From the NCBI GenBank assembly GCA_017515325.1, contig JAFWGA010000002.1, positions 1 through 39,523 on the forward strand: a stretch of 39,523 nucleotides of DNA, given 5' to 3'. Below, piece after piece: positions 1-39,523 of the stretch; positions within the stretch are counted from its first letter, which is position 1, and each line of letters opens with the position of its first letter. Source of the stretch: Blautia sp. (GTDB lineage: Bacteria > Bacillota > Clostridia > Lachnospirales > Lachnospiraceae). Position numbers and translations under genes: made by a program. Below the pieces are notes generated by a model, which did no database searches, was not told the DNA's origin, and worked only from the letters and a program-made list of their open reading frames with translations.

Positions 1-96
1 AGCGATAACATGTCTCTTCAAAAACAATGAGCAGAATAATTGGTTTTTTAAGAATGAAATTAGGTTCTCAATGCTATAAGAGGAAACAATTTATAA

Positions 97-133
97 TGTA
101 GGGTTCAATTCATTTAATGAATTAAACCCTACA
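97..133. repeat. 18-bp inverted repeat (hairpin)
   Basis: Arms 97-114 and 116-133 are complementary at 17 of 18 positions around a tiny loop. The right arm overlaps the stop codon (122-124) of the small broken ORF on the minus strand. No T-tract follows on either strand, so it is not a canonical intrinsic terminator. It could still end that transcript, stabilise its 3' end, or be an operator. Confidence 0.6.
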
Positions 134-297
134 GTTCGATTCTTCTTTTGCAGATTTTAGCTCACTCTTTAGCATCTCATTCTCTTCTCGCAGTGAGGAT
201 AAATCTTCAGCATTACACTGCCTAACTGATGGAAAAAACACAAGAGATGATACTACAAGAATATAAACAATCAGAATCGTTTTTTCAATTTCTTCAT
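122..297 (-). pseudogene. small single-helix membrane peptide, frameshifted at A6
   Basis: A strong Shine-Dalgarno (GAGGAGG) sits about 8 bases before the ATG at 297-295. The start frame reads MKKLKKRF and stops after 8 codons. A -1 shift at the run of six A (codons AAA AAA) would give a complete peptide of about 58 residues: MKKLKK, a hydrophobic helix (ILIVYILVVSSLVFF), then a charged, coiled-coil-like tail (LREENEMLKSELKSAKEE) ending at the TAA 124-122. A well-formed ribosome site followed by a helix and a heptad-like tail argues that the joined frame was once, or still is, a gene. It may be a one-base deletion, a sequencing error in the homopolymer, or programmed slippage. No family is recognised. 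Confidence 0.45.
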
Positions 298-510
298 ATT
301 ACTTTATCCTCCTCAGACTATACAGTGGTACCTATCACCACAAGCAAACCGTGAATATGCTAGCTTTTTGTGTCTGTCGTACGAGAAGGGGATATCCCCT
401 CCATGATTTATCAATTAAGTATACCACAAATTACGAAGCTATGCGACAAAAACAACGTTCGCTTTCTCTCGGTATAACTTCACCTCGCTAAAGTCCGTCC
501 TATTTTTTAT

Positions 511-560
511 GCCCTGTGTGAGGAGGAGAACCACTCCCCTCCTCACGCAGGGCTTTTTTT
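511..560 (+). terminator. intrinsic terminator without an obvious upstream gene
   Basis: A GC-rich stem (GCCCTGTGTGAGGAGGAG pairing with CTCCCCTCCTCACGCAGGGC, with minor mismatches) is followed by seven T on the plus strand. The minus strand has no T-tract after the stem, so it terminates plus-strand transcription. No plus-strand coding region lies between 1 and 510. The rest of 300-510 shows only a GGGGATATCCCC palindrome near 390 and no gene. Confidence 0.7.
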
Positions 561-576
561 CATCAATCCACGGGCC

Positions 577-975
577 TGCCGGCTGCTTCTGTTTCTGCTT
601 CTGTTTCTGCTTCTGTTTCTACTTCTCCTTTCTCCTTCTTCCCCATGAAAAGGAAAAAGAAAGATCAGATTGAAAGGGGCTTCCCCCCTCCCGGCCTGCC
701 TTTGTTTTTCCTCCCCCCAACGAAAGCGCCAAAAATACGCAGACCGTTGATGAGAGGATCAGGGCGAGGCCCTTCTCTCTTCCGTGGAGGAAGAGGAAAG
801 CTGCCGGGGGCGAGGCCAGGAAGGAAATAACGGTTCTTCCGGCCTTGCCTTTATGCGGCTTTTTTAGTTTTCCTGCGGAGCAGGAAGATCCTCTTTTTCT
901 GCAAAAGCAGGAAGACACCGCTGGGCGAAGCCGGGAAGGCACGGGATTACGGTTCTTCCGGCCTTGCCTTTATGC
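577..975 (-). repeat. decayed tandem copies of the 3' end of the surface-protein gene
   Basis: On the minus strand the end of the giant surface gene (GCATAAAGGCAAGGCCGGAA plus further matching bases) recurs almost exactly about 119 bases downstream (near 829-857) and again, more degraded, near 690-715. Between the first two copies a frame reads FPASPSGVFLLLQKKR... and ends LLRRKTKKAA-stop, resembling the sorting-signal tail LPATG-helix-GKKKTAA-stop. A second remnant encodes LALILSSTVCVFLAL, matching LMLLSSTVYLLF of the intact gene. A short (ETEA)n stretch near 585-625 echoes the ETEA repeats inside the gene. These look like eroded duplications of the cell-wall anchor and stalk, not separate genes. 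Confidence 0.6.
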
Positions 976-3900
976 TGCTGTTTTCTTCTTACCAAAGAGC
1001 AAGTAGACCGTTGATGAGAGAAGCATCAAGGCACCTGTCAGGTAATAGATCATGGTGCCAGGGCCACCTGTAGCTGGCAAAACAGCGCCAGCCGTGTTCT
1101 CGATATAATGGTTATAATAACCATCATTATCAACAGACTCAGCCTTCCATTCTCCAGTTCCAAAATCATAATATTTTAGCCCCGATTCACTGATTTGGAC
1201 CTTGATCGGATTAACCAGCATTGTATACCCCTCCGGAGCTTTTGTCTCCACAAAATAATAGGTACCAGCCGGTAAAAAGCCTTTGTAAATCCAGCCATCT
1301 GTGCTGGATACGAATGTTTTCCCGTCTTCCTTTAAAGTATCTGTATCGAGGAAGCCCTTTGGGGTTGCATCAAATGTTTCCGGCTCTCCCCTTGGAGTTT
1401 TCTCATACTCAGTATCAGTGTACATCTGGAACTCGGCTCCAGACAGATCTACATATTCCCCTTCCTCGTCCTTTTCTGCATCTGCCTTACGAATTTTTAC
1501 TTTTAAGGCATTTACTGTATTGTGGACTGAAATGGTTCCTGAAGATAGGCCATCGCTGCTTGTGGTTGTCAGGAATGTTTTCACTCCCCATGGAGACTCC
1601 ACTGGCAAAGAACCATTTACACCGGTTTCTACCACTTCATAATACCATGGATTGTCAGCTGACCCTGTCTGTAAGTTTTTCCATGTCTTCTGCCAGTTGT
1701 TTGATTCAGAAAGATTAACCGTGTACCCGGTAAAATTATTATCATACACTTTCCTGGTCGTAGTTCCTGTACCCGGATTCGTCGCAGATGAAGGGCTATC
1801 TGGTAAGGTTATTGTTACACGATCTTTCGACTCATAGCTTACCAGCATAATGTAGTAATCGATATCACCATCTATATCTGTAATTGTAACATCCACCTTC
1901 TGAGGTAATCTATACCAGCTATAATCTACATAGTAGTATGCACTACCATATGAATCATAGTTTTCCGTGTGTTCAGAATTCGTTTGTGTCCAGATTCCAC
2001 GGATAGCATTGCTATTTGTGGTAGTAGCTGTAAAAGATATGCTACCGCCTTCATATGCCTCATAGGTCTTTGTCTGAAGATATGTCAAATACCCGCGGTC
2101 ACTAGCAACCGGAGTGGAATTATACTCAGAAAAAGCATAATACATTACATGAACATTTACGTTTCTTTTTTGCGCGGTGCCTGATGACTCCTTTACCAAG
2201 TGATATCGCTTTAACTGAACTGTGATGTCAGTCACTATGCTCATATCAGGTTCTTTCCCGTCAAGGCTCTTCCACGTTTTCTTAGCTGTAATGGAAGTCT
2301 GTTTCTTATTCTCGAGATTAAGAGATATCGAGAATGGTCCGTCCTGGCCTGAAGTCACTGACTCTTCAAAAATATCATTTGCTGTTGAGGTGACTGTAGC
2401 GTTTCCCTCCGAATCTATATGAAGCTTAACAACCTCTTCAGATATGTTCGGATATCCGGCTGGCGGCTGAACCTCTTTAATGAAATAATCATGCCCGGCA
2501 ACTAATCCATTGACCTTCAGCGTTCCATTAGCATCGGTAGCAAACCTGTTTCCTCTGACAGTATCGTCACTACCTACCCACAGACGTGCTGGAGTCATAC
2601 AAGCCTCATCTGTATATATTTCAAAGACTGCATTTTGTAATGGAGTTGAGTTATTCTCATCCTTTTTATTTAACTGTAAAATATAACGAGGTGCTAAGTT
2701 AAAATAAATGGCACAGTTGGACTGAGAGGAACCACGTTCAAGATAATAAAGTGTGAGGGTGTGATCGCCTTCTGCCAGAGAAAACGTTTTAGTCTGTACT
2801 TGATCAGCAGCATAACTAATTTTCTCTATACCGCCATCTATGTACGGATAATCACCAGCCTTGTAATTGATTATCCCGTTGGTCTGTTCTCGTAAAGCAC
2901 CTTTCTGTGCCACTGTAATTGTTCCATTAGAGAAATTTATCTCTCCATAAACTTTCCCATGTACGCCTCCCAAATCCAGGTACAATTCACCATCAACGAA
3001 AATCCATACATCATCGTCTCCGGCAAACTTGTAAACCATCTCATCACCTTTAACAGATCGATTTCCAGTTTTTCCGCTATCATCTCTGAAATCAGTCGAA
3101 TTTGGGATATAAAAATTTATCTCTGATGACATTCCGAACCAGTAATTTACTTCACCATATGCTTCACGGAAGCCATCATAAGTTCCTGAGTAGATATTCC
3201 CGTAGTTAAACGGTACAAAATCTGTATTGTCACCACCAACAGATTTATCTGTCTTGTTTGTATAATTATATAAGTAAAATCTCCCGCCATCTGCTGTTGC
3301 ATTATAAGATGCCGCATTGCGATCACTGTCAAAATAATAATAACCATTAGTATCATCATATGTATAAAGGAAATTTCCTTTTCCTACATATCTCTTTCCA
3401 AGCTGTTGCCCAGAAGTAATCCCAAATAATTTATCTTGTAATGTGGCATTCAATATTCCTGGAGATACAACTCCCGTATAATAGTTTCCGTTTGTACCAT
3501 ATTCATGTGACTGGTTATTATACGTCCTGCCTGCCGGATTTAATGATCTTCCTGAACCGGAAACGGCCGACATGAAAACAAAATCCAGTCCATTTGTTTT
3601 CATATCCCATCTTTCATAGTTCTTTACCTTATTAACAAAAGAGTCTTCATGTAAATAAATGCTATCCATGTTAAATAGATTGTTGTAATCAAAAACATGG
3701 GTAGTAATAAAGCTGCTCGTATCAGTACTAGTTACTGTATCAATTGGTAGACCAATATCATAATTATCTGGGAACCAGTCTGCATAAAGAACTGTATCAC
3801 TGGTAATTGGTATATTTTGGTTAGGAGTATAATAGGTTCCGGAATAGATATCATACCAACCTTTTATGTTGTAATGTACTTGGTAAGATTGGTTACCTAA

Positions 3901-6900
3901 TGGCTGTTCGTTGTTTGCAACGCTTGAAGGCAAGTATAAGGTATTGCCTTTTTGTACTTCGTAATGATAGGTTTTTGCTCCTTCAATCGCACCGTATCTA
4001 TTAAGTCTTGAATAAAATGTAGAAGTTCCTTTATTATCCAGGTTTGCCCCTGTAACCCCATTACTGGCGTCAAGCCAAACATTATAGTAATTTCGGTAAT
4101 CTTCTTTTAATTCATAACGTGGTATGAGTACTGTATGATCCGTTACAGCAGATGTATCAAAATAATGTTTATAATACCCTGTATTGTTATCATAAACATC
4201 ATATCCTGTCGATAAATAATCATCAAGATTATACCATCCAATAAATTCATACTTATTCCTTGTTCCGGAATCATCTATACCTGATTGAAATTGTAAGCGA
4301 TCAGCTGTATAACAATATCTTGGAAGATTAGTTCTATCATAAACGTATCTTATCCCATTAGGAGTATAGTGCCATGCGGTATTTGGTTCTGCTTCTCCTC
4401 TTACAATTACTTTTGAATTTTTAGGAGTAAAGAATGCAATATGTGTAGCCCCTATAGCAATATTGTTTGTGGATAATGTAGCACTTTTATGCGTATTTAT
4501 TGTTCCGTCAGGATTTAAGATAAGCCAAAAGGCAAAGTCATAGTTCTCTCTCGGCACGGCAGTAACACTCGCATTAAGCTGTTTTGAAATGTGATTGTAA
4601 TGGACCACCTGTCCATTATTGGTTTCAACATCAGTGACATAAAGATACGTATTATTACTACCTCGGGCAAAAATATCTCTACCACCAGCATCTGTAAAAT
4701 AGCCTATTGAACTATCATTAACCAAAACACGGTAATCTGTTTGTTCGTCCGAAACTCTGATAGTCCAAGACTGTCCATTTTTCATATATATGGTCAGTTT
4801 TTCGTCCGAGTCAAAAGCCTTTAAAGAAATCAATGCCCAGTCGACAGCTTTTACAACCGATTCATTTATTTCTTGAATTTCTTCTTCCGTCAGATCTGAT
4901 GAATATTCGCAGCCTAGCGCATTTTTCTCTTTAAGCTGAGCAATCGTTACATCTTCTTCAACTTTCCCAACCCAAACCAAATCTGGTGATGAAAAGCTTA
5001 CATTCTCTACATCATCAATGAAGGAATCGGCTTTATCTTTTTCTACAATCCCAAGGATCTGAATTAGATTTTTAAAAGAAACAAATCCACCTCCAGGGAT
5101 AGAGAAAACAAAATCCTGTCCATCCACCAGCCAGTGAAAATCTACCGTATAAATCACGCCATACACGGAAAAGGACTCTGTGCTGAATCCGATTCCATTG
5201 TTTGCAGGATATGCATCCTCCTGAGAAGCATCCTCTTCGCCTGCGACAAATACATCTGAGGATTCCTCTTTGGCTCCTACCCTTTCAAGATTTGTTTCTG
5301 CCTGATCCACCTCAGACCGGGATTCCTGCTCTTCGGCTCCTTCCGATGATTTTGTATCTTCTTCATCGTGCCCGGATGCTGTTATTGGATCGGACTCTTC
5401 TGCCTCAGAATCGACTGCCGCATCTGCTCCGGTCTGATCCACCGTCACCTCCACCGTAGCCAGCACCTTGACATCGTCCTCTTTCTCATCAAAATGCACC
5501 ACGTTGGCCTCTGCCTTATCCGCGCCGGTAAGATTCACAGGCTCATCATACAGAATTTCTACCCGGACAGAGCCCTCCGGTTCAATTTCCTCCTCATTTT
5601 CCCCATTTTTCACGAGAATTCGAATATCAAAAAAGCGGGCAAATTCCTTGGGAAGCTCTTTATCATCCGGCAAACCAAGGGCAGATTTTGCCTGGGCCAG
5701 ATATTGCTGATATTCCTCAGAATCCTGGGAAATTTCCTGGGCATCGACATAGGCATCCTCCGGAATACCAGCCTTATTATCATAGGTAACACGCACCAGA
5801 TAATCAGTTCCTCGGTACTCTTTTACAGATGTTATCATCTTCTCCGATGCAGTGGATGTCGTTGTTTCAGGAGCATTCTCTGTTGTGGTCTCTGTTTCCC
5901 GCTCTGTGACGAGCTCCGTTGACATTTCGGTCGTTATTTCTGTCACGGCTTCTGTAGTCTGCTCACTGACTGGTTCCGTCGTTTCCTCGGTCACGGCTTC
6001 CGAAGTCTGCTCACTGACTGGTTCCGTCGTTTCCTCGGTCACGCCTTCCGTGGTCTGCTCACTGACTGGTTCCGTCGTTTCCTCGGTCACAGCTTCCGTG
6101 GTCTGCTCACTGACTGGTTCCGTCATTTCCTCGGTCACAGCTTCCGTGGTCTGCTCACTGACTGGTTCCGTCGTTTTCTCGGTCACGGCTTCCGTGGTCT
6201 GCTCACTGACCGGTTCCGTCGTTTCCTCAGTCACAACTTCCGTGGACTGTTCACTGACTGGTTCCGTCGTTTTCTCGGTCACGGCTTCCATGGCCTGCTC
6301 GCTGTCCAGGTTCGTCCTTAACTCGGTCACGACCTCTGCCGACAACTCGTTTTCTGTCTCTGAGGCTGCCTCTGCTTCCGTTACAGACTCACTTGTCGGT
6401 TCCGATTTTTCTTCAGTGAAAGCTTCTGTCTTATGCTCAGCGAATGTCTCCGTTTCGGCTTCTGTCTCTTTTTCAACAGCCGGTTCATTAGCCTCATCTG
6501 TCGAAATCTCATCCACTGCTTCTGCAAGGGACATTGTTATCTGTTCCACCGCGGCTTCCGTAACGGATGCCCGATCATTATCCTCCGCCGTCTCTTTGAG
6601 GATTTCTTCTTCGCCCGCGTCTTCGGTATCATTCCCGTATTCTGTCGTCTGCTCTGAAGCTTCTTCGCTGACCAAAGCAGTTCCGGATTCCCTATTCCCT
6701 TGCTCAGATACGGTCACAGTCTCTGCGGCAGGCTCGGATATCATCTTCGTTTCCGCCTCAGCAGCAGCCTTCGCCAGGTCATCCCCTGATGTCTCGGTTG
6801 TGAATTCTGCATAATCCTCTGCAAGCATCTCCGTTATGATTTCCACAGGAGCTTCAGCAGCAGCTGCATCTTCTGCTTTCTGATCCACTGCTTCGTCAGT

Positions 6901-8556
6901 CCGGACGTCTACAACAACAGACGAATCGTCATCCGCTTCTGTCTTTTCAGCTTCCAGACCGATCACAATCGGTGCTTCCGTCTCAGCTTCAGCTTCCCTG
7001 TCGATCACAATCGGTGTTTCCGTCTCTAATTTAGCTTCCGCGCCGATTACGATCGGAGCTTCCGTCTCTGCTTCGGCTTCCATGCCGATCACAATCGGAG
7101 CTTCCGTCTTAGCTTCAGCTTTGGGGTCGATCACAATCGGTGTTTCTGTCTCTTCTTCAGCTTCTGCGCCGATCACAATCGGTGCTTCCGTCTCAGCTTC
7201 GGTTTCCATGCCGATCACGATCGGAGCTTCCGTTTCTTCTTCGGCTTTGGGTTCAATCACGAAGGACACACCCTGAGCCGGATTCCGGCCTGTCTCAGAA
7301 GAGAAATCCCCATGATTGTCGAGGTTATCCTCTTTCTCCGCTTTCTGCGCAGAAGTATCTTCGCTCAAAACGTTTTCATCCAGAATATTTCCATTCAAAA
7401 GCTCTTCGTTCCAGTGGTTTTGAGCCGAAGTATTTTGATCCTGAATATCTTCATTCAAAACGCCTTCATTCAAAACGCCTTCGGATAAACTGTCTTCCTG
7501 CAAAAGAGGAGTCTCTTCCTCTAATATAGGAGCCCCTTCCTCCAATACAGGCACACTTCCCCCTACGAACAGATCGCTTTCTGCCAAAAGCAGGCTATCG
7601 CTGCTCTCATCCGGCAGAAGGGCAGCCTCTTGCTCCGTCTGAGCTCCTTGCTGCGTCAATAGATCGAACACACTCTGCTTATAGCAGTCATCCGTATGTG
7701 TATGCTCCGGAAGGGTGCAGGTCAGCGTCCGTCCGGCCTCCTGCAGTGCAAAGCAGGCATCCGTGTGCTGATGCTCTACGACTTCCGGTTTCCCGCAGAT
7801 CAGATTCCCCCAAAAATCATAACAGTCTTCTGTATGCGTATGGAGGATGTATTCCTCCTTCCCACATAGAAGCTCTGAAGACTGAGTTTCCTGTGGGATC
7901 AGGGCAGGCTCACCCGCCTGAAATACAGCATCAACTGGCCCGGCTAAAGCAGACGTGTTCTCTGCCTCAGCTTCCGGTGATCCCTGCACAAATAAATCTG
8001 TCTGATTCTGAGGATCCTGCTGCCGGCTGTCATCTGAATGGGCAGCTTCATCCCCAGCCTGAAACAGATCCTGATCATCAGAAACACCTGTTTCCGGCGC
8101 TGCAACCAGGGCACTGTCCCCCGTTGAGATGGACTGTCCATCCCCACCGGCAAGAAACAGGTCATCCGCTTGCCCTGCCCAGGCATAGCACTGGTCTGTA
8201 TGCTGATGAGGGTCTGTCTCCGATAGAGTGCAGATCAGATTACCGCCTTCATCATAGCAGTTTTCATCATGATGATGCAGGACAATAACCTGATCCTTCC
8301 CCATCTCCTCATAGGGACATACCAGGACACGGCTATAACTCGTGGTATAGCAGTTGTCGTCATGTACATGTTCTTCCAGACCACACACAGGATTCTTCGT
8401 CATGGTTATTGCCGGCAGGATCAGCATATAGGTCGTGATAAACACAATAATTCCGGCAACAGTTGTCACGGTGCGATTCCATGCTTTTTTCCGATATACC
8501 TTTTTCATCAGGTCACGGATGGGCTTATTTCTGGTTTCGAAATGATGTTCTCCCAT
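970..8556 (-). CDS. giant LPXTG-anchored repeat surface protein (fibro-slime, SpaA/CnaB domains)
   Basis: This 2528-residue protein is exported and sortase-anchored, probably an adhesin or surface fibre. Residues 29-52 form a hydrophobic N-terminal segment after a basic stretch. Residues 61-292 carry six HxHxDxCY-like motifs with paired Cys (for example HVHDDNCY 63-70, HTHTDDCY 285-292). An acidic low-complexity stalk follows: seven 14-residue PIVI repeats (about 434-540) and seven 16-residue TTEPVSEQ repeats (about 753-880). About 1470-1610 resembles InlB B-repeats; near 1842 the motif GDDDVWIFVDGELYLDLGG marks a fibro-slime/PA14-like domain. SpaA/CnaB-like domains lie near 1960-2035, 2080-2270 and 2350-2450. 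The end has LPATG (2493-2497), a helix and GKKKTAA. No sortase gene is in the window. The start has an AAGGGAG site 10 bases upstream. Ligand unknown. Confidence 0.92.
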   Translation of the reverse strand: MGEHHFETRNKPIRDLMKKVYRKKAWNRTVTTVAGIIVFITTYMLILPAITMTKNPVCGLEEHVHDDNCYTTSYSRVLVCPYEEMGKDQVIVLHHHDENCYDEGGNLICTLSETDPHQHTDQCYAWAGQADDLFLAGGDGQSISTGDSALVAAPETGVSDDQDLFQAGDEAAHSDDSRQQDPQNQTDLFVQGSPEAEAENTSALAGPVDAVFQAGEPALIPQETQSSELLCGKEEYILHTHTEDCYDFWGNLICGKPEVVEHQHTDACFALQEAGRTLTCTLPEHTHTDDCYKQSVFDLLTQQGAQTEQEAALLPDESSDSLLLAESDLFVGGSVPVLEEGAPILEEETPLLQEDSLSEGVLNEGVLNEDIQDQNTSAQNHWNEELLNGNILDENVLSEDTSAQKAEKEDNLDNHGDFSSETGRNPAQGVSFVIEPKAEEETEAPIVIGMETEAETEAPIVIGAEAEEETETPIVIDPKAEAKTEAPIVIGMEAEAETEAPIVIGAEAKLETETPIVIDREAEAETEAPIVIGLEAEKTEADDDSSVVVDVRTDEAVDQKAEDAAAAEAPVEIITEMLAEDYAEFTTETSGDDLAKAAAEAETKMISEPAAETVTVSEQGNRESGTALVSEEASEQTTEYGNDTEDAGEEEILKETAEDNDRASVTEAAVEQITMSLAEAVDEISTDEANEPAVEKETEAETETFAEHKTEAFTEEKSEPTSESVTEAEAASETENELSAEVVTELRTNLDSEQAMEAVTEKTTEPVSEQSTEVVTEETTEPVSEQTTEAVTEKTTEPVSEQTTEAVTEEMTEPVSEQTTEAVTEETTEPVSEQTTEGVTEETTEPVSEQTSEAVTEETTEPVSEQTTEAVTEITTEMSTELVTERETETTTENAPETTTSTASEKMITSVKEYRGTDYLVRVTYDNKAGIPEDAYVDAQEISQDSEEYQQYLAQAKSALGLPDDKELPKEFARFFDIRILVKNGENEEEIEPEGSVRVEILYDEPVNLTGADKAEANVVHFDEKEDDVKVLATVEVTVDQTGADAAVDSEAEESDPITASGHDEEDTKSSEGAEEQESRSEVDQAETNLERVGAKEESSDVFVAGEEDASQEDAYPANNGIGFSTESFSVYGVIYTVDFHWLVDGQDFVFSIPGGGFVSFKNLIQILGIVEKDKADSFIDDVENVSFSSPDLVWVGKVEEDVTIAQLKEKNALGCEYSSDLTEEEIQEINESVVKAVDWALISLKAFDSDEKLTIYMKNGQSWTIRVSDEQTDYRVLVNDSSIGYFTDAGGRDIFARGSNNTYLYVTDVETNNGQVVHYNHISKQLNASVTAVPRENYDFAFWLILNPDGTINTHKSATLSTNNIAIGATHIAFFTPKNSKVIVRGEAEPNTAWHYTPNGIRYVYDRTNLPRYCYTADRLQFQSGIDDSGTRNKYEFIGWYNLDDYLSTGYDVYDNNTGYYKHYFDTSAVTDHTVLIPRYELKEDYRNYYNVWLDASNGVTGANLDNKGTSTFYSRLNRYGAIEGAKTYHYEVQKGNTLYLPSSVANNEQPLGNQSYQVHYNIKGWYDIYSGTYYTPNQNIPITSDTVLYADWFPDNYDIGLPIDTVTSTDTSSFITTHVFDYNNLFNMDSIYLHEDSFVNKVKNYERWDMKTNGLDFVFMSAVSGSGRSLNPAGRTYNNQSHEYGTNGNYYTGVVSPGILNATLQDKLFGITSGQQLGKRYVGKGNFLYTYDDTNGYYYFDSDRNAASYNATADGGRFYLYNYTNKTDKSVGGDNTDFVPFNYGNIYSGTYDGFREAYGEVNYWFGMSSEINFYIPNSTDFRDDSGKTGNRSVKGDEMVYKFAGDDDVWIFVDGELYLDLGGVHGKVYGEINFSNGTITVAQKGALREQTNGIINYKAGDYPYIDGGIEKISYAADQVQTKTFSLAEGDHTLTLYYLERGSSQSNCAIYFNLAPRYILQLNKKDENNSTPLQNAVFEIYTDEACMTPARLWVGSDDTVRGNRFATDANGTLKVNGLVAGHDYFIKEVQPPAGYPNISEEVVKLHIDSEGNATVTSTANDIFEESVTSGQDGPFSISLNLENKKQTSITAKKTWKSLDGKEPDMSIVTDITVQLKRYHLVKESSGTAQKRNVNVHVMYYAFSEYNSTPVASDRGYLTYLQTKTYEAYEGGSISFTATTTNSNAIRGIWTQTNSEHTENYDSYGSAYYYVDYSWYRLPQKVDVTITDIDGDIDYYIMLVSYESKDRVTITLPDSPSSATNPGTGTTTRKVYDNNFTGYTVNLSESNNWQKTWKNLQTGSADNPWYYEVVETGVNGSLPVESPWGVKTFLTTTSSDGLSSGTISVHNTVNALKVKIRKADAEKDEEGEYVDLSGAEFQMYTDTEYEKTPRGEPETFDATPKGFLDTDTLKEDGKTFVSSTDGWIYKGFLPAGTYYFVETKAPEGYTMLVNPIKVQISESGLKYYDFGTGEWKAESVDNDGYYNHYIENTAGAVLPATGGPGTMIYYLTGALMLLSSTVYLLFGKKKTAA
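5930..6300 (-). repeat. 48-bp tandem repeats coding TTEPVSEQ stalk
   Basis: About seven copies of a 48-bp unit encode (T/S)TE-x-VTE(E/K)-TTEPVSEQ, rich in Thr, Ser and Glu. Copies are nearly identical in DNA, so copy number probably changes by recombination or slippage. They likely form an extended, disordered wall-spanning stalk. The long open frame on the opposite strand here is a by-product of the repeat composition. Confidence 0.9.
6937..7257 (-). repeat. 42-bp tandem repeats (PIVI units) in a three-unit superrepeat
   Basis: Seven copies encode ET(E)-(A/T)-PIVI-(G/D). They follow the order G-M, G-A, D-P/R twice and then begin a third round, giving a higher-order repeat of about 126 bp. 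This indicates amplification of a three-unit block. Confidence 0.85.
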
Positions 8557-8656
8557 ATATTACCAACTCCCTTCGAGCTTGATCATCCCACAATAGTCAT
8601 AACCCTTCTATATCTGAGGATAGAAATCCCCTTTATAACCGTCATATTTTGATGCG

Positions 8657-8665
8657 ATTATATCA
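8657..8665 (-). promoter_or_regulatory. extended -10 promoter of the surface-protein gene
   Basis: The minus strand reads TGATATAAT, a perfect -10 with the extended TGn element, about 100 bases before the start codon. The -35 region is poor (TTTATT-like), which suits an extended -10 promoter. The surrounding 8570-8790 is AT-rich and has no gene. Confidence 0.55.
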
Positions 8666-8793
8666 CATTATTCTACAGAAATAAATATGATTAAATATGA
8701 TTTTCAAAAATCGCATTTTTCTACAATGCCTGTCAAAACAGCAGCATCGCAATGGGAAACGGGAGGCAGGGTTTTCAGATATCTGTACGCTGT

Positions 8794-9651
8794 TTATTCC
8801 GGGATGATCCGGGCAAAATCCCTGGGACTACATTGAAACTCCCGCTTGAAGGCTTTCAGGAAATTGGAATAATCTCCAAAGCCGCTGTCAAAACAGGCCT
8901 CCATCACAGAAGACCCGCTCCGGAGAAGATCCCGGGCATGTGCCAGCCTTTTTTTCATAATGAACTGATAAATCGACAGACCTGTGAAGTCTTTGAATTT
9001 CCTGCTCAGATGATACCTGGTCAGATGGAACATTTTTTCCAGCTGTTCCAGGCTCAGCGGCTGAGTAAATGAGGCATCGATGTAGGCAACGACACCGTTT
9101 ACGACAGGGTTCTCAATCACGTCCCAGCGGATGCTTTCCGGCGTGGCAAAATAAGCCCGGTTCAGATAAACCACGAAATTGTTTACCGCCCCATAGAGAA
9201 GGTTTCTGGCTCCGAACTTCGTAGATCGCTGAGCATCCAGGATTCTGGTACACTGGTTGATCAGATGCTGCCGGGTAGGAGGATCCGGGCGGACCAGTTT
9301 ATACTGCTTATGGTTGGCATCTTCAAAGCAGGCCGTCAGGTCGTCTCCCACCTCAGCGGAGTTTTGGATAAAGCGGTCATTGACCCAGAGCACGTATCGT
9401 TCATAGGGCTTGCCAGGGCGGATCAGAGGCCTGTGGATATCCATAGAATTGGTCAGAAGAAGATCCCCCGGCTGCAGGTGATAGGAACGTCCCTCCACAA
9501 TGTAGTCCACATCTCCGGAAATGAAAAAAAACACCTCATAAAAATCATGGACATGAAAATCCACCTCCGGAGGAGTCTGATCCAGATAGTGGAAAAACTC
9601 AAAAAAGGGGGCGTTCATGGTCTGGCGATCGGTAAAAGGGGTAGTAGACAT
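8794..9651 (-). CDS. AraC-family transcriptional regulator
   Basis: This 285-residue protein has the AraC/XylS layout. The N-terminal part is a cupin-like ligand-binding domain (DFHVHDFYEVFFFISGDVDY, then GRSYHLQPGDLLLTN). The C-terminal 100 residues form two helix-turn-helix units (LEQLEKMFHLTRYHLSRKFK and CFDSGFGDYSNFLKAFKREF, ending CSPRDFARII). GAGGA lies 9 bases before the ATG. It is divergent from the hexuronide genes and shares a 313-base intergenic region with them, so it most likely activates them in response to a sugar acid or glycoside. The effector is not known from sequence. Confidence 0.9.
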   Translation of the reverse strand: MSTTPFTDRQTMNAPFFEFFHYLDQTPPEVDFHVHDFYEVFFFISGDVDYIVEGRSYHLQPGDLLLTNSMDIHRPLIRPGKPYERYVLWVNDRFIQNSAEVGDDLTACFEDANHKQYKLVRPDPPTRQHLINQCTRILDAQRSTKFGARNLLYGAVNNFVVYLNRAYFATPESIRWDVIENPVVNGVVAYIDASFTQPLSLEQLEKMFHLTRYHLSRKFKDFTGLSIYQFIMKKRLAHARDLLRSGSSVMEACFDSGFGDYSNFLKAFKREFQCSPRDFARIIPE

Positions 9652-9964
9652 CGTATCTTGTCCTCGTCAGGCATTTCTTAGGGAATTATGATGATTCAGG
9701 CTTTTGTCGATGCAATGAAACGAAAAACAGCGCCGTAGATTTGAGAGCGCCTCTCATATAATCTTTCCTACTAAGATTCTACAGCAAGATTCACCATATT
9801 TCAAGCAGTAAATACCAAGTCCTTACCTTCCGTAAATAGTATACTGTATATCACAAGGAACCGGTAATGAAAGCGAAATGTCGGCATATTGTCATGTTCC
9901 GGCAAGATAAGATTTTCCTGATACAAAATACGGTGAAAATAGCTTGACAAAGAAAGAGGGAATC
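9652..9964. promoter_or_regulatory. divergent control region, AraC regulator / hexuronide genes
   Basis: Toward the plus-strand genes there is a good -10 (TATACT, 9840-9845) with no recognisable -35, as expected for an AraC-activated promoter. A second TATAAT is at 9757-9762, next to the interrupted palindrome GAGAG-CGC-CTCTC (9743-9755). No clear regulator binding repeats could be assigned. TGAAAGCG at 9867 resembles half a catabolite-response element only. Confidence 0.4.
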
Positions 9965-10819
9965 ATGGAAAATAATGTTCTGAATACAAGACTGGATGGG
10001 AAAACAGCGGTGGTAACCGGCGCGGGAGGTGTTCTGTGTTCCGGTTTTGCCAGGGTTCTGGCCAGGGCCGGTGCAAAGGTTGCCCTGCTGAACCGAACAC
10101 TTGAAAACGCCCGGAAGGTGGAAAGCCAGATCCTGGCCGAGGGCGGTCTGGCAAAGGCTTATGCCTGTGACGTAACAGACCGGGAGGTCTGCATGGCTGT
10201 GGCTGACCAGGTGAAAGCGGATCTGGGGCCCTGTGACATTCTGCTGAACGGAGCGGGGGGGAATAATCCCAGGGCCTCCACGGACAAGGAGATCTATGAA
10301 CCCGGGGATCTGGAGGGGGATACCAGAAGCTTTTTTGACCTGGACGAAGCTGGCGTTTCCCTTGTCTTTAACCTGAATTTCCTGGGAACCCTGCTGCCGG
10401 TACAGGCTTTTGCCAGGCAGATGGTGGGACGTCCCGGCTGCAACATCATCAATATCAGCTCCATGAATGCCTATCGGCCCCTGACCAAGATTCCTGCTTA
10501 CTCCGGGGCGAAGGCAGCCGTGACAAACTTTACCCAGTGGCTTGCGGTACATTTCGCAAAGGAAGGAATCCGGGTGAATGCCATCGCCCCAGGATTTTTT
10601 TCCACGAAGCAGAACCAGGCTCTGCTGATGAATCCCGACGGAACTCCCACGGAACGAACCCGTAAGATTCTGGCGGCAACGCCCATGGGACGTTTTGGTA
10701 ACTCGGAAACCGAGCTGGCCGGCACCTTGCTTTTTCTGGTCAACAATGATGCCGCCGGCTTCATCACCGGTGTCTGCATTCCGGTAGACGGAGGCTTCAG
10801 CGCATATTCCGGTGTGTAA
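9965..10819 (+). CDS. uxuB: SDR-family fructuronate reductase (D-mannonate oxidoreductase)
   Basis: This 284-residue short-chain dehydrogenase shows the Rossmann dinucleotide motif (TGAGGVLCSG, about 18-27), NGAGG (95-99), the active-site Ser in INISSMN (about 165) and YSGAK (Tyr179, Lys183). Family members beside uxuA in Firmicutes reduce D-fructuronate to D-mannonate with NAD(P)H, as the Bacillus SDR-type UxuB does. The upstream TTG at 9944 is in frame, but the ATG at 9965 with AAAGAGGG in front is the better start. It is the first gene of the hexuronide set. The substrate is inferred from context (uxuA in the same run of genes); gluconate-type SDR activity is the alternative. Confidence 0.75.
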   Translation: MENNVLNTRLDGKTAVVTGAGGVLCSGFARVLARAGAKVALLNRTLENARKVESQILAEGGLAKAYACDVTDREVCMAVADQVKADLGPCDILLNGAGGNNPRASTDKEIYEPGDLEGDTRSFFDLDEAGVSLVFNLNFLGTLLPVQAFARQMVGRPGCNIINISSMNAYRPLTKIPAYSGAKAAVTNFTQWLAVHFAKEGIRVNAIAPGFFSTKQNQALLMNPDGTPTERTRKILAATPMGRFGNSETELAGTLLFLVNNDAAGFITGVCIPVDGGFSAYSGV

Positions 10820-10855
10820 CTGAAGACAAGGGTAAGACCCTGTAATTACAGTGCC

Positions 10856-10996
10856 TAACTGCTCAGTTCAGTCTCTCACAATGCGATGAGCTGCCCATGT
10901 GGCAGTACAGGTAATGAGCCAAAGGCGCACATCCATTGAGAAAATAGGAGCCGTGCCTTCTGCCGTACCTACGAAGCACATGGTTCTGAGCAGTTA
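10856..10996 (+). promoter_or_regulatory. structured leader before the GH2 gene
   Basis: The 210-base gap between the SDR and GH2 genes contains an 11-bp perfect inverted repeat (TAACTGCTCAG 10856-10866 with CTGAGCAGTTA 10986-10996). Nested inside is a 7-bp one (CCATGTG 10895-10901 with CACATGG 10977-10983). An alternative local hairpin (CTGCC-CATGT-GGCAG, 10891-10905) competes for the same bases. The outer arm ends about 14 bases before AAAGGAGG of the GH2 gene. It may be a regulatory RNA structure or a small palindromic repeat element; it matches no riboswitch I recognise. Confidence 0.4.
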
Positions 10997-11030
10997 CAGA
11001 CAACGAAAAGAAAGGAGGAAAGAAAGAACA

Positions 11031-12986
11031 GTGAGAAAGGAAATCAACCTGAATAAAGGCTGGATTTTCCAAAAGGAGAAAGAGGCGCCCCTTAACGTGG
11101 ATCTGCCCCATACCTGGAACAACCTGGACGGACAGGACGGAGGGAATGATTACTACAGGGGAACCTGCCGCTACGAGAAAAGCTTTCCTTTGCCGGCCTT
11201 CACATCGGCTGAAAGGGTTTACCTGGAATTCCGCGGGGTGAACGCTTCGGCACAGGTGGAGCTTAACGGCCAGGAAATCGGCTGTCACGACGGGGGATAC
11301 TCCACCTTCCGCTGGGATGTAACAGAACGGCTGGAGCAGGAAAACAGGCTGACCGTCCGGGTGGATAACAGTGTCAACGAACGGGTATATCCTCAGAAGG
11401 CGGATTTCACCTTCTACGGCGGAATCTACAGGGATGTCCTGCTTCGGGTTGTTCCGGCTCTGCATTTTGATCTGGACCATCTGGGTTCGGAGGGAATCCG
11501 GGTCACGGCAAAACCGGTGAAGGATTACAGGGAAGGACAGGTTCAGGTGGAAACCTGGCTGGGAGGCGGCAAAGCCCCGGCCCCGGATCAGGTTCCTTCA
11601 GGCTGCCGGGTGGAGGTGACCATCCTGGATGCGGAAGGGAAGGCTGTGGCGGCAGGAGAAGGACGGGATGTCGTCTTGTCTCTATCTGCCGTGAAGCTCT
11701 GGGACGGAGTAGAAAGCCCTTATCTGTACACTGCCAGAGCCTGTCTGCTTGAGGGAGAGCAGGAGGTTGATCAGGTGGAAGTCCGGTTCGGTGTCCGGGA
11801 TTTTCACTGCGATCCCAAGGCCGGCTTTTTCCTGAACGGCCGCAGCTATCCTTTGCGGGGGGTATCCCGGCATCAGGACAGGAAGGGAATCGGCAACGAA
11901 CTGACCCGTCAGATGCACCGGGAGGATATGGATCTCATCTGCGAGATGGGGGCCAACACCATCCGCCTTGCCCATTACCAGCATGATCAGTATTTCTATG
12001 ATCTGTGTGATGAACGGGGTATGGTGGTCTGGGCAGAGATTCCCTATATCTCTGAGCATATGCCCCAGGGAAGGGACAATACCATCAGTCAGATGAAGGA
12101 ACTGATTACACAGAATTATAACCATCCCTCCATTGTCTGCTGGGGAGTTTCAAACGAGATCACCATCTCCACCAAAGACAAGAAGGATATGATGGACAAC
12201 CACCGGGTGCTGAATGACCTCTGCCACAGGCTGGATCAAACCCGTTTTACCACCCTGGCCTGCTATGCTATGTGCGGTCCCTTCAATCCCGTGGCTCACA
12301 TCACCGACGTGGTCAGCTGGAATCTCTACCTGGGCTGGTACGTGCCCGGAATGTGGCTGAACGATGCCTGGATGAGGTTTTTCCATACTGTTTATCCCAA
12401 GCGGTGCCTGGGCTATTCCGAGTACGGGGCAGAAGGCATGCCGAATCTCCACGCGGAGAAGCCCCGCAGAGGAGACCACTCAGAGGAATACCAGGCCTTG
12501 TATCACGAATTTATGCTCCGCTGCTTTGAACGGAATCCCTACCTTTGGGCAACCCACGTCTGGAATATGTTCGATTTTGCGGCAGATGCCAGAGACCAGG
12601 GAGGCGAACCCGGCATGAACCATAAGGGTCTGGTGACCTTTGACCGGAAGACAAAGAAGGACAGCTTCTATCTCTACAAAGCCTGGTGGTCCAAAGAGCC
12701 TTTCGTTCACATCTGCTCACGTCGGTTTGAAAACCGAACATCGGATCGGATCTCCGTGAAGGTATATTCCAATCAGAAGGAGGTGACCCTCTTCTGCAAC
12801 GGTAAGCCAGTGGAAACAAAGCAGGGAGACCATGTGTTTGTCTTTCAGGTGCCTCTTGGCGGGGAGATGACCTTCAGAGCTGAAAGCGGATCCTGCCAGG
12901 ACACGGCTGTGTTCCGCAGGGCAGCCAGTCCGGATCCCTCTTACCGCCTGCAGAAATCCGGCAACAAAAGCGCAAACTGGGTGTAA
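11031..12986 (+). CDS. GH2 glycosidase (beta-glucuronidase/beta-galactosidase type)
   Basis: This 651-residue enzyme has the GH2 order: jelly-roll sugar-binding domain (about 1-140), immunoglobulin-like domain (about 150-255), TIM barrel (about 260-560). The acid/base is Glu376 in GVSNE and the nucleophile Glu464 in GYSEYGAEG. No signal peptide is seen, so it acts in the cytoplasm on an imported glycoside. NHK (530-532) fits the NxK motif that contacts the carboxylate in beta-glucuronidases, but GH2 beta-galactosidases can show a similar NxKGLV stretch. The hexuronate context makes glucuronidase or galacturonidase activity attractive. GTG is chosen as start because AAAGGAGG precedes it; an in-frame upstream extension would run through the structured leader. 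Confidence 0.88.
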   Translation: MRKEINLNKGWIFQKEKEAPLNVDLPHTWNNLDGQDGGNDYYRGTCRYEKSFPLPAFTSAERVYLEFRGVNASAQVELNGQEIGCHDGGYSTFRWDVTERLEQENRLTVRVDNSVNERVYPQKADFTFYGGIYRDVLLRVVPALHFDLDHLGSEGIRVTAKPVKDYREGQVQVETWLGGGKAPAPDQVPSGCRVEVTILDAEGKAVAAGEGRDVVLSLSAVKLWDGVESPYLYTARACLLEGEQEVDQVEVRFGVRDFHCDPKAGFFLNGRSYPLRGVSRHQDRKGIGNELTRQMHREDMDLICEMGANTIRLAHYQHDQYFYDLCDERGMVVWAEIPYISEHMPQGRDNTISQMKELITQNYNHPSIVCWGVSNEITISTKDKKDMMDNHRVLNDLCHRLDQTRFTTLACYAMCGPFNPVAHITDVVSWNLYLGWYVPGMWLNDAWMRFFHTVYPKRCLGYSEYGAEGMPNLHAEKPRRGDHSEEYQALYHEFMLRCFERNPYLWATHVWNMFDFAADARDQGGEPGMNHKGLVTFDRKTKKDSFYLYKAWWSKEPFVHICSRRFENRTSDRISVKVYSNQKEVTLFCNGKPVETKQGDHVFVFQVPLGGEMTFRAESGSCQDTAVFRRAASPDPSYRLQKSGNKSANWV

Positions 12987-13037
12987 ATATAGTCGTGCAC
13001 ATACTAAAAGCATACGATCATTTTCTGGAGGAAAACC

Positions 13038-16000
13038 ATGAAGAAAAAACCAAAATCCGGTTTATGGACCTTTTTCACCATTTTCTGCCTGATCCTGACC
13101 ATCGCTGCCATCGTGGGCAATCAGTTTGCCCAGATGTACGCTACCACCATCAACGTGGCCCTGAATACCTCTTATTCCAAGGTAGTGGGCTTTGACGAAT
13201 CAGCGGTTTATTATGCCAGTGATTTCGAAACCCCTGAGGCCAGATGGGAATATGAAAAGAAGCTCTGCGCCGATGTGGAAGCAGAAGGTGCAGCCCTCCT
13301 CAAAAACGACAACGAAGCTCTTCCCCTGGCATCCGGTGCCAAGGTTTCCCTCTTTGCCAGAGGCAGTGTAGACCTGATGTATGGCGGTACCGGCTCCGGT
13401 TCGGTGGACACAAGCGCCGCCCCCTCTCTGCGGGATGCCCTGACAGAACAGGGGATCGAGATCAACCAGACCCTCTGGGACTGGTACGTTTCCAAGGCTG
13501 ACAAGTACGGAAGAAAAACGCCGGCTTCCATTTCTGACCAGCTGGCAGCCAACACCCAGTACGCCGTGAATGAAGCCCCCTGGCAGGAGGTAGCAGACGC
13601 AAACCAGGACAGCTTTGCCGAATACGGGGATGCCGCCATCGTCGTTTTCTCCCGTTCCGGTGGTGAAGGGGCGGATCTTCCCGATGGGGATCCCACTGCT
13701 TCCCTGATGACCTCCACAAATGTCACAAGCCAGGTCAATGACGGCGAGATGAAGGAGCAGGATACCCAGAGCAATATCGAAGAGGTTCAGTACGGTGTCG
13801 GCGCGGAAGGCGACGGGGATTATCTTTCCCTTTCCCAGGAAGAGCGGGATCTTCTGGCAGGCCTGAAGGAGCTGAAGGATGCCGGCACCTTCCGTCACAT
13901 TGTGGTGCTTCTGAATACCTCCAATGCCATTGAACTGGATTTCATGAACCCTGAAATCTGCGGAACAGATTATGGCATTGATTCCTGCCTGTGGATCGGT
14001 GATGTGGGTCAGACCGGCGCAAACGGCGTAGGCCGCCTGCTGGCCGGTGAGACGGCTCCCTCTGGCTCCCTGGTTGACACCTACTGGTATGACAATATGG
14101 CAAATCCGGCTGTGGTGAATTTCTACACCGTTCCCTATCAGGGATATGAGAACTACAATCTCTCTCTGGAGGGTGCAGATGTTCAGGGAATGTACAGCGT
14201 CTATCAGGAGGGCATTTACCTGGGCTACCGTTATCCCGAGACCCGCTATGAGGATGTGGTCATGGGTACCCAAAATGCCGGAAGCTTTGACTATGCTTCC
14301 ACTGTGGCCTATCCCTTCGGCTATGGCCTGAGCTACACCAGCTTCGGCCTCAGTGATTTCTCCGCAGAGGATGCAGGCGAAAGCATTGAGGTACAGGTGA
14401 CCGTAACCAATGAAGGAAATACGGCCGGTAAGAAGACCGTCCAGGTGTATTTCCAGTCTCCCTACACCGCATATGATAAAGAAAACCATATCGAGAAGGC
14501 TGCCGTAGAGCTCTGCGGCTTTGGCAAGACCCAGCTTCTGGAGCCGGGGGCTTCCGAGACCGTGACGGTTTCCGTGCCGAAGCGGGAGCTGCGCACCTAT
14601 GATGCTTACGGAGCCGGCACCTACATCCTGGATGAAGGGGATTACTATTTTACCGTTGCCATGGGTTCCCACGAGGCCGTGAACAATATCCTGGCAGCCA
14701 AGGGATATACCGAAGCCAACGGCATGGATGCTGCGGGTGAAAAGGCCCTGACCTGGAAATGGACCAACGAGGCTCTTGACGACACCACCTATGCCGTTTC
14801 GGAAGCCACCGGCAACCCCATCACCAACCTGTTTGATGAATCCGATCCAAACAGAAGCTCCCTCAACCCCGGCACGGTAACCTTCCTCAGCCGTGCGGAC
14901 TGGGAAGGAACCTTCCCCACAGGCCGGACAGTGCTGACCGCCAATGACGAACTGGCTGCCGCTCTGGCCTTCACCCTTTATCAGGCCGAGGAGCACGCGG
15001 ATACGCCCATGCCCACCACAGCCTCCGGGGAGAAGATGTCTGTCTCCGAGCTCATCGGTGCAGATTATGATGATCCCCGTTGGGAGAGCCTGCTGGATCA
15101 GCTGACCTTTGATGAGATGGTAAACACCATCACCCTGGGCTTCCACAACACCGCTGCCTGCGAAACCGTTTCCAAAGCAGCCACCAAGGACGAGAACGGA
15201 CCTCAGGGTCTGACGGCTTCTCTGGTTGGCGGCGTCTCCGGTATGTGCTACACCTCGGAAGACGTGATGGCGGCCACCATGAACCTGGATCTGATGGAGG
15301 ATGTGGGACGCTGCATCGGCAACGACTGCCTGGATATGGGCTATTCCGGCCTCTATGGCCCCGGCGTCAACATGCACCGCACCCCTTATTCCGGAAGAAA
15401 CTTTGAGTACTATTCTGAGGATCCCTTTGTGGCCGGTGCGATCTGCACCGCCGAGACAAAGGGAATCCAGTCCAAGGGTGTCTATGTATACCTCAAGCAT
15501 GTCGCCCTGAACGATTCCGAGACCAGCCGCAGGGGCGTCAATACCTGGCTCACAGAGCAGGCGGCACGTGAACTGTATCTGGAGGTTGCGGACCGGGCTA
15601 TCATCGATGGCGGCGCATGGTGCGTCATGTCAGGCTTTAACCGCTGGGGTACCCAGTGGAGCGGTGAGAATTACAACCTGCAGACTGCATACCTCAGGGG
15701 TGAGTGCGGCATGCGCGGCATGTCCATCACTGACTTCTCCGGCCTTTCCGCTTACATGGATGTCGCGGATGGTCTGATGGGCGGCTCTGACATCTGGGAC
15801 AGCCCCATGCCTATGATCCACACCGTAGCTGCAGCTACTATGGGCGGAGATCCCCACATCGTCAGCCAGATGCGCCAGGCCATGCACCGGATTCTCTACA
15901 CCGTCGTGAATTCCAATGCCATGAACGGCTGGACCAGCGAGACGCACATTGCCTCCAATATCCCCTGGTGGCAGCTTGCGATCTACGGCCTGATCGGTGC

Positions 16001-16097
16001 CTTCGGCGTTCTGACGCTGTGCAGCCTTCTGATGATGATCCGGAGCCGGAAAAATATGAAGCTCTGGCTGGCCGAGCAGCAGAAAGCACAGAAATGA
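13038..16097 (+). CDS. membrane-tethered GH3 glycosidase with inverted domain order
   Basis: This 1019-residue protein begins with a basic stretch and a helix (about 9-32) and ends with a second helix (about 978-1002) plus a basic cytoplasmic tail. The body would face outside. The alpha/beta sandwich normally at the C-terminus comes first (LLKNDNEALPL near 88-97), then a fibronectin-III-like domain (about 440-560), then the TIM barrel: GPGVNMHRTPYSGRNFEYYSEDP, KH (820-821), and the nucleophile Asp899 in MSITDFSGL. Reversed order is known in Ruminococcus albus and Butyrivibrio GH3 enzymes. Likely it trims beta-glucosyl or beta-xylosyl groups at the cell surface. TGGAGG precedes the ATG; the gap from the GH2 gene is 51 bases. 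Exact substrate unknown. Confidence 0.88.
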   Translation: MKKKPKSGLWTFFTIFCLILTIAAIVGNQFAQMYATTINVALNTSYSKVVGFDESAVYYASDFETPEARWEYEKKLCADVEAEGAALLKNDNEALPLASGAKVSLFARGSVDLMYGGTGSGSVDTSAAPSLRDALTEQGIEINQTLWDWYVSKADKYGRKTPASISDQLAANTQYAVNEAPWQEVADANQDSFAEYGDAAIVVFSRSGGEGADLPDGDPTASLMTSTNVTSQVNDGEMKEQDTQSNIEEVQYGVGAEGDGDYLSLSQEERDLLAGLKELKDAGTFRHIVVLLNTSNAIELDFMNPEICGTDYGIDSCLWIGDVGQTGANGVGRLLAGETAPSGSLVDTYWYDNMANPAVVNFYTVPYQGYENYNLSLEGADVQGMYSVYQEGIYLGYRYPETRYEDVVMGTQNAGSFDYASTVAYPFGYGLSYTSFGLSDFSAEDAGESIEVQVTVTNEGNTAGKKTVQVYFQSPYTAYDKENHIEKAAVELCGFGKTQLLEPGASETVTVSVPKRELRTYDAYGAGTYILDEGDYYFTVAMGSHEAVNNILAAKGYTEANGMDAAGEKALTWKWTNEALDDTTYAVSEATGNPITNLFDESDPNRSSLNPGTVTFLSRADWEGTFPTGRTVLTANDELAAALAFTLYQAEEHADTPMPTTASGEKMSVSELIGADYDDPRWESLLDQLTFDEMVNTITLGFHNTAACETVSKAATKDENGPQGLTASLVGGVSGMCYTSEDVMAATMNLDLMEDVGRCIGNDCLDMGYSGLYGPGVNMHRTPYSGRNFEYYSEDPFVAGAICTAETKGIQSKGVYVYLKHVALNDSETSRRGVNTWLTEQAARELYLEVADRAIIDGGAWCVMSGFNRWGTQWSGENYNLQTAYLRGECGMRGMSITDFSGLSAYMDVADGLMGGSDIWDSPMPMIHTVAAATMGGDPHIVSQMRQAMHRILYTVVNSNAMNGWTSETHIASNIPWWQLAIYGLIGAFGVLTLCSLLMMIRSRKNMKLWLAEQQKAQK

Positions 16098-16110
16098 GAA
16101 GGGAGAACCT

Positions 16111-17661
16111 ATGGCAGAGAAACAGGTAGAGAAACAGACGGCTGACAGCACGGTCAACCGGGCTAAGCTTTATCAGCTGGTTCTTTTTCCGCTGAATAAC
16201 GGCGCAACGAATGTTTATTATGTTCTGGTTCTTTCCTATATCGCGACCTTTGGATCCAATGTCCTGGCTTTGGGGGTCATGTTTGCCTCCATTATGGTCA
16301 CCGCCATGCGTCTGTGCGACGCCATCACGGATCCCATCATCGGGGCTCTGATGGATCGGACAAACGGAAAATTCGGAAAGTTCCGTCCCTTTATGGTGAT
16401 CGGAAACGGGATCATGGCGGTCAGTATCCTGGTTCTGTACCTGGTCACCCCGATGATACCGGAAAGCGCCCTCTGGCTGCGGTATGTGGCTTTTGTGGGT
16501 CTGTACTTTGTCTGGGTCATCGGTTACACCTTCCAGACCTCCTGTACCAGGGCGGGGCAGACCGTGCTTACCAGCGATCCCAACCAACGTCCGCTGTTTA
16601 CTATTTTTAATACCGTAGGTTCTCTTCTGGGGATGGGTGCCATGCAGTTCATGGCGCCCATCATCCGGGCCCGGGTGGCGGACTATTCCAGTGCCTCCTT
16701 TTACCGGGTGCTGGCTCCCATCGGCATTCTGATTTCCGTCGTGCTGACTGTGCTGGCCATTATCGGCATCTGGGAAAAGGATCAGCCGAAATACTTCGGG
16801 ATCGGCGGAAGCAGCCAGCAGAAGGTTAAAATCTCCGAATACCTGGAGATCATCCGGAACAACAATCCCATGCAGCGGCTGATGGTAGCCGGTGCCGGCT
16901 GTAAGCTGGCTCTGTCCATCGCCACCAACACAACCGTGCTTTGCATGCTCTACGGCTGTATGATGGGAAATTACGACGGTCTGTATCTGCCGATGATGGT
17001 TCTGGGATATGTATTCTCGGTGCCCTTCTTCCTGCTGACGGTCCGGACCTCCCAGAAAAAAGGACAGAAGGCTTCTTTGCTGCGGTATGTATCCGTGGCT
17101 CTGGTGTGCTATGTGGGTGTATTGACCCTGCTGCTCTTGTGGAGCCCCGAGAATCCGGCCAGACGTCTGAGCCTTCTGGGAGAAAACGGCCTGGCTCTGA
17201 ATCTGTATACGGTTTTGTTTATCCTCTTCTTCGGGATCGGCTATGGCGCCTATTACGCAACAGCGGATATGCCCATCCCCATGGTGGCGGATTGCTCCGA
17301 CTATGAAACCTACCGGTCAGGAAAATATATCCCTGGTATCATGGGCACCCTGTTTTCCCTGGTGGACAAGCTGGTTTCCTCCCTCTCCGCAACGGTGGTT
17401 GGGCTGGCTGTCAGCATGATCGGCCTCACAAACCTGCCTACGGCAGAGACGCCATACGCTCCGGGCATGAACAAAGTGGTGCTCCTGCTCTTCTGCATCA
17501 TTCCCATGATTGCCTGGGCAGCAACCCTCCTTGCCATGAAAAACTACGCCCTCACGGGGGACAAGATGAAAGAGATCCAGAAGGTCAACAGCCTCCGAAA
17601 AGAAGCCATCTCCCAGGGTCTTTCCCTGGAAGAAGCGATGCGGAAATATCCGAGCACCTGA
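16111..17661 (+). CDS. GPH-family sugar:cation symporter
   Basis: This 516-residue protein has about 12 membrane helices and the glycoside-pentoside-hexuronide signature: YVLVLSYIATFG in helix 1-2, then DAITDPIIGALMDRTNGKFGKFRPFM (shown only in part as family hallmark; Asp and Arg residues near 70-95). Family members such as MelB and UidB/GusB couple sugar uptake to Na+ or H+. It starts 13 bases after the GH3 stop with GGGAGAAC upstream and is surely co-transcribed. Context suggests a glucuronide or oligo-hexuronide as cargo. Confidence 0.9.
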   Translation: MAEKQVEKQTADSTVNRAKLYQLVLFPLNNGATNVYYVLVLSYIATFGSNVLALGVMFASIMVTAMRLCDAITDPIIGALMDRTNGKFGKFRPFMVIGNGIMAVSILVLYLVTPMIPESALWLRYVAFVGLYFVWVIGYTFQTSCTRAGQTVLTSDPNQRPLFTIFNTVGSLLGMGAMQFMAPIIRARVADYSSASFYRVLAPIGILISVVLTVLAIIGIWEKDQPKYFGIGGSSQQKVKISEYLEIIRNNNPMQRLMVAGAGCKLALSIATNTTVLCMLYGCMMGNYDGLYLPMMVLGYVFSVPFFLLTVRTSQKKGQKASLLRYVSVALVCYVGVLTLLLLWSPENPARRLSLLGENGLALNLYTVLFILFFGIGYGAYYATADMPIPMVADCSDYETYRSGKYIPGIMGTLFSLVDKLVSSLSATVVGLAVSMIGLTNLPTAETPYAPGMNKVVLLLFCIIPMIAWAATLLAMKNYALTGDKMKEIQKVNSLRKEAISQGLSLEEAMRKYPST

Positions 17662-17679
17662 TAAAGGCCATGTGTTATA

Positions 17680-17710
17680 CTCGTTAACGGAAATCATTTC
17701 CGTTAACGAG
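17680..17710. promoter_or_regulatory. perfect 14-bp palindrome between transporter and uxuA
   Basis: CTCGTTAACGGAAA and TTTCCGTTAACGAG flank a 3-base centre. No T-tract follows, so it is not a typical terminator. TATACT overlaps its left edge (17675-17680). A partial arm copy (TTTCGTTAA) recurs at 17794-17803. It fits an operator for a dimeric regulator of uxuA, or an RNA processing hairpin that separates transporter and uxuA mRNA levels. Confidence 0.45.
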
Positions 17711-17833
17711 CATAAATGATGCGACGGCTGCATAGAGAAATCAGCCGCTATGCGGCATGCGGCCGCGCGGCCTCATTACAAAAATGTAAGCAATTTCGTT
17801 AATGCGTATAATGACAGAAGGGAGAATACCGCT

Positions 17834-18919
17834 ATGAAAATGGGCTGGCGCTGGTATGGGGAAGGAAATGACCCCATCACCTTGGACGACATCAGACAGA
17901 TTCCCGGCGTCACCAGCATTGTCTGGGCGCTGCATCATAAGATGCCCGGGGAGATCTGGGAAGAAGATGAGATACGTGAAGTGGTGGATCAGATTCACGC
18001 CTATGGCTTTGACGCAGAGGTGGTGGAATCCGTAAACGTTCATGATGACATTAAGATCGGCCTCCCTACCCGGGATGCCCTGATCGAGAACTACAAGACC
18101 TGTATCCGCAACCTGGGCAAGAATGGGGTAAAGGTGATCTGCTATAATTTCATGCCCATCTTTGACTGGACCCGAACCGACCTCTTTCATCCGGTAGGCG
18201 ACGGTTCCACCGCCCTGTTCTATCAGAAGGACATGATTCAGGATGACTATAAGGCCATGGCCGAATATATCCTGAACTTTACGGAAAAATACAGCATGAC
18301 CTTTCCGGGCTGGGAGCCGGAACGCATGGCCAGGCTGGACGAGCTGTTCAAGGCTTATGCCCCTGTCACCAAGGATAAGCTGTGGGACAACCTGAAATAT
18401 TTCCTGGAGGCCATTATGCCCACCTGCGAGGAAGCAGACATCAAAATGGCCATTCACATGGATGATCCGCCCTGGGATATCTTCGGTCTGCCCCGGCTGA
18501 TGGTGGACGAGGCTGCCTGCGATAAGCTGCTGAAGATGGTAGACCATCCCTGCAACTGTCTGACCCTGTGCACGGGAAGTCTGAACGCAAACCCGGCGAA
18601 CAACTGCGCCGACATCGTCCGGAAGCATTGCGACCGCATTGCCTTCGGCCATGTGCGCAACATTCATCACTTTGAGAACGGCGATTTCTCCGAGGCCGCT
18701 CATCGGGACTGCTGCGGCGAAACCGGAATCATCGAAGTACTGCGGGCGTATCACGACTGCGGCTTTACCGGTTATCTGCGCCCCGACCACGGCCGTCAGC
18801 TGTGGGAGGAAGGCCCAGGCAATTGCCGTCCCGGCTATGGAAAGTATGACCGGGCGCTGGGCGTCCAGTATATGATGGGCGTCTGGGATCTGCTGGACCG
18901 ACTTGACGGGAAAGCTTAA
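17834..18919 (+). CDS. uxuA: mannonate dehydratase
   Basis: This 361-residue TIM-barrel enzyme converts D-mannonate to 2-keto-3-deoxy-D-gluconate. Recognisable family blocks are MKMGWRWYGEGNDPITL at the start, HMDDPPWDIFGLPR, LCTGSLNANPANN, FGHVRNIH and RPDHGRQLWEE, with the conserved His, Cys and Asp ligands for the divalent metal. The ATG at 17834 follows AAGGGAG and matches the usual N-terminus; an in-frame upstream ATG at 17750 would add 28 unrelated residues. It closes the hexuronide run. Its stop codon overlaps that of the convergent Nudix gene. Confidence 0.95.
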   Translation: MKMGWRWYGEGNDPITLDDIRQIPGVTSIVWALHHKMPGEIWEEDEIREVVDQIHAYGFDAEVVESVNVHDDIKIGLPTRDALIENYKTCIRNLGKNGVKVICYNFMPIFDWTRTDLFHPVGDGSTALFYQKDMIQDDYKAMAEYILNFTEKYSMTFPGWEPERMARLDELFKAYAPVTKDKLWDNLKYFLEAIMPTCEEADIKMAIHMDDPPWDIFGLPRLMVDEAACDKLLKMVDHPCNCLTLCTGSLNANPANNCADIVRKHCDRIAFGHVRNIHHFENGDFSEAAHRDCCGETGIIEVLRAYHDCGFTGYLRPDHGRQLWEEGPGNCRPGYGKYDRALGVQYMMGVWDLLDRLDGKA

Positions 18920-19311
18920 AGGAGTGGCCTGATTATCTCGATCAGGCTAAGATCAGCCGGAAGCCAGGGGACGCTGTCCAGCTCGTCGCAGGACAGCCAC
19001 CTGGCTTCCGCTGCTTCCTTCAGCACCAGATTACCCTTTACAACCACGCACCAGAAGCAGTCCATCGTCAGATGAAATGCCGGATAGTCGTGCTCAACCG
19101 TGGCGATCTGCTCTCCCACCTGGATTTGTGTATCCAGCTCCTCCATGATCTCCCGCCTCAGTGCTTCCTGCGGCGTTTCCCCTGCTTCGATTTTGCCGCC
19201 GGGGAACTCCCACCAGCCCTTGTATTCCCCATATCCCCTGGCTGTGGCAAAGATACGATCCTTTTCCCTGATGACTGCCGCCACAACCCTGATTCTTCTC
19301 ATCGTCCTCAT
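18916..19311 (-). CDS. MutT-type Nudix hydrolase
   Basis: This 131-residue protein carries a full Nudix box (GGKIEAGETPQEALRREI, then MEEL; residues 38-60) in the arrangement of small 8-oxo-dGTP diphosphatases and CTP pyrophosphohydrolases. GYGEYKGWWEFPGG before the box is typical of the MutT group. Its ATG overlaps the stop of the upstream hotdog gene (ATGA), so translation is coupled. Function is probably nucleotide-pool sanitation; substrate not certain. Confidence 0.88.
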   Translation of the reverse strand: MRTMRRIRVVAAVIREKDRIFATARGYGEYKGWWEFPGGKIEAGETPQEALRREIMEELDTQIQVGEQIATVEHDYPAFHLTMDCFWCVVVKGNLVLKEAAEARWLSCDELDSVPWLPADLSLIEIIRPLL

Positions 19312-19706
19312 AGCTTAAATGCAGTGCCCACAAACTGAGCGACCTGCCTGTCCAGATTGTCCTTCACCATCACATTGATCACCGATGTTGTTCTCCCGTT
19401 CTTGATACATTTCGCCTGTGCAATCAGCCGATCCCCCTTCGGGGCATTCAGATAATTGATACTCACCTGCTGAGCCACCGACAAGCTGTGGATCTGGTTT
19501 GCCGTGACGGCAAGGGCAAAGTCAGCCAGAGTAAAGATTACCCCGCCCATCACACCTCCGTAAGCATTCCTGTGACCTTCCGTCAATGTCATGCTGCAGA
19601 TGCAGCCGTCGTCTTCCATCTCATCGAGATGCATCCCATTGTCCGAGGCGAAACGGTCTTTCTGAAAAAACTCTTTTGCCTCCTCCAGTGTTTTAAATGT
19701 TGCCAT
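19308..19706 (-). CDS. PaaI-type hotdog thioesterase
   Basis: This 132-residue single hotdog-fold protein has the PaaI-group motif (RNAYGGVMGGVIFTLADFA, about 46-64) with the helix-leading Gly and the catalytic Asp. Relatives hydrolyse aryl- or acyl-CoA thioesters. GAGGTAAAGG lies in front of the ATG. It is the first gene of a two-gene unit with the Nudix hydrolase. The natural thioester is unknown. Confidence 0.85.
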   Translation of the reverse strand: MATFKTLEEAKEFFQKDRFASDNGMHLDEMEDDGCICSMTLTEGHRNAYGGVMGGVIFTLADFALAVTANQIHSLSVAQQVSINYLNAPKGDRLIAQAKCIKNGRTTSVINVMVKDNLDRQVAQFVGTAFKL

Positions 19707-19905
19707 CCTTTACCTCACGATCCAGGACGTCGGTTCCCGACATCCTCACTCAGCTATTCTGATTCTATCCTTCCATACTCCCTGGAAGGCTCTTACGCTC
19801 CCGCTGTCTCCCCAATAACTCCCCATATCGGCAGCCTGCCTTTGCCATGAGCTGCTGGTGACTGCTTGTGAACAGGAGGCTGCTTCCACAGTGAATTCGT
19901 GTGCT

Positions 19906-19934
19906 ACTATAACAAATCACGACATCCTTTTCAA
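19906..19934 (-). promoter_or_regulatory. promoter of the thioesterase-Nudix unit
   Basis: The minus strand reads TTGAAA, 17 bases, TATAGT. It leaves a leader of about 190 bases before the thioesterase ATG. That leader has two small hairpins (CCTTCC/GGAAGG near 19770-19792 and GTCGG/CCGAC near 19728-19741) and no recognised riboswitch. Confidence 0.65.
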
Positions 19935-20100
19935 GCGTCATATCCTTTAAGCCATCCTTGCACCGTCCTGTCTACCCTGTCCGTACCGTCATATTCATTC
20001 AGGTCAGCTTAAGCCCTTCCTTGCATGTCAATATAATGTACCTTATAATAATATTTTTTTGTTAAATTGATATTTATTGTAAATATTTACTTATTATTTA

Positions 20101-20129
20101 TTGACATCACCGAATGGATTAGTTAAAAT
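20101..20129 (+). promoter_or_regulatory. promoter ahead of the small ORF and transketolase genes
   Basis: A consensus -35 (TTGACA 20101-20106), 17-base spacer and TAAAAT (20124-20129) follow a very AT-rich stretch (20040-20100). It is the only strong plus-strand promoter seen in the 719-base gap 19707-20425. Confidence 0.7.
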
Positions 20130-20164
20130 TACCATATCTCTTCAATTTCCGACAGTCCCTGACC

Positions 20165-20308
20165 ATGAGCGGCAGTGTTCTGTACCGTACCGTAGGAGAT
20201 ATCCTGATCATTGTCGTCCTTTACTCCCTGATCTCCGGAACCATCAAGACAGTGAAAAGCGCCAGAGAAGAGCTGAAGGGGCAATCTGAAGAAAAGGCTG
20301 AGCCGTGA
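20165..20308 (+). CDS. putative 47-residue single-helix membrane protein
   Basis: The frame starts about 30 bases after the predicted transcription start. It encodes a short N-terminus, one hydrophobic helix (VGDILIIVVLYSLISGTI, about 11-28) and a charged tail (KSAREELKGQSEEKAEP). This helix-plus-tail layout is common in genuine small membrane proteins. Against it, no Shine-Dalgarno is visible. It could be a leader peptide of the transketolase mRNA, an independent gene, or chance. No family recognised. Confidence 0.4.
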   Translation: MSGSVLYRTVGDILIIVVLYSLISGTIKTVKSAREELKGQSEEKAEP

Positions 20309-20425
20309 CCAATGACAACCGACAGGTAAGGGATCATAATGCAGGCATTTTGTTTGTCTGCGAATCATACGAAGCACAGAGTGCTTGAGTAGTTACAAAA
20401 GAAGAAAGCTAAGGAGGACATCAAT

Positions 20426-21247
20426 ATGGCATACAGCAAGGAGCTGATCAGCTCATTGACAGACAAGGGCAGGCTGCTGCGCCGCGACTGTATCAAGTGC
20501 ATTGGCGTCGGGGTTGCCGGACATGTTGGCGGAAGCTGCTCCAGCGCAGATCTGGTCGCGGCTTTGTATTTTCACAAAATGAAGCTGGATCCGAATAACC
20601 CGGAATGGGAAGGCAGAGATTATTTCCTGCTCTCCAAAGGCCATGTGGCCATCCTGCAGTACGCCGCCCTGGCAGAAAAAGGATTCTTCCCCGTTGATGA
20701 TCTCCCCCACTGCAAGGATGTGGGATTCTATCTGCAGGGACATCCCCACCTGGGAACTCCGGGAATCGAGGCAGGTACCGGTTCCCTGGGACAGGGGCTG
20801 TCTCTTGGCTCCGGCATGGCCATCGGCCTGAAGCTCGATGAAAAGCCAAACCGGGTCTATGTCCTGGTCGGAGACGGGGAGATGGATGAAGGACAGATCT
20901 GGGAGGCTGCCATGTCCTGCTCGGCCAGGAAGCTGAACAATCTCTGTGCCATCATCGACAATAACGGGATGCAGGCTCAGGGACGGATCGAAGACCGGCT
21001 TCCCAATGAGCCGATTGCCGACAAATGGAAGGCCTTTGGTTGGAATGTGATCGAGATTGACGGTCATAATATGGAAGAAATCCTCAGCGCCCTGGATGCC
21101 GCCGAGGCATGCACAGACAGACCGACGGCTATCGTGGCACATACGGTCAAGGGAAAGGGCATCAGCTTCGCCGAAGGCCAGGCAGGCTATCACAACAGAG
21201 CCCTGACCCAGGAGGAATACGACAAAGCACTGGAAGAATTGGCATAA
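20426..21247 (+). CDS. transketolase, N-terminal (thiamine diphosphate-binding) subunit
   Basis: This 273-residue subunit carries the TPP pyrophosphate and Mg2+ motif (GDGE 149-152 to Asn180, with GQIWEAA) and GTGSLGQGLS (117-126). In Firmicutes and archaea transketolase is often split in two. The pair moves two-carbon units between pentose-phosphate-pathway sugars. AAGGAGG precedes the ATG. The C-terminal half follows after 19 bases. Split transketolase-like pairs can also serve other ketol-transfer reactions, so the housekeeping role is likely but not proven. Confidence 0.92.
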   Translation: MAYSKELISSLTDKGRLLRRDCIKCIGVGVAGHVGGSCSSADLVAALYFHKMKLDPNNPEWEGRDYFLLSKGHVAILQYAALAEKGFFPVDDLPHCKDVGFYLQGHPHLGTPGIEAGTGSLGQGLSLGSGMAIGLKLDEKPNRVYVLVGDGEMDEGQIWEAAMSCSARKLNNLCAIIDNNGMQAQGRIEDRLPNEPIADKWKAFGWNVIEIDGHNMEEILSALDAAEACTDRPTAIVAHTVKGKGISFAEGQAGYHNRALTQEEYDKALEELA

Positions 21248-21266
21248 AAAGAGGGAGAGAGAAATT

Positions 21267-22208
21267 ATGGCTGAAAAAAACCAAAGAACCGCATTTGGCC
21301 AGACCCTTGTGGAGCTCTGCCGTGAGAATAAGGATATCGTTGTCCTGGACGCAGACCTGGGTGCCTCGACCATGGGAAAAATGGTGGAGGTAGAACCCGG
21401 TATGGAAAACCGGCATATCGAGATGGGAATCGCTGAAGCCAATATGATTTCTACCGCCGGCGGCCTTTCCCGGGTGGGCAAGATCCCCTTCTGTGCCTCC
21501 TTCGCTGTTTTCGCTGCCGGCAGAGCCTACGACCAGATCAGGCAGTCTGTCGCCATCGGCAAGCTGAATGTCAAAATCTGCGGCTCCTCCGCAGGCCTTT
21601 CGGATTTCGGTGACGGAGCTGCTACCCATCAGTCTGTGGATGATATCGCCTACCTGCGTGTCATTCCCAATATGAGCGTATTTGTTCCCACAGACGCCAA
21701 CCAGACCGTTGGCATCGTCAGGTATATGGCCAGCCATGAAGGCCCCATGTACATCCGCGTGAACCGCAATCCCTATGACAATGTTACACCGGAAGGGGCA
21801 GAATTTATCCCCGGGGAGCCCATCGTGATGAAGGAAGGAACTGACATCGCCGTATTCGCCTGTGGTGTGATGGTTCCCATGGCTCTGGAAGCGGCAAAGA
21901 TGCTGGAAGGGAAAATATCTGTCAAAGTGGTCAATGTCCCGTCGATCAAGCCGATGAACCGCGACAGTATCATTGCCATCGCCAAAAGCGTGAAGGGCTG
22001 CGTGACGGCTGAGGAGCACAGCATCATCGGTGGATTGGGAGGAGCCATCGCGGAAGCACTGCGTCTGGAACGGATCCCCCTTGAATTTGTGGGAATCGAA
22101 GACCAGTTTGGATCATCCGCCCATAATTATGAGGACATTCTCAGCTACCTTGGCCTCACAAAGGAGCATATCACAGAAGCAGTGGAGAAGGTGTTCTCAT
22201 TGACATAA
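21267..22208 (+). CDS. transketolase, C-terminal (pyrimidine-binding) subunit
   Basis: This 313-residue partner has the transketolase pyrimidine-binding domain (about 4-165; the invariant Glu lies in MGIAEANM) and the C-terminal transketolase domain (about 185-305, including EEHSIIGGLGGAIAEAL). It forms the active site with the N-terminal subunit. GGGAGAGA lies ahead of the ATG, and a clear terminator follows 48 bases after the stop. Confidence 0.92.
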   Translation: MAEKNQRTAFGQTLVELCRENKDIVVLDADLGASTMGKMVEVEPGMENRHIEMGIAEANMISTAGGLSRVGKIPFCASFAVFAAGRAYDQIRQSVAIGKLNVKICGSSAGLSDFGDGAATHQSVDDIAYLRVIPNMSVFVPTDANQTVGIVRYMASHEGPMYIRVNRNPYDNVTPEGAEFIPGEPIVMKEGTDIAVFACGVMVPMALEAAKMLEGKISVKVVNVPSIKPMNRDSIIAIAKSVKGCVTAEEHSIIGGLGGAIAEALRLERIPLEFVGIEDQFGSSAHNYEDILSYLGLTKEHITEAVEKVFSLT

Positions 22209-22214
22209 TCTGCC

Positions 22215-22232
22215 TTCCGACGTCAGTCGGAA
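22215..22232. repeat. dispersed hairpin repeat, copy 1
   Basis: TTCCGAC-GTCA-GTCGGAA is followed by AAGCTCACTACG. The same hairpin with nearly the same flank (AAACTCATAACG) occurs at 38954-38971. It looks like a small dispersed intergenic element. Confidence 0.5.
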
Positions 22233-22255
22233 AAGCTCACTACGATTAAAAAACG

Positions 22256-22306
22256 CCTCGTGGCTCCTTGCCACCTAAGAAGGGCAGCAAGAAGCCACGA
22301 GGTTTT
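22256..22306 (+). terminator. terminator of the transketolase genes
   Basis: CCTCGTGGCTCCTTGCC pairs with GGCAGCAAGAAGCCACGAGG around an ACCTAAGAAG loop and is followed by TTTTAT. Four A before the stem mean it may also end the convergent guanine deaminase transcript. Confidence 0.85.
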
Positions 22307-22325
22307 ATATCCAATCGGTATCTTG

Positions 22326-23606
22326 TTACAGCACCCTTTCCCCCTCTACGAACTTCATGGCAATACCTGTCTTATCCAGTTCCCGATAGAATGCTTTCTC
22401 CACTCTGTCCTGAACCGAAAGCTCACGGGCATATGTTTCGGCAGAGTCATCCAGCACGATTGCATCAAAGGCGTACCCATCTTCAAAGCTGCCCACCTTT
22501 CCGAAGAAGGAGCCTCCTCCCTTAGTCGCCAGGTAGAAGGCCTCCGCGAAGGTCAGCCATTTGGCCTGTGAATCGACATACCGCCAATACAGCTTTGAGT
22601 TCTGGATGGCTTCGGTTACTCCCTTGAACATACTCTCCGAGCTTCCGCCGCCAATATCTGATCCGAGCCCGACCCGGATCCCCTGCTCCAGGTAATGGCG
22701 CACCGGAGCGATCCCCGAGGTGAGGTTCATATTGGAGGAAGGACAGTGGGCGACCCATATGCCATTCTGTTTCATCCTCTCAATCTCCTCCGGCACCGAA
22801 TAGACGCAATGTGCCATCACCGTCTTTCCTTCTCTCCCGAAAAGGCCATATCGATCATAGGCATCTCCGTAAAAGGCTGCCTGGGGCTCCAGCTTTCTGA
22901 CAAGCTCCACCTCTCCCGGATTCTCAGAAAGATGGGATTGAACCGGCAGGTCATATTCCCTTCTGATTTCTCCCAGCATCTTCATCAACTCGCTGGTACA
23001 GCATGGAACAAAGCGTGGTGTCAGAATCGGTCTCGTTTTTTGATATCCCCGCCGTATGCATTCCTCGATAAAGCGTCTGGTTTCCGCTGCCGAGGCAGCT
23101 GCACTTTCCTCCGTAAGGGCAGGAGAGCCATCCCGATCCATATTGACCTTACCCACATAGCTGACCAAGCCGCTTTCCTCCATACAGTCCATCAATATGA
23201 GGCTTGCGTCCGTATGGATGGTAGCAAAGATCACGGCACGGCTCGTGGCGCTTTTTTTCATCCTTTCGGCAAAAATCCCGTAGGCCTGCCGGGCATAGCC
23301 TGAATCGGCATACCGCTCCTCCTCGGGAAAAGCGACGCGATTCAGCCAATCCAGCAATTCATAATCCATCCCTGTCCCGGAAAAGGTAAACTGAGGAGCA
23401 TGGATATGCAAATCAATCATACCAGGCAGAATCAATCCCCCCTGGCAGTCAATGACATCCAGTGTCCGATAGGCCTGAGGGATTTGTTCATACACGCCGC
23501 GGCAATTTTTCCCTTCGCATACCACATACGCATTCTCCCGGACGACCAGTCTGTCATTCTCCGGTGCATAGCAAATATTCCCTTTTAAAATAATCCCTTG
23601 TTTCAC
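22326..23606 (-). CDS. guaD: guanine deaminase
   Basis: This 426-residue amidohydrolase turns guanine into xanthine and ammonia. Metal ligands are visible: His67 and His69 in DLHIHAPQ, His225 in SHLSEN, His266 in AHCV, Asp317 in GSDIGGG. The sequence PGMIDLHIHAPQ and the block PRFVPCCTSELM are typical of GuaD. The start is GTG with a weak GGGG site; the reading frame continues upstream but without family similarity. No purine riboswitch is recognisable in front. It is a single gene, convergent with the transketolase genes. Confidence 0.92.
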   Translation of the reverse strand: MKQGIILKGNICYAPENDRLVVRENAYVVCEGKNCRGVYEQIPQAYRTLDVIDCQGGLILPGMIDLHIHAPQFTFSGTGMDYELLDWLNRVAFPEEERYADSGYARQAYGIFAERMKKSATSRAVIFATIHTDASLILMDCMEESGLVSYVGKVNMDRDGSPALTEESAAASAAETRRFIEECIRRGYQKTRPILTPRFVPCCTSELMKMLGEIRREYDLPVQSHLSENPGEVELVRKLEPQAAFYGDAYDRYGLFGREGKTVMAHCVYSVPEEIERMKQNGIWVAHCPSSNMNLTSGIAPVRHYLEQGIRVGLGSDIGGGSSESMFKGVTEAIQNSKLYWRYVDSQAKWLTFAEAFYLATKGGGSFFGKVGSFEDGYAFDAIVLDDSAETYARELSVQDRVEKAFYRELDKTGIAMKFVEGERVL

Positions 23607-23709
23607 AAAAATACCCCACTACGATTCCGAATCTGGAACCAACTGTAAAATCGACAATTCCTTTATCATTTTTTAGTATATATGATTCTACTGCAAAAAT
23701 GATTCCTCC

Positions 23710-23741
23710 GGATTGTTCCGCGCTTCGCGCTCCCACAATCC
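23710..23741. repeat. nested intergenic hairpin
   Basis: GGATTGT and ACAATCC enclose GCGC-TTC-GCGC. It lies in the 311-base gap between guanine deaminase and the acyl-AMP ligase and has no T-tract. The rest of the gap holds the terminator at 23791-23826, a TATACT -10 candidate for guanine deaminase (near 23678) without a good -35, and no gene. Confidence 0.5.
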
Positions 23742-23790
23742 TCCCCAATATTCGCATTCCATGGGATCCCTGCCCAATAGGGTAGAGGGG

Positions 23791-23826
23791 ATAGAAAAGC
23801 GGGTCAGACATAGTCGTCTGACCCGC
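23791..23826 (-). terminator. terminator of the condensation-ACP-ligase operon
   Basis: On the minus strand GCGGGTCAGAC pairs perfectly with GTCTGACCCGC around a 6-base loop and is followed by TTTTC. It sits 92 bases after the ligase stop and defines the operon's end. Confidence 0.8.
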
Positions 23827-23917
23827 CTTACAAACCTCGAACTGCAAATTGGAAGTTGTTGTTGTCATTGGGCCGGCTCAGATAGGAAAGCGCCACAATG
23901 GCTCTTTCCCAAGCTGC

Positions 23918-25447
23918 TTACTCGTCAACTTCGGCATGTCTGCGTACGATTTTACCGGTTGCGTTGCGGATAAAGGGATTCTGCCGAACCACAAGCCCTG
24001 TGAGCTGGCGATAAGTCGGCTGGTTCTTGTTATAGCTATCCAGCACTTCCTGAAGCGCTGCCTTTACCATGTCAGCGCTCAAACCCTTGACCTGTATCAC
24101 ATCCTGATCCGGATAGATCCGTGCGGTCAGTCCGTTGCTTTCTCCGGTAACGATCACTTCTCTCACAAGTGGATTGAGGGCAATCTTATTCTCGATTTCT
24201 TCCGGTGAAACGTTCTCTCCGTTAGACAGAATGATCAGATTCTTCACACGGCCATTGATAAAGAGAAAGCCGTCCTCATCGAGATATCCCTTGTCCCCGG
24301 TGTGCAGCCAGCCGTCCTTCAGCGTCTCAGCTGTCTCCTCCGGCATTTTGTAATAGCATTTCATGACACTGCTGCCACGGACAAGTATTTCTCCATCCTC
24401 GCTGATCCTGACTTCCGCATTGGGAAGCGGCTTGCCGATTGAACCGGCCTTATGGTTTTCCGGCATATTGTTGCTGATAACCGGAGAACACTCCGACATA
24501 CCGTAGCCTTCCAGGACACTCACGCCATAGGCTTCCAGCTTCTCAATATAGAAGGGATCCAGATGAGCCCCGCCCGTAAAGATGATCTTCAGATTCCCTC
24601 CGAAAACCTTCTCGGCCAGTACCTGGGGAGGGATACTTGGGTCTGCCGCAGCCAGTCTTTTATAGAGGATTTCGATCATCATCGGAACCATAAGCATGAC
24701 GTCAGGCTTGAAGATACTCATGTTCCGGACCATATGGATAAAGGAATCATTAATACACAATACCGAACCCAGGGAAAAGCCCTTCAGCCAGTCCATGACC
24801 AGGCAGAAAGCATGATGCACCGGAAGTACGCTCAGAAGTACCGTTCCCGGATCAGTTGTATAGGGTACGGATACCACATTGTTGGCCATGTTGGCCTGGG
24901 TAAGCATGACTCCTTTGCTTTTCCCCGTTGTTCCTGACGTGTAGATAATGGTGGCGATGTCATCCGGGCCGGAGGCGGCAATGCCTGTTTCCGAAGGAGC
25001 TGACTGCTTTAGGGTGGTGATTGTGTCTGCCTGATCCGATGCTTCCTCCTGGAGAATCCATATTTCCCGGATCTTGTGGCATTTCTCACGAACCAAGGGG
25101 AGCAGTGCCATCCCTTTCGGGCTCAGGAAAAGTGCCTGGGCATCGGCCCGATCCAAAAGCTCCAGCAAATCCTCTGCGGGAAGTCCGGCGTCCAGAGGAA
25201 CTGCTACATTATCCCCCGTCGTGATTCCCAAATAAGCGGTGATCCAGCTGATAGAAGCCGTTCCGATTAAGGCGATATGGGCTCCGTGAAATCCGGCTGC
25301 GGCCAGACCCTTTCGAACGGCGATAATGTCGTCTCCCAGCTCTTGATAACTGCGCTCTTTGACAGTCTTGCCTTCCAGCCAGCGTACAGCCGGAAGTTCT
25401 TTATAGCGCTGCAAGGACTCTTCCCAAATTCTCCCGATTGTGTTCAT
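23918..25447 (-). CDS. stand-alone acyl-AMP ligase (acyl-ACP/acyl-CoA synthetase family)
   Basis: This 509-residue ANL-family enzyme activates a carboxylic acid with ATP and probably loads it on the neighbouring carrier protein. Core motifs are intact: TSGTTGKSKG (170-179), EGYGMSECSP, HTGDKGYLDEDG, GRVKNLIILSNGENVSP and the C-terminal lysine (Lys499) in NATGK. The overall form is like long-chain fatty acid CoA ligases and fatty acyl-AMP ligases rather than amino-acid A domains. Its ATG lies one base after the stop of the carrier gene, so the two are translationally linked. The acid substrate cannot be read from the sequence. Confidence 0.88.
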   Translation of the reverse strand: MNTIGRIWEESLQRYKELPAVRWLEGKTVKERSYQELGDDIIAVRKGLAAAGFHGAHIALIGTASISWITAYLGITTGDNVAVPLDAGLPAEDLLELLDRADAQALFLSPKGMALLPLVREKCHKIREIWILQEEASDQADTITTLKQSAPSETGIAASGPDDIATIIYTSGTTGKSKGVMLTQANMANNVVSVPYTTDPGTVLLSVLPVHHAFCLVMDWLKGFSLGSVLCINDSFIHMVRNMSIFKPDVMLMVPMMIEILYKRLAAADPSIPPQVLAEKVFGGNLKIIFTGGAHLDPFYIEKLEAYGVSVLEGYGMSECSPVISNNMPENHKAGSIGKPLPNAEVRISEDGEILVRGSSVMKCYYKMPEETAETLKDGWLHTGDKGYLDEDGFLFINGRVKNLIILSNGENVSPEEIENKIALNPLVREVIVTGESNGLTARIYPDQDVIQVKGLSADMVKAALQEVLDSYNKNQPTYRQLTGLVVRQNPFIRNATGKIVRRHAEVDE

Positions 25448-25448
25448 C

Positions 25449-25685
25449 CTATTCTCCCTTAATCGTTTCCAGCATTTCCAATGCTTCTCCTACCGTATGA
25501 ACCTCTAAGACTTTGTCCTGATCCAGTTCTACGTCCAATAAGTCCTCAAGCTCTCCCAGAAAGGTCATAAAGCTCAGGGAAGTAAAACCCAGATCATCAC
25601 GAAAACGCATATCGTCCGTAATGTCTTCCGCTGCCACATCACAATACTGTGAAACAAGTTCCTTGAATTCATCTACCTTTGCCAT
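25449..25685 (-). CDS. discrete acyl/peptidyl carrier protein
   Basis: This 78-residue acidic four-helix carrier has the phosphopantetheine site at Ser36 in LGFTSLSF, a variant of the usual DSL motif. It differs from primary-metabolism ACPs (which keep DSLD), so it is dedicated to this operon. AAGGAGG sits just before the ATG. It lies between the condensation enzyme and the ligase, 25 bases from the former and one base from the latter. No 4'-phosphopantetheinyl transferase is in the window. Confidence 0.9.
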   Translation of the reverse strand: MAKVDEFKELVSQYCDVAAEDITDDMRFRDDLGFTSLSFMTFLGELEDLLDVELDQDKVLEVHTVGEALEMLETIKGE

Positions 25686-25710
25686 TTTTCTGCCTCCTTT
25701 TTTTATGCCG

Positions 25711-27096
25711 TTATACCTGTGCCATAATCTCTCCGATCGTCAGATCGGGTTCTGAGATCCCCTTGAAAAGGACTCTCATCATGTAGTAGTAAAGCAATTC
25801 CATATCCTTTTCCGTTAAATGGGCTGTCTGGTAATGATAAGAAAAGTTCATGCCCTGATCTCTCGTAAAGGAAACCGTAAGATACATCTTCTTTGTTGCT
25901 GCTCCGTTGGAATACCATTTTGAAAACATCTGCATATTTTCCAGGACAGGATTGTCCACACGAACAGGCATGGGCTGATATGTCAGATAACAGCTTGCAT
26001 AAGTCGTATTTTCCGGTGTATGGTATCGTTTTCTGATCTCTTCATAGATCAGGGCAGGATCATAATTGCTATGCATGTAAATCTTGTTCTGGATGTTCTG
26101 TATCTCATAGGCTGCCGAGAGAAAGTCTGTGTCAGGGCTGATCACGGTACGGCAGGGGAACATAATCGTGCGGCTTCCTCCGGATGTCCATTCTTTATGG
26201 GTGGATCTTCTGGAGATAAAGTTCTCGATGGTGATATCCTCCTGGCCATTGTTGACCTTGGAGAGATAGGTACGGATCCCCAGGAGCAGAAGGTTTGTCA
26301 TGGACAATTGATGGTTCATGCAAAAAGCGATCAGTCCCCTCGTCGGTTCCGGCTCCAGCACATAATCCTTTACCTTGACAAAAAGGTCATCCAACTCGAT
26401 ATCTGCCGCCCTGAGAGATGGGTCATTGTGCTTCTTTCTGGCTTCCTCCAAAACGGACGAACCTTTGATATCGGAATAAAGTGGTTCTCCCCGTAAGTCG
26501 AGCTGGTCGTCCCAGAATTTCTTATCCTTGGCAAACCGTTTTTCATTGGCTGCCTTTTTCAGGTCGTCCTCCAGAACCTCTTCAAAATCTGCGAGATCTG
26601 CAGGATAGTCTGACCCAAAGCGAAAATGGGTATAGAGCTGCATCAGGTCATTCACCAGCACTACCAGGCCACAGGAATCAATGAGTCTGTGATCCATATG
26701 AATGAAGAAGCCATTGAAGCCTTCCGGCAGCTTCAGCATGGTAATGTCACACATGGGGCGGTCGTCCCCATCCATAGTCACATAAGCCCATTGCTGCATC
26801 AGGTGATCCGCTTCGGCCAGAGTCATGCCGGAAAGATCCTTTAAGGGGATATCACGGGGATCAGACCCGGCAATGTATTGTTTGATGTTTCCTTCTTCAT
26901 CGGGTTTCGTAAAGCGAAGTCTTAGACATCCATAGCGTTCCGTCTCCAACTGAATGCATTTTTTCAACAGTCCAAAATCAAGCTCTGCCTTCAGAGATGC
27001 GACAATACTCACACCGGAAACCTGTTGTGTGTGATACTGTTTGATCCATTTGTAATGCATGTTCTGTGCCGCGGTAAGCGGGTACTCTTTTCTCAT
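25711..27096 (-). CDS. free-standing NRPS-type condensation domain protein
   Basis: This 461-residue protein has the chloramphenicol-acetyltransferase-like double fold of condensation domains: PLTAAQNMHY (6-15) is the C1 motif, and FFIHMDHRLIDSCG (130-143) is the C3 motif. There the canonical HHxxxDG reads D135-H136-RLI-D140-S. The catalytic second His and the Asp are kept; the first His and final Gly are replaced. The length fits a single C domain with no fused modules. It would join the carrier-bound acyl group to a free amine or alcohol. First gene of the operon, with a long leader (about 290 bases) from its promoter. Alcohol O-acyltransferase relatives (WES/PapA type) are the main alternative. 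Confidence 0.85.
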   Translation of the reverse strand: MRKEYPLTAAQNMHYKWIKQYHTQQVSGVSIVASLKAELDFGLLKKCIQLETERYGCLRLRFTKPDEEGNIKQYIAGSDPRDIPLKDLSGMTLAEADHLMQQWAYVTMDGDDRPMCDITMLKLPEGFNGFFIHMDHRLIDSCGLVVLVNDLMQLYTHFRFGSDYPADLADFEEVLEDDLKKAANEKRFAKDKKFWDDQLDLRGEPLYSDIKGSSVLEEARKKHNDPSLRAADIELDDLFVKVKDYVLEPEPTRGLIAFCMNHQLSMTNLLLLGIRTYLSKVNNGQEDITIENFISRRSTHKEWTSGGSRTIMFPCRTVISPDTDFLSAAYEIQNIQNKIYMHSNYDPALIYEEIRKRYHTPENTTYASCYLTYQPMPVRVDNPVLENMQMFSKWYSNGAATKKMYLTVSFTRDQGMNFSYHYQTAHLTEKDMELLYYYMMRVLFKGISEPDLTIGEIMAQV

Positions 27097-27392
27097 GAAA
27101 ATCCTTTTACCCCTTTCTTTCTACGCTCACAATAGAGAAGGAGCCTTCCTATACAAAGCACATGTGACGCACCAGAATCCGTGTCCGTACTCGAAGGTTG
27201 GTTTTGTCTGCCGGAACGGATGGCCTGAATGGAGGTCCCTCGGATGTTACGCATCTTCTGCCCTGTCCGACAGAAGTGATGTGCAGCCCATCTGATTCAA
27301 AAAAATTCAAATTGTTGCAAAAAGTCCAAGAAAACATAGCTGAAACTACTTGGCAATCTGAGCTTTATCGTAGCATATTTTTATCATATCAT

Positions 27393-27422
27393 ATTATAAA
27401 TAAAATATCTATATTCCGGCAA
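27393..27422 (-). promoter_or_regulatory. promoter of the condensation-ACP-ligase operon
   Basis: The minus strand reads TTGCCG, 18 bases, TATAAT. The implied leader (27097-27386) has a small hairpin (CTTCTG/CAGAAG near 27253-27274) and several weak stems but no riboswitch or T-box motif I can recognise. Open frames within it lack ribosome sites. Confidence 0.5.
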
Positions 27423-27467
27423 AGAGTTTTTAGGAGTTTTTACCAAATCGATGGGTAAAGCTGTGTG

Positions 27468-27496
27468 TTGAAAACCATGAAGACATATGATATAGT
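27468..27496 (+). promoter_or_regulatory. promoter of the AIG1-like membrane protein gene
   Basis: TTGAAA, 17 bases, TATAGT. It lies back to back with the minus-strand promoter, the two -35 elements only 45 bases apart, so both units may be co-regulated. Downstream a direct repeat (CGAATTTC at 27504 and 27527) could be a regulator site. Confidence 0.6.
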
Positions 27497-27610
27497 AGGC
27501 GCACGAATTTCGCTTCTATCATCTTCGCGAATTTCTATAAAAAACTATGTATCCTGAAAAAGGAAACTGATTGGCAGATCAAAATCTGTGTCCTAAAAGG
27601 AGATTCCTTT

Positions 27611-28255
27611 ATGAAAGAAATGTTAATCACTGCCGGATATATTTCCATTGCCATAATGGCATTCGCTTCCTGGTTAATCATGTTTTCCGGGCTTGATCCA
27701 TCTACCGCTTTATCCTCCAAGGGTGTCAGGGCTTTGAGATATTTTACCGTTGACTCCAACCTGCTTATGGGAGTGTCTGCTCTCTTGTGCCTTTTTTCCA
27801 AATCCTTCGGCACAAAAGTACTGTTGCTGGCGGGGACAACTGCAGTTTCATTAACCTTTTTTACTGTTCTGTGTTTTCTGGGACCGGTCCTGGGCTTTGA
27901 CAAAATGTATTCCGGCTCAAATCTATACATGCATCTGATTATTCCGGTCCTTGCTGTCACCATGCAGATTGTGTCCCAGAACTGCACCGGTCTTTCTTTC
28001 CCGGTCATCTGCTGGGCTCTGCTGCCCACTCTGGTATATGCTTTGTTCTATCTGAGGAATATTTTGAAAAAGGGGCCGGAATATGACTGGTACTGCCTGA
28101 CCAAAGGGGGGCCGAAAACGTATCTGCCTGTTATTGTCTGCTTTATGCTGGCCACTTTCCTGATCGCTTCCTGTTTATGGATGGCATCCGGCGGCAGCTC
28201 GATGCAGATGCGTATCCTGTCTTTTTCCCTCTATCGGTCTCTTTTTCCCGGTTAA
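27611..28255 (+). CDS. six-helix membrane protein, Pr6Pr / FAR-17a/AIG1-like
   Basis: This 214-residue protein has six predicted helices (about 5-25, 43-62, 69-92, 106-124, 130-149, 171-192). RYFTVDSNLLM (43-53) and YMHLIIPVL (106-114) match the pattern of bacterial Pr6Pr proteins, distant relatives of eukaryotic AIG1/ADTRP. In AIG1/ADTRP a membrane Thr and His hydrolyse fatty-acid esters of hydroxy fatty acids; Thr46 and His108 are the equivalents here by position. AAAAGGAG precedes the ATG. It diverges from the condensation operon and may process or export its lipid product; that link is inference. Family call is from motif memory only. Confidence 0.6.
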   Translation: MKEMLITAGYISIAIMAFASWLIMFSGLDPSTALSSKGVRALRYFTVDSNLLMGVSALLCLFSKSFGTKVLLLAGTTAVSLTFFTVLCFLGPVLGFDKMYSGSNLYMHLIIPVLAVTMQIVSQNCTGLSFPVICWALLPTLVYALFYLRNILKKGPEYDWYCLTKGGPKTYLPVIVCFMLATFLIASCLWMASGGSSMQMRILSFSLYRSLFPG

Positions 28256-29103
28256 AGCACATTCCTTTGTCCGGAAACTGTGACGAGAAATTCCTTTATG
28301 GCCTCGGTTACCTGATCCAGATGATAATGATAGCAATGGTCATCTCCATGAATGAGAACCAGCTTTGCGTTCGCGTAACTTTTTGCCGTGTCTATCCCGT
28401 ACTTCACCGGTACCGTCTCATCCTCATCACCGTGAATGATCAGAACCGGTCCCTGGTACTTCGAGATAGCTTTATCCACAAAAATGCTCTGGGCAACCCG
28501 GATGTAATTTCCATTCAGCTCTGCCGGATCTTCATGGTTCATGACATGCAGAGTGTCCGGAACGTTTTCGGGATCAAACTTTACCTCAAATTGATTTCCC
28601 TGCCTGGCGTATTCAGGAATCATGACTGCAGGTGCAAGCGGAATAAGGGCTTTCAGAACATCTCGCTTGAGAGCGGCGGTGAGAATCACGGTCAGGCCGC
28701 CTTGTGAATGTCCGCAGAGAATCAAATCCGTCACAAAATCTAACCCCCTGGCATAATCCACCACCGCCAGTGCCTGTGTAACCCATTTATAAAGAGTGTG
28801 GTCTTTGAACAGACCATCGCTGTGGCCATGCCCATACATTTCCACCCGAAGCGCTGCAAAACCGGACTCGTTGACGGCTGCTGCAACAGCAGTGATGTGG
28901 GTCTCCTCCATATGGCCGGTATATCCGTGAATAATAATGACCAGAGGATATTTTTCAGCCGCTTCCTCAGGGAAATCCAGCTTTGCGTGAATCCTGAGTC
29001 CGTCTTCGACCAAATAGAATTCCTTATGTTTTTCGCTGTCACTGAGAACCTGGATATTTTCCGGCTCATTCCATTTACCCATATGATATTCAGCCTCCGT
29101 CAC
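28252..29103 (-). CDS. alpha/beta hydrolase, cinnamoyl/feruloyl esterase-like
   Basis: This 283-residue serine hydrolase shows the triad Ser133 (GHSQGG), Asp228 (GDEDETVP) and His256 (DDHCYH), an oxyanion HGYTGH (59-64) and an inserted lid region (about 155-210). The sequence around MYGHGHSDG, LDFVTDL and KFDPENVPD is strongly like Butyrivibrio/Lactobacillus cinnamoyl esterases that release ferulate or hydrolyse chlorogenate. No signal peptide, so cytoplasmic. Last gene of the operon, 9 bases after the nucleotidase-like gene. Its stop overlaps that of the convergent membrane protein gene. A role on acyl esters from the neighbouring lipid genes is possible. Confidence 0.88.
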   Translation of the reverse strand: MTEAEYHMGKWNEPENIQVLSDSEKHKEFYLVEDGLRIHAKLDFPEEAAEKYPLVIIIHGYTGHMEETHITAVAAAVNESGFAALRVEMYGHGHSDGLFKDHTLYKWVTQALAVVDYARGLDFVTDLILCGHSQGGLTVILTAALKRDVLKALIPLAPAVMIPEYARQGNQFEVKFDPENVPDTLHVMNHEDPAELNGNYIRVAQSIFVDKAISKYQGPVLIIHGDEDETVPVKYGIDTAKSYANAKLVLIHGDDHCYHYHLDQVTEAIKEFLVTVSGQRNVL

Positions 29104-29112
29104 ACAACAATC

Positions 29113-29916
29113 TTATTCATCACCGACAGATTCCATCCGTCCCTGACCGTAGGGATCGGCATATTCCTCACCAATCACACCACCCAAGGGGCCTGTGATA
29201 TAATTCAGCAAAGCATCACTGTCCGACGTATCGGACTCTTCCAGCAGCTTTGCATCTCTGAACATGGTAAACCCGTCTCCATCCATCAGGATATAATCAT
29301 TGGTCACCAGATGATATAACGCATCCTGATCTATCTCTTCCTCTCCGATTTTGACATTGCGAACCCGCCGCGGCATCGTCTCATCTACAGATACAAACAT
29401 TTCCTCGTCATCTGTCACACAAGGAGTTTTAATATCAGGATCGACCTCATAGGTCAGTCCTGCAACATGTTCAAAGCCTCCAAATTCCTCCGGAAGGGCA
29501 TGTACGGACCATTCCAGAATATCCAACACCTGCTGCCCTGTCACTTCAACCAGATCCAGCTTTGTCCCATAAGGAAGGGATTGCAATATATCATTTGGCG
29601 TCACGCCTCCCCTCGTGATATCTGCCATGGCTTCTCCCTTGGTCATCAAGCCTACCGGCTCTCCCTGAATGGCATCGCCGTCATCGACCAGCAGAACATG
29701 ATAGTCTGCTGCAAGACTTTGCTTTACAGCATAGATGCCTCCATACCCCCAGCCTTTGTCAATCGCACAGTGCACATCACTGGTGTAGAGTATCTTCACA
29801 TCCTTCGTCAAACCAGCCCTACCGTTTTCCTCTGCCCCTGCCGGAAAGCAGCAGATGACAGCAGCTGCAAACATAATGATCGCAAAGAACTTTTTCATTT
29901 TTTTCATATCTTCCAC
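29113..29916 (-). CDS. internally deleted 5'-nucleotidase/UshA-like secreted protein
   Basis: This 267-residue protein has a signal peptide (basic start, helix about 10-25, likely cut after PAGA). It then has the first strands of the UshA metallophosphatase domain: ILYTSDVHCAID (42-53, Asp47 and His49) and DDGDAIQGEPVG (78-89). Directly after GEAM (97) it continues with DITRGGVTPNDILQSLPYG, the C-terminal nucleotidase domain. Roughly 250 residues are missing, including the GNHE motif and later His ligands, so phosphatase activity is unlikely. The frame is intact. Starts at GTG 29916, ATG 29907 or ATG 29898 are all possible; the SD GGAAG best fits the last. Confidence 0.8.
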   Translation of the reverse strand: MEDMKKMKKFFAIIMFAAAVICCFPAGAEENGRAGLTKDVKILYTSDVHCAIDKGWGYGGIYAVKQSLAADYHVLLVDDGDAIQGEPVGLMTKGEAMADITRGGVTPNDILQSLPYGTKLDLVEVTGQQVLDILEWSVHALPEEFGGFEHVAGLTYEVDPDIKTPCVTDDEEMFVSVDETMPRRVRNVKIGEEEIDQDALYHLVTNDYILMDGDGFTMFRDAKLLEESDTSDSDALLNYITGPLGGVIGEEYADPYGQGRMESVGDE

Positions 29917-29972
29917 TTACCATATCAGGAGATTGACTTCCTGCACTTTATACATGAAACCTATGGATTCTG

Positions 29973-30815
29973 TCAGCAATGCTCCCCAGCCCGAAACCGA
30001 AGCATCATCTCATTGGTCAGGCTGAAATGATCCGGCTGGCCCTCGATCTCTTCCCGACGGACCCACAGAGCTTCCTTCAATTCGTTTTTGTCGATACGGA
30101 TCGTATCGTCTCCCTCGACGTCACAATAAAAGCCTGCCAGAAGATCATCGACAATTCCCCAGGGCTGTGATTTATAGTAACGTATATTTTTAACCCTAAG
30201 ACCCGTCTCCTCCATAACCTCTCTGGCAACCGTTTCCTCCAGGGTTTCTCCAATCTCCGTAAATCCCGCGATCAGAGCAGGGATAGAGGTGATACGGTTT
30301 GCGTAACGGGTAATCAAAAGTGAATCTCCATTTATAACACCTACGATTACCGCAGGCTGTATCCGGGGATATCTTCTGATATGACAGACCGGACAATCAA
30401 TGGCTCTCTCGTCCTCTGCCAACTGGGTAGGATGACCACAGCTACCGCAAAACCGGTTGCTTTGGTACCAATGGCTCAAATGATTTGCCGTAAAGCCGGC
30501 AAAGGAAAGCCACTGGGGAACCTTTCTGCTCTTGCGCAGCATCGTGATGGCCTCGTACTCATAGCCGGGCAGACTGACCGGCTCTTGATCCAGGATGAGA
30601 AAAAACAGGGTCTGATCAATGCGAAAGAGATAGGTAAGTTGCTTTGGCTCTTTTGTCAGCTCTCTCCATCGAGGAAATATCAGGTTTTCCTCCTCTTTAT
30701 CGCTTTTCGTCAATACTTCATTTCCAATGAAATGAAGAATGATGCTATCAGCTACAGGCAAAGTGCCCGGAATAAATTCGTTTCTCATCTGATAAGGATA
30801 GATATCCTGGATCAT
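29973..30815 (-). CDS. nudC: NudC-type NADH pyrophosphatase
   Basis: This 280-residue Nudix enzyme has the NudC layout: N-terminal domain, a zinc ribbon (Cys123, Cys126, Cys141, Cys144), the Nudix box (GFTEIGETLEETVAREVM, then EETG; about 184-205) and SQPW (216-219), the marker for NADH specificity. Members cleave NAD(H) to AMP and NMN(H) and can remove NAD caps from RNA. It begins 13 bases after the thioesterase gene and belongs to the same operon. Confidence 0.93.
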   Translation of the reverse strand: MIQDIYPYQMRNEFIPGTLPVADSIILHFIGNEVLTKSDKEEENLIFPRWRELTKEPKQLTYLFRIDQTLFFLILDQEPVSLPGYEYEAITMLRKSRKVPQWLSFAGFTANHLSHWYQSNRFCGSCGHPTQLAEDERAIDCPVCHIRRYPRIQPAVIVGVINGDSLLITRYANRITSIPALIAGFTEIGETLEETVAREVMEETGLRVKNIRYYKSQPWGIVDDLLAGFYCDVEGDDTIRIDKNELKEALWVRREEIEGQPDHFSLTNEMMLRFRAGEHC

Positions 30816-30828
30816 GCCTTTCCTCCTC

Positions 30829-31587
30829 TCAAAATAAAAAATCAGAAAAAACCAGCTCTACAACAGCATAGGCATCTGCTTCCCACTCCGGTTTTATCTG
30901 AAAAAGAACATATTGTCTGTCCGGCAGATTCAGGATGAAAGGATAAAAGGTATCCCCCAAAAGAGCCTGATGCATATATTCTACTCTGAGCTGGGACACA
31001 GTCCGGCCTGCCGGCAGGTAGTCCATTGCCATTCTGACATACTGACAGTTATTGACATGCCTATGAGAATCCAGATGATGATGCTGAATCTGGAAGGGGT
31101 CGCCTTTTTCCGGCTCCGGAAGAATATTTTGATTTATCCCGCTTTCGGGAAGCCTGATCCTTCTGGGTGCGAAATCCCATTGCAAGGGTGTGCCCAGCTC
31201 GTACCCTCTGGTGTCCTCCTCCGTTAGCCTCACGGGCATTCCTGTCTGGGTGTTGATATTGGCCCAGTGAGAATTTGCCCAGGCCAGCCTTTCTCCCGTC
31301 GGCGTCTGCATGATAAAATTCCTCAGGCCCATACATCCTTTAAACTGGTATGGAATAGTCTGAGTAAGAATCTCTTCTCCCAGGGAAGGATATCTTTGAA
31401 CCACCACATGCCAGGCTCCCAACACCCAGGCTCGGTTCCTTTGCCGTAAATGTAACATACCCTGGTTTATGCTCTCTGACTGAAAGGTACAGGTATCCTG
31501 AAAATAATCCAAAATCCCCGGCAATGTAAGGCAGCCATTTTCTCCTGTCTCACTGTATCGTACCCTGCTGCTGAACGAATAACCCAT
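30829..31587 (-). CDS. acyl-ACP thioesterase
   Basis: This 252-residue double-hotdog protein belongs to the bacterial FatA/FatB-like family that releases free fatty acids from acyl-ACP. The second hotdog carries HHHLDSHRHVNNCQYV (169-184), with Asp173, His175/His177 and Asn179 in the catalytic pattern. The N-terminal hotdog includes TLPGILDYFQDTCTFQSE. It is the first gene of a four-gene minus-strand operon. The start codon has only a weak ribosome site. Released fatty acids could feed the acyl-AMP ligase encoded 5 kb away; this is inference. Confidence 0.9.
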   Translation of the reverse strand: MGYSFSSRVRYSETGENGCLTLPGILDYFQDTCTFQSESINQGMLHLRQRNRAWVLGAWHVVVQRYPSLGEEILTQTIPYQFKGCMGLRNFIMQTPTGERLAWANSHWANINTQTGMPVRLTEEDTRGYELGTPLQWDFAPRRIRLPESGINQNILPEPEKGDPFQIQHHHLDSHRHVNNCQYVRMAMDYLPAGRTVSQLRVEYMHQALLGDTFYPFILNLPDRQYVLFQIKPEWEADAYAVVELVFSDFLF

Positions 31588-31613
31588 ATACTATTACCCG
31601 GATCGTCTCCGCC

Positions 31614-31669
31614 TTTCTTCCTAATTTGAACTTTATTTCTGTTTCTTCCTAATTTGAACTTTATTTCTG
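31614..31669. repeat. exact 28-bp tandem duplication upstream of the thioesterase operon
   Basis: Two perfect adjacent copies of a 28-base unit (TTTCTTCCTAATTTGAACTT then TATTTCTG) lie between the predicted promoter and the thioesterase start. Each contains TTCAAATTAGG on the minus strand. A duplicated regulator site is one reading; a recent neutral duplication is the other. Confidence 0.85.
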
Positions 31670-31691
31670 ATTGAAAGGATTTGATGGATTT

Positions 31692-31720
31692 ATTCTACCT
31701 TACTTTTTTCTTTTCGTAAA
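31692..31720 (-). promoter_or_regulatory. candidate promoter of the thioesterase operon
   Basis: The minus strand reads TTTACG, 17 bases, TAGAAT, just downstream of the terminator at 31724-31773 and upstream of the tandem 28-bp repeats. Confidence 0.4.
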
Positions 31721-31723
31721 CAA

Positions 31724-31773
31724 CAAAAAAAGACGACCATCACTCTTGATCACTCAAAAATGATGGTCGTCTT
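31724..31773 (-). terminator. strong intrinsic terminator of an unknown minus-strand transcript
   Basis: A perfect 13-bp stem (AAGACGACCATCA with TGATGGTCGTCTT) is followed on the minus strand by seven T. The nearest minus-strand gene upstream (uvrC) ends over 1.1 kb away and has its own candidate terminator. Confidence 0.85.
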
Positions 31774-32729
31774 AGCATTCATCTATATTCAATTTTTTAC
31801 CTCACTTACATTCTTTTCAAAGCATATCATATAATATTCAACTGTTATGAACTTTGCTATGCTTTCTCTCTATTCAATTGTATTTTTATCTATCAAACAC
31901 GATTCTTTTTTATGCTCGTGCTCTGATATCCTTCATTCATTTCCTGCTCATTCTATCCTGAAATATTGTCCTTTACAAAGACCTAAACTTTTTTAAGCCC
32001 CCATATCATATATTAAAGGAAAAGAACTTAGAAAGTAACACGTTTTGGCGAAAGCTTCACGCTTCTTTCGTCCGATCCGGCCTGGTGTCTGAAAACAGCT
32101 GACTCATATTTCATCGTCTTTTTCAGTACCGGAATGAAAGGCTATAGGCTACACCATGGATATCTTGTGATGTGCCATCTGATGCAAAGCTTCGATCTAT
32201 ATCCTTTTCGAATATAGCTCTCAAAGTATCTATCTCATTGATCGAAATCCTGTCAGTTCAGAAATAAACATATTCTTCCATTAATCTAAAACTTCTGTTC
32301 GAATTATGATAAGGCATTTTTATCAATTCTGAACATCTGTATCGACTCTGACAATTTCTTATGAGCGATTTACTCTTCCGGTAATGTGTTTCTTCACACA
32401 CATTCCAAAATCTTTGTACCAGTTGTGCAGTGTATGTTCAATACAAAAATCCATTCTATTTTAATTGATCTGAATGACTTGGTTTTCTTATATTCTGATC
32501 TGGCTTTTTAGCATTTGAATTAAGAACCTTTTACTTTATTTTTTTGCATTCAGCCTTTCTCGCAGGAAATATGGATTCCACTGCTTTGTATTGATCTGCC
32601 AGTCATACTCTTTTCAATGGACTCACCGCCTTCTGTAAAAATAAATATTATCTCTCTCGCGTTTCATTTTGTGTGCAAATCATCAGGAGTTTTCATTTCT
32701 TTTTGAAATGTTTTTCACTTCCTTTTGAT
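31724..32729 (-). ncRNA. candidate 1-kb noncoding RNA (or decayed gene)
   Basis: The region between a TTGACA promoter (32736-32764) and a strong terminator has no open frame of credible length on the minus strand, and is visibly AT-rich. It contains several hairpins: a 15-bp, slightly bulged stem at 32296-32335, AATGTGT/ACACATT at 32383-32404, CTATAT/ATATAG at 32197-32217 and CGAAAG/CTTTCG at 32049-32070. It matches none of SRP RNA, tmRNA, 6S or RNase P by eye. Short peptides appear in several frames (one of 31 codons starting MDFCIEHTLHNW near 32455), so a decayed gene is the competing explanation. Confidence 0.35.
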
Positions 32730-32735
32730 AAATGC

Positions 32736-32764
32736 ATCTTATCATACCATATCAGATTTGTCAA
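32736..32764 (-). promoter_or_regulatory. promoter of the putative 1-kb RNA
   Basis: The minus strand reads a perfect TTGACA, 17 bases, TAAGAT. No start codon with ribosome site and long frame follows within 1 kb. Confidence 0.55.
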
Positions 32765-32868
32765 GCATTATTTTATTATTTTTAAAAATAATTATCCCGT
32801 TTTATCTCTTATATTGAAAGAAAACCATATATTGTATGTAAATTATCTAAAATTTATGATTCCAGTGC

Positions 32869-32913
32869 AAAAAGCCTGTTCCCACGGCAAGCTCGCTTGC
32901 CCTTTGCCATGGG
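32869..32913 (-). terminator. candidate terminator after uvrC
   Basis: CCCATGGCAA pairs with TTGCCGTGGG (one mismatch) around an inner GGCAAG/CTTGCC hairpin. On the minus strand it is followed after a few bases by CTTTTTG. It is weaker than the other terminators because the T-tract is offset. Confidence 0.5.
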
Positions 32914-32938
32914 TGAAGGAATTAAATGGATGATATAT

Positions 32939-34795
32939 TTATGGCTTATGGAAAAAGTCGTAGACCTGTTGGGCGCTCAAGGTGTTCATGGATTCCGTCA
33001 ATGTCAGCTCCTCTACGGAGGCCTCTCGGATATTCTCTATCGATTTAAATTTTCGAAGCAAAGCTTTTCTTCTGGTCTGGCCAATGCCTGGTATATCATC
33101 AAGAACAGAATGTACCTGGCTCTTGCTTCTTAAGGATCGATGAAATTCTATGGCAAAGCGATGCGCTTCGTCCTGGATCCGGGTAATCAGATGAAAGCCC
33201 TCTGAGCTGGTGTCTATCGGGAGCTCCTGATTTCGAAAATATAACCCTCTGGTTCTATGGTGATCATCCTTTACCATACCACACACAGGAATATCAAGCC
33301 CCAGCGTATGTAACACCTCTGTACATATATTGACCTGACCTCTCCCACCGTCCATCAGGATCAGATCCGGCAAACGGGAAAAGCTGTCAAACTCTCCCTT
33401 TCCCTCATGGGTAAAACGCCTGGTTAATACTTCCTGCATGCTGGCATAGTCATTGGGTCCCTCTACCCATTTGATCTTAAATTTCCGATAATCGCTCTGC
33501 TTTGGCTTCCCCTTCTCATATACTACCATAGAACCCACTGACTCATACCCGCTTATATTGGAAATGTCAAAGGCTTCCATCCGGTTTAAGCCTGAAAGCC
33601 CCAGCCATGACTCGATTTCATGAACCGCTCCTATTGTTCGGCCTTCCTCCCGCTTTATTCTCTCTTTGTCTTTGGTAAGTACCATCCTGGCATTTTCCTT
33701 TGCCAGCTCCACCAGCTTTTCCTTCGTCCCTTTCTTGGGTACCCGCAGATATACCCTTTGACCGATCCGGGAGGAAAGCCATTCCTCGATCAGAGCGGCA
33801 TCCTGGATCTCTTCCGGCAGCATGATCTCACGAGGAATATATGGAGTTCCTGCATAAAACTGCCTGACAAAGCTGGAAAGGATATCTGCTGATGCGTCCA
33901 ATACCGATACCCTCAGGAAGAAATGGTCTCTGCCGATAATCTTTCCCTCTCTCATAAAGAAGACCTGGACTACCGCATCCCGTTCCGGCAGATCACTGTC
34001 TTCCTCCTGGGCCATAGCGATGATGTCTCTGTTTTCCTCTCCATAAGCTGTAATTTTCTGTCTCTCCCAAATCCTGCGGATATCCTGGATCATATCCCGG
34101 TACTGTTGGGCCTGTTCGAAGCAGAGCTCTTCGGCAGCCTTCTGCATCTTTTTTTCCAGGTCATGGATGGCTTCTCGAGAATCCCCAGCGAGAAAATGCA
34201 ATACCTTCTCGATATTATTCTGATATTCCTCCTGGGTCTGCCTGCCCTGACAGGGAGCTTCACATTGTCCCAGATGAAAGTAAAGGCAGGGCCGCTCCTT
34301 TCCCTGGTCTTTGGGGAGGGAAAGCGAGCAGCTCCTGACATGATACAGCTTGCGGATCATTTCTATTACGTTATTGACGGATTCCGAACTGGTATAAGGG
34401 CCGAAATATCTTGCCTTGTCTTTCTTCAATTGCCGGGTAAATAAAACACGGGGAAAGGCTTCTCCTACTGTTACTTTAATATAGGGATACGTCTTGTCAT
34501 CCTTCAGAAGCGTATTGTATTTGGGGCGATGCTCCTTGATCAGATTGTTCTCCAGGACAAGGGCTTCCAGCTCAGAGTCTGTGATGATATATTCGAAGCG
34601 ACGGATATGGGTGACCATCTGTTCAATCTTTGGTCCTTTATTTCTGCTGCTCTGAAAATACTGCCGGACACGATTTTTCAGGCTGACTGCCTTTCCGATA
34701 TAGATAATCTCGTCCTTTTCCCCATGCATCAGATAAACACCGGGCTGTCCCGGCAATTTCTTCAGCTCTTCTTCAATATCAAACATGGTATTCAT
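32939..34795 (-). CDS. uvrC: excinuclease ABC subunit C
   Basis: This 618-residue nucleotide-excision-repair nuclease makes the 3' and 5' incisions beside UvrB-bound lesions. The GIY-YIG domain is at the N-terminus ([19 protein letters not shown]), the Cys cluster ([15 protein letters not shown]) near 165-180, the UVR/UvrB-binding segment near 205-235, the RNase-H-like endonuclease in the second half ([18 protein letters not shown]) and a C-terminal helix-hairpin-helix ([15 protein letters not shown]). It lies 35 bases after ftsH. The first ATG has AGGAG very close; the second, 9 bases on, is better spaced. Confidence 0.97.
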
Positions 34796-34830
34796 TGACT
34801 CCTGTGGCAGGATAGCCGGACAACTGAAAT

Positions 34831-37038
34831 CTAAGCCGGCTCCTCGCCTGATTGATCTGTGAACGCAGGCTTCTCCTCTGAAGGCTGATCTGTGTCCAGA
34901 GAGTTCTCTTCCGGTGACTGACCTGTGAAGGCAGGCTCCTCCTCTGACGGCCGATCTGTATCACTGTGATTCTCTTCGGGTAACTGACCTGCGAAGGCAG
35001 GCTCCTCCTCTGACGGCCGATCTGTATCCCGGAGTTTCTCTTCAGACGTCTGAGCTTCATCTTTGCCGGATTGGACAAAGTCAAAGTGCTCCTCCGGTTT
35101 GTTTTCCTTCCTGTCCTTAGGGTCAGGAAGCTCATCTATATTTTCGGGAATCTCCAGCCCTTCCTGTACAGCACGGAAAATCTTCATGAATTCCTTCCCT
35201 GTGATCGTTTCCTTGCGGATCAGATAGGCTGCGATCTTGTCCAAGGCCTCCCGATGACTCTCCAGCATGCTCCTGGCCTGATCATAGGAGTGGGACAATA
35301 GCGCCATGACCTCATGGTCAATCTCAGTCGCGGTATCATCCCCACAATTCAGAACAGCACGTCCATTCAGATACTGATCCTCCACGGTAGCTAAACCCAT
35401 CAGTCCGAATTTCTTTGACATACCATATTGGGTGATCATCGCTCTGGCAATTTTGGTTGCCTTTTCAATGTCATTGGCTGCACCGGTCGTCACCGTATCA
35501 AAAACAATCTCCTCTGCCGCACGTCCCCCCAAAAGGCCAACAAGCATTGCCTCCAGCTCAGCCTGGGTATTGAGATACTTCTCCTCCTCAGGAACCTGCA
35601 TCACATAGCCTAAGGCTCCCATGGTTCGGGGGATTATCGTTATTTTCTGAACCGGTTCGGCATCCTTCTGCAAAGCCCCTAAAAGCGCATGTCCTACCTC
35701 ATGATAGGAGACGATTTTCCTTTCCTGCTCGCTGAGAATGCGGTCCTTCTTTTCTTTTCCGACCAGGACGACTTCCACGGCTTCAAACAGATCTTTCTGC
35801 GAGACAGCCTTACGACCATATTTCACGGCCAGAATGGCAGCCTCGTTCACCATATTGGCCAGATCGGAACCGACAGCACCAGATGTGGCCAATGCAATCG
35901 CATCAAAATCTACCGTCTCATCCAGGGCTACGTTCTTTGCATGAACCTTCAGGATATCTATCCTCCCCTTCAGATCAGGACGATCCACAATCACCCGCCG
36001 GTCGAAGCGGCCGGGGCGAAGAAGGGCAGGATCCAGGATTTCCGGACGGTTTGTCGCAGCAAGAATCAAAAGTCCCTTGGAGGTGTCAAAGCCATCCATC
36101 TCGGCCAAAAGCTGGTTCAGGGTCTGCTCCCGCTCATCATTACCTCCGCCGAAGCGAGAATCCCGGCTCTTTCCTATGGCATCAATCTCATCGATAAATA
36201 CTATACAGGGGGCATTTTTTTTGGCCTCTTCAAAGAGATCTCTCACGCGGGATGCGCCGACACCCACAAACATTTCCACAAACTCTGAGCCGGACAGGGA
36301 GAAGAAGGGCACATGGGCTTCTCCTGCCACAGCCTTGGCTAAAAGTGTTTTCCCGGTTCCCGGAGGTCCCACAAGAAGGGCGCCCTTGGGAAGCTTGGCT
36401 CCGATGGAAGAATACTTACCTGGATTGTGCAGAAAATCCACCACCTCCTGCAGAGATTCCTTGGCTTCCTCCTCTCCCGCCACGTCCTGGAAGGTAATAC
36501 CTGTCTCCTTTGTCACATAAGATCTGGCCCTGCTTTTTCCGAATCCCATCACGCCTCCGCCATCTCTCATACGACGCATAAAATACATCAGCATCACAAA
36601 GAGCAGGACTGAGGGAAGAAGAACACTGATCATCATAGACACAAACTCACCCATAGGATCGGGGGGTTCATATTTAAAGGAGATTCCTTTGCCTTCCAGC
36701 CTTTGTGTCAGGGCATTTGCATCCTCAACCTGATTGGCGACAAACTGGATATCCTCCTCCAATACAGACTTTTTCTTTTTTGTGATCGTCAGAACCTCTG
36801 ACTGCAGAGTGACCGATTCCACCTGGCCTTTTTCAACCATGTCGATAAATTTATCATACGTAATCTCGTTCTTATCGGCACGGAAGGAATTGGAAACCAT
36901 ACTGAAAACCGCCAGCGAAACCATCAGACAGACCAGAAAAACCAGGATAGACTGGTGATTTCTGTTTCCGCCGGATCCTTCCGGTTCCTGTCCTCCAGGT
37001 AAGTTACCCCTGGAGTGGTTATCATTGTTATTATCCAT
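34831..37038 (-). CDS. ftsH: ATP-dependent zinc metalloprotease FtsH
   Basis: This 735-residue membrane protease degrades misfolded and regulatory membrane or cytoplasmic proteins. Two helices (about 30-48 and 132-153) flank the extracytoplasmic domain. The AAA domain has Walker A GPPGTGKT (224-231), Walker B IVFIDE (279-284) and the SRH; the peptidase site is HEVGH (446-450; usually HEAGH). The family normally ends soon after the peptidase domain, but here a tail from about 630 is acidic and disordered, with three 22-residue repeats (D-T-D-x-PSEE-x-PAF). A good promoter lies 88 bases upstream. It heads the ftsH-uvrC operon. Confidence 0.96.
34834..35031 (-). repeat. 66-bp repeats in the ftsH 3' end
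   Basis: About three copies encode DTD(R/Q)PSEE(E/K)PAF(A/T)(G/D)Q followed by (L/S)PEEN. The DNA copies are similar enough to have arisen by recent tandem duplication. Confidence 0.8.
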
Positions 37039-37125
37039 ATAAAATCCTTTCTATACGATTGCTATTCTTTTACCGCAGTTTTCCATCTTATCCCTTTGAT
37101 AAAACAGCCAACAGCTCAGCTATAC

Positions 37126-37154
37126 ATTATAAATATTATAAACCGATAAATCAA
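37126..37154 (-). promoter_or_regulatory. ftsH promoter
   Basis: The minus strand reads TTGATT, 17 bases, TATAAT. The divergent 308-base gap (37039-37346) also serves the UPF0371 gene. On that side there are TTGAAA/TTGACT and TATACT elements near 37171-37210, but none at ideal spacing. Confidence 0.7.
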
Positions 37155-37346
37155 CCATTCCAAAAAAAACTTGAAAAAACCTACTCCTCTCTTGACTATT
37201 CGTGTATACTATATCCTCGTAAGAATCGTAACCGATTGCGGCGCACCTCTAAGGCACTGTAATGAAATAACTTAGTTACCCTAACCGAAACGCTTACGAA
37301 GTATGATTCAGTGAAATTCGAAAACCAAAGATCATTGGAGGAACTC

Positions 37347-38828
37347 ATGAAAATCGGATTTGATAATGAGAAGTATTTAAGAACACAATCAGCCCATATA
37401 CGGGAACGTATCGCAAAGTTTGAAAATAAGCTTTATCTTGAATTTGGCGGAAAGCTTTTTGATGACTATCATGCTTCTCGTGTCCTTCCCGGTTTCCAGC
37501 CTGACAGTAAGCTGAAAATGCTGATGCAGCTTTCCGACCAGGCTGAAATCGTCATTGCGATCAGTGCCGCAGATATTGACAAAAACAAGATTCGTGGTGA
37601 TCTCGGCATCACTTATGATGATGATGTTCTCCGACTGATTGATGCTTTCCGAAGCCAAGGCTTATATGTGGGCAGCGTATGCATTACCCGTTTCGCTGAA
37701 CAAGACAGTGCGAAGCATTTTAAAGCTTATCTTGAGAAGCAGGGAATCAGAGTATTCCTGCATTATACCATTCCCTCCTATCCCCATAATATCCCTCTTA
37801 TCGTCAGCGATGAAGGATATGGAAAAAACGAATATATCGAGACGAGCCGTCCTCTTGTCGTGGTCACTGCTCCTGGACCAGGCAGCGGAAAAATGGCCAC
37901 CTGCCTTTCCCAGGTCTATCATGAATACAAACGGGGGATACACGCCGGTTACGCCAAATTCGAGACTTTCCCCATCTGGAATATTCCGCTTAAGCATCCG
38001 GTAAATCTGGCTTATGAAGCTGCCACTGCTGATCTGGACGATGTCAATATGATTGATCCCTTTCATCTGGAAGCCTACAATGAAACCACAGTAAACTATA
38101 ACAGAGATGTGGAGATTTTCCCTGTCCTACAATCTATGTTTGAAAAAATAACCGGCACATGCCCCTATGCGTCTCCTACTGATATGGGCGTCAATATGGC
38201 CGGTTACTGTATTATCGACGATGAAGTCTGCAAAGAGGCCTCTCGTCAGGAGATCATTCGCAGATACTATAACAGCATGGCAGCTGTCGTATCCGGAATC
38301 GGCAGTGAAGAAGAGGTCTTTAAGATCAAGCTTCTGCTAAAACAGGCTCATGTAGAACCCACAGACCGAAAGGTAGTCGTTGCTGCCCTAAATCGGGAAG
38401 AGTCCTCCGGGACTGCCTCTGCCGCCATGGAACTTCCCGATGGCAGGATTGTAACCGGCAAGACCTCTGATCTTCTTGGACCGTCATCCGCCCTTCTGCT
38501 CAATGCTCTGAAGGAACTGGCCGGAATAGATCATAAAATACATGTCATTTCTCCAGAAGCCATCCGGCCAATCCAGGAGCTAAAGGTAAAATATCTGGGA
38601 AGCCAAAACCCCAGACTTCACATGGATGAAACCATGATCGCCCTGTCTATCAGCGCGGCAGAGAATGTTCTTGCCCGTCAAGCCCTTGAGCAGTTGTCAT
38701 CATTGAAAGGCTGTCAGGCTCACACCTCTGTCATGCTATCCCAGGTCGATATCTCTGCCTTCCGCCGTCTTGGCGTCGAACTGACCTGTGAAGCTAAATT
38801 TGAAAGGCAGCGGCTTTATCGTTGGTGA
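37347..38828 (+). CDS. UPF0371/DUF1846 family protein
   Basis: This 493-residue protein matches the UPF0371 family, which is widespread and well conserved in Firmicutes, in length and in blocks such as IGFDNEKYLRTQSAHI, GGKLFDDYHASRVLPGF and VVVTAPGPGSGKMATCLSQ. The last has a P-loop-like glycine cluster. Its biochemical role is not established. The ATG at 37347 with TTGGAGGAA in front is preferred; the frame is open to a GTG 36 bases earlier, which would add residues not typical of the family. It is monocistronic, ended by the terminator at 38885-38928. Confidence 0.93.
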   Translation: MKIGFDNEKYLRTQSAHIRERIAKFENKLYLEFGGKLFDDYHASRVLPGFQPDSKLKMLMQLSDQAEIVIAISAADIDKNKIRGDLGITYDDDVLRLIDAFRSQGLYVGSVCITRFAEQDSAKHFKAYLEKQGIRVFLHYTIPSYPHNIPLIVSDEGYGKNEYIETSRPLVVVTAPGPGSGKMATCLSQVYHEYKRGIHAGYAKFETFPIWNIPLKHPVNLAYEAATADLDDVNMIDPFHLEAYNETTVNYNRDVEIFPVLQSMFEKITGTCPYASPTDMGVNMAGYCIIDDEVCKEASRQEIIRRYYNSMAAVVSGIGSEEEVFKIKLLLKQAHVEPTDRKVVVAALNREESSGTASAAMELPDGRIVTGKTSDLLGPSSALLLNALKELAGIDHKIHVISPEAIRPIQELKVKYLGSQNPRLHMDETMIALSISAAENVLARQALEQLSSLKGCQAHTSVMLSQVDISAFRRLGVELTCEAKFERQRLYRW

Positions 38829-38884
38829 TGGAGGAACCGGGCATCGCCATTGGGAACAGTTTTCTGGGCGAGATGGAGGAAAAA

Positions 38885-38928
38885 AGCACTGTAGTATCCT
38901 GCTTATGCGGTTACTACAGTGCTTTTTT
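38885..38928. terminator. bidirectional intrinsic terminator
   Basis: AGCACTGTAGTA pairs perfectly with TACTACAGTGCT. Six T follow on the plus strand and six A precede it, so it can end both the UPF0371 mRNA and any minus-strand read-through from the tRNA side. Confidence 0.85.
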
Positions 38929-38953
38929 ATGATATGCCATAATAGGAGCCGCG

Positions 38954-38971
38954 TTCCGACTGTAGTCGGAA
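38954..38971. repeat. dispersed hairpin repeat, copy 2
   Basis: TTCCGAC-TGTA-GTCGGAA with the flank AAACTCATAACG, the counterpart of the copy at 22215-22232. Confidence 0.5.
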
Positions 38972-39001
38972 AAACTCATAACGCTGCTCCGGGATATAAA
39001 G

Positions 39002-39027
39002 AAAAAAAGTCCGGATCACTCCGGACT
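39002..39027 (-). terminator. terminator of the rRNA-tRNA operon
   Basis: AGTCCGG pairs with CCGGACT around a 6-base loop. On the minus strand seven T follow. It comes 6 bases after the tRNA-Cys gene and closes the operon. Confidence 0.85.
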
Positions 39028-39033
39028 CTTTAG

Positions 39034-39105
39034 AGGCGCAGACCGGATTTGAACCGGTGCATCAGGGTGTTGCAGACCCACGCCTTACCACTTGGCTACT
39101 GCGCC
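39034..39105 (-). tRNA. tRNA-Cys (GCA)
   Basis: The acceptor stem GGCGCAG/CTGCGCC, T-arm GGTTCAAATCC and anticodon GCA (at 39073-39071) form a complete cloverleaf with discriminator U, as expected for tRNA-Cys. CCA is not encoded. Confidence 0.95.
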
Positions 39106-39110
39106 TCGAG

Positions 39111-39183
39111 CTCCCCCTGTTGGACTCGAACCAACGACACCGCGGTTAACAGCCGCGTGCTCTACCGACTGAGCTAAGGAGGA
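39111..39183 (-). tRNA. tRNA-Asn (GUU)
   Basis: The acceptor stem TCCTCCT/AGGGGGA, D-arm AGCTCAGTCGGTAGAGC, anticodon GTT (39150-39148) and T-arm GTTGGTTCGAGTCCAAC give a complete cloverleaf with discriminator G. It lies 5 bases before tRNA-Cys. CCA is not encoded. Confidence 0.96.
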
Positions 39184-39305
39184 TTAATGTGACAGCCATA
39201 AGTGCTGCCCTCTTCACTGTACCTTCAAAACTGCACACGTGTATATTCCTGAATCATGGCTGGAATTCTTTCCCGGCAGAATCCTCCGCCCGGCAAGCCT
39301 TCCTT

Positions 39306-39523
39306 AAGGTCAAGCCCTCGACCGATTAGTAGCAGTCAGCTCCATACATTGCTGCACTTCCACCCCTGCCCTATCTACCTCATCGTCTTCAAGGGGTCTT
39401 ACTTCTTTCGAATGGGAAATCTCATCTTGAGGGGGGCTTCACGCTTAGATGCCTTCAGCGTTTATCCCTTCCCGGCTTGGCTACCCGGCTATAGATCTGG
39501 CGATCTAACCGGTGCACCAGCGG
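39306..39523 (-). rRNA. 23S ribosomal RNA, 3' end (partial)
   Basis: The minus strand matches the conserved 3' end of bacterial 23S rRNA (CTACTAATCGGTCGAGGGCT then TGACC) and the preceding helices of domain VI, in the Firmicutes form. The gene runs off the right edge. The 122 bases between it and tRNA-Asn contain no 5S gene. Confidence 0.95.

Follow-up and report, generated by a model that had tools for sequence, protein, structure and literature searches.

Fatty-acid-amide (FAA) operons are a route by which gut bacteria reach lipids similar to the signals of their host. OaaC, from the oleoyl aminovaleric acid pathway of Coprococcus eutactus, forms the amide in vitro, with a reported selectivity for its amine, and a (D/H)HxxxDS-type motif has been named for the condensation (C) domains of FAA systems (PMC13142362). 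According to PMC13060934, Blautia species with the C-T-A operon (CTA+) and a CTA+ Coprococcus catus isolate yield more N-acyl ethanolamides than those without it (CTA−), with more oleoyl, palmitoyl and linoleoyl ethanolamide in CTA+ Blautia species and oleoyl dopamine made from fed dopamine and oleic acid. Its abstract ties acyl amines of B. wexlerae to GLP-1 release; the evidence on B. wexlerae comes from setting species and isolates that carry the operon against others that lack it, and the sections consulted describe no knockout. Here, we examined a three-gene operon in a 39,523-nucleotide stretch of Blautia sp. DNA (hereafter, the window), which, as we conclude from homology, very likely encodes a fatty-acid-amide synthase of the CTA family that joins fatty acids to small amines (probability approximately 0.9), with hormone-like lipid amides as the very likely products. 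Loci of this kind are already known, as the gut lipoamide sets that the original prediction cited as a known example are the FAA/CTA family of gut Clostridia, to which it belongs. What is newly seen is that most of its orthologues are accompanied by a hydrolase gene, a TetR-family gene and a 51-bp promoter element, all three of which are absent from the window.

The operon and its family

The operon is read from the minus strand as C-T-A, with gaps of 25 nt (C/T) and 1 nt (T/A). It encodes a stand-alone FAA-type condensation domain (C; positions 25,711–27,096, 461 aa; PF00668, Pfam Condensation, E = 4.2 × 10−32), then an acyl carrier protein with its phosphopantetheine Ser36 in DDLGFTSL (T; 25,449–25,685, 78 aa; PF00550, 1.2 × 10−12) and a fatty-acyl-type AMP ligase (A; 23,918–25,447, 509 aa; PF00501, 9 × 10−63, and AMP-binding_C_3). 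These Pfam domains and their packing bear out the gene set and coordinates originally proposed, and the claimed lack of a modular NRPS, a thioesterase domain and an amino-acid A domain holds for the three operon genes: C, A and T are not fused in multi-domain modules, no thioesterase domain was found in any of the three, and the highest scores for A come from fatty-acid ligase models (PRK06187, long-chain-fatty-acid-CoA ligase, 258 bits versus a cut-off of 476), with a further match to the amino-acid adenylation model TIGR01733 (135 bits versus a cut-off of 317). The catalytic motifs of A are intact (YTSGTTGKSKG, EGYGMSE, TGD and NATGK), T has NCBIfam acyl carrier protein matches that all fall under their cut-offs, and C carries DHRLIDS (DHxxxDS type) instead of HHxxxDG. 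An AlphaFold2 model of C (mean pLDDT 92.7) matched the folds of NRPS C domains. Beyond the operon, a gene resembling acyl-ACP thioesterases is found 3.7 kb upstream, and the genome encodes two phosphopantetheinyl transferases (PF01648) whose size is that of Sfp-like enzymes.

The arrangement is not due to chance, because C, T and A are under purifying selection (pN/pS 0.12–0.35 versus five orthologues) and, of 80 orthologous loci, 75 show the same C-T-A order; the remaining five are cut off by the contig end 34–764 nt behind C. A foreign base composition was considered and set aside, with GC contents of 43.5–51.8% by gene showing no clear contrast with the window (48.6%), as was plasmid carriage, for which the only matches were two from Bacillus at 21–22% identity.

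Comparison with characterised gut lipoamide sets, suggested as a check in the original prediction, placed C with the FAA enzymes rather than with a siderophore or primary-metabolism set: its best PDB match was 12KH (2.8 × 10−182, 610 bits; the next PDB sequence reached 28 bits), a code confirmed as OaaC in PMC13142362, with a full-length similarity (54.5% identity over 457 aa). The DHxxxDS motif was present in C at all 80 orthologous loci. In a tree built of FAA-like sequences only, the clade of 90 that contains the window C excludes OaaC, and the amine of OaaC, aminovaleric acid, therefore need not apply to the window. The orthologue of B. wexlerae MSK.20.46 is closer (C 76%, T 56% and A 67% identity). 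The rule of PMC13060934 for a CTA assignment asks that C and A reach 70% identity or more, across 80% of their length, with a catalogued CTA set; by the B. wexlerae comparison, the window A falls just under that 70% figure, whose own reference is the Chang et al. catalogue.

Companion genes and control regions

Across the 80 orthologous loci, we assessed which neighbours accompany the operon, counting hydrolase and TetR genes where the contig gave enough flank. A lipase-like hydrolase gene precedes C in 51 of 70 such loci, a convergent TetR gene follows A in 57 of 60, and the 51-bp promoter element was found at 77 of the 80 loci. Among proteins of at least 100 aa, just four families are shared by more than 12 of the 80 loci, namely C, A, the TetR protein and the hydrolase (families in 12 or fewer were left unannotated). 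At its own locus, the window operon has no hydrolase before C, no TetR gene and no 51-bp element, a state shared by one sheep Blautia. Its leader (27,097–27,610, minus strand, 514 nt, between C and a divergent membrane-protein gene) showed no similarity to the leaders of the 80 orthologues, and a search of the region for a promoter gave no evidence of one (6 sigma-70-like sites versus a mean of 7.9 in shuffled sequences). Candidates for the missing companions elsewhere in the genome were also rejected. An alpha/beta hydrolase at 28,252–29,103 is the sole match to the partner hydrolase in the window's genome at E ≤ 1 × 10−5 (26%, 3.6 × 10−7), and is treated as an ordinary esterase because its own best PDB match is EST1E (2wtm, 4 × 10−94); for the TetR protein, the best matches in the genome were one at 24% and a fragment at 35%.

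At the 3′ end, the operon had been credited with its own terminator. A hairpin of 14 pairs by folding does exist at 23,796–23,829, although it went unlisted in a simple terminator scan and belongs to something else, as the 5′ hairpin of a match to Clostridiales-1 RNA that lies immediately behind A (23,700–23,846, minus strand; RF01699, 53.7 bits versus a cut-off of 48). This RNA is a dispersed element with 11 copies above the curated cut-off in the window's genome, and it was rejected as a component of the system, with no match in the 8 orthologous loci searched of the 80.

The window thus lacks companions that most orthologues keep, and for this reason the published relatives may not fully guide its expression. 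A broader reading, which we advance tentatively and with the balance of probability against it, is that an FAA operon is usually the second half of a regulated fat-to-amide unit. In such a unit, a hydrolase resembling monoglyceride lipases, joined by an SCP2 lipid carrier in a second class of loci, would free and hand over fatty acids, C-T-A would make the amides, and a dedicated TetR protein acting at the 51-bp element would induce the whole in response to fatty acid. The synthase of the window's species would have been cut loose from both supplier and switch, as would, apparently independently, that of the sheep Blautia. If so, the stripped synthase would use scavenged fatty acids for its amides, under different control. 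The terms hydrolase, TetR, promoter and lipase are absent from the main text of both PMC13142362 and PMC13060934, and the neighbourhood analysis adds parts that can be tested: the partner hydrolase, the SCP2 protein (in one class), the regulator and the promoter element.

Proposed chemistry and benefit

By homology, A would use ATP to activate a free fatty acid and load the acyl group onto the phosphopantetheine arm of T, which one of the phosphopantetheinyl transferases of the genome would supply; C would then transfer the acyl group to a free small amine, and a diffusible N-acyl amide would be released without a thioesterase. Of the N-acyl amide or ester originally proposed as the product, the amide agrees with this homology, the nearest characterised relatives being makers of fatty acid amides. 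The amine acceptor is not readable from sequence, and the amine probably comes from the surroundings. No amine source of the cell's own was found: PF00282, PF01276 and EutB were not found in the window's genome (87.7% complete), and a PF09338 profile search, which found no match in any control genome, was uninformative on this point.

The benefit to the cell would be fatty-acid detoxification, signalling or both. That the operon serves chiefly to detoxify free fatty acids, with abundant amines taking up the acyl groups and no specific signal molecule intended, is a serious contender at a little under even odds. In PMC13060934, free oleic acid is toxic to B. wexlerae, several amines rescue growth and the tested amides are non-toxic. 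The TetR-family gene linked to the operon in relatives would agree with a lipid ligand as the controlling signal, and one distant-class TetR protein had a FadR as its best NCBIfam name, though at 43 bits it was far under the cut-off of 200. Against this, the TetR protein scanned from the close class best matched DhaS (33.8 bits, far under the cut-off of 129), which does not point to fatty acids, and OaaC is reported to select its amine (PMC13142362). Detoxification is compatible with a fatty-acid-amide synthase rather than exclusive of it.

Some relatives of C domains form esters, and an ester, or an acylated alcohol or thiol, is on that ground an alternative product; the FAA-type motif and full-length similarity to the amide-forming OaaC make it improbable. 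Still less probable is that the three genes were left over from a larger lipopeptide NRPS cluster, or that they serve as a loading unit for the two A-T-C NRPS genes of the genome, as those genes lie on another contig (C47), the recurrent neighbours of the orthologues are those listed above, and C, T and A remain intact, with purifying selection acting on them.

Comparison with known systems

Like the fatty-acid-amide synthase predicted in the window, OaaC/OaaACP/OaaA of C. eutactus comprises three free-standing proteins, including a fatty-acyl ligase and a carrier, and OaaC shares the motif DHRLxDSCG with the window C. The sequence comparison is that of C, and OaaC branches outside the clade that holds the window and B. 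wexlerae, such that the amine may differ; its subgroup is distinguished by an aminovaleric acid acceptor and a homodimer that hides the carrier site. A second FAA-like class from the same genus and family also has the C-T-A order and a stand-alone C, at 34–39% identity to the window C, but its motif is xHxxxDA rather than DHxxxDS (14 of 14 loci). In this class, a lipase-like hydrolase gene stood directly before C in all 7 loci fetched, with a small gene ahead of it in 6 of the 7, encoding SCP2 in the 3 that were scanned. The CTA operon of B. wexlerae shares genus and gene order with that of the window, whereas its locus has all three of hydrolase gene, TetR gene and promoter element. The interest of the window copy lies mainly in its missing regulator, promoter element and lipase-like partner gene, which together offer a natural comparison, within one genus, between operons with and without the switch.

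A discrete condensation, carrier and ligase set

On the minus strand of the window, genes for a free-standing condensation domain (C, 25711–27096; Pfam Condensation, 4.2e-32), a carrier protein (T, 25449–25685; Pfam PP-binding, 1.2e-12) and an acyl-AMP ligase (A, 23918–25447; Pfam AMP-binding, 9e-63, plus AMP-binding_C_3) were separated by 25 nt (C to T) and 1 nt (T to A). The original prediction of a discrete C, T and fatty-acyl-type A in one set was borne out by these matches, by the intact Ser36 of T and usual ligase motifs of A, and by the NCBIfam ranking, in which A best matched a long-chain fatty acid CoA ligase subfamily (258 bits, below the cut-off of 476), scored 135 bits against the amino-acid adenylation model TIGR01733 (below the cut-off of 317), and T best matched acyl carrier protein models, all below cut-off. 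Where modular NRPS C domains carry HHxxxDG, the window C instead reads D-H-R-L-I-D-S. C was also modelled with AlphaFold2 from the 20-sequence alignment A1 (mean pLDDT 92.7), and the model resembled NRPS C domains of known structure, with the CDA synthetase C1 domain as its top match (E 4e-29); PDB entry 12KH was absent among the 50 structure matches listed, from a library of entries released up to 8 April 2026. The pN/pS ratios against five relatives (L035, L036, L042, L048 and L106) were 0.12–0.35, with synonymous change mostly saturated.

Homologues of C occurred in 55 of the 397 genomes of the family (E ≤ 1e-20) and 26 of the 64 of the genus (E ≤ 1e-15), own genome included in both counts; the 26 comprised 13 close proteins (76–100% identity), two of which are fragmentary, and 13 distant ones (34–39%). 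The genus includes Blautia wexlerae, whose strain MSK.20.46 (G458) bears locus L106, as well as Blautia sp. MSJ-9 (G419, L104) and Blautia sp. RGIG5147 from sheep abomasum (G416, L048, the same locus as L150). From a scan of genome contigs we used the best 80 of 514 relatives' loci (L035–L114), 12 of which named ruminant gut as their source and the closest of which were L035 and L036 (84–85% identity), from Lachnospiraceae MAGs. A tree built from 111 C proteins (quick method, SH-aLRT support only) placed the window with these two (support 91), within a 90-member clade (support 99) to which B. wexlerae also belongs. DHxxxDS was present in all 80 loci, T in 77 and A in 75 (the L067 match covers only 60 residues, where its contig stops); in the five loci lacking T, A or both, the contig stops 34–764 nt behind C.

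A larger conserved unit in relatives

The added value of this analysis is a larger conserved unit in relatives, together with its absence from the window. Clustering of proteins of at least 100 aa around C in the best 80 of 514 loci gave two recurrent neighbours missing from the window, a TetR-family protein (67 of 80; PF00440 and PF14278 in two members scanned) and an alpha/beta hydrolase (56 of 80; PF12146 in two members scanned). Where 1.2 kb or more was available behind A (60 loci), all but L048, L083 and L110 had the TetR gene (57 loci), and 61 of the 67 were convergent with A at no more than 400 nt. Where the upstream sequence reached 2 kb or more (70 loci), the hydrolase gene was present in 51 and absent in 19; in 49 of all 56 cases it lay on the same strand as C and within 600 nt upstream; a nucleophile-elbow-like motif, (L/I)(Y/F)G(E/Q)SMG, occurred in 55 of the 56 proteins. 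'Lipase-like' is a weak name for this hydrolase, because the best PDB matches of the L036 member were to monoglyceride lipases (7.6e-9, over 57 residues) and to cinnamoyl esterases (3.5e-7).

The third feature is a conserved block before C, roughly GGTCAATTTT-n7-TGTTCATTAAGTC-n4-GGGGTAGAAAT with an extended −10-like TGTGnTA after it; its distance from C was 80–234 nt in the 63 loci for which it was measured. A 51-column weight matrix built from 63 of the best 80 loci scored above the threshold of 15 in 77 of the 80 leaders and at just two places elsewhere in all 80 loci, one of which (L080, 435 nt before its C match) probably belongs to the leader of its C. Trained on half the loci, the matrix recovered 38 of the 40 leaders held back, and none among 200 shuffled leaders. 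We infer that the TetR protein binds this element, where it may repress or activate; since no match above 15 preceded a TetR or hydrolase gene in the best 80 loci, autoregulation is not shown by these data. A similar copy, TGTTyGATAwGTy, lay 32–33 bp upstream of the block in six loci (L043, L045, L055, L085, L090 and L101), a spacing that would suit a regulator bound once in every three turns of the helix.

From the distant class, seven loci were retrieved: five of the genus's 13 and two more from the family. The hydrolase gene directly preceded C in all seven (30–36% identity to the first-class hydrolase), with a 4-nt overlap in six and 1 nt between them in one (first start codon taken), so the hydrolase plus C-T-A is common to both classes. 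Six had a small gene before the hydrolase (SCP2, PF02036, in the three scanned) and six a gene pointing away (TetR-family in the three scanned); the 51-bp element was not found in the seven leaders (best score −10.5). A third group (L164–L166, 37–42% identity) had no T or A match beside C in any of its three loci; its stand-alone C, with the motif DHRIMDS (read in L018–L020, the same genes), may work with other partners or serve another function.

The founding paper on such operons is that of Chang et al. (2021). A literature search, judged from listings, and term searches inside PMC13142362 and PMC13060934 found no published link of such operons to a TetR gene or hydrolase; given that scope, we claim no priority for the larger unit.

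The window as an exception

Nine of the 10 close in-genus loci fetched keep all three features; the tenth, L150 from the sheep Blautia, has none, and the window has none either. The window leader had no nhmmer similarity to any leader of the best 80 loci, the matrix scored at best −21.2 there and −4.0 over the whole window, and at 1e-5 the window yielded no match to the TetR protein or the partner hydrolase; no convincing orthologue of either was found elsewhere in the genome (assembly 87.7% complete, operon flanks covered). Because the two stripped operons, in the window and in the sheep Blautia, have dissimilar leaders and are not paired in the tree, the sequences suggest two separate losses or transfers. 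An esterase gene in the window (28252–29103, minus strand; near EST1E, PDB 2wtm, 4e-94) stands in a tight same-strand row with genes for a 5'-nucleotidase C-terminal domain protein, a NUDIX protein and an acyl-ACP thioesterase-like protein (30829–31587).

The operon had been credited with its own terminator, and a strongly folding hairpin does exist (23796–23829, minus strand; z = −3.3 for the 231-nt region) that may end transcription, but it forms the opening hairpin in a match to Clostridiales-1 RNA (RF01699, 23700–23846, minus strand, 53.7 bits). This RNA behaves like a dispersed element, not a single sRNA gene, because the 3.3 Mb genome holds 11 matches over the curated cut-off (33 at E ≤ 1), with copies on contigs C45, C24, C34, C64, C40 and others; none was found in eight orthologous loci searched.

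Proposed chemistry and published relatives

By homology, A would activate a fatty acid and load T, and C would hand the acyl group from T to a free amine, releasing the amide without a thioesterase. The genome encodes two PF01648 phosphopantetheinyl transferases, of 206 and up to 243 aa, whose size is Sfp-like. Searches of the genome for PF00282, PF01276 and EutB found no member, so the amine is probably taken up from outside; our guess, by analogy with B. wexlerae, would be ethanolamine or another simple gut amine. Contig C47 of the same genome (L169) carries two adjoining A-T-C NRPS genes (6263–8950, 895 aa; 9355–12489, 1044 aa); a gene for an FHA-ABC transporter lies ~3 kb upstream.

Judged from sequence, the locus is ordinary in kind and very probably the N-acyl-conjugating set originally proposed. 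Among PDB sequences, the window C best matched 12KH (2.8e-182, 610 bits; runner-up PvdL, 28 bits). According to PMC13142362, this entry is OaaC from Coprococcus eutactus, which serves as the C protein in a C/ACP/A system that makes oleoyl aminovaleric acid and for which amide formation in vitro is reported; the fatty-acid-amide motif given there is (D/H)HxxxDS, with Ser (42%), Ala (36%) or Gly (17%) at the last position among 127 sequences. OaaC falls outside the clade of 90 that contains the window and B. wexlerae proteins. The same gene set is named the CTA operon in PMC13060934, where it is found in 36 species, all Lachnospiraceae, and where oleoyl, palmitoyl and linoleoyl ethanolamide are reported as higher in those Blautia species and Coprococcus catus isolates that are CTA+ than in those that are CTA−.
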